Source: Haloferula helveola | Lineage (GTDB): Bacteria; Verrucomicrobiota; Verrucomicrobiia; Verrucomicrobiales; Akkermansiaceae | DNA length: 64,000 bases | Assembly: GCF_037076345.1 (NCBI RefSeq) | Contig: NZ_AP024702.1 | Coordinates: forward strand, 4,774,001-4,838,000 | Reading direction: 5' to 3' | Shown: positions 1 to 64,000 of the stretch, piece after piece | Layout of the letters: every line of letters begins with the position of its first letter | Numbering within the stretch: the first letter of the stretch is position 1 | The notes under the pieces: model-generated | Seen by the model: only the letters and a program-made list of their open reading frames with translations | Database searches by the model: none | Told to the model about the DNA's origin: nothing | Program-made: the position numbers and the translations under genes

Positions 1-68
1 GGGGGCGCCCAACCGACGGCCAATGCGGCTGCCGCCAGAGCGGAGATCTTCCACGGTGTGGTGCTCAT
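1..68 (-). CDS. Exported protein, N-terminal signal peptide only (cut by window edge)
   Basis: A minus-strand reading frame opens with ATG at position 68 and runs off the left edge of the window. The 22 visible residues begin MSTTPWKISALAAAALAVGW, a lysine followed by a hydrophobic alanine/leucine stretch, which is what an N-terminal signal peptide or membrane anchor looks like. It lies 48 bases downstream of the stop of the large surface-protein gene on the same strand and may belong to the same transcript. Nothing can be said about the mature protein. Confidence 0.55.
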   Translation of the reverse strand, partial: MSTTPWKISALAAAALAVGWAP

Positions 69-116
69 GTGCGAGGTGTATGGAAACGCGTTGTCCAAGA
101 TCCCTTTCGTGCTCCT

Positions 117-3100
117 TCAGGGTTCGCTGACCCGGTAGAATGCCTTGGTTGCGGGTGCCGATGGATCCGTGACCTGGCTCGTGCCGACCCCGACCGAGAA
201 TGACGAGCCGATCTGAATCCAGTCGTTGTTCAGGGTCTCGCTCCGCTCGAGGATGAAGGTTCCCGCCGTGTCCGTCGTGAAGTCGGCGGTGAAGACCGTT
301 CCCGAGATCTGCGGATTGCTCAGGGTCAGGGTTGGATCACCGGACGCCGCTGCTTCGACGACCTGGATGCCGTAGATTCCCATCGAGTTCTGGAGGGCTC
401 CCGGTGTGACCGTGACGTCGAAGGTTCCGCCGCTTTGACCGGAGAAGACCGCATAGTTGGCGGCTGGATTTCCGGACCCGGTGTCGGTCGTCTGGAGGAA
501 GGTCCCGGGCGATCCGTCCACCACCTGGGTGGTGAAGGAATAGGTGGTCCCCGCAGCGCTGCTGCTGATGGTGCCGGTCCTGCCGTTGGTTTCCGATCCG
601 AAGTAGACGTAGACGTCGTAGTTCGCGTAGGGGATGCCGGTCAGGGTGATCGATGCATCGGTCGCCTCCTGGGAGCGGCCATAGATGAAGGAGTTGTAAA
701 GGCGGCCGTAGGGGGTGGCGTTGTCCGGGAAAGACGAGTAGGCGCCGAACCCTGCGGTGAAGGTCACGCCGACACCGCTCCCGGCATCACCGATGACATT
801 GCCGGCCGAGTCGACGATCTCACCCGCATTCGGAGTGGCGATTTTGGCGATCGTGCCGCTCGCGTCGGTCGTGTTGTTGGCGAGGTCGATGGTCCGGTTC
901 CAGTTCTTCTGCTCGACGCCCGGAGCACCGGCATAGACCAGCGGTCCGAACTCCACCGTGGGGCCGCCACCGACACCAGCGATCGCATTGAATCCGATCG
1001 CGAAGCCGGTGGGATTCGGTCCACCCGGATCTTCAGGATCTGCCAGGTTGGTGCCGCCGGCTCCAACTTCGTATTCGTCGCTCCAGCCGTCCTGGTCGGT
1101 GTCGAAGTTGGCCACGAGGGGGTCGGTGCCGGTGTCGTTGGCGTCCACGAAGATACCGGTATTGGTTTCGACGCCATCGAGCAGGCCGTCGCCATCAAAG
1201 TCCGGAAGCCTCGGGTCGGTGCCGGTGTCCGAGGTGGAAACAAAGATGCCGGTGTCAGTCTCGACGTCATCGGTATAGCCATCGCCGTCGGTATCCGGAT
1301 CGGTCGGGTTGGTGCCGTCGTCATGCTCGTCGATGTTGAGGATGCCGTCGCCGTCGAAGTCGCCGTTGGCGCCCTCCTTCACGGGGTCGGTCGTCCCGTC
1401 GTCATTCGGGTCGAGTCCGACCGAGATCTCGTAGTTGTCGCCCATTCCGTCGCCGTCGGTGTCGAGGTCCTCGATGATCTGGAACGCGGCGATGCCGCCA
1501 TTGTCCGTCACTTGGTTGAGGTCGAAGCTCTGATCGGTGCCAGACAGGCCGCGGAAGATCACATGGGTCGAGACCGGGTAGTTCTCGAAGGTGCCGTTCG
1601 AAGCATTGGTCTGGTCGGCGCCTCGGAACCATACCGGGTCGCTTCCCGCGGGCAGGATGGCCGGTGTGCGGAATCCGTATTCAAGGCCCGAGTTGATCTC
1701 CGCGATCCTTGCGGCGACGTTCTGGCTGAAGCCCATGACGTAGAACACGATATCGTAGCGTGCATACGGGATGTCGGCGATATCGATCAGTGCTGTTGGT
1801 GAGGCGGCAGTGGCAAACAGATAGCCGGAGTACAATCCGCTGATCGACTGATCGGGGTTGTTCAAACGGCTGAAGGTGCCGGCCGAACCGATGATGAAGT
1901 TTGCGGCGGTGGCACTGCCGCTACTGTCGACGAGAGTCCCTCCCGAGGGGGTCACGATGTCGGACTCGCTCGTCGATGTCTGGGCTTGGGGGAGTGCACC
2001 GGTCGCGTTCCAGTTTTTCTGAACGAAGCCCGGTGCTCCGGCGAGCGCCAGCGGTCCGAGGTTGATCCCGGCTGCGTTTCCTGCAGCGGATGCGAAGGTT
2101 ACGCCGATCGAGTTCCGGCCGGAGTCGACCAGAGGAGCGTCGTTCGGATCGTTGGCTGCGGTGCCGGCGGTGTTAACTTCATAACCATCCGAGAACCCGT
2201 CTCCGTCGGTGTCGGCGACGAGTGGATCCGCATTGTTTGCGGCTTCGTCGCCATCGAGCAGGCCGTCGCCGTCCGTGTCGGGATTGTTTGGGTCGGTGCC
2301 AGCGGCGAATTCGCCCGCGTTGTCCAAGCCGTCCGGTGTCGGTTGATCGACGTCGTCTGTTGCGCCGTAGGTCTGGAAGTCGCCGAAGTTGTCGACCTCC
2401 CACTGGTTGTCGATGCCGTCGCCGTCGTCGATCGCCGTAACGGCGATGGTTGCGGTATCGCTGCCGACCGCGTTCGTCACGGTGACCCGATAGTCGCCGT
2501 CGGCGGCGGGACCGGCGACAAACGTGTAGCTCTCCGTCGTCGCCACCTGAACGAAACCGCCGCCGTCATCGAATTCCCAAACATAGCTGGGCCCCGGAGC
2601 GGTGCCGGGCTCGAGGGAAGCCGTGAGTGTGGTGGAGACTCCGACGCCGGGCGACAGGGTCGGTGGCAGTGGTGGATCGAGCACCGGCGCTTTGGTTGGG
2701 ACGGCGTCTTCGTAGGAAATCGAGGTGATTGGGAACTGGGCGCCGGCCTGGGTCGTGTCAGCCACCGTCATCAGTAGCGTCGCGCCAGCACTCGCGCCGG
2801 GATTGGAAAGGGTCAGGACGCCATCCGTCCCAACAAAGGCAGCCCCGGTGAGCTGGATGTTGACGGTCCCGTTGCTGTAGCTGGCCGAGGCGCCGGGGCC
2901 GGCAATCGACACTCCCGGGTCGGAGGTGAACCCCGAGATGTTGATGCCGTCATCGGGACTCGGTCCGTCGGCGCGTGCAAAGTCCCATGACAGACCGGTG
3001 AGGCCTGCATTGGCGGCGAACTCGAACCGCATCTCTTCGCCATTGCCGTTGGTGGCATCGGTGTCGGGGTCGTTGAAAGCGTTCACGTTGGTGCCGAAAT

Positions 3101-3320
3101 CGTCGATGCCAAGACGGACAGCGTTGGCATTGAACGTGGCGGGCACTCCGCCTTGGAGCGGTGTCAGGGTGACATTCGCATCGGAGTAGGACGTCGTGTT
3201 GGAGTCCAACTGGTTCACGGCATCGGGCAGAAGCGTGACGTTTCCCGCGGTGGCCGTTCCGGTAACGATAACGGTGGCCGCGAGCAAGCTGTGGGGGATC
3301 GTGTTGGGTTTTTGGTTCAT
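117..3320 (-). CDS. Large secreted protein with thrombospondin type 3 repeats and a duplicated domain
   Basis: The product is about 1067 residues. I chose ATG 3320 because it opens directly into a signal peptide (MNQKPNTIPHSLLAATVIV, then an AxA-like cleavage region); an in-frame upstream start would add an unrelated Arg/Ser-rich leader. The order is: an N-terminal beta-rich region, an Ig-like segment near residues 215-300, calcium-binding type 3 repeats (DTDGDGxxDGxE) near 310-400, a beta-rich domain near 400-610, a second repeat block near 620-760, and a second copy of the beta-rich domain near 770-990. Both copies share the signature AGAPGxxQKNWN. The last 70 residues (TFILERSETL...FYRV) resemble the C-terminal module common on verrucomicrobial exported proteins. 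The role is probably cell-surface or matrix; the substrate is unknown. The gene lies downstream of a prepilin gene. Confidence 0.8.
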   Translation of the reverse strand: MNQKPNTIPHSLLAATVIVTGTATAGNVTLLPDAVNQLDSNTTSYSDANVTLTPLQGGVPATFNANAVRLGIDDFGTNVNAFNDPDTDATNGNGEEMRFEFAANAGLTGLSWDFARADGPSPDDGINISGFTSDPGVSIAGPGASASYSNGTVNIQLTGAAFVGTDGVLTLSNPGASAGATLLMTVADTTQAGAQFPITSISYEDAVPTKAPVLDPPLPPTLSPGVGVSTTLTASLEPGTAPGPSYVWEFDDGGGFVQVATTESYTFVAGPAADGDYRVTVTNAVGSDTATIAVTAIDDGDGIDNQWEVDNFGDFQTYGATDDVDQPTPDGLDNAGEFAAGTDPNNPDTDGDGLLDGDEAANNADPLVADTDGDGFSDGYEVNTAGTAANDPNDAPLVDSGRNSIGVTFASAAGNAAGINLGPLALAGAPGFVQKNWNATGALPQAQTSTSESDIVTPSGGTLVDSSGSATAANFIIGSAGTFSRLNNPDQSISGLYSGYLFATAASPTALIDIADIPYARYDIVFYVMGFSQNVAARIAEINSGLEYGFRTPAILPAGSDPVWFRGADQTNASNGTFENYPVSTHVIFRGLSGTDQSFDLNQVTDNGGIAAFQIIEDLDTDGDGMGDNYEISVGLDPNDDGTTDPVKEGANGDFDGDGILNIDEHDDGTNPTDPDTDGDGYTDDVETDTGIFVSTSDTGTDPRLPDFDGDGLLDGVETNTGIFVDANDTGTDPLVANFDTDQDGWSDEYEVGAGGTNLADPEDPGGPNPTGFAIGFNAIAGVGGGPTVEFGPLVYAGAPGVEQKNWNRTIDLANNTTDASGTIAKIATPNAGEIVDSAGNVIGDAGSGVGVTFTAGFGAYSSFPDNATPYGRLYNSFIYGRSQEATDASITLTGIPYANYDVYVYFGSETNGRTGTISSSAAGTTYSFTTQVVDGSPGTFLQTTDTGSGNPAANYAVFSGQSGGTFDVTVTPGALQNSMGIYGIQVVEAAASGDPTLTLSNPQISGTVFTADFTTDTAGTFILERSETLNNDWIQIGSSFSVGVGTSQVTDPSAPATKAFYRVSEP

Positions 3321-3433
3321 GTTCGGATCGAGCGATCGTTGTTGGGCAGAATGGCGTGCGGATTCTCCGCGGGAATGGCCTGTTCTCACACCGGCATTGC
3401 CTGAATTGCCACAAGTGCGGTCTCCTGACGGAA

Positions 3434-4198
3434 TCAGTAGGAGATGGCGAAGTGCTTGAACTTCAGATCGTCGGGCAGGAGGGCCTCAACGTGTCCGTCG
3501 GCAAAGAGGAAGTGCCCCTTTCCGCGGTTACGGAATGCCGGCAGCCCCTTGCCTCCGCAATCGGTCATCTCGGCGATGTTTGAGGGGAGGCTGACGGAAC
3601 GCCCTGCCCGGTTCCTCGGGGATGTCGGCGGGCTCCCGGTATTGCCGGTGGTGGTTCGGAGGCCCCACCAAACGACCATGGAGAAGCCGTAGGGTGCGGC
3701 GGACGAACGAGGTAGGGCGTCGCCGAGCAGGATCTGCTCGGACGGGCGTTGGAGCTTCGGAGGAGTCACCCGGTAGGCACGCTCTCCGGCGTATCCCTGG
3801 GCCGGGAAAATGATAGGATTGACCCCGTAGTTGCTGATCGCGGTCTGCTTCAGGCCCGGATCGATGTCCTTGGCTTCGAAGGGAGAAAGGAGAAGTGCGT
3901 TTTGGTAGGAGTCGGGGCTCATCTCCCGCACGACCAGATCGGCCCATGATTCGCCCTGAGAGAAGCTCCAGCCCGGCGGGTAGGCGCCTTCGTCATCCGC
4001 GATGCCGGTTACGATCGGCGCAAGATTGCGAAGGTTGTTCATGTTGGTGGCGATCTTGGCGCTCTCGGTTGCGCGGCTGAGGCCCATGAAGGCGAGGGTC
4101 GCGAGCACGGCGACAATGACGATGGTCACCATCAGCTCCACGAGGGTGAATCCGGTTCGGGACTTCGGAGGCGCGACGTGTGGGCGGGGATTTTTCAT
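3434..4198 (-). CDS. Prepilin-like protein with N-terminal methylation motif and H-X9-DG-type tail
   Basis: The product is 254 residues. The chosen ATG at 4198 gives a short basic leader followed by the class III signal GFTLVELMV and a hydrophobic helix (TIVIVAVLATLAF), the hallmark of type IV pilin/type II pseudopilin precursors cleaved by PilD-type peptidase. Near the C-terminus GHFLFADGHVEAL matches the H-X9-DG-type ending seen in the very large families of such proteins in Planctomycetes and Verrucomicrobia. The region between is a globular domain with few cysteines. An upstream in-frame extension exists but overlaps the regulator gene and places the prepilin signal far from the N-terminus. 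The partner secretion machinery is not in this window. The function is probably a minor pseudopilin or surface-exposed protein. Confidence 0.85.
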   Translation of the reverse strand: MKNPRPHVAPPKSRTGFTLVELMVTIVIVAVLATLAFMGLSRATESAKIATNMNNLRNLAPIVTGIADDEGAYPPGWSFSQGESWADLVVREMSPDSYQNALLLSPFEAKDIDPGLKQTAISNYGVNPIIFPAQGYAGERAYRVTPPKLQRPSEQILLGDALPRSSAAPYGFSMVVWWGLRTTTGNTGSPPTSPRNRAGRSVSLPSNIAEMTDCGGKGLPAFRNRGKGHFLFADGHVEALLPDDLKFKHFAISY

Positions 4199-4242
4199 CC
4201 TCTCAGCAAGTGCCCGAGCGTCAGTTGCCGCAATTCCCTGAA

Positions 4243-5457
4243 TTAACGGATCGATTGCCTGATTGCGGACGGGGCGTCGGCGACCGGTCCGCGACGGAAC
4301 TCGCCCGGTGTGACGCCGAACTCCCGCTTGAAAATCCGGAGGAAGTGGGAGGCGGTGGTGAAGCCGCATGCGTTCGCGACTTTCTCCAAACTCATCTCGG
4401 TCTCACGCAGGAGAATCGAGGCCCGGTTGAGCCGGGCGCGGACAATCTCCGACTTCACCGTGCGACCGAGTGCTTTTCGGAAACGTTTGTCGACCGAAGA
4501 TCGCGAGCTGCCGACATGATCGATCACCTGTGAGGTGTCGAGCGATTCGTGAGCGTGGTCGCGGATGAAGCGGAGGGCTTTGACGAGGATCTCGTCGTCC
4601 GAGGCGATGGTGTCGGTCGATGCGCGCTCCGTGATCTGCACCGGCGGAACGAGCAGTTGGTGGTAAGGCAAGGTGCGCCCCTGCATCAGTTGGTGCAGCC
4701 AATGGGCGGCGGTGTAGCCGAGAACCCGGGTGTCGGGTCGCACGCTGGTGAGTCGCGGCGATGACAATTCGCAGATCAATTGGTCATCATCGACCCCCAT
4801 GACCGCGAGGTCCTCGGGGATCCCGCGTCCTACCGCGGCGGCGACCTTGATGAGTTGCTGGGCGCGGACATCGTTGCAGGCGAGGATCGCCGTGCGCGGG
4901 GGAAGCGAGCGGATCCATTTCGCGAGCTCCGGTGAGCCGGTCGGGTGCAGCGACTCGCGTCGCGCGACGTCCGTTACTTTCCATGAGACCGGAGGTTCGT
5001 AAACGTGGACCTCCGCGCCATAGCGATTGACCGCTTTCTGGAATGCGGCACTCCGGTCGTCGGAAAACCACAGGCCGGGGAAGCCGCAAAAGGCGAAACT
5101 GGTGAAGGCCGAATTGACGAAGAACCGGGCAGCGATGTCGGCCACCGCGGAGGCGTCGGTGTCGAGGAACGGGATGTCGGGGTGGCGGATTTGTCCGTAG
5201 AGATCGACGACCGGACAGGATGCTTTAGCAAAAAGGTCAGCCAACTCGGGGTCGGACAATCGGCACAGGATTCCGTCGCCGTTCCATGTTTCCAGCCATT
5301 CCGGAATGCCACCCCTTAGGTCCCGTTCCTGGATCAGGAAGTTCCACTCGCCATGGGAGCGGGAGTAGTCCGCGATGCCCAGACAGAGATCCCGGCCGTA
5401 GGCACGGGATGTCTCGATGAAGAGGGCAACGGTGGGTTTGTCGGCGGAGTCTGCCAT
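4243..5457 (-). CDS. AraC-family transcription regulator, XylR type
   Basis: The product is 404 residues, starting at ATG 5457 (MADSADKPTVALFIET). Residues about 9-275 form a periplasmic-binding-protein/LacI-like sensor (GRDLCLGIADYSR, later AVMGVDDDQLICELSSPRLTSV). The last 100 residues are a double helix-turn-helix AraC domain (SLEKVANACGFTTASHFLRIFKREFGVTPGEFRR). This architecture is that of the XylR activators that sense a sugar through the N-terminal domain. It is the last gene of the glycosidase/transporter run, 34 bases after the stop of the second GH2 gene, so it is probably the local regulator of that operon. The inducing sugar cannot be read from sequence. Confidence 0.9.
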   Translation of the reverse strand: MADSADKPTVALFIETSRAYGRDLCLGIADYSRSHGEWNFLIQERDLRGGIPEWLETWNGDGILCRLSDPELADLFAKASCPVVDLYGQIRHPDIPFLDTDASAVADIAARFFVNSAFTSFAFCGFPGLWFSDDRSAAFQKAVNRYGAEVHVYEPPVSWKVTDVARRESLHPTGSPELAKWIRSLPPRTAILACNDVRAQQLIKVAAAVGRGIPEDLAVMGVDDDQLICELSSPRLTSVRPDTRVLGYTAAHWLHQLMQGRTLPYHQLLVPPVQITERASTDTIASDDEILVKALRFIRDHAHESLDTSQVIDHVGSSRSSVDKRFRKALGRTVKSEIVRARLNRASILLRETEMSLEKVANACGFTTASHFLRIFKREFGVTPGEFRRGPVADAPSAIRQSIR

Positions 5458-5491
5458 CGGCGTAGACAGCTTGGTGGAAATGTCGTGGGGT

Positions 5492-8400
5492 TCAGTCGTT
5501 GAATCCGGGAATGATGCCGAGGTCCCGCACGTCGGCGGAGTCGGAGCGGATCGGGGCGAATTCGGCGAGGCTGGCCATGGGTTTGCCGGTGTGGCTGGAG
5601 AGCGCGCGGAAGCGAAGGGCGCGTGCCTCGATCGGCTTTCTGAAGACAAAGTCTTTCGCTTCGCCGCTGTCTGCCAGTGTGGCGGAAGTCAGAACCGGAC
5701 TCCACGTTTCGCCGTCCGAGGAGGCGTCGATGGCGAACTCGCGCACCCGGCCATTGGTCTTGTCGGTGCGGTTCTGGACGCGGACACCGACGAGTTCGGC
5801 CGGTTCGACAAGATCGAGTGTGTAGGTGATCGGGAATTTCGCCGAGGCTTCCCGCCAGTCCGAATGCCAGATCGTCGCAGCGTCACCATCGATCGCCTGC
5901 GTGGCCGGGAATCCCGGATGCGCTGACGACGCGGTGGCGATGACTCCGGCGGGTCGGAACAGCTCCCGCAGCTTCTCGGGTTGAAGCGCGCCGGTCGGAT
6001 CGAACTGCGGCGATGCCGCATACTTCCTCAACGCGCGGAAGAGCTGCCGGGCGACGATCCGCTCGCCGGGCCGGCTGGTGACGTCGAGCGTGCAGACGAG
6101 AAGTTTGCCCTCGCCGACCTTGGCCTCGAAGATTGCCGCAGGGAGTGCGTTCCGGTCGTACTTGTCGATGAAGCGGAACGGCATGCCGATCTCGCGGACC
6201 GATCCCGCAAGGTCGACGGCGGAGGATTGGGCCGTCAGCTCCCACCATTGCCAGTTGGTGTGGGTGTCGGTGGGGAAGTCACTCCACAGCGGGTGATCGG
6301 TGTCGATGGTGGCGCCGAGCGTGCCGGGCTGGTCCGGGAAGTGGAGGGGTGACCAGAAGACCGGGATGAACCGGGCGTCGATCGGTGAGCGGATCGCGTT
6401 GCCTTTGGGAAGCAAAAGCACGGTCTTGCCCGCTTCCAGATCCTTGAGGCAGGCCTCGGACGCGCCATGATGAACGATTGCGTCCGGGGTATCTTCTTCC
6501 GATGGATAGACCCATATCGGCCACGAATTCCGGAGTGTCTTGTTTCCGGACTCGACCACCAGGGTGAGGCGGGTCGCGGAGTCCACCGATGTGAGTCCGG
6601 TCTCGAATCGGCCGATTTCCAGGCTGTTTCCCTGCGGGTAGGGTCCGGATGGAAAGGTCGCCTGCGCTAGCGTTTCTCCGTCGGGCTCGAGCAAGGTGGC
6701 GGTAAAGCCGGTCTTGAGCGTCGAGCCGGTGAAATTTGCGAGTTCGATCTCCGCAGCGAATGTCTCGGTGTTCTCCCAGACGAATTTCCTCATCCGGGCA
6801 AGCGGGACGGCGGGCGAGCAGAAGTCGCGAAAGCGTTCCGGTTCAATGAGCCCCTTTGAATCCCAGAAGGAGTCGAGCAATCCTACTGTCGCGGTGCTCT
6901 GTCCGGGGAAGTCCTGAAGTTGCAGTAGCTGGATGCCGGCCAGGTCCTTGGTCCGGAGCGCGCGCTCGATGTCCTCCTTGTAGAGCAGGGCGGCGAGCTT
7001 GCCCGAGTCCCGTGTGAGGCGGTGGGCGTCGTCGAGCATGTGCTTGCTCTGAAGGTCCTTCCGGATCACCTCCAACGCGGTGGAGCGGAGCGGCGTGGAT
7101 TCGTATTTGGGAAGCTCCGCGAGGTTGGGATAAACGACATACTGGCCGACCTCGTGGGTGACGAGAGGAATCGAAAGGCACTCGAGTCCTTCCGCATAGT
7201 CGGTGTCGGTCGAGGGGAAGGTCGAGTTGAGAAAGCCCTGTCCGCGGACCCAGCCGGACTGCGTTTGCTGGGAGATGAAAAAGTCGTCGGCGGGTCCGGG
7301 AAGCTTGCCGCGGGGCGAGAAGGCGAAACTGGTCGAGGTGAAGAGGACATCGGGCGCAAGTTTCCTGAAGTGTTCGACCATGCGGTCCATCGCCGCCAGA
7401 TCGCCGACAAGTTCGTTGCCGAGTGCGAACATGACGAAGGAGGGGTGATGGCCGAATTCACGCAAGATCCGCTCGCCTTCCGCGATGAAGAAGGCGTCGA
7501 CTTCAGGCCTTTGTCCCATCTTGAAGGTCCAGTTCGGGAGCTCAACCTGCAGGTAGATGCCGTGGCGGTCGGCGGCTTCGAACGCCGCTTCCGGCGGGCA
7601 CCACGAATGGAAACGCAAATGGTTCAGGCCGTAGTCACGGCTGGTGCGCATGATCTTCTCCCACTGCGGGCCTTCGGCGTCGGGGTGACCGGTCTGCGGG
7701 AAGATGGCGCACTCCAGATTGCCACGCAGGAAGGTCATCTCGCCGTTGATCCGGAGGTGACGTCCGTCCGCCACAAATTCCCGGAAACCGATGTTTCGTT
7801 CGAACACGTGGCGTTCGCCACCTGCTTCCAACGAAACGGTCAATCGGTGGATCTCAGGGTTGAACTCCGACCAGTCGCTTAAACCATCGGGGCGATCGGG
7901 AAGGAAGAGCTCCTGTACGAAGGTTCCTTTTGGTAGTCGGTAGGGCCGTCTACCCAGTAGGCGTTCGGGTTGATCCGGGGCTGCGAGACGGACTTCGATA
8001 GTTCCGTTGATCGGAGTGGACCGGTTCGTAATCTCGAAGGCGAACTTGACTTCAGGACGGCCAGGTGTGGTGCGGATCTCCACATGATCCAGGCGTCGCT
8101 TCGGGATCGCCTCCAGTTGGATATCGCCGATGACCCCGTTCCAGATCGTCTGAGTTCCAGCCGTGTAGGCGTGGCCGATGGTTCCGATATCGACGATTTG
8201 GCGATTGTCGATGCGGAGGGTCAGGGTGTGCGTCTCCCCCGGACGGAGATGGTCGGTGAGGCTGTAGCGATGCGGAACGGAGAGTGAATTCTGCGGCTCT
8301 CCGACCGGCTTCCCGTCGATCCAAACACGGGATTCCCAAAGCACGCGCTCAAGTGTCAGCCGGATGTCGCTGCCCTTCCAGTCGTCGGGAATCGTGACAT

Positions 8401-8683
8401 CGCGCTGATACCAGGCCGGGCCGACGTACGGGTGGCGCTCGCGGAGCCGGTTCATCGTCTCCTTGTCCATCCGGAGCTCCACTTCGAGCTCCGGTCCCTT
8501 GCCTTGGCCCGCAGTGGTGCCGGGCAGCTCGATGGTGTCTGGAAATCGCCACGTATCGGGACCCGCGCCGAGACCGTGGTCTTTCGGGTCGAGTGCGAAT
8601 CTCCACTCACCGGAAAGGTCGAGGATGCCGGCGTGTGCGCAGAGCGTGCCGAGAAGAGACAGCAGCAGTCGGTGGAGCTTCAT
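5492..8683 (-). CDS. Glycoside hydrolase family 2 protein with C-terminal discoidin domain
   Basis: The product is 1063 residues. It begins with a signal peptide (MKLHRLLLSLLGTLCAHAG) followed at once by the GH2 jelly-roll sugar-binding domain (DLSGEWRFALDP). A beta-sandwich and the TIM barrel follow. The predicted acid/base is Glu424 in LGNE and the nucleophile Glu511 in HEVGQY. The C-terminal part (about 905-1050) is an F5/8 type C-like carbohydrate-binding domain (AIDGDAATIWHSDW...). The start codon overlaps the stop of the paralogous GH2 gene by 4 bases. GH2 covers beta-galactosidase, beta-glucuronidase and beta-mannosidase; the HExGQ(Y/W) variant belongs to a subgroup whose specificity I cannot assign. 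The product is probably periplasmic or secreted. Confidence 0.9.
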   Translation of the reverse strand: MKLHRLLLSLLGTLCAHAGILDLSGEWRFALDPKDHGLGAGPDTWRFPDTIELPGTTAGQGKGPELEVELRMDKETMNRLRERHPYVGPAWYQRDVTIPDDWKGSDIRLTLERVLWESRVWIDGKPVGEPQNSLSVPHRYSLTDHLRPGETHTLTLRIDNRQIVDIGTIGHAYTAGTQTIWNGVIGDIQLEAIPKRRLDHVEIRTTPGRPEVKFAFEITNRSTPINGTIEVRLAAPDQPERLLGRRPYRLPKGTFVQELFLPDRPDGLSDWSEFNPEIHRLTVSLEAGGERHVFERNIGFREFVADGRHLRINGEMTFLRGNLECAIFPQTGHPDAEGPQWEKIMRTSRDYGLNHLRFHSWCPPEAAFEAADRHGIYLQVELPNWTFKMGQRPEVDAFFIAEGERILREFGHHPSFVMFALGNELVGDLAAMDRMVEHFRKLAPDVLFTSTSFAFSPRGKLPGPADDFFISQQTQSGWVRGQGFLNSTFPSTDTDYAEGLECLSIPLVTHEVGQYVVYPNLAELPKYESTPLRSTALEVIRKDLQSKHMLDDAHRLTRDSGKLAALLYKEDIERALRTKDLAGIQLLQLQDFPGQSTATVGLLDSFWDSKGLIEPERFRDFCSPAVPLARMRKFVWENTETFAAEIELANFTGSTLKTGFTATLLEPDGETLAQATFPSGPYPQGNSLEIGRFETGLTSVDSATRLTLVVESGNKTLRNSWPIWVYPSEEDTPDAIVHHGASEACLKDLEAGKTVLLLPKGNAIRSPIDARFIPVFWSPLHFPDQPGTLGATIDTDHPLWSDFPTDTHTNWQWWELTAQSSAVDLAGSVREIGMPFRFIDKYDRNALPAAIFEAKVGEGKLLVCTLDVTSRPGERIVARQLFRALRKYAASPQFDPTGALQPEKLRELFRPAGVIATASSAHPGFPATQAIDGDAATIWHSDWREASAKFPITYTLDLVEPAELVGVRVQNRTDKTNGRVREFAIDASSDGETWSPVLTSATLADSGEAKDFVFRKPIEARALRFRALSSHTGKPMASLAEFAPIRSDSADVRDLGIIPGFND

Positions 8684-11600
8684 GGCACGATGTCGATCTC
8701 GGCAATGGAGACGAGGGGAGGGGTGAAGCTCCCGGAGATCTCCAAGCGGAGTGAGGTGGTGGTCAGTGGCTCTTGGAACATGATTCGCCGTGCGCGAGCG
8801 GAGTCCTGAAGTTGGGCGATGGTCACGAGGCGTTTCCGGTCGTCATAGATCCGAATTTCCGAAATCCGCCCGTTGCGGTTTCCGTCGCCGCGGGGTGTGA
8901 TGATCACTCCGCGCATCGGCGTTGCGGATCCGAGATCGACGGTCAGTTCGTGCGGCAAAGGCCGCTTGTCGGCTCCGAAAGGTGTGTGCCACAAAGTACC
9001 GGGATTGCCGTCGATCGCCTTTGCGGCTTCGAATCCACGGGCGGCACTGCTCGCCGCCGCCTTGGCTCCCATTCCGGCGAGTCTCGACGGCCGGCGGACG
9101 AGGCGTTCGAGGTCGGAGCGACTCATTTCGACCGTGGGCTGGAAGCGATCGGAAGCCGCGTATCGCTTGAGTGAGTGGAGGAGTTGTCTCGCGGCCGGGC
9201 GGCTGGCCATCCCACGGGTGAGATCGACCGAGCAGGCAAGCAGGCTTCCCTTCCCGACCTTCGCTTCGAAGACGAGCGCCAGCTTGCGGTTCGTCACCCA
9301 GTCGTCGATGGGCTGGACGATGGGCTTCAACTCGTGGTGCTCGGTGAGGATGAAGGGGCGGGAGCGGCTGACGATCTCCCACCAGTTCCAGTTGGAGTGA
9401 GTGTCGGTCGGGAAGTCGGCGAGAGCCGGGTGGTCGGTCCGGTTGAGGAGCCCCAGCGTATGGGGTGGCTGCCAATCGGTGTAAGCGGTGTTCCAGAAGA
9501 TCGGCGAGAAGCCGATCTGGAGCGGGAATTCCGGATCGTCGGCGACCTCGGAAGAGTCGGCGAGCCATAGAACGGAGCTTCCTTCCTCAAGGGCTTCGAC
9601 CGTGTCGGCAAGGGAGCGGGTGATCGAAACCTCCGGTGCCTCAGGCAGCTCGGACGGATACACGAAGAAGTCCCACGAGTTCTCGGCGTCCGTGTTTGTG
9701 CCCTTCACGCTGAGAGTCAGTTTGGCAGGAGCGGGGAGCTCGGAGAGATTGACGTTCACGGTGCCAAGCTGGTGGACCTCGCCGGCTTTGAGCGGGCGTG
9801 CCTCAAGCTCGCCCGTCGCCAATACCTTGGAGCCATCGGCGATGGTCCAAACAGGTTGGAATGCATGGAAGTCCTCGGGGCCGAAGTGGGCGAGTTCGAG
9901 CTCGGCTTCGAGGGTTTCGTCCTGGGTGAGGACGAGCTTGGGGATCCTCGCCAGAGGAACGACGGGGCCGCAGAATCGCCGGAATTCCTCAGCACTGGTG
10001 TAGCCCTTCGAATCCCAGAAGGCATCAAGCACGCCAACCAACGCGGTGCCTTGACCGGGGAAGTCGTGGAGGTCGAGTAGCTGGAAACCGCCGAAGCCGG
10101 GCGTGCGGAGCGCCGCTTCGATGTCGTGCTTGTAGGCGCCGGCCTGCCACTTTCCGGATGCCATGAGGAAGTCGCGGGCCTGATCGATCAGGCCGTTCCT
10201 TTCGGCCGTTTCGCGGAAAATCTCGAGGTTCCCGGCACGGAAGAATCCGTCGTACTTGGCAATCTCTTCGAAGTTTGGATAGGCGCACCACTGGCCGATC
10301 TCGTGGGCGATGATGGGGGCGTCGCGATGCTTGTCCGCATATTGGCGCCAGTCGAAGGTGGTCGAAGGAGGTGTCGAGTTGATGATCGAGCCGAGCCCCT
10401 GACCCCAGCCCTGGATGCGGGGGTTGATCGGGATGTGGAAGTCGCTTCCCTTCATTACCGGCCAGCCGGCGGCGGTGGTGTAGAGCCGGCGCGGATCCTT
10501 CGAGCGCTGCCGATCCACCCAGTCCGCCAGCCACTCCTTGTGCTTCGGTCCGCCCGGCTCGTTGCCGTAGGCCATGAAGACGAAACTCGGATGGTTACCG
10601 TAGGTGCTGAGGATCCTCTTGGTCTCTGCGTTGATCCACCGGTCGACGGGACGCCCGGACCCGACTTCCGCGGACCCCTTGGCCCAGGCTGAGGCTTCCG
10701 GCTGGAGGTAGAACCCGAGTCGGTCGGCCGCGACAAACGCGGCTCTCGGCGGGCACCACGAGTGGAAGCGCATGTGGTTGAGCCCGTGATCCTTGCAGAT
10801 GCGGATGATGCGCTCCCACGAGGCGAGGTCGGTTGGCGGGTGACCCGTTTTTGGAAAGATCGCGCATTCGAGCGTGCCGCGCATGAAGGCACGGCGGCCA
10901 TTGAGATGCAGGATTCCGTTACGGTTTTCGACCTCCCGGAAGCCGAAGGTGGTGTCGACTTCATCGACCGCCATATCGTCGCCGGTGAACAACTGGACCT
11001 GGGCGGAGTAGAGCTGCGGATCGAACTCGTCCCACAGCTGCGGAGCCGACTCGAGCTTCGCATTGAGCTCAATCCGGTAGGTGCCGTCCTTTTCCCGGGC
11101 GAAGGCGACGGCTTTGGCGAAGGCCGAGTTTGAGGCGTCAGGAGAACGGATTTCGGCCAGAAGCGACGCTTCGTGAAGCTTGGGGTCGGTTTGGCCGCTG
11201 ACGATCAGCCGGACGCTACCGTCGTTGCTCGGAAAAACGCCAACGTGCTCGATGCGGTTGTTCCCGGGGGCATCCAGGGTCATCGAGCCGACGATCCCGT
11301 TCCAGTTGCCTTGGGTGTGGTCGCTCACCGAGTGGGCGTTCGGGCCCGGGTTGACCTCGTCCAGGCGATTGTCGATCCGCAGCGTCATGGTGTGTGCTCC
11401 GGTATCGAGCGGCCCGAATTCGAAAACGTGCGGAGTCCCAAGCGCGTCCTGTCGGCCGATGCGTTGCCCATTGATCCACAGCGTGCTGTCCCAGTGTACG
11501 CGCTCGAACTCAACCCTCAGTGTCCGGTCGCTCCACTCTGCCGGGACGGTGAACTCGCGTTGATACCATGCCGGGCCGACATAGTGGCGTGGTGGCGTCA

Positions 11601-11889
11601 GGAAATAGGGCGACTTGAAATTGTCGGTGTCGAGCCACTCGCGGAACAGGTCGGGCTGGGGCCAGCTTGCGATGGTCCAGTCGGATTCCATTGAAGGTGA
11701 CTCGCCGAATCCTTGTGCGGTGAGCATTCCGGGCAGTCGGATGGTATCCGGAAACCGCCAGTTGTCCGGTTGATCCCGGAGGCCGGAGTCCGACGGGTCC
11801 AGTGCGAAGCGCCAGTCGCCCGAGAGGTCGACCGGTTCGGTCGCCATCAGGGAACTGGCAAGTGCGACTGGAAGCAGGAGTCGGATCAT
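8680..11889 (-). CDS. Glycoside hydrolase family 2 protein with C-terminal discoidin-like domain (paralogue)
   Basis: The product is 1069 residues with a signal peptide (MIRLLLPVALASSLMATEP) and then DLSGDWRFALDPSDSGL, nearly the same opening as the neighbouring GH2. The predicted acid/base is Glu444 in AYGNEPGG and the nucleophile Glu530 in AHEIGQW. A C-terminal discoidin-like domain occupies about residues 930-1065 (AKAIDGNPGTLWHTPF). The paralogues share domain order but differ widely, so this is an old duplication and not a recent tandem copy. Both ends overlap neighbours by 4 bases, which indicates translational coupling with the esterase gene upstream and the second GH2 downstream. The two enzymes may remove different sugars from one polysaccharide. 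Confidence 0.9.
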   Translation of the reverse strand: MIRLLLPVALASSLMATEPVDLSGDWRFALDPSDSGLRDQPDNWRFPDTIRLPGMLTAQGFGESPSMESDWTIASWPQPDLFREWLDTDNFKSPYFLTPPRHYVGPAWYQREFTVPAEWSDRTLRVEFERVHWDSTLWINGQRIGRQDALGTPHVFEFGPLDTGAHTMTLRIDNRLDEVNPGPNAHSVSDHTQGNWNGIVGSMTLDAPGNNRIEHVGVFPSNDGSVRLIVSGQTDPKLHEASLLAEIRSPDASNSAFAKAVAFAREKDGTYRIELNAKLESAPQLWDEFDPQLYSAQVQLFTGDDMAVDEVDTTFGFREVENRNGILHLNGRRAFMRGTLECAIFPKTGHPPTDLASWERIIRICKDHGLNHMRFHSWCPPRAAFVAADRLGFYLQPEASAWAKGSAEVGSGRPVDRWINAETKRILSTYGNHPSFVFMAYGNEPGGPKHKEWLADWVDRQRSKDPRRLYTTAAGWPVMKGSDFHIPINPRIQGWGQGLGSIINSTPPSTTFDWRQYADKHRDAPIIAHEIGQWCAYPNFEEIAKYDGFFRAGNLEIFRETAERNGLIDQARDFLMASGKWQAGAYKHDIEAALRTPGFGGFQLLDLHDFPGQGTALVGVLDAFWDSKGYTSAEEFRRFCGPVVPLARIPKLVLTQDETLEAELELAHFGPEDFHAFQPVWTIADGSKVLATGELEARPLKAGEVHQLGTVNVNLSELPAPAKLTLSVKGTNTDAENSWDFFVYPSELPEAPEVSITRSLADTVEALEEGSSVLWLADSSEVADDPEFPLQIGFSPIFWNTAYTDWQPPHTLGLLNRTDHPALADFPTDTHSNWNWWEIVSRSRPFILTEHHELKPIVQPIDDWVTNRKLALVFEAKVGKGSLLACSVDLTRGMASRPAARQLLHSLKRYAASDRFQPTVEMSRSDLERLVRRPSRLAGMGAKAAASSAARGFEAAKAIDGNPGTLWHTPFGADKRPLPHELTVDLGSATPMRGVIITPRGDGNRNGRISEIRIYDDRKRLVTIAQLQDSARARRIMFQEPLTTTSLRLEISGSFTPPLVSIAEIDIVP

Positions 11890-12584
11890 GGGGAGTCTTC
11901 AGTGGCGCTGACGAAGCTCTGGAGAATCGCGTCGGCGGCGACCCGGTGACCGGCGGCATTGGGATGGTTGGCGGTCGAGTGAAGGTCGGCTTGTGGCGTG
12001 CCGGACTGCAACTCGGCGACCCATGCGGCCGACACATCGGCGAGCAAGACGTCTTCCTCGCTGGCGAGACGGCGGATCATGTCGGCGAGGACCCGGAGCC
12101 GGTTGGCGGGATCGGAGAGATCTTCGCGAGTGTCGCCCGTCGGAGTGCACAGGACGACAGGGACACCGGCGGTCTTCGCGGCGGTGATCATCGATCTCCA
12201 CGCGGTCTCAACGGCAGCCGCATCCTGGCTGCGGTCGTTGAGAGCGTAGTCGATGAAGATCAGATCGGGCTTGTGTTTGAGCACATCTGCTTGGAAGCGG
12301 GCGGCTCCCGGGATGCTGTTCTCTCCGCCGATGCTGGTCGTGATCACGTTGACCACCGCGTTCGGGTAGCGCTGTTTGAGATCGCGGTGGAAGAAATGGG
12401 GGTAGGATTCGAACGGTCGGACATCGGGCGCGACGAAATATCCCGAAGGAACGCTGTGGCCATGAAACACGATGTTGACCGTCCGGTTGTTCGGCCACGT
12501 TTTCTTCAGCTCGGTGTCGAGATCGGTAAGCGGCGCGGCGGACGCCAGAGTGGCGGTGGCCAGAAGAAGAGTCAGCGTTTTCAT
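11886..12584 (-). CDS. SGNH/GDSL-like hydrolase, exported (probable carbohydrate esterase)
   Basis: The product is 232 residues with a signal peptide (MKTLTLLLATATLASAAP). Block I is FHGHS with the expected nucleophile Ser44; the canonical Asp before the serine is His here. Block II glycine lies in TSIGGENS, block III is the YALND segment (Asn of GxND), and block V is NHPNAAGH near the C-terminus, which supplies the catalytic His. Proteins of this kind in polysaccharide operons usually remove acetyl groups. The gene sits between the DUF5107 gene and the first GH2 gene with 4-base overlaps on both sides. Deacetylation of the same glycan is therefore the likely role. Confidence 0.85.
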   Translation of the reverse strand: MKTLTLLLATATLASAAPLTDLDTELKKTWPNNRTVNIVFHGHSVPSGYFVAPDVRPFESYPHFFHRDLKQRYPNAVVNVITTSIGGENSIPGAARFQADVLKHKPDLIFIDYALNDRSQDAAAVETAWRSMITAAKTAGVPVVLCTPTGDTREDLSDPANRLRVLADMIRRLASEEDVLLADVSAAWVAELQSGTPQADLHSTANHPNAAGHRVAADAILQSFVSATEDSP

Positions 12585-15500
12585 GGGACGGAGGTCTGCG
12601 TGAGAGTGGTCTTGAGTGCGGCGGCGCCCGGCTCTGCCGCGTCGAATGCGAGCACCTTTTCGACGGCGGACTCCGCTTCGTCAAATGCGCGGAGGCCGTG
12701 GCTGGCGAGAGCGATCAGGAGCCAGGCGTCGGCGTCGCGGCGGGACCGGAGATCCTCATCGAAAACCAGCAGATTCGGCAGGCTGGTGGCGAAGTAGTCG
12801 ATCTTGGCCGGCTCCGACAACATGGTCCGCGCGAATTGCCGCATGTCTTCGAACAGTCCGACCGCTTCGTTCTCGCGGCCGAGTTCGATCAGCGAGAGGC
12901 CGCGGTAGTAGGAGAGGGGCGAGTGCTCGGCGACCGCCATCTCCGTAAAGTCTCCGCGCTCGGACGCCGACGCCTCGAAAGCTGCGGTTGCTTCATCCTG
13001 GCGGCCCAGCATCGTGAGGCTGCGTCCCAGCCAGTAGTTGACGTCCGCCTTCGCCTGGAGCGGGTGATAGGCTTCGCCCAAGCTTTCGGGGGTCTCCATG
13101 GCGAGGCCGAACTCCCGGTGGGCGGCCTCGGCGTCTCCTTTGTCCAATGCGGCCTGACCGAGCTTGAGCCGTGCCGTGGTGTATTGCCTGACGACGGAGC
13201 CTTCGCCGCCTTCCCATGGGTGGAACCGGCGTGACAACAGAAGCTGGAGAGCTTTCGCGGGTTGATCCGAAAGATTGAGAAGGGCCGCCAGTTCGACGGT
13301 TGCGTCGTCGCGTCTGAGGACGAGTTCCGAGTGGGCTTCCAAAAAGCGCAGGCGTTCTTCCGGCGGACGGTTCCGCTTGCGGGCCAGTTGGTCGGACTCG
13401 CTGACAAGCCGCGGGTCATCGGGAGCGAGTTCGCGCGCGGTCTTGTAATGAGCGGCAGCCTTCTCGCCGTCGCCTTGGTGGTTCCATATCGCGATTCCGA
13501 GATTGCGATGGACTTGAGGGTTGCGGCTACCGGCATCGGCCGCGGAGCTCCATGCGCGGATGGCGTCGGCGTGACGACGTTTGTCGTAGAGCAGATTCCC
13601 CAGACCGTAAGCCGCAACCGGATCCGGCCCGGGTCGCGAGATTGCCCATTCCAGCACCTTCATCTCTTCGATGCGTGAAGGGAACAGGTGGTCCGGGGAA
13701 GACTCGCGGGCTGCCGTGAGCGTGGCATCGGCATCCGTCGAGGTGGTGCGGTGCTTGAACCACGCGAGCACGTAGGCGGTCATCGTCGTCCGCTCGAGCG
13801 GATTGGGGACGGCGACGGGGGTGGTCTCGGCGGCATGGTGTGCCTCGATCAGCTCGATGGCTTCCGCAAAGAATCCTGCTTCCTCGAAATCAAACGCGAG
13901 GTCGAGAACCGTCTGGGCATCATTGCGGCAAGCGTCTGGAATCCGGATGCCCTTTCCTTCGACGAGTCCTCGCACGACGCGAGCCCAATGGTCGAGGGGA
14001 TCGGAGGCGAGCAGGGGTTCGAGGGTGCGCGTTGCCTCTTCCGATCGTTCCAGCCGGTGCAGGACCAGAGACATGAGAACCTTGGCCTTGTTGTGATCCC
14101 GATTGGTGGCGAGGGAGGCGTCGAGTTGTTCCAGCGCGGAGTTCCAACAGTGGCGGGAGCATTCGATCGTGGCGATCTGGTAGTGTGCACTACTGCGCCA
14201 CTCGTAGTTCCACGCCGCCTTGTGGAGGCAGCGCAACGCGGCCTCGGAGTCGCCAAGGTAGCGCCAAGCGAGTCCGAGATGGTAGTGGGCTTCTCCAGTG
14301 ACGGGGTTCGGGTGGCGGGATGTCAGGCGGCCGACGGCCTCGGTGAGGTGCGCGCGGGCGTTCTCGAACTCGCCGCGAAGCAATGCCCGGCGTCCGAGTG
14401 CGGTCCGGGCTCGGCAATCACCCGGATCCCTCTCGATGGCCTCCAGCCAGTAGGGTTCGGGCTCCCGGGTCGGATGACGGTACTGCTCGAGGTGTTCGCC
14501 GATCAGGTAAAGTTCCTCATTCGTCTTCGCATCGTCCGGAAGGGGCGGCTCGGTCGCCACATCCCTTTCCCGGGACAGCTCCGAAGTGTCGACAGGCCGA
14601 TAAGCGAGCGCCACACGTCCTTCGCTGTCGAGCAGTTCGACCAGAAGCTCCGCCGGATTTTCGCCGGGGAAGCTTAGACCGGAATCCGCTAGCGATTCGC
14701 CGGGGACCAGCTTCACGGGCAGTGTGCCGATCAAGCCGGATGGGGTGGAGAGGCGAAGCTGGCCGTCGAAGGGCTCCGACACGCAGAGGCCAATGGCGAT
14801 GGAGCGGTCTTCCCTGATGTCGAGAGCGAGTGCGGCTTCGTTGTTTGCCTGCTGCACCGGGCCGATGTTCTGGATCGGCCACCACGACTGGGTGAAGGTC
14901 TTGGTTTCGTAAGGTAGAAGATAGGTGAAGTCCGGCTGGTTGTCGGTGTAGATGCCGGCCATCAGCTCAACGTAAGGCCCGCCTTCATCGGTCAGTTCGC
15001 GGTCCCATGCCCAACCGAAGCGGTCGTTGCCCCAGGTCCACTGCTTTTTGCCGGGTGCGATGTGGCGGTCCGCGACGTGGACGAAGCCGCCATTCCTGGC
15101 GAAGTCATAGCCACCGAAGAAATCGAACCGGGTCTGGCAGACCATGTAAGAGGTCGGAACCGGAATGTTGGCATACCACGAGAGATCGTCTGCTCCGGGG
15201 CGCTCGCGATAGTCGATGCCGTAGTAGGGATTTCTGGCGATCGGGAAACTGGACATCGCGCGGACGGCATGGTCCGCGACGTAATGGACGTCCGGGGGGA
15301 AGAAGGACTGGTAGCGGTCGTGAACCTCGGCGGCGACATTGGCCCACCAGAGGAAGGTGTGGGTGTGGGGGGTGCGGTTGTAGAGACGTCCGCGGAGCTC
15401 CACCCGCGAGGAGCCGGGACGCAGGCGGATCCCGTGCATGCCCTTCAGCCGGTTCAGCGGGTCGTGCTCGGACATCCAGATCGTGAACACTCCGTCGCCT

Positions 15501-15913
15501 TCGTCCTCGATGTGGACGTCGGTCGGCATGAACGTGCCGGGCCGGTGGTGCTGCGGCCAGTTGAACTCGACTCCGCCGGAGACCCACGGGCCCGCGAGCC
15601 CGACGAGGGCCGGCTTGATCACGTCCTGACGGTAGAAGAAGTCGTAGTCGTTGTTGGTCTTGTCCTGACCGATCAGAATTCTTCCCCCGATCTCGGGAAG
15701 CATTACGAGACGGACGAAGTCGTTCTCAAGGGTCGCGGCCTGATAAGAGACCGGCACGGATTCGTCGTGCACCTTGTCGATGAAGGGAACCGGATAGACC
15801 TTTCCGGAGCTTCCCTGATAGACGCGGCGCTCGAAGAACATCGGGTTCTTCTCGGGCTCGCCGACCGGATACGTCGGGATGATGCGCGGTTCGATGCGGG
15901 CAATGACGGACAT
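12581..15913 (-). CDS. DUF5107 protein with long TPR region
   Basis: The product is 1110 residues with no signal peptide, so it is probably cytoplasmic. Residues about 1-430 match the DUF5107 type, a galactose-mutarotase-like beta-sandwich (GGRILIGQDKTNNDYDF, HHRPGTFMPTD, RGRLYNRTPHTHTFLWWANV). Residues about 470-1105 are a series of tetratricopeptide repeats (ALGRRALLRGEFENARAHL, HYHLGLAWRYLGDSEAALR). Such proteins are regularly found beside glycosidases, where the N-terminal domain probably binds or epimerises a sugar. The gene lies 6 bases after the symporter stop and overlaps the esterase start by 4 bases. The biochemical activity is not established; the operon context is the main guide. 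Confidence 0.8.
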   Translation of the reverse strand: MSVIARIEPRIIPTYPVGEPEKNPMFFERRVYQGSSGKVYPVPFIDKVHDESVPVSYQAATLENDFVRLVMLPEIGGRILIGQDKTNNDYDFFYRQDVIKPALVGLAGPWVSGGVEFNWPQHHRPGTFMPTDVHIEDEGDGVFTIWMSEHDPLNRLKGMHGIRLRPGSSRVELRGRLYNRTPHTHTFLWWANVAAEVHDRYQSFFPPDVHYVADHAVRAMSSFPIARNPYYGIDYRERPGADDLSWYANIPVPTSYMVCQTRFDFFGGYDFARNGGFVHVADRHIAPGKKQWTWGNDRFGWAWDRELTDEGGPYVELMAGIYTDNQPDFTYLLPYETKTFTQSWWPIQNIGPVQQANNEAALALDIREDRSIAIGLCVSEPFDGQLRLSTPSGLIGTLPVKLVPGESLADSGLSFPGENPAELLVELLDSEGRVALAYRPVDTSELSRERDVATEPPLPDDAKTNEELYLIGEHLEQYRHPTREPEPYWLEAIERDPGDCRARTALGRRALLRGEFENARAHLTEAVGRLTSRHPNPVTGEAHYHLGLAWRYLGDSEAALRCLHKAAWNYEWRSSAHYQIATIECSRHCWNSALEQLDASLATNRDHNKAKVLMSLVLHRLERSEEATRTLEPLLASDPLDHWARVVRGLVEGKGIRIPDACRNDAQTVLDLAFDFEEAGFFAEAIELIEAHHAAETTPVAVPNPLERTTMTAYVLAWFKHRTTSTDADATLTAARESSPDHLFPSRIEEMKVLEWAISRPGPDPVAAYGLGNLLYDKRRHADAIRAWSSAADAGSRNPQVHRNLGIAIWNHQGDGEKAAAHYKTARELAPDDPRLVSESDQLARKRNRPPEERLRFLEAHSELVLRRDDATVELAALLNLSDQPAKALQLLLSRRFHPWEGGEGSVVRQYTTARLKLGQAALDKGDAEAAHREFGLAMETPESLGEAYHPLQAKADVNYWLGRSLTMLGRQDEATAAFEASASERGDFTEMAVAEHSPLSYYRGLSLIELGRENEAVGLFEDMRQFARTMLSEPAKIDYFATSLPNLLVFDEDLRSRRDADAWLLIALASHGLRAFDEAESAVEKVLAFDAAEPGAAALKTTLTQTSVP

Positions 15914-15919
15914 GACGGG

Positions 15920-17497
15920 TCAGCGGAAGATGAGGAACAGGGCCGCAACGGCGGCGATGACCGCGAAGGCGGCGACCTTCACGACCGGTTCGGTGGTCAG
16001 CGCGACGTCCTCGCGTTCGGGCAGGACGCGGGGTTCGTGCAGTGGACGGGCGAGCGTGATCCCGATCATCACCGCGAACACGACCCCGAAGGCGCAGAGG
16101 ACCTGGGTGAGGAAATGCATTTCGAACCACGGTTCGCCGAGGATGCCTGCGAACAGTCCCTGTTTGGTGGCGATCTGGAAGAAGGAGTAGGCGAAGGGGC
16201 CGAGGACGAGTGCGACAAAGCCGGCTTGCGACGGAGCTCGCGGGAGTAGGAAGGCTCCGAGGAACGCGGCAACCACACCGGGCCAGATGAAGCCTTGGAA
16301 TTGCTGGATGAATCCGAAGACGCCGTCGGTGAGCAGCGGAGCTGAGATGCAGCCGATGATGACGAAAACGACCGTCAGAATCCGTCCGAGCATGACGATC
16401 CGGGACTGGCTGGCCTTCGGGTTGATCAGGCGCTGGTAGAGGTCGATGGAGGCAATCGTCGATGAAGAGTTCAGCAACGACGCGAGGGTCGAAACGATCG
16501 CTCCCGCGATCGCGGCGAAGATGAAACCGCGGAGTCCCGGGCCGACGAGTTGCTTGATCAGGGTTGGGTAGGCGCCGTCCGCCTTGTCGGCGATTTCCTC
16601 GGGGAAGAGGTTCGCTGCCATGATCCCGGGCATCACGATTGCGAACGGAACCAGCAGCCACAGCGCGCCGGCGAAGATCATTCCGAGTTGCCCGTCGCGG
16701 AGTGTCTTTGCCGCGAGATTCCGCTGAACGATGAACTGGTTCAGTCCGCAGTAGTAGACCATCACGATCCACATGCTGCTGAAGACCGTGTGCCATGGCA
16801 GGTCCTTGTAGCCGGGATGACCTTCGAAGAGCAGGAGTTTGAGTTTGTCGGCATTCGCGGTCGAAAAGTCGGCCCAGCCGCCCGAGGCATTGAGACCGAG
16901 GAAGAAGACGATCATGCCTCCCGCAAGCAGCGCGATGCCTTGGATCAGGTCGGCGTATGCGATCGCCTTCAGCCCGCCGGTTGCGGCGTAGAGGGTGCCG
17001 ATCGCCCCGATGATCCAGACGCCGCTGCCCATCGGGATTCCGACGAGGATCTTGAGGGCGGTGGCGCCGGTGTACAACACCGCGGTGAGGAGGACTCCGA
17101 CGTAGATCACGACGGTGATCAGGGCCATCACGCTGCGCGTTGCCTTGTCGTAGCGATACTCGAGGAACTCCGGCATCGTGTAGATGCCCGCGCGCAGGAA
17201 CTTCGGAAGCAGGGTGATCGCGACGAGCGCGATGAAAACCGAGCCCATCAGCTGCCAAGCCGCTACGGCCAGTCCCTGGCTGGCGGCACCGGCGCCGGCC
17301 ATGCCGACCATCTGCTCGGACGAGATATTCGCGGCGACGATGGAAATCCCAATCACCGGCCAGCTCAGCGAGCGGCCTCCGAGGAAGTAGGAGGATTCGT
17401 CCTCGGTCGTGCCTTGGGTCCTTCGGCTTTTCCACAGGGAAAAGCCGATGACGATCAGGAAGAAGAGAACGAAGGTTGAAATGGTCAGGGTTTCCAC
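15920..17497 (-). CDS. Sodium:solute symporter (SSS family), probable sugar transporter
   Basis: The product is 525 residues and highly hydrophobic with about 13 membrane helices, typical of SSS/SGLT transporters. The segment YFLGGRSLSWPVIGISIVAAN followed by SSEQMVGMAG is the conserved TM1-2 region around the sodium and substrate site. It is the first gene of the six-gene glycosidase run, so it most likely imports the monosaccharide or small oligosaccharide released by the two GH2 enzymes. A 139-base spacer separates it from the divergent DUF2891 gene and should contain the operon promoter. The real substrate cannot be read from sequence. Confidence 0.92.
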   Translation of the reverse strand: METLTISTFVLFFLIVIGFSLWKSRRTQGTTEDESSYFLGGRSLSWPVIGISIVAANISSEQMVGMAGAGAASQGLAVAAWQLMGSVFIALVAITLLPKFLRAGIYTMPEFLEYRYDKATRSVMALITVVIYVGVLLTAVLYTGATALKILVGIPMGSGVWIIGAIGTLYAATGGLKAIAYADLIQGIALLAGGMIVFFLGLNASGGWADFSTANADKLKLLLFEGHPGYKDLPWHTVFSSMWIVMVYYCGLNQFIVQRNLAAKTLRDGQLGMIFAGALWLLVPFAIVMPGIMAANLFPEEIADKADGAYPTLIKQLVGPGLRGFIFAAIAGAIVSTLASLLNSSSTIASIDLYQRLINPKASQSRIVMLGRILTVVFVIIGCISAPLLTDGVFGFIQQFQGFIWPGVVAAFLGAFLLPRAPSQAGFVALVLGPFAYSFFQIATKQGLFAGILGEPWFEMHFLTQVLCAFGVVFAVMIGITLARPLHEPRVLPEREDVALTTEPVVKVAAFAVIAAVAALFLIFR

Positions 17498-17636
17498 GGC
17501 GGTGATGGGGGGATGATGCTGGGCTTCTCTGAGAAAACGGGCGATTGTCTGTTCTGGTTGTGATGTAGTCTATTTTATTCAGTGTCCGTCAAGATGCTCG
17601 GAACTCCCTAAGCCGTGGAATGGGCGGGGTGGTTTC
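17498..17636. promoter_or_regulatory. Divergent intergenic region upstream of the sugar operon
   Basis: This 139-base spacer separates the symporter operon (minus) from the DUF2891 gene (plus). It must carry the promoter of the operon. It is visibly AT-richer than its surroundings around 17565-17580 (TCTATTTTATTC). A short perfect dyad, TTCTC-T-GAGAA, lies at 17525-17535, 28 bases in front of the symporter start. It could be a regulator half-site pair, but so short a palindrome can arise by chance. Confidence 0.35.
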
Positions 17637-18692
17637 ATGCTTGGTCGGTCTCTTGGATGGTGCGATCCCGATCCTGTTGTGACTGAGGAACAAGCTGAGG
17701 ATTTCGTGGCTCTGGCGTTGGCCGGGATCGACCGGGAGTATCCGAACAAGCCCGGAGCGGTGCTGACGGGTGCGGGTGAATTGAAGACGCCCAGGCAAAT
17801 GCATCCGGTCTTCTTCGGGCACTTCGACTGGCACTCGTCGGTCCACGGGCACTGGATGCTGGTGCGGCTGGTCCGTCTGTTCCCTGAGGCCGGTTTTTCG
17901 GACCGGGTGAGAGAGATGCTCGATTCGCGGCTGTCCGCGGGCGGTCTGCGGGCCGAGGCGGATTACTTCCTTGAGCCGGAAAACCGTTCGTTTGAACGGA
18001 TGTATGGATGGGCATGGGCGCTTCGGCTGGCTCTTGAGCTGGCGAATTGGAATGATGTTCAGGCGCAGGACTGGTCGCAGCGATTCAAGCCACTGGAGGA
18101 AACGTTGGTGCGGCTCGCAACGGACTATCTGCCGAAGATGGATTGGCCGGTGCGCTGCGGCTTCCACCCCGAGTCGGCGTTTCCTCTGGCGCAGATGCTC
18201 GACTACGCGCGCGGGGTGGGAGATCGCGAGCTTGATGAGTTGCTGATCGAGCGGTCGCTCCGGTTCTACGGCGAGGATCGTAATTACCCCACCCGCTACG
18301 AGCCGTCCGGCAACGACTTCTTTTCACCCGGGCTCAACGAGGCGGACCTGATGCGGAGGGTGCTCGATCGTGACCGGTTTGAGCGATGGCTCGAAGGTTT
18401 CCTCCCCCGATTGGGGGAGGAAGAGGCAGGCAACCTCCTGAATCCGGTGAAGATCAGTGATCCCTCGGACGGTCATCTGATCCATTTGGCCGGGCTGAAT
18501 CTCAGCCGCTCATGGGCGATGAAGGGAATCGCATCCGCTTTGTCGTGCGACGATCCGCGGGTGTCCGTGCTCGAAAGGTCAGCGGCCGCACACGAAGCTG
18601 CCGGCTTGGCATTCGTACGTACGGGACATTACGAAGGAGAGCACTGGTTGGCTTCGTTCGCGGTGTATTTGTTGGGGAAAAGCGGACGATAA
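17637..18692 (+). CDS. DUF2891 family protein
   Basis: The product is 351 residues from ATG 17637; an alternative GTG at 17679 (starting at residue 15, VTEEQAEDF) fits the usual family N-terminus better and cannot be excluded. The conserved signature MHPVFFGHFDWHSSVHGHWML, rich in His, is diagnostic of DUF2891. Predicted all-helical segments (LVRLVRLFPEAG, GWAWALRLALELANW) suggest an alpha/alpha toroid of the kind seen in glycosidases. It is transcribed away from the sugar operon and shares its promoter region. The biochemical function is unknown; an involvement in carbohydrate metabolism is only an inference from fold and position. Confidence 0.85.
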   Translation: MLGRSLGWCDPDPVVTEEQAEDFVALALAGIDREYPNKPGAVLTGAGELKTPRQMHPVFFGHFDWHSSVHGHWMLVRLVRLFPEAGFSDRVREMLDSRLSAGGLRAEADYFLEPENRSFERMYGWAWALRLALELANWNDVQAQDWSQRFKPLEETLVRLATDYLPKMDWPVRCGFHPESAFPLAQMLDYARGVGDRELDELLIERSLRFYGEDRNYPTRYEPSGNDFFSPGLNEADLMRRVLDRDRFERWLEGFLPRLGEEEAGNLLNPVKISDPSDGHLIHLAGLNLSRSWAMKGIASALSCDDPRVSVLERSAAAHEAAGLAFVRTGHYEGEHWLASFAVYLLGKSGR

Positions 18693-18741
18693 CGTGTTCT
18701 CGTGACTTGGCATTGGCCGGGGATCACCACAGTTTCTTCGC

Positions 18742-20559
18742 GTGTCGCGTGTGACGAACATCTCCGCCTACCATTTTACGCCGATGGCGGATCTCAAGGG
18801 GCTGCGGACCCGCCTGCTGGATTTCTGTAAGAACCACGGACTGAAAGGCACCATCCTGCTCGCACCCGAGGGCATCAACCTGTTCGTCGCAGGTGAGCAC
18901 CTGGCCATCGAGGAATTGGTGTTCGAACTCCGCAAGATGCCGGGGATGGGTGACTTGCAGCCCAAATACAGCGAAAGCGACGAGCAGCCGTTCTCACGAA
19001 TGCTGGTTCGCCTCAAGAAGGAGATCATCGCCTTCGGCGTCGAGGGGATCGACCCTGCCGCCCACACTTCGCCGCGAATCGCGCCCAAGGAGTTGAAGCA
19101 GTGGCTCGATGAGGGGCGTCCGGTCGTGCTCTACGACACGCGCAACGACTACGAGATCAAGCTCGGCACATTCAAAGGCGCGCTGCCGGCCGGTATCCGC
19201 CACTTCCGCGACTTTCCCGAGGCGGTCAGCCGCTTGCCGGACAAACTCAAGGACACGCCGGTCGTGACTTTCTGTACTGGCGGGATCCGCTGCGAGAAGG
19301 CGGCTCCGTTCATGGAGCGGATGGGTTTCAAGCAGGTTTACCAACTCGACGGCGGCATCCTGAAGTACTTCGAAGAGGTCGGTGGCGACCACTACGACGG
19401 TGAATGCTTTGTCTTCGACCACCGGGTCGGGCTCGACCCGGGGCTGCGCGAATCGGGTTCGGTGGTCTGCTTCGCCTGCCAGACGCCTCTGACCGAAGAG
19501 GAAGCCGAGGACCCCCGTTACGTGGCGGGCGAGTCGTGCCCTTACTGCTACCGGAGCGACGAAGCCCGCAGCTTGGCGGCGATTGGCGGCAGGCAGGTGG
19601 TGCTCGACGAGCTGGCGCGAAGCCTTCCCGGCAGCACTCCATACGACAACCGGAAGCCGATCCGGATTCCCGGGTCACGCGACGGGCTTACGCTGCTCGA
19701 CGCCCTTGACGCGATGTTTCCTTACTTCGGACGGGACGCTTGGAAAGAGCGGATCGATTCCGGAATGATTCTCGGTCCGGACGATGAGGTCGCGTCGGAG
19801 GGCGATCGCGTGCGTGCGGGTGAGGAATACGTCCGGGTGCTGCCGCAAATGGTCGAACCGGACGTCAATGGCGAGGTCCGGATTCTCGCCCAGGACGAGG
19901 CGCTTGTGGTGATCGACAAGCCGGCTCCTCTACCGGTGCATCCCTGCGGCAGGTTCAATAGAAACACCCTGGAGTATTTCCTGCGCCACGCGTGGGCGCC
20001 GGAGATTCCGCGTCCGGCGCATCGGCTCGATGCCAACACCACCGGAGTTGTGGTTTGCACCCGGACCCGGCACTTCGCTCGGATCGTCCAGCCACAGTTC
20101 GCGCGGGGTGAGGTCGGGAAGTCGTATTTGGCGAAGGTGCATGGACACCCGCTTGAGGATGAATTCGAGATCGACGCTCCGATTGGCGATGCTCCGGCCA
20201 AGCTTGGCGCGCGGGAAATCGATGAGGAGGAAGGCGTCGAGGCACTCACCCGTGTGGCGGTCGTCGACCGGTGCGAGGACGGCACCAGCCTGCTCAAGAT
20301 CACTCCGCTGACGGGCCGCACCAACCAGATCCGCATCCATCTGTGGCAGACTGGCCACCCGATCGTCGGTGATCCGGTGTATTTGCGCGACATGCTGCGC
20401 GGCGACCGGCAGACGCTTTCCACCGAAGATCCGCCGATGTGCCTGCACGCTTGGAGGATTTCGCTGAGCCACCCGATCTCAGGAAAGCGGATGACCTACG
20501 AGGCTCCGGTGCCCGAGTGGTTCGATGAGCGCGTGCTGCAGTCCGCCGGTGCGGATTGA
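18742..20559 (+). CDS. Fusion: TrhO-type tRNA U34 hydroxylase (rhodanese) + RluA-family pseudouridine synthase
   Basis: The product is 605 residues from GTG 18742 (GTG 18751 is also possible). Residues about 1-275 match TrhO/YceA: the N-terminal acylphosphatase-like part, then a rhodanese domain with CTGGIRCEK (Cys178, Cys184), followed by a CxxC...CxxC zinc-ribbon-like segment (CFACQ, CPYCY). After a linker, residues about 300-360 look like an S4-type RNA-binding domain. Residues about 365-600 are an RluA/RsuA-like catalytic domain with HRLDANTTG (catalytic Asp430) and LTGRTNQIRIHL. TrhO makes 5-hydroxyuridine at the tRNA wobble position; RluA enzymes isomerise uridine in rRNA or tRNA. There is one continuous frame with no sign of a frameshift. 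Confidence 0.9.
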   Translation: MSRVTNISAYHFTPMADLKGLRTRLLDFCKNHGLKGTILLAPEGINLFVAGEHLAIEELVFELRKMPGMGDLQPKYSESDEQPFSRMLVRLKKEIIAFGVEGIDPAAHTSPRIAPKELKQWLDEGRPVVLYDTRNDYEIKLGTFKGALPAGIRHFRDFPEAVSRLPDKLKDTPVVTFCTGGIRCEKAAPFMERMGFKQVYQLDGGILKYFEEVGGDHYDGECFVFDHRVGLDPGLRESGSVVCFACQTPLTEEEAEDPRYVAGESCPYCYRSDEARSLAAIGGRQVVLDELARSLPGSTPYDNRKPIRIPGSRDGLTLLDALDAMFPYFGRDAWKERIDSGMILGPDDEVASEGDRVRAGEEYVRVLPQMVEPDVNGEVRILAQDEALVVIDKPAPLPVHPCGRFNRNTLEYFLRHAWAPEIPRPAHRLDANTTGVVVCTRTRHFARIVQPQFARGEVGKSYLAKVHGHPLEDEFEIDAPIGDAPAKLGAREIDEEEGVEALTRVAVVDRCEDGTSLLKITPLTGRTNQIRIHLWQTGHPIVGDPVYLRDMLRGDRQTLSTEDPPMCLHAWRISLSHPISGKRMTYEAPVPEWFDERVLQSAGAD

Positions 20560-20590
20560 CTTGCGGGCCGGTCTTTGACGGCATGGCGGC

Positions 20591-21235
20591 ATGCAAAGAA
20601 TCATTCTGAGTGCCTTGGTGGTCCTCTGGCCGTTGTCGGTCGCCCATGGGCGCGAGTTCACCGGCAAGAACGGCAAGAAGATCGAAGCCGAAATCATTTC
20701 GAAGACACCCGACACCGTGGAGCTCAAACTCGATACCGGCAAGACGGTCACGGTTCCACTAACGTCGCTGTCGGAGGCGGATCAGCTCTACATCCGTGTT
20801 TGGGAATCACCCGAGGACAAGGCAGCGAGGTTGAAGGCCGTCGAACTGGCCGAGGTGCTCAAGGCCAAGGGGTTCATCGACTGCCCGATTGAGAAGGTCG
20901 AGCAAGGCACCGTGGTGACGCTGGATGTCGACGGCAAGACGATCAAGATGCTGATCGATCATCGCAACGAGCAACCCCTGATCCAGAAGGCGGCGATCGA
21001 GCGCCTCGGGCTCAAGATGGAGAAAGTCGAAGGGGGTGGGAACGTTCTTGGCACCTTCACGCCAGCGAAGTTGGGCAATGGCTCGTCGAGCCGTCCGGGG
21101 ATGGAGTTCTATGTGGTGAACATCGACAGCCTGCCCGAAGGGATCGACGGAATGATTGGCGGGCAGGTGTTCGTCGACACCGAAGTGTGGGTAGATTTCG
21201 CGAGGAAAGTCCTCTGGATGAAGGGCGGTTCCTGA
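20591..21235 (+). CDS. Exported retropepsin-like protein lacking the canonical DTG motif
   Basis: The product is 214 residues with a signal peptide (MQRIILSALVVLWPLSVAHG). Residues about 20-70 resemble the SHD1-like small beta domain common in Verrucomicrobia (FTGKNGKKIEAEIISK, VTVPLTSLSEADQLYI). The rest has the layout of a retropepsin-like aspartyl protease: a beta hairpin, then MLIDHRNEQPLIQKAAIERLGL where DTG(A/S) is expected, and late hydrophobic strands (GIDGMIGGQVFVDTEVWVDF). Only the Asp remains of the catalytic triplet, so activity is doubtful. The gene precedes the oxidoreductase gene by 3 bases. It could be a binding protein that kept the fold; that reading is tentative. Confidence 0.6.
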   Translation: MQRIILSALVVLWPLSVAHGREFTGKNGKKIEAEIISKTPDTVELKLDTGKTVTVPLTSLSEADQLYIRVWESPEDKAARLKAVELAEVLKAKGFIDCPIEKVEQGTVVTLDVDGKTIKMLIDHRNEQPLIQKAAIERLGLKMEKVEGGGNVLGTFTPAKLGNGSSSRPGMEFYVVNIDSLPEGIDGMIGGQVFVDTEVWVDFARKVLWMKGGS

Positions 21236-21238
21236 TGG

Positions 21239-22285
21239 ATGAATCCTGAAAGACCGATGACAGAGCGTATGATGAAAGCCGTTGCCTACCGGACCCCCGG
21301 AGCGATCGACCGGGATGACGCCTTGCAGGATGTCGAATTGGAAGTGCCGGTACCCGGCGAACGCGACCTGTTGGTCAGGGTGCGTGCGGTTTCGGTGAAT
21401 CCGGTGGATACCAAGCAGCGCAAGGGCGTCGAACCTCCGGATGGAGATTGGCGGGTGCTCGGATTCGATGCCTGTGGCGTGGTGGAAAAGATCGGAGCAG
21501 GGGTTGAGGGCTTCCGTGTCGGTGACGAGGTCTACTACGCCGGGTGTATCGACCGCCCAGGGTCCAACAGCGAGTTCCAGTGTGTCGACGAGAGAATTGT
21601 CGGCCGCAAGCCGTCGAGCCTCAGCGATGCCGAGGCCGCAGCGTTGCCGCTCACATCCATCACTGCTTGGGAAATGCTGTTCGACCGTTTGGAAGTCCGG
21701 CGACCGACCCCGCAGGGCGGAAGACTGATTCTGATCATCGGCGGAGCGGGGGGTGTCGGTTCGATCACGATCCAGCTATTGCGTGCATTGACCGACCTTA
21801 CCGTCATCGCCACGGCGTCGCGTCCGGAGACCCGCGAATGGGTGCTTGAGTGCGGAGCGCACCACGTGATCGATCACAGCAAGCCCCTCGCTCCGCAGGT
21901 GGCGGAGCTGGGACTCGGGGCCCCGGGTTTCGTTTTCTCCACCACCCAGACCGATCGCCACATGGCCGATGTCATCGAGTTGATCGCGCCTCAGGGACGA
22001 TTCGGGCTCATCGATGATCCGCCCGAGCTGAATGTGATGCCGCTCAAGCGGAAGTCGGTTTCGCTCCGCTGGGAGTTGATGTTCACCCGCCCTCTTTTCG
22101 GAACTCCGGACGTCGGGGAGCAGGGGGGCTTGCTCAACGAGGTCGCCGGGCTTGTCGAGGCGGGGAGGGTGAAGACCACACTGACCGAAGTTGCCGGCCG
22201 AATCGATGCCGCGACGTTGCGCGAGGCTCATGCACGGATCGAGAGCGGCACGGCGAGAGGCAAGATCGTGCTCGAAGGATTCTGA
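21239..22285 (+). CDS. Zinc-independent MDR alcohol dehydrogenase/quinone oxidoreductase-like protein
   Basis: The product is 348 residues from ATG 21239; ATG codons at 21257, 21269 and 21272 (MMKAVAYRTPGA) are alternatives and the family usually starts near the last. The N-terminal GroES-like domain (VSVNPVDTKQRKG, GFDACGVVEKIGAGV, FRVGDEVYYAG) is followed by a Rossmann fold with GGAGGVGSITIQLLRAL for NADPH. The catalytic-zinc ligands of classical ADHs are not apparent, which places it with zinc-binding-ADH-like quinone oxidoreductases. The family reduces quinones or activated alkenes. It begins 3 bases after the retropepsin-like gene and converges on the GreA/B-like gene with a 10-base gap. 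Confidence 0.88.
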   Translation: MNPERPMTERMMKAVAYRTPGAIDRDDALQDVELEVPVPGERDLLVRVRAVSVNPVDTKQRKGVEPPDGDWRVLGFDACGVVEKIGAGVEGFRVGDEVYYAGCIDRPGSNSEFQCVDERIVGRKPSSLSDAEAAALPLTSITAWEMLFDRLEVRRPTPQGGRLILIIGGAGGVGSITIQLLRALTDLTVIATASRPETREWVLECGAHHVIDHSKPLAPQVAELGLGAPGFVFSTTQTDRHMADVIELIAPQGRFGLIDDPPELNVMPLKRKSVSLRWELMFTRPLFGTPDVGEQGGLLNEVAGLVEAGRVKTTLTEVAGRIDAATLREAHARIESGTARGKIVLEGF

Positions 22286-22295
22286 GGCTTCCGGC

Positions 22296-22760
22296 TCAGG
22301 CGATCTCGGTAACGAGGTGGCCGCTGTCGTCGAGCGTGTCGCCGAGATGGCGGTCGCAGAGCTCTTGATAGAGCCGGCTTGAAGGGCTGAGGAGGGTGAT
22401 TTCCCGTCCCTGATCCTCGACCACGTGCCCACCACCCGCGGGGAGAAGCAGGAACCACTCGGTTTCGCCATCAAGGTCGGTTTCTACCAGTGCGCCCGGT
22501 CCCACCGCGTCCTCAATCCCGAAGTCGGGAGCCTCGAACTGGTCGAGGCGATCCAAGGCGTCCGACATGGCCTCGACCTGTCGCGCCTGCCCGGAGGCGA
22601 GATAGGATGCCTCGAGACTGCGGGTGTCGTACTTGCTCTCCGCCTTGCTGCCCGGGTCGGTGGCCGCGGCATGGGCCTCGCTGGCCGCCGCTCGCAGCCG
22701 GTCGAGTTGCTGTCGGAGGTCCTTGCGGATGCGCTGGAGGAGGATCGCTTTCTGGCTCAT
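22296..22760 (-). CDS. GreA/GreB-family elongation-factor-like protein
   Basis: The product is 154 residues. The first 75 form a charged helical hairpin (ILLQRIRKDLRQQLDRLRAA, AESKYDTRSLEASYLASGQ) and the remainder a small FKBP-like domain (LVETDLDGETEWFLLLPAGGG, EITLLSPSSRLYQELCDRHLGD). This is the layout of the short GreA/GreB relatives that bind RNA polymerase through the C-terminal domain. The KYDTR and LEASYLA segments are conserved in that subgroup rather than in true GreA, so transcript-cleavage activity is not assured. It is transcribed divergently from the Spx/ArsC-like gene, with only 54 bases between the two starts. Confidence 0.8.
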   Translation of the reverse strand: MSQKAILLQRIRKDLRQQLDRLRAAASEAHAAATDPGSKAESKYDTRSLEASYLASGQARQVEAMSDALDRLDQFEAPDFGIEDAVGPGALVETDLDGETEWFLLLPAGGGHVVEDQGREITLLSPSSRLYQELCDRHLGDTLDDSGHLVTEIA

Positions 22761-22814
22761 CGGACGGGGTCGTCAGCCTTGCGTGGAATCGCTTCCCGCG
22801 CAAGATCGGGGCGG

Positions 22815-23165
22815 ATGAAAGTATATGCCTACAAGAGCTGCGACAGTTGTCGCAAGGCGGTGCGATGGCTGAAGGACAAGGGCATCGGATTCGAGGAGAT
22901 TCCTATCCGGGAGACTCCGCCAACTCGGACCGAACTGAAGACGATGCTCAAGGCCTACGGTGGTGACCTCCGCCGGTTGTTCAACACCGCAGGCGGCGAC
23001 TACCGCTCGCTTGGACTCAAGGACCGGATCGCCACCATGACCGAGGACGAGGCGTTCTCGTTGCTCGAAGGGAACGGCAATCTGGTGAAGCGTCCGTTCG
23101 CGGTCGGAAAAGGCGTCGCGCTTGTGGGCTTCCGGCCCGATGATTGGGAGAAGGCGCTCGCCTGA
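22815..23165 (+). CDS. Spx/ArsC-family thioredoxin-fold protein
   Basis: The product is 116 residues from ATG 22815. It opens MKVYAYKSCDSCRKAVRWL, a thioredoxin-fold strand followed by the redox pair Cys9-x-x-Cys12. The segments FEEIPIRETPPTRTELKTML and LVKRPFAVGKGVALVGFRPDDW match the ArsC/YffB/Spx family, with the Lys-Arg-Pro near the end. A true arsenate reductase would have the CX5R-type or glutaredoxin-linked context, which is absent here, so a Spx-like or YffB-like role is more likely. Its stop directly abuts the stop of the convergent PPC-domain gene (23166), leaving no room for a separate terminator. Confidence 0.85.
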   Translation: MKVYAYKSCDSCRKAVRWLKDKGIGFEEIPIRETPPTRTELKTMLKAYGGDLRRLFNTAGGDYRSLGLKDRIATMTEDEAFSLLEGNGNLVKRPFAVGKGVALVGFRPDDWEKALA

Positions 23166-25607
23166 TCACTCGGCATTGGCCTGCTTCCGCAGCTGCTCGA
23201 GCCGTGACAAGGGCTTCTCGACTTTCGGAGCTTCGGTCACGGGTTTGGGAGCTTCCTTTTTCGGCTCGTCTTTCTTCTCAGGTGCGGCGGGTCGGGGCTT
23301 GTCGATCCGCAGGGTTCCGCCTTGCGCGCATTGGTGAAGCACCTCGCCGCCACCATCGGGAATCCGGATGCGGAGGAAAAGGCCACTGTGTTTGCCGACC
23401 GCCGCGTCGGGCGCCACGGTCACCGGGAAAGTGAGCGACTCCACGCCTTTCTGGAATTCAAGAGGTGCGGTGGACGTGCCGTGAGGCAGTCCGACGAGCT
23501 CCGCCGTGGCGGTGCCCTCGAATTCCCGGGATTGCTCCAGTTTGCAGACGACGGCCGTGTCGCGTCCCTGCTCCGTTGCTCCGAGGTCAATGCTGGCGGT
23601 CAGCCACGGTTCAGCCACACGCAAGACAACGAACTCGCTCGAGACGATCACCGGGCCCTTCGGGGTTTCGGCCTCGCCGAGGATGCAGATCTTCCATTCG
23701 CCGGCGGGGGCCTCGGGGGTGGCGTTGATCTCGTAGGTGGCTTCCGACTTGTCGCCCTCCATGGCGACCGTGTCCTGGGCGCCGATGCCCGGAGGTTTCC
23801 AGAGCATCCTCAGAGTGATCTTCTGATTGAAACCCTCGCCGCGGTCGGCGCGGACCTTCAGCCGGATCGTTCCTCGGGGGACGATCGGCGCGGGCGGGGT
23901 CTCGACCCGGATGTGGAACGGTGCCTCCTCGATCACGGCGACAGCGACCTGTTCCGAGTCCGAACTGTGGTAGGCACCTTGATTGTTGATGTCGATGTGG
24001 TGGATCTGCTCGTTCAACGGCCCGGACACCTGGGGAATCTTTTCGCCGGTCGCGTGGATCCGGAACTGATGGTAACCGCCTTCGACCGGAGCATCGGCGG
24101 CGGCGCGGAACAGAAGCGGGAAGTTGTTCAGCGAGCGGGGGACCGGCGGTACCTCCATCGTCACGCCGGCAGGTAGTGAGAGAGCCTCGAAGCGGACATC
24201 GCAGCCGAGGTTCTTGCGAGTGATGTTGACCGGTGTCGCGTAGAGATTGCCGCGCGGGACACAGATCATCTTCCGCGCCTGCGTGTTGTTTCGTTCGGCA
24301 GTCGGGAAGCTCGCGGATATGGCCGGCGTGCGCTTGTTGATCTCGACCCGGTAAACGAAGTCCGGTCCCGAGCGCATCAGCTTGTCCCGGACATTCAGCA
24401 AATACTCACCGTCCGCAGGGCACTTCCACGGGAGAATCGAGTCGAGTCCACCCTGGTCGTCATTGTTGGCGAGGCCCTTGCCGGAAGCGTCGCGGAGGAT
24501 GAGGACGGAGTCGATCGGTGAGCGGAGTTCCCGACCGATCACCCGGATCTCGAGATTCTCGTCCTTCTTGGCGGTGAATCGGAACCAATCGACATCCGAC
24601 TTCTTCGACAGGATGCCATGAATCGCGCAGGGCGCGGCGGGCGCGGTGTTGGCTTCCTTGCTGCCGTCATTCGGCTCCTGCTCCTCGATGCTCTCGAGGT
24701 TCGAGATTCCGATCCAGTTCGGCGAGGTCGAGCGCTTTCCTTCGGTCTCCGCATAGATGGGGAAATGTCCCGCCGCATCGGGCGGAATCGTGACGGAGCG
24801 CTTCGTCTCCATGCCGGTTTTGCCGTCGATGAACCGGAACTCACGGGTCTCTCCCGGCTTCGCGGCCGGAGGGAAAACGGCGGACGGCCGTGGGAAGTCG
24901 CCGATGTGGACCCGGTAGCGCGAGCCGTCGGTTCCTTCGTACGCCGCTTCTCGTACTACGACCCGATAGTCGCCGTCCTCGGGCACCACGACCGACACGA
25001 AAGCGTCCGTCCTGAGCAGCGCGGCATCATCACAGGATGCGAGTTCGAATACTTTCGGATCGAGCACCGCCACGTAGACGTCGAAGAACGCCGTGCCGAG
25101 CCTCATCGCTTCGGCCTCGACCGAGATCCGCTGCCCCTTCTTCAAGGAAACCTTGTACCAATCCTCGTCCTCGGTCTTGGCGACCCCCTCGACGGTCGAA
25201 TTGATGGCCACGGTCTGCGGGGAGTCGAAGTCGTCGTTCGGTTCCGCCTCGCCCACCGTTGGATACGGGCCCACCCAGAAACTGCGGAGGTATGAAACGC
25301 CGCCGGTCGTCCGGAGCCGCATCAGATGTTCGCCGAGCCGCGCATCCGGGGCGATGCGCAGACGTGCGAAGAGCGGCTTTTCCTTGTCACCCTCTCCAAG
25401 TTCGAAACCGAGGCATTCGATCCCCGGCGACTGGAAAAGAAGTTCCTGCGGCTGGTCGAGACGTTTGCCGTGAAGGCGGACCTTCACTTCGGTCCCGATC
25501 TGCCCTCCGCGGGGCGTGATGATGCTGAGTTCCGGAGTGAACGAACCGAAGGCGGCGGAGACGCCGAGCATTGCGGTGGCGAGTCCGTGGAGCAGGCGTC
25601 GGATCAT
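23166..25607 (-). CDS. Exported PPC-domain (pre-peptidase C-terminal) protein
   Basis: The product is 813 residues; I chose ATG 25607 (MIRRLLHGLATAMLGVSAAFG, a signal peptide) over an in-frame start 54 bases upstream that overlaps the DUF1501 gene. Two PPC-type beta domains are visible: EAEPNDDFDSPQTVAI...DEDWYKVSLKKGQRI (about 120-225) and EQEPNDGSKEAN...DVDWFRFTAKKDENLEI (about 300-410). Later residues are beta-sandwich-like, and the C-terminal 40 residues are rich in Lys, Pro and Glu. Such proteins typically sit beside DUF1501 and cytochrome DUF1549/DUF1553 genes in Planctomycetes and Verrucomicrobia. It follows the DUF1501 gene after 19 bases. The role is unknown, probably periplasmic. 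Confidence 0.85.
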   Translation of the reverse strand: MIRRLLHGLATAMLGVSAAFGSFTPELSIITPRGGQIGTEVKVRLHGKRLDQPQELLFQSPGIECLGFELGEGDKEKPLFARLRIAPDARLGEHLMRLRTTGGVSYLRSFWVGPYPTVGEAEPNDDFDSPQTVAINSTVEGVAKTEDEDWYKVSLKKGQRISVEAEAMRLGTAFFDVYVAVLDPKVFELASCDDAALLRTDAFVSVVVPEDGDYRVVVREAAYEGTDGSRYRVHIGDFPRPSAVFPPAAKPGETREFRFIDGKTGMETKRSVTIPPDAAGHFPIYAETEGKRSTSPNWIGISNLESIEEQEPNDGSKEANTAPAAPCAIHGILSKKSDVDWFRFTAKKDENLEIRVIGRELRSPIDSVLILRDASGKGLANNDDQGGLDSILPWKCPADGEYLLNVRDKLMRSGPDFVYRVEINKRTPAISASFPTAERNNTQARKMICVPRGNLYATPVNITRKNLGCDVRFEALSLPAGVTMEVPPVPRSLNNFPLLFRAAADAPVEGGYHQFRIHATGEKIPQVSGPLNEQIHHIDINNQGAYHSSDSEQVAVAVIEEAPFHIRVETPPAPIVPRGTIRLKVRADRGEGFNQKITLRMLWKPPGIGAQDTVAMEGDKSEATYEINATPEAPAGEWKICILGEAETPKGPVIVSSEFVVLRVAEPWLTASIDLGATEQGRDTAVVCKLEQSREFEGTATAELVGLPHGTSTAPLEFQKGVESLTFPVTVAPDAAVGKHSGLFLRIRIPDGGGEVLHQCAQGGTLRIDKPRPAAPEKKDEPKKEAPKPVTEAPKVEKPLSRLEQLRKQANAE

Positions 25608-25626
25608 CGGGAGAATGGCCGGCGGG

Positions 25627-26949
25627 TCAGGCGAGGATGGATTCCAGCACCTTTCCGCCATCGACGATTTCGATCGGGCGGTTGCCGGGAGCCATGAGTT
25701 CCTTGTCGGCGGTGATGCCGATCTGCTTGTAGAGCGTGGTCGCGAGGTCGGCGACGGTGACGCCGTCGGTATCGACTTCGCCGCCGAGCGCGTCCGACGA
25801 ACCGTGGACGTAGCCGCGCTTCACGCCTCCACCCGCAAGCATGACCGAGAACACCCGCGGCCAGTGGTCGCGACCTCCGGTGGGGTTGATCTTGGGGGTG
25901 CGGCCGAACTCGGAGGTCACCACGACCAGCGTTTCGTCGAGCATGCCGCGCTCATCGAGGTCGGTGATCAGTGCGGAGACCGCCTGGTCGACCGGCGGCA
26001 GGTTCTGCTCGATGCCGTTCTTGATGTTGTTGTGGTGGTCCCAGCCGCCTGCCGTGAGCGAAACGAAGCGGGTGCCGGCTTCGATGAGCCGTCGTGCGAG
26101 GAGCATCCTCTGGCCGGCTTGGGTGTTGCCGTAGCGCTCCTTCATCTTGGCGTCCTCGGCCTCAAGATTGAATGCCTCGCGGGCCTTTTCGGACGAGATC
26201 AGCTTGTAGGCGTGCTGGTAGAAGGCGTCCATCGAGTCGAGGGCGTCTGACTTCTCCAACTCGCGGAAGTGGGAGTCGACCGTCTCAAGCAACGACTTGC
26301 GGCGGGCGAAGCGTTCCTCACTGACATCGCCCGGGAGGTTGAGGTCGCGGACCTGGAAGTTCTTCTGGGCCGGATCGGAACCGAGCGCGAACGGGCCGTA
26401 GGCGGAGGACAGGTAGCCGGAGTTGGCGAACTCGTTCGGGACGTTCGGTACACAGACGTAGGGAGGCAGGTTGTTCTTGGATCCCAGTTCGTGGGAAATC
26501 ACCGAGCCGATCGAGGGATACTCCAGCGCCGGGGACGGGCGGTAGCCGGTGAACATGTTGTGGGTGCCACGTTCGTGGGCGGCCTCACCGTGCGACATCG
26601 ACCGGATGACGGTCATCTTGTCGGCCAGTTTCGCGAGTCGCGGGATCTTCTGGCCGAACTGGATTCCCGGCAGGGAAGTATCGATCGCGCCGAACGGACC
26701 GCGGTACTCGGCGGGCGCAAACGGTTTCGGGTCGAAGGACTCCTGATGGGCCATGCCGCCCGGCAGGAAGATGTGAATGATGCCTTTGGCGGGGCCTTCG
26801 ACCGTCTCGTAGAACTTCTGCGCGCCCCGGGCCTGCTGTTTGAGGAATCCCGGGAGCGTCATTCCGAGGCCTCCGAGAAGACCGACGTAGAAGAACTCGC
26901 GGCGGGAGCTGTAGCGTTCGAGGGGATTGCCAGGGCAGCTTGGTTTCAT
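25627..26949 (-). CDS. DUF1501 protein (sulfatase/phosphatase-like fold) with twin-arginine signal
   Basis: The product is 440 residues. The N-terminus has a twin-arginine-type motif SSRREFFYVG followed by a hydrophobic stretch (LLGGLGMTLPGFL), so Tat export is likely. The body carries DUF1501 hallmarks: IHIFLPGGMAHQESFDPK, MSHGEAAHERGTHNMFTGY, LVVVTSEFGRTPKINPTGGRDHW. The family adopts an alkaline-phosphatase-like fold, but its activity is not settled. It usually pairs with a DUF1549/DUF1553 cytochrome protein, which is absent here; its only partner is the PPC-domain gene downstream. The divergent pseudokinase gene starts 133 bases away. Confidence 0.93.
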   Translation of the reverse strand: MKPSCPGNPLERYSSRREFFYVGLLGGLGMTLPGFLKQQARGAQKFYETVEGPAKGIIHIFLPGGMAHQESFDPKPFAPAEYRGPFGAIDTSLPGIQFGQKIPRLAKLADKMTVIRSMSHGEAAHERGTHNMFTGYRPSPALEYPSIGSVISHELGSKNNLPPYVCVPNVPNEFANSGYLSSAYGPFALGSDPAQKNFQVRDLNLPGDVSEERFARRKSLLETVDSHFRELEKSDALDSMDAFYQHAYKLISSEKAREAFNLEAEDAKMKERYGNTQAGQRMLLARRLIEAGTRFVSLTAGGWDHHNNIKNGIEQNLPPVDQAVSALITDLDERGMLDETLVVVTSEFGRTPKINPTGGRDHWPRVFSVMLAGGGVKRGYVHGSSDALGGEVDTDGVTVADLATTLYKQIGITADKELMAPGNRPIEIVDGGKVLESILA

Positions 26950-27048
26950 GAGCGTAAGAATTCGGGCTTCAAGCGGTTACGAGGTCTTTCAGGGTAGCAT
27001 TTCACGTTCCTCAACGAATTTTTGTGGATGGGAAGGCGGATTGCGGGG

Positions 27049-27076
27049 TTGGCTCACGCCACAAGCTGACTAGAAT
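27049..27076 (+). promoter_or_regulatory. Candidate sigma-70-like promoter of the pseudokinase gene
   Basis: TTGGCT at 27049-27054 and TAGAAT at 27071-27076 are separated by 16 bases and lie immediately before the ATG at 27083, so a transcript from here would be leaderless or nearly so. The match is moderate and the consensus in this phylum is not firmly known. Confidence 0.25.
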
Positions 27077-27082
27077 TCCCCC

Positions 27083-29611
27083 ATGGATGCGCCGCACCTC
27101 GACGCCTTCGGCGACCGTGAATTGCTCGACTCGGGCTCGAGCGGCGCGGTTTTCCGTGCGGTGAAATCCGACGGAACGGTGACGGCCGTGAAGCTGCTGG
27201 ACGGCATGGCGATCAACCGGACGCTCCTTGAGAAGGCCTGCGAGCGCCTCGAGCGGGGAGGATGGCCGGAAGGAGTTCTGCCGGTACTCGAAGCCGATTT
27301 TCAGGCGCGGCCGGCGGCGAGAGTGACCGCGTGCCTTGCGGATCCGGCGGACGATGGTCACTGGCGGCCGCGCAGTCTGCAGCACCGGATCAACGCATTC
27401 CCCGGCGAGTCGTCGTGGGAGGTGGTTCTCGGAGTGCTCGAGGCTCTCGCGGCTCTTCACGGCCGGCAGGTAGCCCACGGAAACCTGAAGCCGGGCAATG
27501 TGTTTTTTGATGATGAGGGCCGCGTTACCTTGGTCGACTGGGCCTTGGGAAACATGCCGGGGATTGTGAACCATGATTTTTCCGACGCCTGTCTTTACCA
27601 ACCGCCCGAACAACTGCGGGACCCTGCGGGGTATCTGGAGGAAGAAGGATACCGCTGGGACGTGTATGCCTTTGGAACGCTCGCGTTCCGTCTCCTGACG
27701 GGCGCTTTCCCGCGCTGCGATACGACCTTCCAGCAGGTCGCTCCGGCCGAGGGGGAAATCACTCGCGAAGGGATCGCTGCGGATCTGCCACGGATTGCGA
27801 AGTCGCTCGAAGGGCAGGGCAAGGTCGACTGGCCGGACGCGCCCGCCAACGAACTCGAGCGTCGTTACCGCGAGATCATCGAGCAGTGTCTGGCGCTGGA
27901 TCCGGTCGATCGTCCGGCCAATGCCATGGAGGTCCGCCGCATGATGCGCGAGCAGGAGGTCGCGATCGACGAAGAGCAGAAGCGCGATGCGGTTCTCGAC
28001 CAGCGTCGCCGAGCCCAGCGTGCCGCGTGGCGTTCGACGCTCCTCGCCGGTGGACTCGCCGCGGCCTTGGTGGCGATGATTTTCGTCTGGCAACTGGTCA
28101 AGAGCCAACTCGCGAAGGAGTCGGCCGGTCGGGTGTCGGATGTGGAGTCGTTGGAGGAACAGCTCGCCGTGGCCGAGCGGCAGCGCGATGCGTCCGCCGA
28201 GGCCGAAGAAGAAGCACGCCAGACCTTGCAGTCGGAAAGGACGACCTGGCTGGCCCGGATCGAGGAGTCGCGCTCGATCGGCGACCGGCTCTTTGCATGG
28301 GCGATGGAAAAGGGGCACCGCCAGCTTCCGCCACTCGACGGGCGACAGCTCCGGCTCAGTCGTCTGGAGGACTACTTCATCCGATTCATGGATCGCACCG
28401 CCGATGTCGGAGAGCTCTCCGACGAGCGTGCGCGGGCCCGACTTCAACTTGCTGAAATCTCGCTCGCCAAAGGAGAGCCTGATGAGGCGGCAATGCGCTT
28501 CGAGGAGGCGATGGCTTCAGCCGAGGACCTCGATCCGGAGCCCGGACTCGAGCTGCGGCTGGCGACCGACCGGCTGATCCTCGCGTTGCTTCTGCAGGAT
28601 CGGAACGACCCCAAGGCCGATGGGGCATTCGCCGAGGCGAGAGCTGCCCTCGAAGCGGTGCCCCAGGCCGACGTCGATGCCGACCGGGTGACCTACCTTC
28701 TCGCGACGCTCGACGTTCATGAATCGAGCGAACTCGCCGCATCCGGCGAGGAAGGCCGGGCATTGGAAATGTTGCACCGGGCGACCCAGAGTCTGAACGC
28801 ATTGGCTGACTCGCGGCCGGACGCTGCGATTCTGCGCTCGGAGCTGGTCGCCTGCTATCTGTCTTCGGCGACGATTCTCGATGGCATGGGGGAAATGGGC
28901 GATGCCCGGACGCTGCGGAAAATGGCCTCGGAGAAGTTGCTGGAGCTGATCGAGCAAAAGCCGGGAGATCTCAGCCTCCGACTCGAACTGGCCGGGTGCT
29001 ACGGCTCGATCGCGGAGTCCTCGCTACTGGCCGGTGACGTTTCGAATGCGGAAGCGATGTCCAAGGGAGCGGTGAAGCTGCTGCTCGATATCCTGCCCCA
29101 GCGTCCGGACAGCGCGATCGCGCGATCGCGTCTCGCCGCCCAGCGTGGGCTGATGGCAGGTATTCTCCGTGACCGGGGTGAGAGCGAGGAGGCGATGGAG
29201 CTCTACGACGAAGGTCTGCGGCTTCTCGAAGGTCTGGCAATCGGGGATAACTCGGATCCGGTGGCACGTTACCGGTACGCACTGCTGACTTGGGAACGCG
29301 GGAGGATGCTCGGCTTCTCAGGGAAGCGGGATGCCGAAATCGAGGCGGAGGAGAAGGCGGTGCAGATGCTCGAGAACCTACTGGATACCCCGTACGGAAT
29401 CGCACGCGGGGAGCAGATCCGAAGGTCGCTCGGCTACCTTCTCGGTGACCTCGGTCATGCGGCCCAGTTGGCCGGAAATGGCGATTTGTCCTCCAGCTCC
29501 TTCACCCGGGCGGTGAAGGTCTGGGAGCAACTCAGCCGGGAACGTCCGGCTTCCGACGAGTATGAGGAGGCACTGGCGTGGAACCGTCAGCGTCTCGATG
29601 CCGTTCAATAG
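27083..29611 (+). CDS. Membrane-anchored Ser/Thr pseudokinase with helical-repeat C-terminus
   Basis: The product is 842 residues. Residues about 8-290 form a protein-kinase domain: glycine loop GSSGAVFRAV, ATP-binding Lys37 in VTAVKLLD, catalytic loop HGNLKPGNV (132-140), and VDWALG at Asp152 in place of DFG. The catalytic-base Asp of HRD is Asn134, so catalysis is probably lost or altered, while ATP binding may remain. A transmembrane helix lies near 313-337 (LLAGGLAAALVAMIFVWQLV), followed by a coiled coil (about 345-400) and TPR-like helical repeats to the end. The layout suggests a cytoplasmic sensor tied to an extracytoplasmic repeat region. It is followed after 6 bases by the squalene/phytoene synthase gene. 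Confidence 0.85.
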   Translation: MDAPHLDAFGDRELLDSGSSGAVFRAVKSDGTVTAVKLLDGMAINRTLLEKACERLERGGWPEGVLPVLEADFQARPAARVTACLADPADDGHWRPRSLQHRINAFPGESSWEVVLGVLEALAALHGRQVAHGNLKPGNVFFDDEGRVTLVDWALGNMPGIVNHDFSDACLYQPPEQLRDPAGYLEEEGYRWDVYAFGTLAFRLLTGAFPRCDTTFQQVAPAEGEITREGIAADLPRIAKSLEGQGKVDWPDAPANELERRYREIIEQCLALDPVDRPANAMEVRRMMREQEVAIDEEQKRDAVLDQRRRAQRAAWRSTLLAGGLAAALVAMIFVWQLVKSQLAKESAGRVSDVESLEEQLAVAERQRDASAEAEEEARQTLQSERTTWLARIEESRSIGDRLFAWAMEKGHRQLPPLDGRQLRLSRLEDYFIRFMDRTADVGELSDERARARLQLAEISLAKGEPDEAAMRFEEAMASAEDLDPEPGLELRLATDRLILALLLQDRNDPKADGAFAEARAALEAVPQADVDADRVTYLLATLDVHESSELAASGEEGRALEMLHRATQSLNALADSRPDAAILRSELVACYLSSATILDGMGEMGDARTLRKMASEKLLELIEQKPGDLSLRLELAGCYGSIAESSLLAGDVSNAEAMSKGAVKLLLDILPQRPDSAIARSRLAAQRGLMAGILRDRGESEEAMELYDEGLRLLEGLAIGDNSDPVARYRYALLTWERGRMLGFSGKRDAEIEAEEKAVQMLENLLDTPYGIARGEQIRRSLGYLLGDLGHAAQLAGNGDLSSSSFTRAVKVWEQLSRERPASDEYEEALAWNRQRLDAVQ

Positions 29612-29617
29612 GCGGCG

Positions 29618-30520
29618 ATGAGCAAGGGTGGCGATGTCGGGGTGCTGCGCGATGTTTCGCGCTCGTTCTATCTTTCTCTCCGGGTTCTTCCGGCTCCGAT
29701 GCGCGCACCCGTGTCGGTGGCCTATCTGTTGGCTCGCTCGAGTGATACTCTGGCTGATACCGCGGAGGCTGCGGCGGAGGCGCGGTTGGCGTGGCTTGAT
29801 GGGTTCGTCGCCGAGGTCAAAGGGGAGGGATCCGATTGGCGCTCAGGAATCCGCGGCTTTGTCGAAACCCAGACCCATCCCGGAGAGAAGGCGTTGATGT
29901 CGCGCCTCGACGATGTTTTCGCAGCATACGCGTCGCTTGCTCCGGCGGAGCGGCATCTTGTCCGGGGAGTCTTCGAGATTATCACTTCCGGTCAGCGACT
30001 GGACGTCGAACGATTCGAAGTCGGCTCCGGCAGGCTTACCAAAGAAGCCGAACTCGAAGACTACTGTCACCGGGTCGCGGGTTGTGTCGGGGTATTCTGG
30101 ACGCGGATCGGATTCGAAACCCTCGGCAACCGATTCTCGAAATCGGCCCCGGAAGAGCTTGGGGAAATCGGTGAGCGATTCGGGCGCGGTTTGCAGCTCG
30201 TGAATATCCTTCGCGATCTCCCGAAGGATCTTCGGAATGGCCGATGCTACCTCCCGGTGGAGGATCCGACCGATCGGACGACGGTGCTTGCCGAAGCCGC
30301 CCGCTGGCGCGCCGTCGCTCGTGAGAGGATGCGGGATGGACTGGATTACGCACGGTCGATGGCAGGGCGTCGGCTGACGATGTCGGTGGCACTGCCCGCG
30401 TTGATCGGGGTGAGGACGCTCGATCTGCTGGATGCTGCGGACTGGGAGACGCTCGAGCGTGGGGTCAAAGTCAGCCGGGCGGAAATTCGCAGATGTCTCT
30501 GGAGGGCGGCGTGGATCTGA
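29618..30520 (+). CDS. Squalene/phytoene synthase family protein
   Basis: The product is 300 residues. The first aspartate-rich motif is DTLAD (Asp43...Asp47, within LARSSDTLADT), and the second is NILRDLPKDLRNGRCYLP (196-213, with Asp200 and Asp204). These bind the Mg-diphosphates of two prenyl substrates in head-to-head condensation. The AGCVG segment before the second motif is also conserved. Whether squalene, hydroxysqualene or phytoene is produced cannot be decided from sequence alone. No hpnD/hpnE, phytoene desaturase or hopene cyclase gene is in the window; the toroid gene near 43 kb is not a cyclase by motif. It starts 6 bases after the pseudokinase gene and is probably co-transcribed. 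Confidence 0.92.
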   Translation: MSKGGDVGVLRDVSRSFYLSLRVLPAPMRAPVSVAYLLARSSDTLADTAEAAAEARLAWLDGFVAEVKGEGSDWRSGIRGFVETQTHPGEKALMSRLDDVFAAYASLAPAERHLVRGVFEIITSGQRLDVERFEVGSGRLTKEAELEDYCHRVAGCVGVFWTRIGFETLGNRFSKSAPEELGEIGERFGRGLQLVNILRDLPKDLRNGRCYLPVEDPTDRTTVLAEAARWRAVARERMRDGLDYARSMAGRRLTMSVALPALIGVRTLDLLDAADWETLERGVKVSRAEIRRCLWRAAWI

Positions 30521-30546
30521 GCTCATTTCGAGACGGATCACCACTC

Positions 30547-30566
30547 GACTTTGATTCCTCAAAGTC
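30547..30566. promoter_or_regulatory. Perfect 20-bp dyad upstream of the DtxR/MntR-type gene (candidate autoregulatory operator)
   Basis: GACTTTGA-TTCC-TCAAAGTC is a perfect inverted repeat with 8-base arms and a 4-base centre. It lies 14 bases before the ATG of the DtxR/MntR-type regulator. Size, symmetry and position fit a metalloregulator operator. A hairpin terminator for the upstream synthase gene is an alternative, but no T-run follows on the plus strand. Confidence 0.55.
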
Positions 30567-30580
30567 TAAGGTCTGCGGCG

Positions 30581-31237
30581 ATGCCCAGCAGCACGGTCGA
30601 GAACTATCTCAAGGCGATCTTCGGATTGGCGGACGACGCCGGAGACGACAGCGGTCTGGTGCCGATCGGGGCGATTGCCAAGTCGCTCGGGCTGACGCCG
30701 GGAACCGTCACGACCATGATGAAGCAACTCGAGCGCGACGGCTTCGTCGACTACCTGCCCCGCCGGGGAGTGACGCTGACCGACCCGGGGAGGACGACCG
30801 CGTTGCAGGTTCTCCGGAGGCACCGGTTGATCGAACTGTTCCTCGTCGAGGTCATGCATCTCGATTGGGCGCACGTCCATGAAGAGGCCGAGGTGTTGGA
30901 GCACGCGCTGTCCGACCGGATGGTGGAGCGGATCGATGAAATGCTGGGTCACCCGGAATATGACCCCCACGGCGATCCGATCCCGAGCGCGGATGGCGTG
31001 GTGGGGGAAGACCGGTCGCGATCGCTCGCGGATTGCGAGGCCGGCGACTACCGGCTCGTTCGGGTTGCCCGCGACGAACCGGATTTCCTGAGCTGGCTTC
31101 AGCAGAGCGGACTGCGCCCGGGCGCCGGAATCCGCTTGCGGGGTCGCGACCGGCTCGCCGGGATCGTCGAGATCGAGGTCGATGGCGACGAGGCCAAGGT
31201 CAGCGAGTCGGTGGCCGCCGCCCTGAGGGTCGAGTAG
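30581..31237 (+). CDS. DtxR/MntR-family metal-dependent transcription regulator
   Basis: The product is 218 residues from ATG 30581 (MPSSTVENYLKAIFGL). The winged-helix DNA-binding domain has the family signature VENYLKAI, then GLTPGTVTTMMKQLERDGFVDY (recognition helix). The dimerisation domain carries metal-ligand candidates: LDWAHVHEEAEVLEHALSD and MLGHPEYDPHGDPIP (HPxxDPHG, typical of the family). Residues about 150-215 form an SH3-like FeoA-type domain (AGDYRLVRVARDEPDFL, GIRLRGRDRLAGIVEIEVDGD). The metal (Mn or Fe) cannot be assigned. No transporter target adjoins the gene, but a perfect dyad lies just upstream, pointing to autoregulation. Confidence 0.9.
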   Translation: MPSSTVENYLKAIFGLADDAGDDSGLVPIGAIAKSLGLTPGTVTTMMKQLERDGFVDYLPRRGVTLTDPGRTTALQVLRRHRLIELFLVEVMHLDWAHVHEEAEVLEHALSDRMVERIDEMLGHPEYDPHGDPIPSADGVVGEDRSRSLADCEAGDYRLVRVARDEPDFLSWLQQSGLRPGAGIRLRGRDRLAGIVEIEVDGDEAKVSESVAAALRVE

Positions 31238-31254
31238 CACCCGCCGTCTCCCGT

Positions 31255-31291
31255 ACAAAAGCAGGCGGCCCCCGGAAATCCGGAGGCCGCC
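31255..31291 (-). terminator. Rho-independent terminator of the HU-family gene
   Basis: GGCGGCC at 31264-31270 and GGCCGCC at 31285-31291 form a strong GC stem whose inner part also pairs (CGG...CCG). On the minus strand the stem is followed by TGCTTTTGT. It sits between the convergent DtxR/MntR-type and HU genes and can end the HU transcript; no T-run serves the plus strand. Confidence 0.65.
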
Positions 31292-31323
31292 GATGGTAAG
31301 ATGATGGGTGGACGGATGTCCGA

Positions 31324-31653
31324 TCAGCCAGCCATGTCCTTGAGCTTCTTGAGCGGGCGGACCTTGACCACGGTGGTGGCGGGCTTGGCCTTGAACATGA
31401 CCTCTTCCTTGGTGAAGGGGTTGATGCCCTTGCGTGCCTTCACGGCAGGCTTGCGGACGGTGGTGATCTTCATCAGGCCCGGCAGGACGAATTCGCCGGC
31501 TCCATTCTTCTTGATGTGGCCCTCGATGACACCGGTCAGGCTGTCCAGAACTGCGGACACTTCCTTGCGGCTCAGCTCAGTCTCCGAAGAGATGTGTTCG
31601 AGGATTTGAGTCTTCGAGTAGCGCTCCTTGATGGTTGATGGTTTCTTTGCCAT
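31324..31653 (-). CDS. HU/IHF-family DNA-binding protein
   Basis: The product is 109 residues from ATG 31653 (MAKKPSTIKERYSKTQILEH). A longer in-frame extension upstream overlaps the ABC-F gene and has no relation to the family. The N-terminal helical pair is followed by the beta-arm region with FVLPGLMKITTVRKPAVKARK and GINPFTKEEVMFKAKPATTVVKVRPLKKLKDM, the DNA-bending arm of HU/IHF. It is a nucleoid protein acting as a homo- or heterodimer. A strong terminator follows. The 169 bases upstream, down to the ABC-F stop, contain an AT-rich stretch (about 31700-31735) suitable for a promoter. Confidence 0.92.
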   Translation of the reverse strand: MAKKPSTIKERYSKTQILEHISSETELSRKEVSAVLDSLTGVIEGHIKKNGAGEFVLPGLMKITTVRKPAVKARKGINPFTKEEVMFKAKPATTVVKVRPLKKLKDMAG

Positions 31654-31822
31654 GCCGAGGATTTCGCGGAACCGGTGACGAATGTCAAGACGGTCGAATG
31701 ACTTTAGAAAATAAGGGGTAAAACGAGATTTTTCCGGATCGGCGGCGAGGTGCCGAGATGTCGATTTCGGGAGGCGTCGGGAAGCGTGTCCGAGTCCGTT
31801 TCGGAGGTGCCGTGAGGGTCGT

Positions 31823-33808
31823 CTAGGAGCTGGCTTCGAGTGTCGATCGGACCTTCTCGATTTCGTCCGAGAGCTCGCCCCACCGGGTATAGGCCTTGTC
31901 GAGTTTCTCGGTGATCTGTTGGACCGCATTGGCGGTCTCGCGGAGCTTGTCGGGGTCGGCCGCGACCGACTCCGAAGAGAGGGCTGCGGTCAGTGTCGCC
32001 TGTGCGCCCTCCAACTCCGAGATCTTGCTTTCCAAGGTCTCGAGTTCGGATTCGAGAGGTTTCAGGAGCCGCGAACGCTTTTGCCGGAGCTCGGCTTCGA
32101 GACGCTTCTGCTCCTTGCGGTTGACGCCGCTTGGTGAGGCGGGGGCAGAAGTTTTCGCGGAGGACGGGGCGATGGATCCCTTCGGGGAGTCCTCGGTTTC
32201 CGACGCCGTCTTCTCAAGGTAGTAGGTGATGTTTCCCGTGAACAGGCGCGGTTGCTCGCCGGGGCGGAACTCGAGTGTCTTGGTGACAAGAGGATCGAGG
32301 AAGGACCGGTTGTGGGATACGATGAGCACCGTACCTTCATAATCGAGCAGGGCGTTCTGAAGGACTTCCTGGCTCTGCACGTCGAGGTGGTTGGTCGGCT
32401 CGTCGAGAATCAGGAAGTTCGCCGGCTGCACGAGCATGCGCACGAGTGCCACCCGGGATCGCTCGCCGCCCGAGAGAACACCCACTCGTTTGAAGACATC
32501 GTCGCCGCGGAACAGGAAGCACCCGAGAATATTCCTGCACTGGCCGGCGGCTTCGCGTGTGGCGGTTTCCTCGACCGTTTCCAGGACCGTCTTGTCGGGG
32601 TCGAGTTCGTCGGCGTGGTTCTGCGAGAAGAAGGAAACGGTGACCTTCTGACCGAAGGCGTGGGTGCCCGCGGTCGGAGGTTCCTGCGCCGTGATCAGGC
32701 GGCAGAAGGTCGACTTGCCCGCGCCGTTGGGTCCGACCACCGCGTATTTCTCTCCGCGGTTGATCTCGAAATCGAAGCCGCTGAAGACATCGAGCGCGCC
32801 GTAGGACTTGGTCACCGCTTCGAGTTTCGCGACCGTGTGCCCGGACTGGGGAGGCTGGGGGAAGCGGAAGTTCATGACCGCGTCGTCCTGCTCCGGCGGC
32901 GGAATCAGTTCGACCTTCTCGAGTTGTTTGATGCGCGACTGGACGAGCGACGCCTTGTTGGCGGAGGCGCGGAAGCGATCGATGAAGCGCTTGGTTTCGG
33001 CGATCTCTTTCTGCTGGGCCTCGTAGCGGCGTTTGTGGACTTCCTTCCGGTGGACCGACTCCCTGAGGTAATAAGAGTAGTTTCCGGAATACTCTTCGGC
33101 CCGGCCGTGGTGGAAGGCGATGGTCCGGGTGCACAGGGCGTCGAGGAGCGCGAGATCGTGCGAGATGATGAGAATGGCCCCGGGATAGGAGTGGAGATAC
33201 TGCTCGACCCAGCGTTGGGAATCGATGTCGAGGTGGTTGGTCGGTTCGTCGAGGAGCAGCGCGTCCGGTTCCTGCAGGAACAGCTTGGCCATCGCGATCC
33301 GCATCTGCCAGCCGCCGGAGAACTCGCCGCAGTCGCGCTCGAAGTCCGATCGTTGGAATCCGAGACCTTGGAGCACCGACTCGACCTTCGGCTTCATCCG
33401 TGCCGGGTCGGCGGCCTCGAGCTGGAGTTCCATCTCCCCGATCTCCTCGAGCATCTCCGCATAGGGGGATGAACGCGGATCGAGTTTGGTGAGTTCGGCC
33501 GAGAGTCGGTCCACCTTTCTCTGGAGTTCCAGGGTTTCGCCGAAGGCGGAGAGGGTTTCCTGCCAAAGCGACCGTCCGTGGATGTGGATTCCCTCCTGCG
33601 GGAGGTAGCCGATCCGGAACCGCTTCGGAGTGATGACCCCTCCGCCGCTCGGTTCGATCGTTCCGGCGACGCACTTCATCAGCGTCGACTTTCCGGCGCC
33701 ATTGTGGCCGGCGAATGCGATCCGTTCCTTCGGTTGGACCGCGAAGGAGAGCTCGCTGAAAAGGACGCGTGCGCCGTATTCGACGCGGAGATTCTGGATG
33801 GAGAGCAT
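31823..33808 (-). CDS. ABC-F family ATPase
   Basis: The product is 661 residues from ATG 33808 (MLSIQNLRVEYGARVLF), chosen because the family starts directly with the first ATPase domain. Two complete ABC cassettes are present: Walker A GHNGAGKS and GPNGAGKS, signatures FSGGW and LSGGE, Walker B LLLDEPTNHLD and LILDEPTNHLD. The interdomain linker (YEAQQKEIAETKRFIDRFRAS) is the ABC-F arm that reaches the ribosomal peptidyl-transferase region. The last 110 residues form a charged coiled coil (RKEQKRLEAELRQKR...), as in the Uup/YheS subgroups. There are no membrane segments, so it is not a transporter. The role is translation or ribosome rescue. Confidence 0.93.
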   Translation of the reverse strand: MLSIQNLRVEYGARVLFSELSFAVQPKERIAFAGHNGAGKSTLMKCVAGTIEPSGGGVITPKRFRIGYLPQEGIHIHGRSLWQETLSAFGETLELQRKVDRLSAELTKLDPRSSPYAEMLEEIGEMELQLEAADPARMKPKVESVLQGLGFQRSDFERDCGEFSGGWQMRIAMAKLFLQEPDALLLDEPTNHLDIDSQRWVEQYLHSYPGAILIISHDLALLDALCTRTIAFHHGRAEEYSGNYSYYLRESVHRKEVHKRRYEAQQKEIAETKRFIDRFRASANKASLVQSRIKQLEKVELIPPPEQDDAVMNFRFPQPPQSGHTVAKLEAVTKSYGALDVFSGFDFEINRGEKYAVVGPNGAGKSTFCRLITAQEPPTAGTHAFGQKVTVSFFSQNHADELDPDKTVLETVEETATREAAGQCRNILGCFLFRGDDVFKRVGVLSGGERSRVALVRMLVQPANFLILDEPTNHLDVQSQEVLQNALLDYEGTVLIVSHNRSFLDPLVTKTLEFRPGEQPRLFTGNITYYLEKTASETEDSPKGSIAPSSAKTSAPASPSGVNRKEQKRLEAELRQKRSRLLKPLESELETLESKISELEGAQATLTAALSSESVAADPDKLRETANAVQQITEKLDKAYTRWGELSDEIEKVRSTLEASS

Positions 33809-33950
33809 CGGCGGGCGCGGAGGATGTACCGCTTTGACCGAACGTCCAATGTAGAAGCAGGCGTGCGCGGACGGTTGCCGGATCATCGGGAAAAATCGGA
33901 GAATATGCGTGGAATCCGCCCGTTTCGGTCCGTTGAATCCCGGCGTGAGG

Positions 33951-35189
33951 ATGTTCCTTCCATGGCTCTGCGGGGCCGGTCTGGCGGCTGGTCAGCAGGT
34001 CGATCTGTGGGACCTGCCCCCGATGCGCTATTCGGAGACCGAGCCGACCGACGCGGTTGCCGCTCTAGCCCGTGGATTGGAGCGGGGTGAGATCCAAGCC
34101 GAAGGGGCCACGGGGTTGGAGAAGCTGCGGTTTGTTCTCAAGGTGCTCAATGTCCCTGAGAGTTCGCAGACGCTCGTGTTCTCGAAGACCAGCAAGCAGA
34201 TCTCGCGGATTCATCCGGGGAATCCGAGAGCGCTCTATTTCTCCGAGGAGGCCTACGTCGGGTATGTTCCCGGCGGGGCGATTGAGGTCATCGCGCAGGA
34301 CCCGGTGCTCGGCCCCGTGTTTTACCTCGTCGAGGCGGGCGGTCCTACGGGACTGGTATTCGATCGTGACACCAGCGATTGCTTTTCGTGCCACGGCACC
34401 ACCCGGACCGAGAACGTTCCGGGTATGCTGATCCGCTCTGTTTTTCCCGACCGCGACGGCCGTCCATTGCTCAGTCTGGGTTCGGTCACCGTCACCCATG
34501 AAACACCGATCGAGGAACGTTGGGGCGGCTACTATGTCACCGGTAGCAGCGATCATCCACACTTCGGAAACTCGTTTTTCGAGGAAGGCGGTCCGACCGA
34601 GCCTTCCTCGGAGGATGTCGATGACCTGTCCGAACGAATCGACGTCGCGAAGTATCCGAGAGGGACCAGTGACATTGTCGCGCTCGCCGTGCTCGAACAT
34701 CAGGTCAATCTGCACAACCTGATGACCGCGGCAAGGGTTCGGTACGGCCGTGCCCGTTACCTTTCGCAGGCGATTGATCCGTCATCGAATCCCGACGAGG
34801 GCCAGGCCGGGAGGATTGCCGATACGATGGCGTCCAAGATCGTTGATGCCCTTCTGTTCCGGAACGAAGCGGATCTCGGGGACGGAATCGAGGGGGATGA
34901 CGCCTTCCAAAGGGACTATGGCGCGCGGTTTCCCCGCACCGAGTCGGGTGAGTCCCTGGCCGACTTCAAACTCTACCGGCGTCTCTTCAAGAACCGTTGC
35001 TCGTGCATGATCTACTCGCAGGCATTCCGCGGAATGCCTGCGACGGTCAGCGAAAGGACCTTGGCACGCTTGCGTGGAGCACTCTCGGACGGCGACGACT
35101 CGATCGCTCCGCACCTTTCCGGATCCGAGAAACAAAGAATCCGGGAGATCCTCGATGAGACCTTCCCGGATTGGAAAGAAAAGGGGTGA
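33951..35189 (+). CDS. Exported protein with one CxxCH haem motif, function unknown
   Basis: The product is 412 residues from ATG 33951, which opens a short signal peptide (MFLPWLCGAGLAAGQQ); an in-frame start at 33909 only adds 14 residues. One c-type haem-binding motif is visible, Cys144-x-x-Cys147-His148 in DCFSCHGTTRTE. A second cysteine pair in KNRCSCMIYSQAF near residue 365 may be structural. The rest shows no domain I can name; GSSDHPHFGNS with three His residues is a possible metal site. I think this belongs to an uncharacterised exported cytochrome family. The ABC-F gene is divergent, 142 bases away. Confidence 0.75.
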   Translation: MFLPWLCGAGLAAGQQVDLWDLPPMRYSETEPTDAVAALARGLERGEIQAEGATGLEKLRFVLKVLNVPESSQTLVFSKTSKQISRIHPGNPRALYFSEEAYVGYVPGGAIEVIAQDPVLGPVFYLVEAGGPTGLVFDRDTSDCFSCHGTTRTENVPGMLIRSVFPDRDGRPLLSLGSVTVTHETPIEERWGGYYVTGSSDHPHFGNSFFEEGGPTEPSSEDVDDLSERIDVAKYPRGTSDIVALAVLEHQVNLHNLMTAARVRYGRARYLSQAIDPSSNPDEGQAGRIADTMASKIVDALLFRNEADLGDGIEGDDAFQRDYGARFPRTESGESLADFKLYRRLFKNRCSCMIYSQAFRGMPATVSERTLARLRGALSDGDDSIAPHLSGSEKQRIREILDETFPDWKEKG

Positions 35190-35259
35190 AGGCCGGTCAG
35201 CCGGATCGGGCGGGGGCTGTGCATTCGGATTGCCCGAAGCCGGCCAACCGGACCTTCAC
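35186..35259. terminator. Long imperfect inverted repeat between convergent genes (probable bidirectional terminator)
   Basis: The arm at 35186-35211 (beginning GTGAAGGCCGGTCAGCC, ending TCGGGC) pairs with the arm at 35232-35259 (GCCCGA...CCTTCAC) with few mismatches or bulges, around a 20-base loop. It overlaps the stop of the CxxCH gene and ends 20 bases from the convergent stop at 35279. No clear T-run follows on either strand. Confidence 0.5.
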
Positions 35260-35278
35260 ATTGGGGGGAGTGTTGAAA

Positions 35279-36331
35279 TCAGCGGGCAGTGCCTGTGGGA
35301 ATCCGGCCGGAGCCGGTTTCGATGTCGCCCATCAGCGCATTGACGGCAAGCTCGCGATTGACGGTGAACTGGACGAACGACAGGCGTTCGGTTCCGAAAG
35401 GGGTGATGGTTACGAGTTCGAGCGTGTAAGTGCCATCCTTCTGGACCGCATCGCCCCAGTCGCGGATGACAAGGGTGCGGTCGAGGCTGGTGTCCTGGTC
35501 GATCACCAGGGCGCTGCCCTCGATGACCGTTCCCTCGGTGCCAAGAGCCGGGGAACCCTCATAGACCTGGAGGTAGGTGGTGCTCGAAGGGTAGAGGTCC
35601 TTGAGGACAAGACTCAGGTTCGGAGCCTTCATCCGGACGACGTCTCCATTGGAGATGCCTTGGATCGCTCCATCGGCTACGGGCCAGATCTGGACGAAGT
35701 TGGAGGCAAGCTGCGTCTGCGGGATGCTGCCGTCGGCAAGCGCGTGGATCACGAAGTGTTCCTCACCAAGCGCCTTGGTCGGATCGGTCGCGGGCAGGCT
35801 CGAGGCCGCGAAGTTCAGCGTGGTGGTGCCGTTGGTGGAAACGAACCCGCTGCTGGCCGGGGTGCCGCCGGTCGCGACGCGCGGGTCGACGGTTGTTTGG
35901 GCTCCGATGTAGGGGGCGAGGTGGTGTTCGACCAGCACGCGAGTTGCGGCGTCCGGCACGCCGGGGCCGGAGAGTAGACCATCAACGTCGAAGTGGACGG
36001 TGAACGGCTGGTCGGCCCGGGTGCGGTGGAGCTTCGGATACGGGTCACCGGTTTCGATCCGGATTGCACCGGAGGGAAGGTAGGTGCCCACGACCTTCTG
36101 GTCGAGCAGGTAGTCGGTGGCGGTGTCCTGTCGGATGGTCCAGAGCTGGAACAGGGCGCCTCCCTCCTCGAGGGTGAGAGCTGAGGGAGCGTTGCCGATC
36201 GGGTTGACGGGCATGTCCCACACCACTCCGGTATCGATTTGGTTCTGGCGGACGAAGTTGATCCATCCGTCAGCCCGGCAGTCGAGCGATGCGAGACCGA
36301 TCAGGGTGACAATCAGAGTGGTGGCTTTCAT
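35279..36331 (-). CDS. Exported protein of unknown function (third of an unknown set)
   Basis: The product is 350 residues with a signal peptide (MKATTLIVTLIGLASLDCRADG). The mature part is beta-strand rich with Asp/Gly/Thr-rich turns and no recognisable catalytic motif. Segments such as WDMPVNPIGNAPSALTLEEGG, LVEHHLAPYIGAQ and LALVIDQDTSLDRTLVIRDWG-like strands give no family match I can recall. It ends the three-gene run beginning at 37572, with only 3 bases between it and the preceding gene. The shared phrase LAPYI occurs also in the first gene of the set, which hints at a distant relation between the two. Function is unknown. Confidence 0.65.
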   Translation of the reverse strand: MKATTLIVTLIGLASLDCRADGWINFVRQNQIDTGVVWDMPVNPIGNAPSALTLEEGGALFQLWTIRQDTATDYLLDQKVVGTYLPSGAIRIETGDPYPKLHRTRADQPFTVHFDVDGLLSGPGVPDAATRVLVEHHLAPYIGAQTTVDPRVATGGTPASSGFVSTNGTTTLNFAASSLPATDPTKALGEEHFVIHALADGSIPQTQLASNFVQIWPVADGAIQGISNGDVVRMKAPNLSLVLKDLYPSSTTYLQVYEGSPALGTEGTVIEGSALVIDQDTSLDRTLVIRDWGDAVQKDGTYTLELVTITPFGTERLSFVQFTVNRELAVNALMGDIETGSGRIPTGTAR

Positions 36332-36334
36332 GGT

Positions 36335-36841
36335 TCAGCGGGTGCTTGCGGTTGCGGTGGAGGGGGTCGGTGCGGCGACCGAGATCGGACCGCCGAGATG
36401 AACGGCGACGATGACCTTGTCCTGCTTCGACCAGTGGGCGGTGCGCTTCTCATCGAGAGCTTGTACACCTTCGGCTTGGCGGATGCTTACCTCTTCCGAG
36501 GTGATCCAGGCGTGGTTCAGGGTGAGGAAATCCTTCCACGGAAGGAGATTGCCGATCGGCTTGGTGCCGACGCGGGCGGAGTGATCGGCAGGGAGGTGAA
36601 GGACAGCCCCCTTCGGAACGAGGGTCCAGTTGAGCCCGTCGCTGAGGATGATCGATTGGTTGATCAGGCTCTGCTCGGCCGGGCGGACCACCTTGATCTC
36701 CTCGCCGGTATTCTGCTCAAGCTGGCTGAGCGGCGACGGCGACTGGCGGCGGTTGTTGAGTTCCGCGCTCGAGACCCGGTCACTCATCGGAGCGGCTGCG
36801 GCGCAGAGCGGAAGGAGGGCGAGAAGGGAGAGTGTTTTCAT
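36335..36841 (-). CDS. Small exported protein of unknown function (second of an unknown set)
   Basis: The product is 168 residues from ATG 36841 (MKTLSLLALLPLCAAAAP, a signal peptide with an AxA cleavage region). ATG 36865 is in frame, overlaps the upstream stop as ATGA, and would add eight residues; the signal peptide favours the shorter form. The mature part is soluble: SQLEQNTGEEIKVVRPAEQ, ILSDGLNWTLVPKGAVLHLP, then a Thr/Ala/Pro-rich tail (PISVAAPTPSTATASTR). No family is recognised. It stands between two other unknown exported proteins on the same strand with gaps of 3 and about 20 bases, so the three are probably made together. Confidence 0.6.
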   Translation of the reverse strand: MKTLSLLALLPLCAAAAPMSDRVSSAELNNRRQSPSPLSQLEQNTGEEIKVVRPAEQSLINQSIILSDGLNWTLVPKGAVLHLPADHSARVGTKPIGNLLPWKDFLTLNHAWITSEEVSIRQAEGVQALDEKRTAHWSKQDKVIVAVHLGGPISVAAPTPSTATASTR

Positions 36842-36861
36842 CGTTCCGGGGGGCTTGGATT

Positions 36862-37572
36862 TCATTCGAAGGTGAGGAGGACAACGAGGTCCTGCATGTC
36901 GAAATACTTCGATCCCATCTTGGCCGTGGAGGCTTCCCACAGCACGATCAGGTCGCGCTCGCCGATCGAGATCTTGTCGCCCGCAATGTAGGGAGCGAGG
37001 AATCCTTCGATGGTGTCCTGGTTGTAGGCCGGCGTGTAGTCGGGGGCGGTGTCGCCATCCTTCAGGACGGTCACGTAGGGATCCGCGACACGGGTGTGGT
37101 GGAACGGGAGCCAGCCGCGGCCGTCCCATCCACGGGCGCCGAAGTCGACGTAGTCACCCGCCTTGAGTTGCTCGTCGACGAGAACCAGACCCGGGATGAC
37201 CTGGGTGCCGATGCCGTAGAAGAAGCGCGACCACGAGCTGCCGTTCTTGGCCCAGTAGCCGTCGAGCGGAAGAAGCTTGTTGCCCGACTGGAAGGCGACT
37301 CCAAGCACACGGACCTTCATGCGGACGTCGCGCTTCGGAGTGATGGTGCCGTTCGGGTCGACGTCGACGATGTCGGTGACTCCGGTCGGATACGTGATCT
37401 CCCAGTCAAGTTGGGAGTGAACGCCAACGCGAACCATGTCGCGATCGACGGTGAGCGTGCCACGGGGCACGTCTTCGGTTGCTTGGGCGGTGGTGATCCC
37501 GAAAGCGGCGAATGCAATCGCCAGACTTCCGAGGGTCGACCGTCCGCCGCGGGGGGAGCGGGTGGGGGTCAT
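36862..37572 (-). CDS. Exported protein of unknown function (first of an unknown set)
   Basis: The product is 236 residues. The N-terminus has basic residues then a hydrophobic stretch (STLGSLAIAFAAFGITTAQA), a plausible signal peptide. The mature part is beta-rich and Asp/Gly-containing, with WEITYPTGVTDIVDVDPNG, FGARGWDGRGWLPFHHTRV and DLIVLWEASTAKMGSKYFD. I cannot name a family; the segment around GIGTQVIPGLVLVDEQLKAG looks like a carbohydrate- or pilus-associated beta domain, but that is only an impression. It is the first gene of a three-gene minus-strand run and follows an AT-rich spacer that should contain the promoter. Confidence 0.6.
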   Translation of the reverse strand: MTPTRSPRGGRSTLGSLAIAFAAFGITTAQATEDVPRGTLTVDRDMVRVGVHSQLDWEITYPTGVTDIVDVDPNGTITPKRDVRMKVRVLGVAFQSGNKLLPLDGYWAKNGSSWSRFFYGIGTQVIPGLVLVDEQLKAGDYVDFGARGWDGRGWLPFHHTRVADPYVTVLKDGDTAPDYTPAYNQDTIEGFLAPYIAGDKISIGERDLIVLWEASTAKMGSKYFDMQDLVVLLTFE

Positions 37573-37738
37573 GTTGTTGGGGGGTTAGGGGATGAGGTCA
37601 GTGGGTGCTGACCACGGCCCGAAAAGACACCCGAATCCGCGGATTTTCAAGTGCTCCTGATATTCTTACGCGATCGTGGAGGACGGAAAGTCGCCTAAAA
37701 ATGGCGTAAAATATCTTTTATAGGGTGTATAGAAAGCA
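37573..37738. promoter_or_regulatory. AT-rich spacer upstream of the three unknown exported genes
   Basis: This 166-base stretch, especially about 37660-37735, is far richer in A and T than the coding regions (GTAAAATATCTTTTATAG). It sits between the cyclophilin terminator and the first gene of the unknown set, so it is the likely promoter region for that set. I can name no -10/-35 pair with confidence. Confidence 0.4.
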
Positions 37739-37764
37739 AAAACAGTCACCGGAGTGACTGTTTT
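37739..37764 (-). terminator. Rho-independent terminator downstream of the cyclophilin gene
   Basis: AAAACAGTCAC at 37739-37749 and GTGACTGTTTT at 37754-37764 form a perfect 11-base stem with a CGGA loop. On the minus strand the stem is followed by TTTTTGCTTT-like sequence. A second smaller hairpin (GAAGTCT/AGACTTC at 37772-37787) lies between it and the gene, which suggests a two-step termination zone. Confidence 0.8.
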
Positions 37765-37832
37765 AAAATGAGAAGTCTGAAGACTTCATTTATTAGCTTT
37801 TCTTAAACGATCTGCAAAAGCAGCTCTGGCCG

Positions 37833-38333
37833 TTACCGATCCAGGATCGAATTCCAGTGCTCCACGTGGTCTTTCTGTCCTTCCAGGAGCGGGGCAATGT
37901 CGTCGTGGATGGTGATCGACTTGATGGCGTCGCCTTGGGCGATCGAGTTCACCACATCCTGGCCTTCGGTCACTTCTCCGAACACGGCGTGATTGCCATC
38001 GAGGTGCGGGGTCGGCAGGTGGGTGATGAAGAACTGCGAGCCGTTGGTGTTGGGGCCGGCGTTGGCCATGGAGAAGATCCCGGGCTTGCTGTGTTTGAGG
38101 GTAGGATCGATCTCATCGGCGAACTTGTAGCCCGGGCCGCCGCGTCCGGTTCCGGTCGGGTCGCCGCCCTGGATCATGAAGTTCTGGATGACCCGGTGGA
38201 ACTTCACCCCGTCGTAATAGCCCCGCTTGGCGAGGTTGAGGAAGTTCGCGCAGGTGACGGGCACCTTGGAGGCGAAGAGGGTCCCGTTGATGTCCCCCTT
38301 GTCGGTGTGAATCGTGATCTTGATGTCAGCCAT
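37833..38333 (-). CDS. Peptidyl-prolyl cis-trans isomerase, cyclophilin type
   Basis: The product is 166 residues without a signal peptide, so it is cytoplasmic (PpiB-like). The whole active-site framework is visible: [45 protein letters not shown] and [12 protein letters not shown]. The conserved Arg of FHRV and the Gln/Phe of SQFFIT are present. Length and motif spacing match single-domain bacterial cyclophilins. It lies 47 bases downstream of the six-gene paralogue operon on the same strand and may be read through from it, but a strong terminator follows it and a separate promoter is also possible. Confidence 0.95.
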
Positions 38334-38380
38334 GCCGGAAGGCTCGCGGAGCCTTCCGGAGGATTCAAACCGAATCGGGG

Positions 38381-39775
38381 CTATTCGCCGGCCTTCGGGT
38401 ATCCGCGGGGATACAGGTTGAACTCGAGCCTGGAGAAGGCATCGAGCTCAAAGGCCGCCTCGCCGAAGGTTTGCGAGGTTCCGACCAGCGCGCCGTCCTT
38501 GAGGCCGGTGAGCTGGAAAGTGATCCGCCCGCCATCGACAAACCATGCCCTGACGTCGCCATTGCGCCGGATCGGCTCCCAGCAAAGTTCCGGATCAGCG
38601 GCCTCCTCGGCGGTTCGGAGCGGGAAGCTGCGAAGCCGGGATACCGGGATATCGAATTCCTTGAAGGAAGTGTCGAGGCGGACCTTGCCATCCTTGATCC
38701 CGGCGATCGTTCCCTCGATCCGGTCGCCGTTGCGCAGCACGATGTCCGGATTCTCCTCCTCGGGCTTCGGATCCTCGTCCTCGGGTTCCTCCTCGATGTT
38801 GAGGAAGCCGGCCGGCGCTTCGCGCCACTCGCCTTCGATCGTTCCGTCCCAAGAGGTGATCCGGATGCGGGAAATTCGCGTGTCGTTCGAGCGGTCCGCC
38901 GAGAAGTGGATGAAGCCGCCCATCTTGTCGGGAATCGGGGCCGGTTCGCGCCAGTCCGCGACGATCCGGCCGTCGAGGATGAAGCGCACCCGGCCGTTCA
39001 CCAGGTCGTGGAGGATCTCGACGCGTGCCTTTTCCCTCTCTTGGAACTCGCGGACCCCGCCGGTGGTGCCGATCGTCATCGACTCCGTGCGGTTGTTGCG
39101 CGTCACGCGCTTGCGCATGTAGGCATACTGGCTCTGGCAGACGAGTTCGAAGCCGTTCTGCATCTCGTCCGGATCATCACTGTCGGCGTGGGTGTAGAGG
39201 CGGAAGCGCGCCCCTTCTTTCCACGCGATGTCGAACGCAATCTTGATCTTGTCGTGCCGGCCGATGTCGCGACCGATGCTCGATCCCATTTCGCAGATGA
39301 GCGCCCCGGCATCGTAGGTCCAGCCGCCATCGTCCGACTGCACCCAGCCGTCCATGCCCGTCGGGCCGACGTAGAAGAGTTCCGGGCGATCCTCGATGTC
39401 GAGTTTGGCGACCATGTCGCGGCGGAATGTCAGCTCGCCGGCAAAGCTGGTGAGGATCACGATTTCCTTCTCGGTCAGGTTGAGGAGGCTGCCCCGCACC
39501 TCGTCACCATTGGTGAGGGTGGCAACGGCGACATGATTTCCCTCGGGTAATTCGAGTTCGTTCGAGGGCGGTAGGGAAATGTCGGTGACCCGTTCAAGGC
39601 TGAAGGCCTGGGTGCCGAAAATCGCGTTGGATTTCCAGAGGACCGATTCCCCGTCGATGCCCCCCAGCATCCCTTGGAAGTGGTCTCCGTTGTCGAAACG
39701 GATGACCATTTTCTCGTCGGCGATCGAAGGCGTGACCAGCGCGGCGAGCAGCAGGAACAGGGAAAGGGTCTTCAT
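38381..39775 (-). CDS. Exported lectin-like protein, paralogue A of three
   Basis: The product is 464 residues with a signal peptide ([19 protein letters not shown]). Residues about 20-130 and 340-460 are small beta domains with the repeated phrase NGDxxxG ([41 protein letters not shown]). The centre (about 140-325) resembles a concanavalin-like/3-keto-disaccharide-hydrolase-type jelly roll: [47 protein letters not shown]. No catalytic residues are evident. Its start overlaps paralogue B by 4 bases, and the run ends 47 bases before the cyclophilin gene. The three paralogues have diverged strongly, so they probably bind different ligands. Confidence 0.7.
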
Positions 39776-41106
39776 GGCTCGTCGGCTTCGGGTTCGTCGG
39801 TTTCCTCCTCGGTTTCAGGTTCCTCGCGCCGGTCGAGGGATTCCACCGCTTCGCGGCTGACCGCGATTTCACCCAGCAGCGGGTGGATCAGGTTCATCGT
39901 GTCACCGTCGAAACGGCAACCCGAGGCGCTCAGGGTCCCGGATGCGTTCAATCCGAAAACGAGAGGGGACGAAGGCGGCTCGTCACCACCTTTGGCGAAG
40001 AAGAGGGTGGAAACCCGGTCGGCCGGGATTTCGAGCGGCTGTGGGAAGTGGGGGCTCTTGAACAGGAAGATGCCCCGGGAGTCCTTCTCGGCAGCGCGCA
40101 GGAGTTTGCCGCTGAAACGCTGGCCATCGTGGTCGATGACGGCGTCGACGTCCTTCTCGCCTCGCTCTTCGCTCTTGTGGCGGTCGCCGGCGGAGTCCCA
40201 CTCGCGGAAGTCGATCTGGGACACGCTCAGGTGATCATCGCCACTGCCGGATGAGAGAAAGGCGACGCACCGCCCCTGAGGTACATCGTCGAGGCGGTCG
40301 GGGAAGCGGCCTTCGAGTTCGCCGTTCAGGTAGAGCAGGATCATCTTCGATGCACGGTCGATCCGGAGGTCGACGGTGACCTTGTCGTCGGGAAATGCCT
40401 CCGGTGCGCGATTCACCATGCCGAGGGTGTGGTAGGTCGTCTTGCCCGAGCTCTGGCGCTTCAGCTCGAAACCGGCGCTGGCGAACTGGAGGTAGTAGCG
40501 GTCGTGTTTGCCGCCACCCGCCGAGGTGTCTTCGGAACAGAAGTAGACTTTGAAGTTCGGTCGGCGGGTCCACTCGAGAAGAAAACTCAGTGCGAAGGAG
40601 TCCGGGAGTTCGCCGTAGTCCCGACCGATGGATCCGCGGCCGGAAGCAATGAGTTTGCCGTCGTCGATCCGCCAGTCGTCCGAAGCGCTCCAGTCATCGA
40701 GTTTGCCGACGCCCGAGTAGATCAGTCGCCGCGGCCGGATTCCGAGCTGCACGTGCGAAACGAACTTGCGATCAATCTCGAGCAGTCCGGCGAACGGCGT
40801 CGATACCGTGAGCCGTTTGTCGTCGACTCCGGTCAGGTCGCAGGGAATCACATCCCCGTTGGTCAGCGTGACCTTGGCGTCATGATCACCGGGTTTTGAA
40901 GAGGCGCTGGCGAAGGCGACCTTCCGCACACTCTCGGCTCGGATCCGGACAGGGTCCTTGGCGACAGCGGCACGCATGCTCAGCACGCCATCGGTACCCA
41001 TCGAGAGGACTTCGCCGGTGAGAGTGCCGCCGTCGGTCACGGTGAGTTGGTCGGCGAAGGCAACACCGGCGAGTGCCAGAGTCAGAATCGGCAGGACGCG
41101 TCTCAT
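39772..41106 (-). CDS. Exported lectin-like protein, paralogue B of three
   Basis: The product is 444 residues with a signal peptide (MRRVLPILTLALAGVAFA). It has the same plan as its neighbours: small beta domains at the N-terminus (LTNGDVIPCDLTGVDD, LSMRAAVAKDPVRI) and a jelly-roll-like centre (SASDDWRIDDGKLIASGRG, KVYFCSEDTSAGGGKHD, ILLYLNGELEGRF). The C-terminus holds further beta repeats and a Glu/Asp-rich tail ([17 protein letters not shown]). Start and stop overlap paralogues C and A by 4 bases each. I infer a secreted or periplasmic ligand-binding role; there is no direct evidence for an enzyme. Confidence 0.7.
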   Translation of the reverse strand: MRRVLPILTLALAGVAFADQLTVTDGGTLTGEVLSMGTDGVLSMRAAVAKDPVRIRAESVRKVAFASASSKPGDHDAKVTLTNGDVIPCDLTGVDDKRLTVSTPFAGLLEIDRKFVSHVQLGIRPRRLIYSGVGKLDDWSASDDWRIDDGKLIASGRGSIGRDYGELPDSFALSFLLEWTRRPNFKVYFCSEDTSAGGGKHDRYYLQFASAGFELKRQSSGKTTYHTLGMVNRAPEAFPDDKVTVDLRIDRASKMILLYLNGELEGRFPDRLDDVPQGRCVAFLSSGSGDDHLSVSQIDFREWDSAGDRHKSEERGEKDVDAVIDHDGQRFSGKLLRAAEKDSRGIFLFKSPHFPQPLEIPADRVSTLFFAKGGDEPPSSPLVFGLNASGTLSASGCRFDGDTMNLIHPLLGEIAVSREAVESLDRREEPETEEETDEPEADEP

Positions 41107-42626
41107 AGGTCTTCGTCCCAGTAGTTCAGGAAACGGTTGCCCGATTGAAACTCGAGGATCACGGCGCTGTCGAGGTCGACCGCGAGCTCCCCGATCAGTG
41201 GTGACCGGAGCTTCATGCTGCCGCCGGCGGTGACTCCGGGAATCCCGCTGAGCCGGCCGAGCGGCTGGAAGTGGACGCGAATCTCTCGATCGGCGCTCTC
41301 CTCGGTCTCCCGCAGTGCGGACCGTGCGAAGTGGACCTCGGCGATCTCCTCCATCGGGATCGTGAGTTCCGCATACTGGCCCTCGAGAGTGAGCGAGCCG
41401 TCGCGGATCGAGCGGACTTTGCCGGAGAAGCGGTCGGTGCCGTTGGTCAGGAGGACGACATCGAAGTCATCGCTCTCAAGGCTGCGGGCGGAGTCGGGCA
41501 TCCCGTTCCACTCGGCGACGATTACGTCGGAGATGCGCACCGGGGAGTCGTCATCGAGGATTTGGAATCCGATGCCGCCACCTGCCGGAATCGAGTTGTT
41601 GTCCGGATTGTCGGGATCGACCGGGTCGAGTTGCCATTGCAGCGAGTACTCGCCATTCACGAAAAGGGACACGGTGCCCTTCGTGCGGTCCGTGCGCAGT
41701 TCGAAATCGGCTTCGCCGGAGTCATCGACGCGCACTGTGGTCGACGATGAGCGGACCTGATCGTTGAAGGCTTCGCCATCGGCGTCGTAGCCGCAGCGGT
41801 AGAGCTGGGCGTAGCTGCTCCGCAGCGTCAGGACGAGGGCGTTGCCGAAGCTATCGACGAAGCTGCTCGACGAGTGACGGACTACCTGCCGGTTGCCCTT
41901 CACATCGACGTCCTCCTCGACCTTCGGCTCCTTGAAGTCGGCGTGGAAAGCAATCGAGATCGGAGGCCGGCTGCGCCATTCGAGGTGGAAACGGAAGACC
42001 GAACGGTCCGGGAGTGACGGGTCGAGAAGGAGGGCGTTGCTGCCGCTGGTGTGGTACCACTTCGATCCGACATGGCGCCAACCGGGATCCTTTTTCTCGG
42101 CGGCCGGCTTCTCGGGCTTCTCCTCCGGCTTTTCGGCATCGTCCTCTTTCGCCTCCTCGTCGGGCTTTTCCTCGTCCTCTTCGAGACCGGTGATCTTCCA
42201 CTCGTCGGCTTGGAAAGGTCCGGCATAGAGCAGCTTTCCACCGAATGGATTGGGAGCGAGGCTCTTGATCGCATCGCGCGGAACGACCATCGAGCCGGCC
42301 ACTTCCGTGTCCAGCGTGATGGTTTCGTCATCCAGCGAGACGACTTTGGCCGGAAGGCGGTCGCCATTCAGCAGCAAAAGATGGGAAGTGTCCTTGCCCG
42401 GCTTGAGGCTGCTGCCTCCCCGAAGCACGATCTGGCGGACCTTGTCGGTCCTGAATTCCATCGGAGCGATGCCATCGTCCCGGTCCCAGCGGAGAACGCC
42501 GTCCCGGTTGATTCCACCGAACCGTCCCTCCAACTCGCCGTTGGTCAGGCGCAGCAGGTCGGCTGGGGCATCATCGGCGGCGACGGTGCCAATCAGGGCG
42601 GCAATCAGGGGCAGATGGCGGATCAT
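41103..42626 (-). CDS. Exported lectin-like protein, paralogue C of three
   Basis: The product is 507 residues from ATG 42626 (MIRHLPLIAALIGTVAADD, a signal peptide). A longer in-frame start lies inside the toroid gene and is unlikely. The N-terminal beta domain carries LLRLTNGELEGRFGG and LLLNGDRLPAKVVSL; the centre carries the same jelly-roll-like features as paralogues A and B, ending in FVNGEYSLQWQ. Residues about 163-195 are an acidic Lys/Glu-rich insert (EDEEKPDEEAKEDDAEKPEE) absent from the others. The C-terminal beta domain has DGSLTLEGQYAELTIPMEEI. It overlaps its neighbours by 4 bases on both sides. Confidence 0.7.
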   Translation of the reverse strand: MIRHLPLIAALIGTVAADDAPADLLRLTNGELEGRFGGINRDGVLRWDRDDGIAPMEFRTDKVRQIVLRGGSSLKPGKDTSHLLLLNGDRLPAKVVSLDDETITLDTEVAGSMVVPRDAIKSLAPNPFGGKLLYAGPFQADEWKITGLEEDEEKPDEEAKEDDAEKPEEKPEKPAAEKKDPGWRHVGSKWYHTSGSNALLLDPSLPDRSVFRFHLEWRSRPPISIAFHADFKEPKVEEDVDVKGNRQVVRHSSSSFVDSFGNALVLTLRSSYAQLYRCGYDADGEAFNDQVRSSSTTVRVDDSGEADFELRTDRTKGTVSLFVNGEYSLQWQLDPVDPDNPDNNSIPAGGGIGFQILDDDSPVRISDVIVAEWNGMPDSARSLESDDFDVVLLTNGTDRFSGKVRSIRDGSLTLEGQYAELTIPMEEIAEVHFARSALRETEESADREIRVHFQPLGRLSGIPGVTAGGSMKLRSPLIGELAVDLDSAVILEFQSGNRFLNYWDEDL

Positions 42627-43621
42627 TTCTCGTAGATGGGCAGATAGCGGTAGTTGAGGGCCAGCGAAAGGAGGGCGCCGGCGGTGTTGAATGACTCGCC
42701 CTTGTTGCCGGGCCATGAGCCGTCAGGGCGTTGCAGTGTTGAAAGGTAGCGCAGATTCTTGGAATTCCACTCGTTCCATGCCGCTTCGTCAGCGTGGAAG
42801 AGGGCCTGCGACATGTAATACTCGAAGTAATACGGGTAGTGACGGTCGCGGTAGTTCAGGTTGTCCCGCAGATACCCGAGGCTGTTGGTGAATCCTTTGC
42901 CTTCCTTTTCCTTCGCAAGCGCCAGGCAGGTCACGCCGATCGCGGTGAGGGTCGGCTTGCCGCCGCCCGCCGAGGTGTAGCCGTAGGCTCCGTCGCCACC
43001 TCGGCAGCGGGCCATGTAGGCCAAGCCCTTCTTGATCGCTTCGTCCGGCACCGGCACCCCGGCATTCCGGGCTCCGAGCAGCGCCACCAGTTGGCAACCC
43101 GAGACGGTGGTGTCGGCGTCGCGGCTCTCCGGCGTGTAGCGCCAGCCTCCGGACGCGTTGCGGCTTTGGGCGTTGAGGATGAGCTCGACGGCTTTCTTCA
43201 GCGCCGGGGCGATCTTCGGATCATCGACCGCACCGTAGGCTTCGGCGAGGGCAAGGGTCGCGAAGCCGTGATTGTACATCGAGGAGCCGATGTAGCCGTT
43301 GCTCTCGCGCTGGCGGGAGAGGATGAACTCCACCGCCTTCTTGATGTTCTTCGCGTAAGGTCCGTAGTTCGGATCCTCGCCGTGGGCCAGGAAGGCGATG
43401 GTGCAGAGTCCAACCACTCCGGGCTCGCTGCCCATCTGGTCATTCCACGAACCTTCGTCGTTCTGGCTCTTGGCCAAATAGGAGAGGCCGCGTTCGTAGA
43501 GGGTTTCGAGCTGGGCGGGGATCGGGTCGTCGGGTCGGCGACGCAGGTCCTGCGCCGTCGCGGGCACGACGAAACCAGCGACGAGAATCGCCGCTGCCGG
43601 GAGGCGGAACGAAAGACGCAT
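42623..43621 (-). CDS. Exported terpene-cyclase/prenyltransferase-like alpha/alpha toroid protein
   Basis: The product is 332 residues with a signal peptide (MRLSFRLPAAAILVAGFVVPATA). The mature protein is a series of helical repeats with QW-like phrases (KSQNDEGSWNDQ, GGWRYTPESRDADT, QRPDGSWPGN), the alpha/alpha-barrel of squalene-hopene cyclases and prenyltransferases. The DXDD catalytic motif of the cyclases is absent and the protein is half their length, so it should be a binding or scaffold protein rather than a triterpene cyclase. Related toroids occur in planctomycete and verrucomicrobial membrane clusters beside DUF4175-like proteins, as here. Its stop overlaps the start of paralogue C by 4 bases. 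Confidence 0.8.
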   Translation of the reverse strand: MRLSFRLPAAAILVAGFVVPATAQDLRRRPDDPIPAQLETLYERGLSYLAKSQNDEGSWNDQMGSEPGVVGLCTIAFLAHGEDPNYGPYAKNIKKAVEFILSRQRESNGYIGSSMYNHGFATLALAEAYGAVDDPKIAPALKKAVELILNAQSRNASGGWRYTPESRDADTTVSGCQLVALLGARNAGVPVPDEAIKKGLAYMARCRGGDGAYGYTSAGGGKPTLTAIGVTCLALAKEKEGKGFTNSLGYLRDNLNYRDRHYPYYFEYYMSQALFHADEAAWNEWNSKNLRYLSTLQRPDGSWPGNKGESFNTAGALLSLALNYRYLPIYEK

Positions 43622-43625
43622 CAGA

Positions 43626-44240
43626 TCAGCGGACGAGCTTCTCGGCTCCGCGGTTGTAGGCCTTCAGGGCGTCACGGAATTCTCCGGGAAGGCCCTTGCC
43701 GGCGGTGCCGGCTCCTTTGGGAACCCTACGCTCCTCGACCTTGCCCTCGGCGGAACCGGCGATGCCCTCGTTGGCTGCGTCGGAGTCTCCAGTCATGCCT
43801 TCACCGCCTTGGTCGCCGGGCTTGTCACCCGGCTTCTGGCCGCCGGGCTGCTTGCCCATCATGCGCTCCATCATCTCCATCATTGCGCCACCCGGGCTCG
43901 ACGGGTTACCTCCGCTGCACTGCTTCTGGCGCTCCTTGGCGGCCTCGTAGATTTTCTCGATGACATCGGTTTCCGCCGCGATCGTTTCGCCGCCGGTGTC
44001 GTGCTCGTAGAGGAGTTCGCTGGCATCATCCATGGCATCCTCGACCGCGCGGAACATCTCGATGACTTTCGGGTGGGTCTGTTCGATCGTCAGCTGCTGA
44101 ACGTCGGCGGCCAGTTCGTCCTGCTCGTCGGACAGGTCGCGTGCTCCTTCCTGATGACGTCCGATCTTCTCGGCCAGTTCGGGATTGTCCTCGGCGAAGG
44201 CCAAGGTCGGGAGCAATACGAGGGGCAGTAGATACTTCAT
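43626..44240 (-). CDS. Small exported Met/Gly-rich protein of unknown function
   Basis: The product is 204 residues with a signal peptide (MKYLLPLVLLPTLAFAED). The first 100 residues are helical and charged (LAEKIGRHQEGARDLSDEQDE, VIEMFRAVEDAMDDASELL). Then follows a Gly/Pro/Met-rich stretch (GAMMEMMERMMGKQPGG, QKPGDKPGDQGGEG) and a basic C-terminal helix (FRDALKAYNRGAEKLV). I know no assigned function. It overlaps the large membrane protein by 4 bases and precedes the toroid gene by 4 bases, so it is translationally coupled to both. The pairing suggests that it binds or stabilises the helical C-terminus of that membrane protein; this is an inference. Confidence 0.65.
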   Translation of the reverse strand: MKYLLPLVLLPTLAFAEDNPELAEKIGRHQEGARDLSDEQDELAADVQQLTIEQTHPKVIEMFRAVEDAMDDASELLYEHDTGGETIAAETDVIEKIYEAAKERQKQCSGGNPSSPGGAMMEMMERMMGKQPGGQKPGDKPGDQGGEGMTGDSDAANEGIAGSAEGKVEERRVPKGAGTAGKGLPGEFRDALKAYNRGAEKLVR

Positions 44241-46873
44241 GGTGTGTTCTCCAGTTCGAAGGAGCGTTTCAGGGTTTCCAAGGCCCGGGTGCGGGCGCGC
44301 AAGTCCTGTTCCTGCTGCACGAGCTTCATCACCCGCAGCATGAACTCGAAATCTTCATCCTCACCGCCGCCTCCTCCGCCGCCACCACCGCCGCCGCCTC
44401 CGTCGTCGGAAGCGCCTTCGAGCTTCTTGGCCCACTCGCGGAGTTTCTCGGCCCAACCCGCAGCGCCTTTGGCGGCGATGAACGAGTGGTTGTTGCTCAG
44501 CCGGGTGCGGACGTCCTCCATGCCCAACTCGATCTGGGAGTCGACCATTTCGCGGAGAATGTCTCCGTACTCGGCCTTGTCGGTCCGGGTGAAGAAGTGC
44601 CCGAGATCCTCAAGGATCCAGCGCACGTCGGAAGTGGTGTCGGATTGTTGCGCGACGACATCGTCGAGAATGCCGATCGCCGCCGGGTCCATCTGCTCGC
44701 GGCGGAGTCCGAAGCTCTCGGAACCCTCGAGTGATGCCGAAGCGACCGCATCCTCATCCGAGGCCGCCTTCTTGAGCCGGCTGACGAAGGTGCTCGCTTC
44801 GAAGCGCTGGTTCGCGTCGTTCGCCTTGTCGATGGTCTCCTGCATCTTCTCGAGGACTTTTTTCTGATCCTCGACCGCCTTCTTGAGGTCCTCCTGTGAC
44901 TTTTGCTCGGTGTTCTTCTGGTCGCCCGCCTCGCCGAGTTTGCCTTCAACCTCTGGCATATCCTGCTCGCCGAGTTCCTTCATCGATTGCATCGACTCGG
45001 CCATCTTGCGCATCGTCTCCTTGTCGATGCTGCCATTGCGTGCGCTGTCCTTCAGGAGTTCCTCCATCTGATCGGCCAGCTCTTTCATTTTCTCCGCCTG
45101 CTGGCGCTCGGCTTCCTCCTGCTTCTGGAGGCGCTCGCGATTCTTTTCATCCTGGAGTTCCTCGCCGTCGAGCCGCTCGAGGCGCTGGTTTTCTTCGAAG
45201 AGGCTGCGCTCGCGCCGGGCAAGGTCCTCAAGCTCGCTGATGGCCCGGTCGAACCGGTTCTTCAGCATCTGGGCGTGCTCTTCCTCGCTAAGGATATAGA
45301 CAATGATCGGCTGCGAGTAGATCCGCCCGCGATCCGGCAGGTAGTCCTCGGCGTAGGCACGAAGGAACAGCTTCTGGGGGCCGATGTTGTAGGCCTTGGG
45401 TGAAAACGAAGCTGGCGTGGAACTCCGCATCAGATCGGGTGCGCCCTTCTCCAGGATGAGGTCACCCGTCGAAACCTTTCCGGCACCCGCCTGGGTCGGC
45501 TCGCCATACCATTCGAGCCCGTATTCGCGGATGCCGAAGTCGTCGCTGGCGGTGACTTCGAAGTCGATCGTTTCCACCGCGAGGATCGCGTGTTGGGCGG
45601 CGATGCCTTCCATGTAGCAGACCGGTGCCTCGTCGGGCATCGCCTCGATGCGCACCTTGAAGCCCTCCGCCCCGGCGAGTCCTAGCGAGTCGGTCCAGTG
45701 CATCGGTACCTCGATCGATTCCTTGCCGATCTCGATCTCGTTGGTCGTGGCCCGCTGGTTCCGGACCAGCATGGCAGATGGCTCACTGGCCTCGGCCTCG
45801 CCGTCTTCGACCAATGCCCCGGGTTCCAGGGGTGCCCGGTCCGGGAAGCCCAGCGGACCGTAGGTGGCTTGGCTGAGCGCACGGCTGGTCTCGACGGTCA
45901 GTTGGACCGTGGAGCCTTGGACGGCATTGACCACGCCGGTTGCGAGGTCGACCGACTCAGGATCGAGCTGGAGATACTCGGGATAGCGGATCTCGGCGAC
46001 CGTCCGCTCCTGCGTCGGACGCAGCGATGGCAGCACCCGGATGGAATGCCTTGCGTCTCCGATTTCCACCCGGACATCGCCGGGCTCTTGCTGGCCGGGA
46101 AACTCAAACCGGTAAAGGCGGCCATCGAGCTGGGACGTGACCGGATCCTGCCGTGCGTAGCGGGCCCGGCCGTCAAGCGGCTGCCACTCGGAGTTTTCCG
46201 AAAGGTAGAGATCGATGGCGAATGCCTCGCCGACCGGAACCGGTAGCTCGCTGGGCACACCGTCGATCAAGGTGAAGGTGTAGCGCGGAGTCGAGGACAG
46301 GGGGAAAAGCCAGCGCTTGAGCGAATTCAGACCGGCCTGCGGCACGATCGTCAGCGCGGCGCCGGCGAGAAGGAAGAGCCCGACCACCGCCAGCGACCAG
46401 CGGCGGTGACGCGACACCGGAAGCGAGTCGTCGAGCTTGCGGCGGGCGGCTTCCGCAGCGACCGCCTCCATGGCAGCTGCACGTAGGCGGGGCGAGAGGC
46501 TGTCGGCGTCTTCGTTCTGCCCTTGGAGTTCGACGACCCCCAGAAGCCGGTCGCCAAGGCCGGGGTGCTTTCGGGCGATGAGCCGGGCCAGCTGGTTCTC
46601 GCGGCGATGCCGCCAGACCCAACGGTGCAGCCAGATCGGCGCGAAAATCGCCGCCAGCGACGTGCCGCCGACAAGAATCGCGAGCCGGACGATGCCCGGT
46701 GTGGTCCAGACCCGGTCGAGGGCGAACACAACGAGATAAGAGAGCAGGAGCCCAAAAATGCCGGCGAAAACCGCCTCGGCGATCTTCGTCCGCCACAGCT
46801 GACGGCGGAATTCGTCGAGCTGGTTCCGGAGTGATTCCGGCAGCGGAGTCTGGGATGGGGCGTCCTTGGGCAT
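44237..46873 (-). CDS. Large membrane protein with coiled-coil region (DUF4175-like)
   Basis: The product is 878 residues. Two membrane helices lie near residues 29-50 and 58-80 and a third near 160-180, after which a large extracytoplasmic beta-rich region follows. From about 540 it is helical and very charged (ELEDLARRERSLFEENQRLERL, ERLQKQEEAERQQAEKMKEL), a long coiled coil typical of DUF4175-type proteins. Residues 825-837 are thirteen glycines in a row before EDED. It is the first gene of the overlapping run 46873-38381. In other bacteria such proteins accompany MoxR ATPase/BatA-type aerotolerance clusters; those partners are not in this window. Confidence 0.75.
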   Translation of the reverse strand: MPKDAPSQTPLPESLRNQLDEFRRQLWRTKIAEAVFAGIFGLLLSYLVVFALDRVWTTPGIVRLAILVGGTSLAAIFAPIWLHRWVWRHRRENQLARLIARKHPGLGDRLLGVVELQGQNEDADSLSPRLRAAAMEAVAAEAARRKLDDSLPVSRHRRWSLAVVGLFLLAGAALTIVPQAGLNSLKRWLFPLSSTPRYTFTLIDGVPSELPVPVGEAFAIDLYLSENSEWQPLDGRARYARQDPVTSQLDGRLYRFEFPGQQEPGDVRVEIGDARHSIRVLPSLRPTQERTVAEIRYPEYLQLDPESVDLATGVVNAVQGSTVQLTVETSRALSQATYGPLGFPDRAPLEPGALVEDGEAEASEPSAMLVRNQRATTNEIEIGKESIEVPMHWTDSLGLAGAEGFKVRIEAMPDEAPVCYMEGIAAQHAILAVETIDFEVTASDDFGIREYGLEWYGEPTQAGAGKVSTGDLILEKGAPDLMRSSTPASFSPKAYNIGPQKLFLRAYAEDYLPDRGRIYSQPIIVYILSEEEHAQMLKNRFDRAISELEDLARRERSLFEENQRLERLDGEELQDEKNRERLQKQEEAERQQAEKMKELADQMEELLKDSARNGSIDKETMRKMAESMQSMKELGEQDMPEVEGKLGEAGDQKNTEQKSQEDLKKAVEDQKKVLEKMQETIDKANDANQRFEASTFVSRLKKAASDEDAVASASLEGSESFGLRREQMDPAAIGILDDVVAQQSDTTSDVRWILEDLGHFFTRTDKAEYGDILREMVDSQIELGMEDVRTRLSNNHSFIAAKGAAGWAEKLREWAKKLEGASDDGGGGGGGGGGGGGEDEDFEFMLRVMKLVQQEQDLRARTRALETLKRSFELENTP
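44363..44401 (-). repeat. Codon run for thirteen consecutive glycines
   Basis: Thirteen Gly codons (mixed GGN: GGC, GGA, GGT) in the DUF4175-like gene give a flexible linker between the coiled coil and the C-terminal helix. The codons vary, so this is not a perfect trinucleotide repeat and is less prone to slippage than one would be. Confidence 0.9.
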
Positions 46874-46984
46874 GGAATATGAACGTCGTTCGCTATGGAT
46901 CCTTTGCGAAAGTCCCAGAGGGAGTCGGGCTTTTCCAGCGGAAATCTTTGATAAAGGCAGCGCCGTCGGGGTGGGGCTTTGCTT

Positions 46985-47605
46985 TCAGAAAGCGCGGCAA
47001 ATGGGATTTGTTGCAGCTTCCGTGCCGGAAGTCGTCTCGGGTCCGTGACCCGGCAAAACCCGCGTGTCCGGCGGCAGGGTGTAGATCTTCTCCCGGATCC
47101 CGGCACAAAGAAGGTCCATGTCGCCACCCGGAAGGTCGGGGCGCCCTGTCGATCCTGCGAAGAGCGTGTCGCCAGCGAACACCACCCCTGCCTCCGGTTG
47201 ATGCAGGATCACGCTGTCGGGAGAGTGTCCCGGCAGATGGGCGAGCCGGAACTCAAGTCCTTCAATTTCAAGGGTATCCCGTCCTTTGAGCGTGTGATCG
47301 ACGGAGTAGGCGTCGACGTCGAAGGGCATGCCCCATTCCCGGACCACTTCCTCCAGCGTCAGTGAGCGGTCGAATGGGGACCATGCGTAGACCGGCACTC
47401 CCATCGCCGAAATCGCTGCCGCGGTCATCACATGGTCGAAGTGCTGGTGGGTGAGGATCAGGGCGGTTGGCCGGATCCCCGATTGTTCCAGCCACTGGTC
47501 CGCCTCCATCGGGGCGTCGATCATCACCCAGCCGCCTTGTGGCGTGGGCGCCAGATAGGAATTGGTAAGCAGGTAGCCGCCCTCGAAGCGCTGGATTTCC
47601 GTCAC
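46985..47605 (-). CDS. Metallo-beta-lactamase-fold hydrolase (glyoxalase II-like)
   Basis: The product is 206 residues. The zinc motif HxHxDH is clear (His53, His55, Asp57, His58 in LTHQHFDHVM), followed by the third His in HLPGHSPDS, the bridging Asp in FAGDTLFAGS and the last His in VLPGHGPET. This set of ligands binds two metal ions. Size and spacing match glyoxalase II-like MBL-fold proteins found in many bacteria. No signal peptide is present. The 72-base gap to the surface-protein operon upstream leaves room for its own promoter, so it may not belong to that operon. The substrate is unknown. Confidence 0.9.
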   Translation of the reverse strand: MTEIQRFEGGYLLTNSYLAPTPQGGWVMIDAPMEADQWLEQSGIRPTALILTHQHFDHVMTAAAISAMGVPVYAWSPFDRSLTLEEVVREWGMPFDVDAYSVDHTLKGRDTLEIEGLEFRLAHLPGHSPDSVILHQPEAGVVFAGDTLFAGSTGRPDLPGGDMDLLCAGIREKIYTLPPDTRVLPGHGPETTSGTEAATNPICRAF

Positions 47606-47677
47606 GGCGGCATCAAGCCGCAGCTCCGCCGGGCTGTCAAACCGCCGCAGGCGGCCGGTCGGGCAAACGGCCGGCGT

Positions 47678-48748
47678 TCAAAAAGTGAATCCCACGCCGA
47701 ACCCGGCGCTCCAACCCGAGAGGTCGATCTTGAACGTCGTCGGTCCCGCGGAGCCGTCGAGCGACTCGTTCCAGTCGTAGCGGAAGAATGCCTCGATGCT
47801 CCACTGGTCGGTGAAGCGGTATCGGCCGCTGGTCTTCAGGTAGGCGCCGAGAAGGAAGTCATCGCCGCTCGAACGCGCTCCGTAGGTCGAGAGGGCGACC
47901 GTGGCAGGATCGATCAGGCGGGCGGACCAGCCGGCGTCCCACTCGGCGTAGTTGAGCACGAGGCCCGCGCCGAAGCCGATGTAGCAGCGGTCGGTCGGAA
48001 GCCAGTGCGCCTCGCCGCCAAGGGCGAGGCTGTAGAGGTCGGTGGAGCTGTCGAATGCGTAGCTGCCGCCCCCGCCGGCTGGAGTTAGTACGGTGGTTCT
48101 AGTAGTTGGTTGGTTGCCGATGAGAGGTCCGGGGCCGGCGAAGGTTCCCATGTAGCCGGCCAAGGGCGGGATCACGCCGTTCAACGCGTAGCTGTCGACC
48201 GTCGAAGCGTCGGAAAGGGCCATCGGGCTCGCGGTTCGGCCGTCGAGACTGACAAAGGAGAAATTCGCGGTGGGTCCGATCAGGAGATCGGCCCGTATGG
48301 GTTGCAGGTAGCTGACCTCGATGTAGGGGGCCGCTTCGGCGTCGGCATCGTCCGATCCCGGACCTGGAGCCGAGAGTCCAAGTCCACCGCTTGCCGTGTA
48401 GGTCAGATTGCCTCCGCCGACCTGTGACGCATTCTGATATCCCCAGAAGGTCGTCAGTCCGGTGCCGGGTGTGGCCGCGCCTTGGTTGACGTAGCCGTCG
48501 TCATAGGTGCGATCGGCGTTCGCGTTGGCGGGGCCAGCCGCCGGGTCGGGGACGAACAGATTGCCTGCGAAGCGGCCGTTGGCGAGGTCCGGGCTGACCG
48601 AAAGATCGCCGATGTTGCGCCACATCACGCCGGTGCCGATGCGCCAAGGGCTGATCTCGGCGGGCGGTTCGATCGGGCTCTTCGGGGAGGCTGGACCCGC
48701 AAAGGCGGGAGTCGCCGGAAGGAGGGCAAATAGGAGGCGTGCAGTCAC
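47678..48748 (-). CDS. Outer-membrane beta-barrel protein, last gene of the tail-collar operon
   Basis: The product is 356 residues from GTG 48748, which overlaps the stop of the giant repeat protein as GTGA. The start opens a signal peptide (VTARLLFALLPATPAFAG). An alternative upstream start lies entirely inside the preceding gene. The mature part alternates aromatic and polar residues in strand-like blocks (GLVLNYAEWDAGWSARL, YRFTDQWSIEAFFRYDW), and the protein ends WSAGFGVGFTF with the terminal Phe typical of proteins inserted by the BAM complex. It is probably an outer-membrane channel or anchor for the secreted proteins of this operon. The family is not assigned. Confidence 0.75.
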   Translation of the reverse strand: MTARLLFALLPATPAFAGPASPKSPIEPPAEISPWRIGTGVMWRNIGDLSVSPDLANGRFAGNLFVPDPAAGPANANADRTYDDGYVNQGAATPGTGLTTFWGYQNASQVGGGNLTYTASGGLGLSAPGPGSDDADAEAAPYIEVSYLQPIRADLLIGPTANFSFVSLDGRTASPMALSDASTVDSYALNGVIPPLAGYMGTFAGPGPLIGNQPTTRTTVLTPAGGGGSYAFDSSTDLYSLALGGEAHWLPTDRCYIGFGAGLVLNYAEWDAGWSARLIDPATVALSTYGARSSGDDFLLGAYLKTSGRYRFTDQWSIEAFFRYDWNESLDGSAGPTTFKIDLSGWSAGFGVGFTF

Positions 48749-51700
48749 TCGGAGGACGGTGTTGGAGGGGTGATCAGGACGAAGCGGTAGAACCGGCTGC
48801 CCACCGTGGACGGGTGGCTTACGGTCTTCGGTGGCCCGTTGTCGATCCACTGGAGGCGGTTGGCGACTGCGGTCACGGCCGGCACGACGCGGACCCATGT
48901 GGTCATGTCGGCGCTGTACTCGACCGCGTAAGTCGAGCCCGGCGTGCTGACGATCTCGATCAACTGGTCGCCATTCGGGAGGCGTTCGTTGCGTGCCACA
49001 GCGAGGCCGGCGGGGGCCGCAGTCGGATCAGGCTCGGGGATGGGAAGCAGTTCGATCTCGTACTGCGGAGTGAATCCGGGGTCGAGAGACGCCCGGAAGA
49101 ACTCGATGCTGAGCGTCACGCTGTCCGACGCCGCGAGGGGCTGATTGTGGAGAACGAAGGGCAGCTCGCTTGGCGGAGTGCCGAAAGTCCGCGAGCCGGT
49201 CGCATTGTGGACCTCCACATCCGCCGGAAGGTTCTTCACGTAGAGCCGGAAGGCGGGGATGGCTTCGCTGTTGTTGTTGGTCACCGTGACTTCGCTGACG
49301 AATAGCCCGCTCTGCAGGTTGACGGTGGGCGCGACGGTGATTCCGGTGCCGGTATCCGCCGCGCTGATGATCGAAGTGGCAGCGGAAGCAGAGTCGTTTG
49401 AAGTCTCGGACTGTGACTCCGTAATGGAGCTCACCACAGCGGTGAGCGGGATGACGTCGGTGCCGCTCGACGCGCCGGACCCTGCTTGGGCGGTGATGAT
49501 CAGGGACGCGCTGCCTGCCGCGGGAAGGTCCCCGATCGTCCAAGTGCCTCCGGCAACCGTGCCGGACGCGGTGTCGAAGTTGGTGAAGCTGACGTCTGCC
49601 GGGAGGACGCCTGGCAGTGAAATCGCGACACCGCTGGCGTCGCTCGGGCCGTTGTTGGTCACCAGAACCCGGAAGGTTTCAAGAGCGTCCCCACCGGCGA
49701 CCAAAGGATCCTGTAGAACCTCGATGGAGGGCACGATGTCGACTTCGCGGACGACCGAGGTCGCCACCGTCGCCGACTCGTCGCCGGTGTTGATCTGCGG
49801 CTGGTCAAGGGACTGGGCGGTGAGGGTCGACGAGACGGCGTCGACGGCGGCGGTTGCTGCGGCATCGACTCCGTAGTCGACCTCGAGCGTGACGCTGGCG
49901 CCAATGGCGAGGGTCGGGATGGTCCACTGCGCCGCGCCGGGGCCTTGATCGGTCACGGTGCCGCTTTCGGGTGTGATGCCGGAGGCGCTGATTCCCGTCG
50001 TCTCCGTGAAGCTCAGGCTCAGCACGATGTTGGTCGCCTCGATCGGCCCGTTGTTGGTGACCGTGAACTCGTGGGTGAGATTCGGAAGGGGAACGTTCCC
50101 GGCGGTGACGGGGTCGACCGATTCCGCAGCGGTTACGACGAGGTCGAGACCCGCAAGAATCGTGATGACCTGTTGGCAGCTGCCCTCGTTGCCGCTGGCG
50201 TCGGTGCCGCGCCAGGTACGGGTGAGGATGGAATCGACGCCATTCGGAGCGGGTGCCGTGGCATCGCTGAAGGTGACGACCGGATTGGGATCGCACGTGT
50301 CCGTGGCCGTTGCGAAGCCGGTATCAGCCGGGGTGGTGGGCTCGGTGCTGAGGACCGAGACATCCGGAGGACACACGACCACCGGATCGGTGGTGTCCTG
50401 AACCGTGATCGTCTGGGTGCAATTGCTTGAGTTGCCCGAGGCGTCGGTGGCCGTCCACGTACGAGTGATGGTGAAATTGTAGGCGTTCGATCCGGCCGTG
50501 ATGTTGTCGCTGAAGGTGATCGCCGGGTCCGGGTCGCAGGCATCGGTCGCGGTGGCGGTTCCCGTGTTGGACGGGTCTTCGGACTCGTCGCACTCGATCA
50601 TGGTGTCCGCCGGGCAGGTGATCACCGGTGCGGTGGTGTCCTGGACGGTGATCGTCTGGTCGCAACTGCTGGCATTGCCCGTGGCGTCGGTGGCGGTCCA
50701 GGTGCGGGTGATGGTGAAGTTGTAGGCGTTCGAGCCGGCCGTGATGTTGTCGCTGAAGGTGATCGTCGGATTCGGATCACAGCCATCGATGGCGGTGGCG
50801 GATCCGGTATTCGCGGGAGCTTCGGATTCGTCGCACTCGATGGTGGTGTCCGCAGGGCAGGTGATGGCCGGCGCGGTGGTGTCCTGAACGGTGATCGTCT
50901 GGTCGCAACTGCTGGCATTGCCCGTGGCGTCGGTGGCGGTCCACGTGCGGGTGATGGTGAAGTTGTAGGCGTTGGAGCCGGCCGTGATGTTGTCGCTGAA
51001 GGTGATGGCCGGGTTCGGATCGCAGTTGTCGGTCGCGGTGGCGGATCCCGTATTCGACGGGTCCTCGGAATCATCGCACTCGATGGTGATACCCGCCGGG
51101 CAGGTGATCACCGGTGCGGTGGTGTCCTGAACGGTGATGGTTTGCTGGCAAGAGCTCTGGTTCCCGGACGCATCCATGGCGGTCCACGTCCGGACGATCG
51201 TGAAGTTGTCGGCGTTGGATCCGGGAATGGTGGAGTCGGCGAACCCGAGCACGGGATTCGGATCAAGATCGTCGATGGCGGTCGCGAATCCGGTGGCAGA
51301 CGGGTCGGTGGGCTGATCGCACTCGACGGTGATGCCGGGCGGGCAGGTGATGGCCGGCGGGGTGTTGTCGACGACGCTCAGCGTGTCGGTGGCTGTGCCG
51401 CTGTTGCCTCGTGACGAGGTCAAATCGCCACTGGTATTGACGAGATCACCGAGGGCCATGGCGGTCACATCGACCGTCACGGTGCAACTGGCTCCGGCGG
51501 CGACGCTTCCGCCGGTGTAAGAGATCACGCCGGTTCCCGATGTCGCGGTCAGGGTGCCGCCGGTGCAGGTGGTCGACGCGTTGGCGGGAGTGGCGACCGT
51601 CATCCCGGCTGGGAGATTGTCGGTGAAATCGATGGCGGTCGCGTCGAGCGGACTCAGAGAGTTGTCGATGGTGAACGTCAGGGTCGAGGTTCCGCCGAAA

Positions 51701-52788
51701 GCGATGCTGGCGGGCGAGAACTCCTTCGAGAAAAGGGGAGGCGGAGCGACGGTCAGCGTGTCGCTGGCGGGGCCGCTGTTGCCGATCGAGCTGGTCAGGT
51801 CGCCGCTGGTGTTGAGGTAGCTGCCGGGGGTTGAGGAGGTCACGTCTACGGTGACGGTGCAGGAGGTGCCGGCGGGGACGGTCCCTCCTGTGTAGGAGAC
51901 GGTGCCCGTCTCCGATACCGCAGTCAGGGTTCCGCCGACGCAGGTCGTCGAGGCATTGGCCGGGGTTGCGATCACGACGCCTGACGGAAGGTTGTCCGTG
52001 AAGTCGACCGAGGTCGCGGCCACCGGATTGGCGGTGTTGTCGATGGTGAAGGTGAGCGTGGAAATCCCGTCTTCGCCGATGACATCGGGCGCGAAGTTTT
52101 TGGCGAAGCCGGGGGGAGTGAGGATTTCGACATCGAAGGTCGAAAGGGTCGGTACCGCGACGGCGGCCAGTGATGGCTCCATCCCTGAGAGCGGCTGGTC
52201 GAATACCTGGTTGCCCACCAGCGAAATCGTGTAGGTGCCGTTGTCCGAAGGGTCCCAGCTTCCTCCAGGTGGTGTCAGGGTATAGCTGCCGGACAGGAGG
52301 GCGGCGTCGGGGCCCGAGGCGGTGCCGCTGGTCACGGGGACGGGACCGTTGGGGCCGGTGACGACCACGTCGTTGGCGTCGATCGAGTCGGCGTCGACCA
52401 CGGTGAAAACGCCGTCGTCCCGATAATCAATCCGGAAGCTGTAGACGGTGGCGCCGGCGGACGTGACCGACGGTGTGGACCCGCCGAAGACCGTCGGTGG
52501 AGTATTTACGAAGCCGTCGACAATGGTCGCATCGGTTGCTCCCGGTTCGGCCGGGTCGTCGGTCACGGTGTTGCTCTGGCCCGTGGCGGCAATCGTTGCC
52601 TGCTGGGAGATCTCGAAGGTGCCGTCGGCATTGATGCCGGTGGGTGTGCCGTTGACGGTCGTGGTGTAAACGATCTGGACCTGCTTGCCGGCGGGCAGCG
52701 ACGGGATCGTGACGTCGAGGTTGCCCTGGGCGTGGAGCGGTCCTGCGAAGAGCGCGAGGATCGGGAGAACGGTGCGGGGGAGAAACAT
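48745..52788 (-). CDS. 1347-residue surface protein with HYR-like and DUF11-like repeats
   Basis: The protein begins with a signal peptide (MFLPRTVLPILALFAGPLHA). Order: an N-terminal beta domain (about 20-240); two repeats (about 250-480) sharing TLTFTIDN, VDFTDNLP and PANASTTCxGGTLTA; five HYR-like repeats (about 480-890) built from ITCPAxxTIECDxSE, DPNPAITFSDNIT and RTWTATDATGNxSSC; then two DUF11-like domains (LTHEFTVTNNGPIEATNI, LVTNNGPSDASGVAIS); and a C-terminal domain (about 1230-1347) with WVRVVPAVTAVANRLQW. Cysteines pair in the HYR-like units (TCP...ECD, CDPNP...SSC). It is an adhesin-like or fibre protein. It overlaps the DUF6916-like gene by 1 base and the beta-barrel gene by 4 bases. 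Confidence 0.85.
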   Translation of the reverse strand: MFLPRTVLPILALFAGPLHAQGNLDVTIPSLPAGKQVQIVYTTTVNGTPTGINADGTFEISQQATIAATGQSNTVTDDPAEPGATDATIVDGFVNTPPTVFGGSTPSVTSAGATVYSFRIDYRDDGVFTVVDADSIDANDVVVTGPNGPVPVTSGTASGPDAALLSGSYTLTPPGGSWDPSDNGTYTISLVGNQVFDQPLSGMEPSLAAVAVPTLSTFDVEILTPPGFAKNFAPDVIGEDGISTLTFTIDNTANPVAATSVDFTDNLPSGVVIATPANASTTCVGGTLTAVSETGTVSYTGGTVPAGTSCTVTVDVTSSTPGSYLNTSGDLTSSIGNSGPASDTLTVAPPPLFSKEFSPASIAFGGTSTLTFTIDNSLSPLDATAIDFTDNLPAGMTVATPANASTTCTGGTLTATSGTGVISYTGGSVAAGASCTVTVDVTAMALGDLVNTSGDLTSSRGNSGTATDTLSVVDNTPPAITCPPGITVECDQPTDPSATGFATAIDDLDPNPVLGFADSTIPGSNADNFTIVRTWTAMDASGNQSSCQQTITVQDTTAPVITCPAGITIECDDSEDPSNTGSATATDNCDPNPAITFSDNITAGSNAYNFTITRTWTATDATGNASSCDQTITVQDTTAPAITCPADTTIECDESEAPANTGSATAIDGCDPNPTITFSDNITAGSNAYNFTITRTWTATDATGNASSCDQTITVQDTTAPVITCPADTMIECDESEDPSNTGTATATDACDPDPAITFSDNITAGSNAYNFTITRTWTATDASGNSSNCTQTITVQDTTDPVVVCPPDVSVLSTEPTTPADTGFATATDTCDPNPVVTFSDATAPAPNGVDSILTRTWRGTDASGNEGSCQQVITILAGLDLVVTAAESVDPVTAGNVPLPNLTHEFTVTNNGPIEATNIVLSLSFTETTGISASGITPESGTVTDQGPGAAQWTIPTLAIGASVTLEVDYGVDAAATAAVDAVSSTLTAQSLDQPQINTGDESATVATSVVREVDIVPSIEVLQDPLVAGGDALETFRVLVTNNGPSDASGVAISLPGVLPADVSFTNFDTASGTVAGGTWTIGDLPAAGSASLIITAQAGSGASSGTDVIPLTAVVSSITESQSETSNDSASAATSIISAADTGTGITVAPTVNLQSGLFVSEVTVTNNNSEAIPAFRLYVKNLPADVEVHNATGSRTFGTPPSELPFVLHNQPLAASDSVTLSIEFFRASLDPGFTPQYEIELLPIPEPDPTAAPAGLAVARNERLPNGDQLIEIVSTPGSTYAVEYSADMTTWVRVVPAVTAVANRLQWIDNGPPKTVSHPSTVGSRFYRFVLITPPTPSSE
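50150..51360 (-). repeat. Five HYR-like repeats of about 243 bp, three nearly identical
   Basis: The repeats code for about 81 residues each; the period is 243 bases (GTCCTGAACGGTGATCG-type sequence recurs at 50637 and 50880). Units 2-4 are nearly identical at DNA level, while units 1 and 5 are diverged. That pattern is expected from recent unequal exchange in the centre of the array. It is in frame throughout. Confidence 0.85.
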
Positions 52789-53087
52789 CAGTTGAAAATG
52801 GCCTGGAGGGTGGTGTGCCCGTCGTCGCCGGCGATCGGAACGAGGAAGATGCTGACCGGCTCGGCAAGCGAGGGGTGCCGGATCTCGTAGATGCCCTGCG
52901 GGAGTTGCGGGGCGTCGACTTGCAGGAGGAATGAAAACGGCGGGCGATCCGCCTCGGGATTGTGCGACGGCAGTGGGGTGAGTTCGTTGAGGGTGGCAGT
53001 GAATTCCGCGTCCGCGCTCCGCAACTCGACCTGCTGGCTGGCAAGCGGCTCGAAGGTTTCGCGAGTGATCGGGGGGTGCACGGTCAT
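52788..53087 (-). CDS. DUF6916-like small protein
   Basis: The product is 99 residues, without signal peptide. Its pattern (ETFEPLASQQVELRS, RPPFSFLLQVDAPQLPQGIYEIRHP, VSIFLVPIAGDDGHTTLQAIFN) matches DUF6916, small beta proteins that I recall encoded beside tail-collar/MdpB-type genes. The final phrase GxxTxxAIFN is particularly characteristic. It overlaps the giant repeat gene by 1 base and follows the twin-arginine-led gene after 6 bases. The function is unknown; its association with tail-collar genes suggests a chaperone, cap or adaptor role. Confidence 0.7.
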   Translation of the reverse strand: MTVHPPITRETFEPLASQQVELRSADAEFTATLNELTPLPSHNPEADRPPFSFLLQVDAPQLPQGIYEIRHPSLAEPVSIFLVPIAGDDGHTTLQAIFN

Positions 53088-53093
53088 TTCGGA

Positions 53094-53489
53094 TCAGGCG
53101 ATCTGGAGCGGCGTGCCGTGAAGGCGGGCGAAGTCGCGCGGCAGGAGTAGCCGGACGATGTAGTCGGTACCGGAGTGGCGGAAATAGAGTGCATCGCCAT
53201 CCGCACGGATTTCGGTGTCGGGCAAGGCGGCCTGCCTTCGGGATGGGTCGAGAAAGGCGTCGAAGTCGTCGATCGATGCCGCGGCCCGGACCGTGCGGCC
53301 CTTTCCTTCGGTAACGTCCTCGATGATCACCTGCGGGAAGAGCCCGGTCAGCGAGTGGAGGGTGCGGCGCTCTTGTGTGGCGAGAACGAAGCGTGCGGTC
53401 GCATGGAAGCCGGCTCCGGCGAGCAGGGTTCCAACTCCGGTGGCGAATATGTTGCGGCCGAAGCGGCGGCGGTTGAGTGGGTCGGACAT
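53094..53489 (-). CDS. Small protein with twin-arginine-like leader, tail-collar operon
   Basis: The product is 131 residues from ATG 53489 (MSDPLNRRRFGRNIFATGVG). The leader NRRRFGRNIFATGVGTLLAGAG resembles a Tat signal, an arginine pair followed by a hydrophobic helix, though the consensus SRRxFLK is only partly met. The mature part (TLHSLTGLFPQVIIEDVTEG, LYFRHSGTDYIVRLLLP) shows no known family. It lies in the tight run of the tail-collar operon, 4 bases after the GNAT gene and 6 bases before the DUF6916-like gene. Function is unknown; Tat export would mean that it folds, perhaps with a cofactor, before leaving the cytoplasm. Confidence 0.6.
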   Translation of the reverse strand: MSDPLNRRRFGRNIFATGVGTLLAGAGFHATARFVLATQERRTLHSLTGLFPQVIIEDVTEGKGRTVRAAASIDDFDAFLDPSRRQAALPDTEIRADGDALYFRHSGTDYIVRLLLPRDFARLHGTPLQIA

Positions 53490-53493
53490 GGAC

Positions 53494-53994
53494 TCAGGCG
53501 GGGCTGGGGATGGGGGCGCGTTCGAGCAGGAGGTAAACGCCATGCTCGTCGATCTTGCGGAAGCCGAGACGCTGGTAGAGGGACTGGGCGGGGTTGTTTT
53601 GCTCAACGTGGATGCGCACGCACTTGCCGCGGCTGCCGGCGAGGTCGAGCACGTCCCGCATGACCGAACCGCCGATGCCTTGGCCGCGGTGTTCCGGCAG
53701 CAGGGAGATGTCGATCACCCGGATCTCGTCTTCCCGTTCTTCCAGATAGAGGCGCCCGACGTCTTTTTCCTGTTCGGCGAGGATGGTGAATCCGTCGTTG
53801 TTGAAGTGTTTGCTGTAGTGATCGCTCTGCGCCTCGAACTGCTGGTCGAGGAAGGCGTCGATCCGCTCTTGCGGCCAGCCGGTCACCGCGAGTTCGTCCT
53901 GGCGCGTGCTGTGGTAGAGCAGACGCAGGAATTCCCGGTCGGCCGGCGTGACCGGACGGGAGGCGAGTTCGGGGTGGCTGAAGCGGAACTCCAT
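53494..53994 (-). CDS. GNAT-family N-acetyltransferase, tail-collar operon
   Basis: The product is 166 residues from ATG 53994. GNAT motif A is visible as ISLLPEHRGQGIGGSVM (the R-G-Q-G-I-G acetyl-CoA loop), motif B as CVRIHVEQNNPAQSLYQRLGF, and a final strand HGVYLLLER. It is a complete small acetyltransferase without a signal peptide. The ATG overlaps the stop of the third tail-collar gene by 1 base, and the next gene follows after 4 bases. A modifying enzyme inside an operon of surface fibre proteins may act on one of them before export; no substrate can be read from the sequence. Confidence 0.9.
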   Translation of the reverse strand: MEFRFSHPELASRPVTPADREFLRLLYHSTRQDELAVTGWPQERIDAFLDQQFEAQSDHYSKHFNNDGFTILAEQEKDVGRLYLEEREDEIRVIDISLLPEHRGQGIGGSVMRDVLDLAGSRGKCVRIHVEQNNPAQSLYQRLGFRKIDEHGVYLLLERAPIPSPA

Positions 53995-54518
53995 CAACTG
54001 CGTGAGGGATAGATGCCGGTGAGGGCGATGATGTAATTCACCACGATGAAAGGCTGCAGGTTGTTGTGCGCCTGGCCACCGCCGGTGGCTTGGAGGTCGG
54101 CTTGCTTGGCGAGGGAAGTCGGCGGACCGAGGTAGGTCTTCGATCGTTGCGGTCTTCCCGGCGTTCGGTTCTCCGGCTGCGGCGAACCTTCCTCATCGGC
54201 CCGGGCGCTGGAGATCCGGTAGCCATGGTTGTGGGTGGGCATCTGGGCCCCGGTGAGCGTGACCGTCGATTGCCCCGTTTGTTGGCCGAGGGCGCGCGGG
54301 GTGAGACCCGGCCCGTTGCCGGGATGCATCGGCGCCCGTCCCTGGAGGTTCGGCAGCGCGCAGGTGGTCCGTCCGTCGCCACCGTAGGTCGTTCCGATCA
54401 GCGAGAAGAGCGCGGTGTTCTGGGAGATCGGCAGCAGCTGGCCGTCGCAGAGGGCCCAGCCTCGCGGGGCGAAGTTTCCGGCGAAGATCTTGATTTCGGC
54501 AATGAAGGGTTCGGACAT
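53994..54518 (-). CDS. Tail-collar (MdpB-like) protein, third copy
   Basis: The product is 174 residues. The N-terminal tail-collar signature is APRGWALCDGQLLPISQNTALF and IGTTYGGDGRTTCALPNLQGR; the C-terminus has the family pattern GGGQAHNNLQPFIVVNYIIALTGIYPSRS. The middle (about 95-140) is variable and Gly/Pro/Arg-rich and holds MPTHNHGY. Phage proteins of this fold form trimeric receptor-binding tips; bacterial MdpB-like proteins carry the same domain without a phage. The C-terminus ends in PSR(S/T/N) as in the two sister genes. It overlaps the GNAT gene by 1 base. Confidence 0.9.
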   Translation of the reverse strand: MSEPFIAEIKIFAGNFAPRGWALCDGQLLPISQNTALFSLIGTTYGGDGRTTCALPNLQGRAPMHPGNGPGLTPRALGQQTGQSTVTLTGAQMPTHNHGYRISSARADEEGSPQPENRTPGRPQRSKTYLGPPTSLAKQADLQATGGGQAHNNLQPFIVVNYIIALTGIYPSRS

Positions 54519-54521
54519 GGC

Positions 54522-55040
54522 TCAGGTGCGGCTGGGGTAGATGCCGACGAGGGCAATGATGAAGTTCACGCAGAGGGAGGGCATCAGGTTGTCGTGCGAC
54601 TGGCTGCCCCCTGTGTTGGTGACGGCGGCGGAGTTCAGCGATGTGTCCGGGGCGTCGTCGATGTAGAGATCATGACCCGGTCGTGCCGGGACCGCGCCGA
54701 CCGGCACCGTGGTCTCGGCGTTATCCGGACAGTGGACGGCCCCGCCGTGGGTGTGGGACGGGAGCTGATTGACGGTGAGGGTGACGCTTTGTGCGCCGCC
54801 CTTGCTTCCGATGTTGCGGTTGGTCAGCCCGGGGCCGGAACCGTAGTGAACCGGCAGCCGACCGCGAAGATCGGGAAGACCGAAGGTCGTCCTGCCATCA
54901 CCGCCGTAGATCGTTCCGAGCAGCGAGAAAAGCGCGTCGTTCTGTGAGATCGAGAGCAGCTGCCCGTCGCAGAGGGCGTAGCCGCGCGGCGCGAAGTTGC
55001 CCGCGAACATCTTGATTTCTCCAACGTAGGGCTCGGACAT
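54522..55040 (-). CDS. Tail-collar (MdpB-like) protein, second copy
   Basis: The product is 172 residues. It shares the opening MSEPYVGEIKMFAGNFAPRG with the third copy, then CDGQLLSISQNDALFSLLGT and YGGDGRTTFGLPDLRGRLPVH. The variable middle contains SHTHGGAV and a Pro/Ala-rich stretch. The end is GGSQSHDNLMPSLCVNFIIA plus LVGIYPSRT. The constant N- and C-terminal parts against a variable centre suggest that the three copies form related subunits or a heterotrimer. It lies 3 bases before the third copy and 4 bases after the first. Confidence 0.9.
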   Translation of the reverse strand: MSEPYVGEIKMFAGNFAPRGYALCDGQLLSISQNDALFSLLGTIYGGDGRTTFGLPDLRGRLPVHYGSGPGLTNRNIGSKGGAQSVTLTVNQLPSHTHGGAVHCPDNAETTVPVGAVPARPGHDLYIDDAPDTSLNSAAVTNTGGSQSHDNLMPSLCVNFIIALVGIYPSRT

Positions 55041-55044
55041 GGGA

Positions 55045-55548
55045 TCAGTTGCGTGAGGGGAAGAGGCCCTGCAGCGCGATGCAGAAGTTGATCGCGATAT
55101 AGGGCTGCATGTTGTTGTGGGCCTGACCTCCGCCCACGGTGGTGAGGGTCCCTGCGGCGGGGGCGACGGTGGTCGTGGGCGCGTGATAGATCGGATCCGA
55201 CGACTTCGCGAAAAGGACGCCCGAGTCCGGCTGGCCGGTCGATGCCGGGGAAGTCGAAGCCATCAGCTCGTGGGTGTGCGCGGGCATCTCGGTGGCGTTG
55301 AGAGTGTGGACTTCCTCGCCACCCTTCTGGCCGAGGGTGAATCCGGCTCCTTCGTGAACGGGCACGCGGCCGCGGAGGTCGGGCAGGGCGAAGGTGGTTC
55401 TACCATCCCCGCCGTACGTCGTGCCGAGCAGCGAGTAGAGCGACTGGTTCTGGTTGATCGGCAGGATCTGCCCGTCGCACTGGGCGAAGCCGCGAGGTGG
55501 GAAGTTGAATCCGACGACCCGGATTTCTGCGAGAAATGGTTCGGACAT
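55045..55548 (-). CDS. Tail-collar (MdpB-like) protein, first copy
   Basis: The product is 167 residues from ATG 55548 (MSEPFLAEIRVVGFNFPPRG). An upstream in-frame extension lies inside the beta-helix gene and is not plausible. It has the shared signature CDGQILPINQNQSLYSLLGT and YGGDGRTTFALPDLRGRVPVH, the His pair MPAHTHELM, and the end GGGQAHNNMQPYIAINFCIA plus LQGLFPSRN. It is the most diverged of the three copies in the N-terminal strand. It follows the beta-helix gene after 5 bases. The whole set is typical of Xanthomonas-type MdpB triplets, to my memory, but no function of these has been settled. Confidence 0.9.
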   Translation of the reverse strand: MSEPFLAEIRVVGFNFPPRGFAQCDGQILPINQNQSLYSLLGTTYGGDGRTTFALPDLRGRVPVHEGAGFTLGQKGGEEVHTLNATEMPAHTHELMASTSPASTGQPDSGVLFAKSSDPIYHAPTTTVAPAAGTLTTVGGGQAHNNMQPYIAINFCIALQGLFPSRN

Positions 55549-55553
55549 GGAGA

Positions 55554-58337
55554 TCAGGGGGTTGGAAGGAGGGGGCGCGGGCAGGGCGGGGCGGAGAAAA
55601 TGAGACTGGTGCCCGGCGGTCCGGGTGCGGTGGTCTGGATGGCCGCGCCGCCGTTCTCGCTCGAGAGGTTGGGCGAAGGACCGGCCGGATCGGCTTGCGT
55701 AACCGAGGCGATCGGCCCCAGCGCGGTCCCGAGGTTGATGTCGATCGTGTCGGTCACTGCCAGCAACGGATTGTCGATATTGGCGCAAAGCGTCGTGAAG
55801 TCCCGGAGCCGGAGACCGATGGTGTCCGGGCCGGTGCTGCTGATGTCGTTGTTGATGAGGGTCAGATTGGTCGTTGCCCCCGGTCCGGGGAGGTCCTGGT
55901 CGGAGAAAAGGCGGAAGCCCTCCTCGTCGGTCCCGCTGATGGTGCAGTCGGCGACCTCGAGGGTCAGTGTGCCGCCGTTGTCGCGCGTCCTCGCGTAGAT
56001 CCCCCGCAGCAGGTTCGAGGCGGATCCGGCGCTCGGGCTGAGGTTGTTGTTCGAGACCAGGACCTGCCACAGGCCTCCGCTGTCCTTCCGCACGGCGATT
56101 CCGTCTCCGAGGAGGAAGGGAACCGGCTGGGTGGCGGTGATCGTGTTGCCGGAAATCGACGCGTTGACGTTTTGCGTAGCACCCAGAGCCCCGTCGAGAC
56201 TGATGCCCTCGCCGGTGATGTCGCTCAGCACGTTTCCGGTAATAAAAGCGGTCAGCGCTCCCGTGCCGGAAGCCGTCGCCGAGATCCCTCCGCCCCCGAG
56301 CGAGTCGTCAATGCCACCGCCGTTGGTGCTGGTGCATCCGGTGATCGAGAGCTGGCAGGGGGAAAAGCTGTCGTGCTCGAACCGGACCGCCTGGCCTTCG
56401 AGTTGGTCGAAGGTCACGCCGTTGACCGCGAGATTCACCGCAGCGCCCGCGTTGGCTTCGACGTGGATGCCGAACAGGCCGAAGGTCGGGTTGCCGGCGG
56501 TGAAGCTCGACGAGCCGTTCACCGTGGCGATGAGGCTGTCCGACTCATTGTGGATCACCAAGCCGCTGGAGACGATGCCGCTGACCGAGATGTTCTGGAT
56601 GTCGAGTGTGCCGGTCACCGAGGAGGTGCCGCTGCCGTCGGTGTTGTCGAAGTCGATCGCGTGGAGCCCCGGAGCCGGAATGGTTCCGATGTTGGAATAA
56701 TTTCCGTGGCGGAAGGACAGGTTCGAACAGGCGTTACGGCCGTGGACCGCGCTGCCACCGGTGTTCTGGATATTGAGCTGCGCGACCGACAGTCCGCCGG
56801 CGGCTGACAGGACGATGCCGTCGTTGACGGTGTTGGCGAGCGTGCCGCCGGATCCGTTCGCCGAGTTGCTGCCGTCGCCGGTGATCGAAAACGTCCCGGT
56901 GGTAGTGTCGAGATCGATGCCGCGGTCGGCGCCATCCACACTCACGCGGTCGAGAGCGAGCCCGAGGGCGGAGTTGTCGATGTCGACCGCGACCGCGTCG
57001 GCGGTGGAAAGTGTGCCGCTCGTCGAAGCGATACTTGTGCAGTTGCTGGCGAAGATTCCGACGGCTCCGGCGTTGGTCTGCGGAGCGGTCGTCGACAGGT
57101 CGAGATCCGCCAGCGCCACCGGTGCGGTGCAGTTGGTCAGCCTCATACCGTTGTTGAGGAAATTCGCGATGCTTGTGCCGGTGGACACCGTGAGGCCGCT
57201 GCCCGCCACCGAACTGAGCGAGATGCCGGTGCCGCAATCGACCGAGTCGAGGCGGGTGATCCCGGTGGTGGCGTTGAGCGTTCCGTTGCTCAGATCGAGG
57301 ATCCCGCCGGTGCCGCTCGTGCTGAAGTCCGAGAGCGTCAGGGTTCCGAATGAAGAGCCGGAGATCGCGTTGGTGGCGGGCGGGATGTTGCCTACGGAGA
57401 GCCCGCGCACCGTATTGTTGGTGGCCAACAGGATGGCATTCGATGCGCCGGTGATGACCGGCGGGGCGCCGGGGGCGGGGAGGCCGGTCGAATAGGTGGC
57501 GAGTGCGAAGCCGAGGTTGCCGCTGCTGAGAGCGACGCCTTGGCCGAGGAGCACCTGAGAGGCTCGCAAAGAGAATGGCCCCAGGGTGGCGCCGCTGCCT
57601 GAGAAAACGTAGATCGCATGACCGTCTCCCGGATTGCCCGCAGCTCCGTTGTTCCGAGCGGCGAAGGCGGCAGCCGAGTTGAACGGGTTGGCCGCGGTGC
57701 CTGCCGTGGCGTCGTCCGGGGTGGCGTCGAGATCGTTCACGAACCAAACAGGCGAGCCGACATTCAGCGTGACGACACCCGGGCTCAGTCCGACGAGGTT
57801 CTGGGCGTCGCGGACCTTGTAAGTGAAACTGTCGGTGCCGGTGAATCCCGTCGGGGGAGTGTAGGTGAAAGAGCCGTCGGGCGCGACCGCGACCGTGCCG
57901 CCCTGCGTGCTCGAACTGTCGAAGCTTTCGACAGCGAGCCCCGGACTCACGCCGCCGTCGGGATCGAGGTCATTCACCAGCACACCGACGCCAGCCGGCA
58001 CGCTGATGCCGATGTTGCCCGTCACCGCGTAGGTTTCATCGATGCCGATCGGCCCGACCATCACCGCGCCGAGCGTGGCATTCCCGTCGATCGTGTCGGT
58101 CACCCGGACATTGTTGGCATCCGAGCCGGAATTGTTCAGCCGGATGTCGTAGTCGATATCCTCTCCCGGGCTGGCGACGCCGTTGCTGTTGGTGTCGTCG
58201 AGATCCGCGGTTTGGGTGCCCGACACCGCAGGGCCTTGGGCGAAGACTGTGACTGGCAGGATCAGTATCGCGAAGCGGGCGACAACGGATGCATTCAGAC
58301 GGGGCCGTGGGATCGGAGAAAACTGGGGAGAGGGCAT
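55554..58337 (-). CDS. Surface protein with Ig/cadherin-like and beta-helix repeats, first gene of the tail-collar operon
   Basis: The product is 927 residues from ATG 58337. The N-terminus carries an Arg/Asn-rich segment then a hydrophobic stretch (FAILILPVTVFAQGP), a signal peptide. Residues about 30-85 are DUF11-like; about 85-190 are an Ig/cadherin-like domain with VLVNDLDPDGGVSPG and GSFTYTPPTGFTGTDSFTYKV. From about 270 onward a long run of parallel beta-helix-type rungs follows (TNNTVRGLSVGN, GILDLSNGTLNATTGI, ISGTDEEGFRLFSD), the fold of phage tailspikes and adhesins. It is the first gene of the operon; the 333-base region upstream should contain the promoter. Confidence 0.8.
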   Translation of the reverse strand: MPSPQFSPIPRPRLNASVVARFAILILPVTVFAQGPAVSGTQTADLDDTNSNGVASPGEDIDYDIRLNNSGSDANNVRVTDTIDGNATLGAVMVGPIGIDETYAVTGNIGISVPAGVGVLVNDLDPDGGVSPGLAVESFDSSSTQGGTVAVAPDGSFTYTPPTGFTGTDSFTYKVRDAQNLVGLSPGVVTLNVGSPVWFVNDLDATPDDATAGTAANPFNSAAAFAARNNGAAGNPGDGHAIYVFSGSGATLGPFSLRASQVLLGQGVALSSGNLGFALATYSTGLPAPGAPPVITGASNAILLATNNTVRGLSVGNIPPATNAISGSSFGTLTLSDFSTSGTGGILDLSNGTLNATTGITRLDSVDCGTGISLSSVAGSGLTVSTGTSIANFLNNGMRLTNCTAPVALADLDLSTTAPQTNAGAVGIFASNCTSIASTSGTLSTADAVAVDIDNSALGLALDRVSVDGADRGIDLDTTTGTFSITGDGSNSANGSGGTLANTVNDGIVLSAAGGLSVAQLNIQNTGGSAVHGRNACSNLSFRHGNYSNIGTIPAPGLHAIDFDNTDGSGTSSVTGTLDIQNISVSGIVSSGLVIHNESDSLIATVNGSSSFTAGNPTFGLFGIHVEANAGAAVNLAVNGVTFDQLEGQAVRFEHDSFSPCQLSITGCTSTNGGGIDDSLGGGGISATASGTGALTAFITGNVLSDITGEGISLDGALGATQNVNASISGNTITATQPVPFLLGDGIAVRKDSGGLWQVLVSNNNLSPSAGSASNLLRGIYARTRDNGGTLTLEVADCTISGTDEEGFRLFSDQDLPGPGATTNLTLINNDISSTGPDTIGLRLRDFTTLCANIDNPLLAVTDTIDINLGTALGPIASVTQADPAGPSPNLSSENGGAAIQTTAPGPPGTSLIFSAPPCPRPLLPTP

Positions 58338-58670
58338 GCCGGAAGGAGGGAGGAGAGCGTCGCCAATCGCTGGGGGATGATGCTCAGAACAGCTGATGTC
58401 TAACCAAGCGACCATCGGTCTGGCTGGCCATGCTAAACTGCGTATTTTTGCCCATCTGCATCATCGATCGGGACAGCGCGGGCAGGCCCTCGGCAGGTCT
58501 TGATCTTCTCCGCCGGTGCAAGTTCTCCGTCGAACCACGCAGCGATTCAGGTTTTTGTTGCCGGATCGAAAAGGGGAGATCTATCCTTCCGGCCCGCTTC
58601 CGCTCCGGGTGGCGGTGGTTCCCTCCCTACGGTTCCTCCGTCCGGACGCAGGCGGATTTTTGACACCATC
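58338..58670. promoter_or_regulatory. Divergent intergenic region between the tail-collar operon and the SNF2 gene
   Basis: This is the longest non-coding stretch in the window (333 bases) and must hold the promoters of both flanking transcripts. I see no tRNA, riboswitch core or clear -10/-35 pair. AT-richer patches occur near 58434-58450 (CTAAACTGCGTATTTTTGCCC) and 58528-58566. A plus-strand extension of the SNF2 frame back to 58500 exists but its residues are low-complexity and not family-like. No long repeat was found. Confidence 0.5.
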
Positions 58671-61600
58671 ATGAATCCTGATCGAGCGACGCTCAATTTT
58701 CTGAACAGTTTCCCCGAGGAGGCACGCCGCAAAGGCGAGACGCTCCAGCAGGAGGGGGCCGTCACGCAGATTTTCGGAAACCATCTCTTCATCCAGGGTC
58801 GCGTCGAGGATGAGTCGGGCACCCACCGGACCAGTCTCCGCCTTCAGGGCAACCGCTGGTTCGGGTCGTGCACCGCCGAGGACGAGATCGTCTCGGGCGC
58901 TTGCCAGTACGCGACGATGATGGAGCGGATGCACCGGGGCGAGGACCTGCCGGAGTCCCCCAACGAGTTCGACGACACGCCGATTCTGGACGTCATCGAG
59001 GACAAGCTCGGCCGCGAGCTTGACGACAAGGAGGCGGACTTCGTTTCGAAGGTCGAGAAGCGCTACCGCCGCTATGTGATCGAGGGCGAGATCCACGATC
59101 ACGACATGGTGCGCCTTACGCCTCGGTGGGAGATCACCACCTATGAGCCGCTCGAACTGTGGCCGATGCCGCCCGGCGACATTATTGAGTTCTGGAACTA
59201 CCTCGCCTACGCTTTCTACAAGAAGAAGCTCCCTTACCCGGAGTTCATGAACGTCATCACCGATCTGAGCTACGTTCAGAAGAAGATGGCGGACTGGGAG
59301 CAGGAGCGCGAGGTCGCGGCCTGGTATGACCGCATCGAGCAGGTCAACGAGCGCCCGCCGCTCGGTCCGCCGGTCGAGGTGAAGTTCCGCCTGGTGGCGA
59401 CCATCAACGAAGCCCGCCTCGAGTTGAGCGAGGGAGACACTCCGTGGATCCAGCTTCGCGAGAAGAATGAGATCGAGCGTTTGCTGCCGTTGTTCGGTGA
59501 GGCGGCGCTGCGCATGGATGCGCCGAGCCAGGTGCTCTGGGAACACTTCCTTGCCTACTATCGCGAGCACGGAGACACGACCTTCGACTTCGATCAGGAG
59601 GAAGCGTGCCGCTTCATGAACCGCCTGTTCCGCCAGCCGGCGCTGAAGGGGTATCTGGTCAATCTCGACGAACGCGAGTTCAAGGTCGTCGACCGTCCGC
59701 TGAGTTGGGTCTGTGAGGATGATCCGTACGACCCGGGCAGCTACGCGCTGCAACTCGTCACTTCCGAAGGCGAGAACGTGTCGCACTCGGTCCGGATGCT
59801 TCCCGGCCGCAAGGAACTTTACCAATCGGACGAAACCGTCTTCCCGGGTCCGCCGCGCTGGCTCGAGGAGACGGAAGTGATGCCGCGCTATCTGATCCCC
59901 AAGCGGGTGATCGATTCGCTCGAAGGCGTCGAGTTCCTCCGCAAGATCGGCGCGAGCCTGCCGGAGTCGCTGAAGAAGCGGGTCGTCGATCTCGAGCTCA
60001 AGCCGCGCTTCGAGCTGAAGCTGGTGGCAGGCCTGACCGCCGCCGAAACCGAGCACCTGGTGGTCGAGGTCTCAGCGATTGAAGCGAAGGACCGCCGCAC
60101 CGAGAAGCTTACCAAAGAGGGCTGGGAGGTCGTTGACCAGAAGGCCCTCAAGGGCAAACAGCTGCTCCGCTTCGCCCGCGAGGCGCTCTATCCCGTCCCG
60201 ACGCTGCTCGAGGAAATGGGCCTCACCTACGACGAGAAACTCGGTGCGTTCAAATCGCGGATCACCAAGCAGTTCCCCGAGAAGTTCGCGGAGTGGATCG
60301 ACGCGATGCCGAAGGACCTCGATCTCGATATCGACGTCCGCCTGAAGTCGATCCTCGCCGACCCGGTGACCGCCGCCGTCCGCTTCGAGGTGATCAACCA
60401 GGACATCGATTGGTTCGACCTCCGCATCGTGATCGACGTCGAGGGCGTCAACCTTTCCAAGGCCCAGATCCGCCAACTCGTTGCCGCGCGCGGCGGGTAT
60501 GTCCGAATGGAAGATGGCTCGTGGATGCGCCTCGAGATCAAACTCGATCCCGAACAGCGCGACGCGGTCACGCGGCTCGGTCTCGATCCGTTCGACCTTT
60601 CCGGAGAGACCCACCGCATGCACGCCTTGCAGCTCGCTGATCCGAAGGCGGCCGAGGTTTTCGATCCGAAGGCCTGGAAGCGGATCAAGGACCGCGCCGG
60701 CGACATTACCATCGAGGTCACGCCTCCGGTGCCCGAGCGCCTCAACGCGACGCTGCGTCCTTATCAGGTCGAGGGCTATCAGTTCCTCGCCTACCTCGCG
60801 ACCAACCGCTTCGGCGGCATCCTCGCGGACGACATGGGTCTCGGTAAGACGATCCAGTCGCTCACCTACATCCTCTGGCTGCTCGACGAGCGCGAGAAGA
60901 ACAAGGAGAGCCACCGCCCGGCGCTCATCGTGTGTCCGAAATCGGTCCTCGATGTCTGGGCCAGCGAGGCGGTGAAGTTCGCCCCGGGAGTTCGCGCCAA
61001 GATCCTCCGCAACCGCGACGATCTCGACGTCAAGGACACCCAGGAGAACATCGACATGCTGATCCTCAACTACGCCCAGCTGCGGGTGTGCGGGGATCTG
61101 CTCAACGAGATCAAGTGGCTCACCGTCATTCTCGACGAGGGCCAGCAGATCAAGAACCCGGATTCGAAGGCGGCGAAGTGCGCCCGCGAGCTGGATTCGG
61201 AGAACCGTCTGGTGCTGACCGGAACGCCGATCGAGAACCGCCTGCTCGACATGTGGTCACTGATGGCCTTCGCGATGCCGGGCGTGCTTGGCAGCCGTGC
61301 CTACTTCAAGAAGCGCTTCGACAAGCGCAAGGATCCGCTCTCGCAGAACCGCCTTGCGGCTCGTCTGCGGCCGTTCCTCCTGCGTCGGACGAAACTGCAG
61401 GTCGCCCAGGACCTTCCGCCGCGGACCGAGGAAGAGGTCTACGCGACCATGGACGGTATTCAGCAGGACCTCTACAAGGCCGAGCTGAAGCGAATCCAGA
61501 AGGCGCTCCTCGGACTCGACTCCGACGAAGCGGTGAAGAAGAACTCGTTCGCGATTCTCCAGGGTCTCATGAGGCTCCGGCAGATCTGCTGCCACCCGGG

Positions 61601-62390
61601 CCTGATCGATCCGAAGTATCTCAAGGAAGAGAGCGCCAAGATGGAGTCGCTCTTCTACCTCCTCGACCAGCTCTACGAGGAAGGCCACAAGGTGCTCGTC
61701 TTCTCGCAGTTCGTTTCGATGCTCGACCTGATCAAGGCGCGTCTTGAACTCGAGGCCCGTCCGTTCCACTACCTCACCGGACAGACCAAGGACCGGAAGG
61801 GCGAGATCGAGAGCTTCCAGACGACCAAGGACGCGTCGGTCTTCATGCTGTCGCTCAAAGCAGGTGGTGCCGGCCTGAACCTGACCTCGGCTTCCTACGT
61901 GATCCTCTACGATCCGTGGTGGAACCCGGCGGTCGAGAACCAGGCGATCGACCGGACCCACCGGATCGGCCAGAAGAACAAGGTCATTGCCTACCGCCTG
62001 CTCACCCGCGACACGGTGGAAGAGAAGATCCGGATCCTGCAGCACCAGAAGACCCAGCTCGTCACCAACGTGCTCGGCGACGAAGGCTTCGCTTCCAACC
62101 TCGGTCTCGAAGACCTCCAGTTCATCCTCAACCACGGTGGCGAGGACGACGACGAGTTCTTCGGTCAGGCCAAGAAGGGCGGACGCAAGGCGCCGAAACG
62201 CAGTGCCGAGGAGGTTATCGCGGCAGAAAAGGCTGCCGAGAAGGCGGAGGCCGCCGAAGCCAAGAAGCTGCCGAAGAAACTTCCGAAGAAGCTGCCCAAG
62301 AAGATCGCAAAGGAGGAGCCCGCCGCCAAGAAGGCTGCGAAGAAGGCTGCCAAGAAAGTGGCCAAGAAAGCCGCGAAGTCTCGGAAGTAG
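58671..62390 (+). CDS. SNF2-family helicase with Lys/Ala-rich C-terminal tail
   Basis: The product is 1239 residues from ATG 58671 (MNPDRATLNFLNSFPEEARR). Residues about 1-650 include an N-terminal segment with CTAEDEIVSGACQY, resembling a degenerate SWIM/zinc-binding region, and the SNF2 accessory domain. The motor follows: GGILADDMGLGKTIQSLTYI (Walker A), VILDEGQQIKN (DEAH-like box II), LVLTGTPIENRLLDMWSL, then helicase C with VFSQFVSMLDLIKARLE, SLKAGGAGLNLTSAS and QAIDRTHRIGQKNKV. The last 75 residues are rich in Lys, Ala and Pro (KKLPKKLPKK, KKAAKKAAKK), like bacterial histone-H1-type tails. It is an ATP-dependent DNA translocase. Confidence 0.9.
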   Translation: MNPDRATLNFLNSFPEEARRKGETLQQEGAVTQIFGNHLFIQGRVEDESGTHRTSLRLQGNRWFGSCTAEDEIVSGACQYATMMERMHRGEDLPESPNEFDDTPILDVIEDKLGRELDDKEADFVSKVEKRYRRYVIEGEIHDHDMVRLTPRWEITTYEPLELWPMPPGDIIEFWNYLAYAFYKKKLPYPEFMNVITDLSYVQKKMADWEQEREVAAWYDRIEQVNERPPLGPPVEVKFRLVATINEARLELSEGDTPWIQLREKNEIERLLPLFGEAALRMDAPSQVLWEHFLAYYREHGDTTFDFDQEEACRFMNRLFRQPALKGYLVNLDEREFKVVDRPLSWVCEDDPYDPGSYALQLVTSEGENVSHSVRMLPGRKELYQSDETVFPGPPRWLEETEVMPRYLIPKRVIDSLEGVEFLRKIGASLPESLKKRVVDLELKPRFELKLVAGLTAAETEHLVVEVSAIEAKDRRTEKLTKEGWEVVDQKALKGKQLLRFAREALYPVPTLLEEMGLTYDEKLGAFKSRITKQFPEKFAEWIDAMPKDLDLDIDVRLKSILADPVTAAVRFEVINQDIDWFDLRIVIDVEGVNLSKAQIRQLVAARGGYVRMEDGSWMRLEIKLDPEQRDAVTRLGLDPFDLSGETHRMHALQLADPKAAEVFDPKAWKRIKDRAGDITIEVTPPVPERLNATLRPYQVEGYQFLAYLATNRFGGILADDMGLGKTIQSLTYILWLLDEREKNKESHRPALIVCPKSVLDVWASEAVKFAPGVRAKILRNRDDLDVKDTQENIDMLILNYAQLRVCGDLLNEIKWLTVILDEGQQIKNPDSKAAKCARELDSENRLVLTGTPIENRLLDMWSLMAFAMPGVLGSRAYFKKRFDKRKDPLSQNRLAARLRPFLLRRTKLQVAQDLPPRTEEEVYATMDGIQQDLYKAELKRIQKALLGLDSDEAVKKNSFAILQGLMRLRQICCHPGLIDPKYLKEESAKMESLFYLLDQLYEEGHKVLVFSQFVSMLDLIKARLELEARPFHYLTGQTKDRKGEIESFQTTKDASVFMLSLKAGGAGLNLTSASYVILYDPWWNPAVENQAIDRTHRIGQKNKVIAYRLLTRDTVEEKIRILQHQKTQLVTNVLGDEGFASNLGLEDLQFILNHGGEDDDEFFGQAKKGGRKAPKRSAEEVIAAEKAAEKAEAAEAKKLPKKLPKKLPKKIAKEEPAAKKAAKKAAKKVAKKAAKSRK

Positions 62391-62407
62391 TTGAAATGGC
62401 GCTAGTT

Positions 62408-62449
62408 CCCCGGTTGCAGGCCGATGATTGATCCCGCCTGCAATTGGGG
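62408..62449 (+). other. 14-base-pair stem-loop before a small membrane-protein gene
   Basis: CCCCGGTTGCAGGC at 62408-62421 pairs with GCCTGCAATTGGGG at 62436-62449, all 14 positions when two G-T wobbles are allowed, around a 14-base loop. It sits 6 bases before the ATG at 62456 and after the SNF2 stop. It could be a terminator, but no T-run follows; it could equally hide the ribosome binding site of the small gene. Confidence 0.5.
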
Positions 62450-62455
62450 TATTCT

Positions 62456-62689
62456 ATGCTCGTGAAAAAGCCGCTCGCCTTCTTCTTTGCCGCCCTGTCC
62501 GGGTTTTACCTGCTGACCTTGGGGATCGCTCCGGACCCGCTGCCGTTCCTCGACGAGGCCACGGCGCTTCTCATTCTAGCGAAGTCCTTGGGCGTGCTGG
62601 GGGTCGATCTGGGACGCTTTCTCCCGTTTTTCGGAAAAAAGATGCCGAAAGAGCAGGGAAAAAAGGAAGGTCCGGTCGTGGATATCTGA
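62456..62689 (+). CDS. Small membrane protein of unknown function
   Basis: The product is 77 residues from ATG 62456 (MLVKKPLAFFFAALSGFYLL). It is hydrophobic for most of its length: one helix about 8-28 and a second hydrophobic segment around LPFLDEATALLILAKSLGVLG. The phrase PDPLPFLDEA is reminiscent of DUF1232/DUF6116-type small membrane proteins. The C-terminus is basic (FFGKKMPKEQGKKEG). It lies 65 bases after the SNF2 stop, behind a strong stem-loop, and 49 bases before the cytochrome gene, so all three may be co-transcribed with regulated translation. Confidence 0.65.
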   Translation: MLVKKPLAFFFAALSGFYLLTLGIAPDPLPFLDEATALLILAKSLGVLGVDLGRFLPFFGKKMPKEQGKKEGPVVDI

Positions 62690-62738
62690 CCGAATGCTAC
62701 GAAATATTGGATTTTCCGTAGCGTAGTTTCCCGCGCTG

Positions 62739-64000
62739 ATGTCTGAAGAATCCGTATCCGAGTCTCCTGAGAAGGCCGCCGCCCCCGTTGAAGAACCGCC
62801 GAAGGGCGGATCCAAGGCCGGCGCCGTTTTCTTTACCATTGTCGGCCTTGCCACCATTGCCGGGCTGATCGCGATGCCGTTGATCGCCGGTGAACCGGCG
62901 GAGGGCGCCCTTTCCCAGTGGCAGAGGTTCCTCGGGCGGTTCCATCCGCTCGTCCTGCACCTGCCGATCGGCATGCTGGTGCTGGTCCTCGCTCTCGAGT
63001 TCGGGAAGCTGTTCCGTAAGGACAAGGGAGCCTCGACCATCGTGCCGGCGTTCTTCACCGCCGCTTCCTCGGTGGTGGCCGTGATCTTCGGTTTCCTTCT
63101 TTGGCAGAGCAACCCGGGCGACTACCCGGAGGAACTCGTCAATGACCACCTGTGGTGGGGCACCGGCTTCGCCGCGATGATGGTGGCCGCCTTCGTGATC
63201 AAGGGCTGGGTGGATGTCGCCGGCGGTGCCGGTAACTGGCTTTACTTCGTGACGCTGCTGGGCAGCGGAGTGGTGATGGGTGTGGCCAGCCACGACGGTG
63301 GCTCGATCACCCATGGCAAGTCTTACCTGACCGACGAGGCCCCGAACGAGGTCCGCGAGCTCTACAACAAAGTGGTTCCGGAAGAGGAGCAGTTGGAGAT
63401 GCTGCCGGAAGAGGGTGGTGAGGGTGCCGGCGGTGGAGCGGTCGATCCGGGCATCCCGGTCGAGGAGCAGATCGTCTACACGCACCTCGTCCAGCCGATC
63501 TTCGATCAGAAGTGCGTGTCCTGTCACGGCGCCGAGAAGCAGAAGGGCAAGTTCCGCATGGACACCTACGAGCTGCTCGTGAAGGGCGGCAAGGAAGGTG
63601 AGGGGATCGAGCCGGGCAATGCCGAGGACAGCAGTATCATGTTCCGCGTCCACCTGCCGGAGGACGATGACGAGCACATGCCGCCGGAAGGCAAGAAGCA
63701 GCTCGAGGCTCACGAGATCGAGATCATCGAGTGGTGGATCGACTCCGGCGCTTCGCCCGACGTGAAGGTGGTCGATGCCGAGATGCCGGAGCCGATCAAG
63801 CTGGCCACCGAGAAGCTGGTTCCGCCGGAAGTTCTTGCCGCCCAGGCGAAGGCCGCCGAGGCCGCTGCCGCTGCTGAGGCCGCCGAACGCGCGAAGCTCG
63901 CGGAGGTCGTCGAGAAGGTCCGTGAGGAATTCCCTTCGGCACTGAACTTCGAGTCGCAGGAATCCAGCGACCTGACCTTCACCGCGGTCAGCATGCGCAA
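62739..64000 (+). CDS. Membrane c-type cytochrome with DUF2231-like region (cut by window end)
   Basis: An open frame runs from ATG 62739 to the window end, 420 complete codons without a stop. Residues 1-26 are Pro/Lys/Glu-rich, then a helix (28-50), and a run of further helices to about 180 (PLVLHLPIGMLVLVLALEFG, FFTAASSVVAVIFGFLLW) that resembles DUF2231 proteins. Residues about 244-345 are a planctomycete-type cytochrome C domain with Cys259-x-x-Cys262-His263 (KCVSCHGAEKQKGK) and the family phrase EHMPPEGKKQL. An alanine-rich helix follows. The protein probably anchors a periplasmic haem; downstream modules may follow beyond the window. Confidence 0.85.
   Translation, partial: MSEESVSESPEKAAAPVEEPPKGGSKAGAVFFTIVGLATIAGLIAMPLIAGEPAEGALSQWQRFLGRFHPLVLHLPIGMLVLVLALEFGKLFRKDKGASTIVPAFFTAASSVVAVIFGFLLWQSNPGDYPEELVNDHLWWGTGFAAMMVAAFVIKGWVDVAGGAGNWLYFVTLLGSGVVMGVASHDGGSITHGKSYLTDEAPNEVRELYNKVVPEEEQLEMLPEEGGEGAGGGAVDPGIPVEEQIVYTHLVQPIFDQKCVSCHGAEKQKGKFRMDTYELLVKGGKEGEGIEPGNAEDSSIMFRVHLPEDDDEHMPPEGKKQLEAHEIEIIEWWIDSGASPDVKVVDAEMPEPIKLATEKLVPPEVLAAQAKAAEAAAAAEAAERAKLAEVVEKVREEFPSALNFESQESSDLTFTAVSMR

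Follow-up and report, generated by a model that had tools for sequence, protein, structure and literature searches.

Organisation of the locus

The window, a 64,000-nucleotide stretch of Haloferula helveola DNA, contains nine ORFs on the minus strand in the order given by the initial annotation, and their coordinates confirm the tight spacing described there: intergenic gaps are 3-6 bases, collar 3 and the GNAT gene as well as the DUF6916 gene and the HYR/DUF11 giant overlap by 1 base, and the latter giant overlaps the barrel-like gene by 4 bases. A giant of 927 amino acids comes first (58337-55554), with an N-terminal hydrophobic leader recognised by eye, an Ig/cadherin-like domain, a beta-helix-like domain and a Cys-Pro-rich C-terminal tail. 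It is followed by three tail-collar proteins in which no signal peptide was seen, namely collar 1 (class A, 167 amino acids, 55548-55045, starting MSEPF), collar 2 (class B, 172 amino acids, 55040-54522, MSEPY) and collar 3 (class C, 174 amino acids, 54518-53994, MSEPF). The GNAT acetyltransferase gene (53994-53494), whose product is a candidate modifier of the collar N-termini, has its ATG at 53994 and a TTG one codon upstream. Downstream lie a small protein with a twin-arginine signal recognised by eye (53489-53094), a DUF6916 protein of 99 amino acids identified by Pfam, with no signal peptide seen (53087-52788), a second giant of 1347 amino acids with DUF7933, HYR and DUF11 repeats (52788-48745), and a putative outer-membrane barrel of 356 amino acids with a GTG start, probably a local accessory (48748-47678). 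The nearest genes flanking the operon encode a metallo-hydrolase and a SNF2 helicase. A sigma-70 promoter scan returned 0 sites and a terminator scan stayed at chance level. The nine-gene operon is real, and chance can be excluded mainly because its core recurs in unrelated genomes.

Recurrence of the gene set across bacteria

Counting the window, three collar genes together with a GNAT were found in 10-11 phyla, and three collars, GNAT and DUF6916 in eight. Among 80 collar loci on bacterial genome contigs, 61 had at least three collar ORFs, a triplet frequency that is inflated because a class B collar served as the query and the loci are its top matches. Within 4 kb, 59 of these loci contained a GNAT and 50 a DUF6916, with both present in 48 and neither in 19 (Fisher p 7e-9 for co-occurrence; the flank was shorter than 3 kb on one side in 23 of the 80). 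The coupling was also tight in Bacteroidota, where 7 of 40 collar loci had both genes, 33 had neither and 0 had one alone; L235 and L129, which are one locus, were counted among these 40 and among the 80, respectively. An ORF of at least 700 amino acids lay within 4 kb in 58 of the 80 loci, a number that may include false frames since genes were called by a simple ORF rule. Gene order and strand differ between loci.

Scattering of the genes in relatives, which the initial annotation had named as an observation that would speak against a single system, was not found: in 36 Pseudomonadota genomes, 38 of 41 DUF6916 sites had a collar within 6 kb. Three collars were present at 25 of these sites and a single one at 10 of the 38. 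These single-collar sites, together with triplet and GNAT loci that have no DUF6916 (2 in Bacillota and 5 of 6 in Acidobacteriota), indicate that neither the collar triplet nor DUF6916 is obligatory. Conservation is best for a core of three different collars, GNAT and DUF6916, accompanied by a giant and, in many cases, by a small Tat-led protein. The window operon looks like one local form of a locus that recurs in bacteria, and the recurrence of the core across phyla upholds the earlier proposal that these genes form a unit outside phages.

Three classes of collar protein

All three window proteins match the Pfam family Collar (PF07484; 1.4e-27 to 1.5e-29), scoring 95.8-102.2 bits where the cut-off is 24, and the collar profile matches phage tail fibres including T4 gp12. 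Three histidines (His96, His98 and His149) were invariant in 65 aligned collars. On a tree of 203 collars, 4 of 207 having been left out by length, gene position changed 23 times versus 98 in shuffles, a test that rests on the position label alone. Classes A, B and C were taken as clades of at least 10 members in which gene position was at least 85% pure, a definition that makes class and order partly circular. All three classes were present in 51 of the 52 fully classed loci; 16 of 68 loci were without a full class set because 22 of the 203 collars are unclassed, including those of L046 and L113, which are one genomic locus entered twice in the tree. The window collars are themselves among the sequences of the class profiles that give their best scores. 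More than one collar domain was found in 12 frames (three domains in 9, two in 3), and two of the three two-domain fusions adjoin a further collar. The fused triple domains fail to sort into A, B and C.

Judged from their sequences, the collars are three old, distinct and non-interchangeable paralogues. Phage collars are trimers. From the existence of three classes, the fused frames and the trimeric fold in phages we infer that an A:B:C heterotrimer would be the best reading of the three collars. The collar monomer model was poor (pLDDT 63), which fits an obligate trimer, though it is no proof of one.

GNAT and the collar N-termini

The window GNAT belongs to Acetyltransf_1 (Pfam, 2.2e-12), and the solved chains nearest to it include N-terminal acetyltransferases. 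Collars starting with Met-Ser or Met-Ala were found at 79 of 80 loci with a GNAT versus 7 of 45 without one, in a count where the GNAT state was undefined at 11 of 136 loci, L113 was left out and both L235 and L129, the same locus, were included. The only GNAT locus with a Glu collar start was L283 (1 of 80), a single Met-Asp collar occurs at each of three GNAT loci in Bacteroidota, and Ser starts also occur at GNAT-less loci such as L098 and L244. When kinship was taken into account, three contrasts were supported, of which two or all three, depending on the pairing, went in the expected direction and never in the opposite one, a result that is not significant; an earlier version of the test gave one supported contrast. 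The coupling of GNAT with Ser/Ala N-termini suggests, on few independent contrasts, that the enzyme may act on the collar N-termini, i.e. by N-terminal acetylation.

DUF6916, the Tat-led protein and export signals

The DUF6916 assignment (PF21880) is clear in the window protein (6.3e-20, 71.5 bits versus a cut-off of 27), and its structure model (pLDDT 92.5) consists of a short helix and six strands. Foldseek returned no confident match for this model (best E 0.03); the scattered matches comprised a diffocin baseplate chain, PilZ proteins, cellulose synthase and phage connectors. The small protein encoded upstream carries MSDPLNRRRFGRNIFATGVGTLLAGAG at its N-terminus, in which RRRFGR and a hydrophobic stretch after it were recognised by eye, and TatC is encoded in the same genome (1.8e-62); by motif and TatC presence it is a putative Tat substrate. 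It had no relatives in 115 loci, and can be compared with the DUF6916 copies that bear a Tat signal in some relatives. The idea that it is a diverged DUF6916 was unsupported (E 0.24 with the DUF6916 profile, and 5.5 bits with a Tat-led profile, which probably stem from the signal). A Tat-like small ORF lay near 27 of 81 loci, and many loci have no visible Tat partner.

Leaders were judged by a simple hydrophobicity rule and by eye, and the rule undercounts because it missed the leaders of L248 and L259. Signal-like leaders were present on all three collars at L111 and L150 and on single collars at L144, L266, L267 and L271, and Tat-like signals on collars at L248, L259, L263 and L264, the signal being complete on only one of the three collars of L248. 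The Sec- or Tat-like signals on the collars of some relatives suggest a destination outside the cell. A pfam07484 protein of Ruegeria pomeroyi has been reported in the exoproteome (PMC4949626).

Giants and anchors

The first giant had been annotated as a beta-helix protein. No Pfam helix match was obtained for it, but a recurring beta-helix-like domain stands, spanning residues 471-893 (window positions 56927-55659). Including the window, 25 collar loci carry this domain (16 profile seeds and 9 beyond the seeds), and 8 of the 24 other loci that share it were not used for the profile. Of 10 genomes or records that gave a match, 9 had the domain at the collar locus and nowhere else, the genomes having been chosen for holding collar loci; in Sulfidibacter it lies far from the five collar triplets. 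At L047 and L048, collar domains are fused to giants with hydrophobic leaders.

Collars next to an Ig or beta-helix giant do resemble a fibre system, as had been proposed, and two further parts of that proposal fared less well. The HYR giant, with Pfam matches to DUF7933, DUF11, HYR_4C and HYR, was compared with 366 ORFs of at least 500 amino acids from 115 loci and with the beta-helix protein, and although the initial annotation had cast it as the stalk, the DUF7933 stretch was all that it had in common with giants beside collars, at two loci (Ruegeria and Tritonibacter). Likewise, the proposed anchor is not confirmed to be an outer-membrane barrel: the barrel-like protein had no Pfam or PHROG match and no relative in the 115 loci at E 1e-4, and it seems to be a local extra. 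Three of five giants scanned at other loci have an anchor of their own, an autotransporter barrel in two and SLH in one.

A candidate surface fibre and its alternatives

The product of the gene set seems to be a fibre, either on the cell surface or secreted, with a three-collar head beside a long stalk protein. On balance we favour a recurring fibre that arose from a domesticated phage tail-tip fold and comprises a heterotrimeric head, a giant, a GNAT, and export aided by DUF6916 and Tat. Collars A, B and C would combine into one heterotrimeric head, displayed on or with the giant, which in the window, as in several relatives, carries the conserved beta-helix-like domain; here the co-occurrence is observed and the contact presumed. 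The window collars, having no signal peptide, probably fold in the cytoplasm, where the neighbouring GNAT may acetylate their N-termini, as its coupling with Ser/Ala starts suggests. Their export could be aided by DUF6916 and the Tat-led small partner, since in some relatives the collars themselves bear Tat- or Sec-like signals. Our best guess is that the head, like phage collars, would bind a glycan on a surface or an adjacent cell. That all parts belong to one particle is what we infer.

The phage character of the collars by both Pfam and PHROGs raises the question of a decayed prophage tail-fibre module that persists beside surface genes, all the more as at least three collar ORFs were present in 22 of 80 viral-contig collar loci and two endolysin PHROG families, one ORF each, were among the matches listed for 148 neighbour ORFs of 59 loci. 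However, among the matches listed for the same ORFs, covering 25 of 88 PHROG families, there was no terminase, portal or tail family, and no phage gene adjoins the window operon at its nearest flanks. Adjoining phage genes, which the initial annotation had regarded as pointing to a remnant, were absent at the nearest flanks of the operon, and among the matches listed for relatives none was structural. DUF6916 was present in 1 of 80 viral versus 50 of 80 bacterial collar loci; three of the window proteins (DUF6916, the Tat-led one and the beta-helix giant) had no PHROG match, all frames are intact, and the set comes back in different phyla. On the neighbour matches listed and on recurrence, we put the remnant aside as highly improbable.

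The collars might instead be a self-contained secreted or cytoplasmic complex, with giants, GNAT and DUF6916 separate though co-regulated. Giants vary by phylum and are not always seen (the 58 of 80 loci above), and gene order and strand are variable, as one would expect of separate parts. Against this speak the restriction of the beta-helix-like domain to the collar locus in all but one of the 10 genomes or records above, the fusions in L047 and L048 and the tight coupling of GNAT with DUF6916, and we consider such a separation rather unlikely. Still less probable is a secreted glycan-processing device, in which the beta-helix giant would be a tailspike-like glycan binder or cutter and the collar head its binding module. 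Phage tailspikes do combine helices and fibre heads, and the only solved relatives of the beta-helix profile up to E 0.01 were glycoside hydrolase family 110 chains (best 1.6e-4), whereas giants elsewhere are Ig, autotransporter or SLH proteins.

Comparison with known systems

The head of T4 gp12 was reportedly described by Thomassen in 2003 as a trimeric metal-binding fold. By profile, the window collars share the fold of gp12 and other phage collars (PF07484), and they have HxH histidines too. However, gp12 is one subunit whereas the window set would have three non-interchangeable ones, and gp12 belongs to a phage whereas the window set has none adjoining the operon and stands together with GNAT, DUF6916 and bacterial giants. 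Domesticated phage tail parts also make up tailocins, extracellular contractile injection systems (eCIS) and type VI secretion, but none of their sheath, tube, spike and baseplate components was matched in the window operon and its nearest flanks. Three of the five giants scanned beside triplets are of the autotransporter or SLH-anchored Ig-repeat type, and we are not aware that any protein of this type has been described with a heteromeric collar head as a separate part.

Collar-domain proteins occur in bacterial operons outside phages, as in the case of Microcystis MrpB and of the rhi operon, which adjoins the gene for the LuxR-type regulator RhiR. In Rhizobium rhiABCD, the collar-domain protein RhiB, which may act in plant interaction, is the sole collar, and RhiA and RhiC are without a Pfam domain (PMC13133039). 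The window operon differs in having three collars rather than one among non-collar proteins, and the triplet, GNAT and DUF6916 go unmentioned in the part of that description available to us (PMC13133039). Single families of the set are thus already known, whereas for the set as a whole no description, and for DUF6916 no mention, was found in the full text searched, which lay outside subscription journals and bioRxiv. If the fibre reading holds, bacteria of many phyla have turned phage fibre tips into a heteromeric head of their own, DUF6916 gains a first candidate role, and many bacterial genes labelled as tail fiber protein are explained.

A more specific version of the fibre, which we hold only tentatively, would be an appendage of many phyla in which an obligate, N-acetylated A:B:C heterotrimer is exported by Tat, already folded, on one signal-bearing partner and docks on the beta-helix and Cys-Pro tail of the giant, with the anchor varying by phylum. 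The partner with the Tat signal would then be a Tat-led DUF6916, the small protein, or one of the collars as in L248.

Results and Discussion

The initial annotation proposed a nine-gene operon at 58337-47678, and we found the nine genes in that order, all on the minus strand, each separated from the next by 3-6 bases or sharing 1-4 bases with it: a beta-helix giant, three phage tail collar proteins (Pfam PF07484; A, B and C), a GNAT acetyltransferase, a Tat-led small protein, a DUF6916 protein, a second giant and a barrel-like protein. Profile searches matched the three collars, the GNAT, the DUF6916 protein and the DUF7933/HYR/DUF11 giant to Pfam, and gave no Pfam or PHROG match for the barrel-like and Tat-led proteins. 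The host genome is a single contig of 5.68 Mb, and the closest flanking genes with matches encode a metallo-hydrolase and an SNF2 helicase. This is a real operon, one form of a gene set that recurs in bacteria. What would be new is the assembly; its families already have names, except for the beta-helix domain, which is without Pfam or PHROG match. A full-text search, with subscription journals and bioRxiv outside it, found no description of the whole set and no mention of DUF6916. The nearest described system is RhiB of the rhiABCD operon (PMC13133039); a text search of PMC4949707 gave no match to collar terms.

A scan of genome contigs for collar relatives, of which the best 80 of at least 585 were taken as loci, showed at least three collar ORFs at 61 of the 80 and, within 4 kb, a GNAT at 59, DUF6916 at 50, both at 48, neither at 19 and an ORF of at least 700 aa at 58. 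Three or more collars with a GNAT occurred in nine NCBI phyla of this set, plus Deinococcota and the window's phylum, which makes 10-11 phyla, as the genome search assigns Kiritimatiellota, one of the nine, to the window's phylum. With DUF6916 added, 43 loci in seven phyla remained, plus the window's phylum, and 32 of the 43 also had the large ORF. A locus from a genome of the window's phylum (L046) is one and the same stretch as L113, of Pontiellaceae, from which we take the window's phylum to be Verrucomicrobiota. Among nine annotated plasmid loci (Ruegeria, Deinococcus, Paenibacillus, Azospirillum, Sinorhizobium, Aminobacter, Comamonas, Pontibrevibacter and Hymenobacter), all except Hymenobacter, with its single 'tail fiber protein' gene, carry three such genes side by side, with a GNAT adjoining or one gene away. 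A giant lies beside seven of these eight triplets, the place being taken in Azospirillum by peptide-modification genes, and a local profile found DUF6916 at six of the nine loci (not in Deinococcus, Paenibacillus or Hymenobacter). Of 299 Pseudomonadota genomes drawn separately, 36 had DUF6916, with a collar within 6 kb at 38 of 41 sites (three collars at 25, two at three and one at ten). Collars were found in 63 of 247 Bacteroidota genomes, and 40 loci there had GNAT and DUF6916 jointly (seven) or neither (33), never one alone. Of 194 genomes of the window's phylum, 28 had a collar and seven DUF6916, and in its genus 10 of 18 had a collar; given this patchy presence, the locus comes and goes.

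On viral contigs, 22 of 80 collar loci had at least three collar ORFs, one had DUF6916 (L161) and two a GNAT; L155-L164 are mostly short 'viral' contigs that are possibly bacterial. The viral loci L175-L183, L188, L190 and L191 have a common layout of three tandem collar genes of ~230 aa each; heteromeric collars may exist in phages too. We compared 148 ORFs neighbouring 59 triplet loci (100-700 aa long, and at each locus no more than the four closest): the 25 families listed of 88 matched in PHROG included no terminase, portal or tail family and two endolysin families, each with one neighbour ORF, and the 25 listed of 195 matched in Pfam were mostly ordinary metabolic or regulatory families.

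On a tree of 203 collars (68 loci, among them the window), gene position changed 23 times; with positions shuffled inside loci the mean was 97.9, and none of 200 shuffles gave fewer than 86. All members could be classed in 52 loci, and A, B and C were each present in 51, ordered ABC in 47, BAC in two, BCA in one and as a double set, AABBCC, in one; the exception is L114, with CCC. Since collars of the same class across loci are more alike (58.2% identity) than paralogues at the same locus (50.9%) or other-class collars across loci (49.3%) and positions are stable on the tree, the split into three collars predates much of the dispersal among phyla. The phage collar fold is a trimer, so an A:B:C heterotrimer is the simplest reading, and we consider it probable. 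The collar monomer was modelled poorly (pLDDT 63) from an alignment larger than that of DUF6916, which would fit an intertwined trimer and could possibly have other causes. The DUF6916 model (pLDDT 92.5) has one short helix and six strands, with no good match among solved folds. Twelve ORFs had more than one collar domain (three in nine, two in three), and two of the two-domain frames, both in genome G296, adjoin another collar frame; the fused domains did not separate into the three classes. Natural fusions in the window's genus are frames of ~1,000-1,150 aa whose single chain carries three collar domains (G754, G757:C5 and G758). Sulfidibacter corallicola (G200) has five separate triplets.

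Collars start mostly with Met-Ser/Ala/Thr/Gly/Cys at 79 of 80 loci with a GNAT versus seven of 45 without; the remaining GNAT-less loci have mostly Met-Glu/Asp starts, or leaders. Three independent contrasts had support and none opposed the trend, a number too small to reach significance. Two loci come from the window's genus: collars of L280 start MYEP/MEPF/MEPF with no GNAT in flanks of 1.5 and 6.9 kb, and L283 is a counter-example, with a GNAT present yet an MEPF start. Among the solved chains nearest to the GNAT of the window are N-terminal acetyltransferases (4.6e-7). Our hypothesis, drawn from these sequences, is that the GNAT would acetylate collar N-termini.

By a simple rule, signal-like leaders occurred on 0 of 218 collars in GNAT loci and on 13 of 99 where both GNAT and DUF6916 are absent; the match at L236 looks false, and leaders at L248 and L259 were missed. 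Such a leader stands on each of the three collars at L111 and at L150; its cleavage would leave Ser-Glu-Pro-Phe or something close to it, as Met removal would on the window collars. Tat-like leaders stand directly on collars of L248 (complete on one of three), L259, L263 and L264. Near collars, Tat-like small ORFs occurred at 27 of 81 loci, 18 of them DUF6916 copies and some of the rest probably false (27 in 539 kb of collar zone versus 10 in 788 kb outside). At L276, in the window's genus, a Tat-led DUF6916 accompanies a plain DUF6916, GNAT, A, B, C and a beta-helix giant, and by analogy the Tat-led protein of the window may have this role, though DUF6916 is not detectable in its sequence. 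TatC is encoded in the window's genome. Tat export is the weakest of our three proposals, after the heterotrimer and the surface fibre, and we hold it less likely than not. PMC4949626 reports a pfam07484 protein in the Ruegeria pomeroyi exoproteome.

Giants directly upstream of collars have at many loci a ~410-residue region with asparagine-ladder repeats, often ended by a Cys-Pro tail. A profile of 16 such beta-helix regions (residues 471-893 in the window giant) matched 25 loci, the window (E 6.2e-37) being one of them: the 16 seeds and nine others. At L012, L129, L140 and L143 the region lies inside the protein and not at its end. Among 19 genomes or records searched in full, each picked for its collar locus, ten had a match, confined to that locus in nine; Sulfidibacter has three far from its triplets. 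The solved relatives of the profile belong to glycoside hydrolase family 110 (1.6e-4). Five giants at other loci had an autotransporter barrel (Ruegeria and Sinorhizobium), SLH domains (Paenibacillus) or neither (two). Ends read by eye were LPXTG-like (L139), PEP-CTERM-like (L135) or type IX-like (L129). The DUF7933 stretch of the window's second giant is common only to collar-side giants of Ruegeria and Tritonibacter. On balance we lean slightly towards a surface fibre.

Around the collar locus of an Azospirillum oryzae plasmid (L069:322-6731 and 10237-16543) lie genes for a lasso-peptide B2 protein, a PqqD-type chaperone, an asparagine synthetase and 2OG oxygenases. By eye, L014, L140, L147 and L153 have similar peptide-modification genes, as if collars at such clusters were tied to a modified peptide, and sulfotransferase-like proteins lie near collars at other loci. 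A conserved protein of ~430 aa (L066:9126-10343), a possible further component, is found at eight alphaproteobacterial loci (also L071, L075, L080, L082, L084, L087 and L091) and sits between collars and GNAT in L066 and L071, the two inspected.
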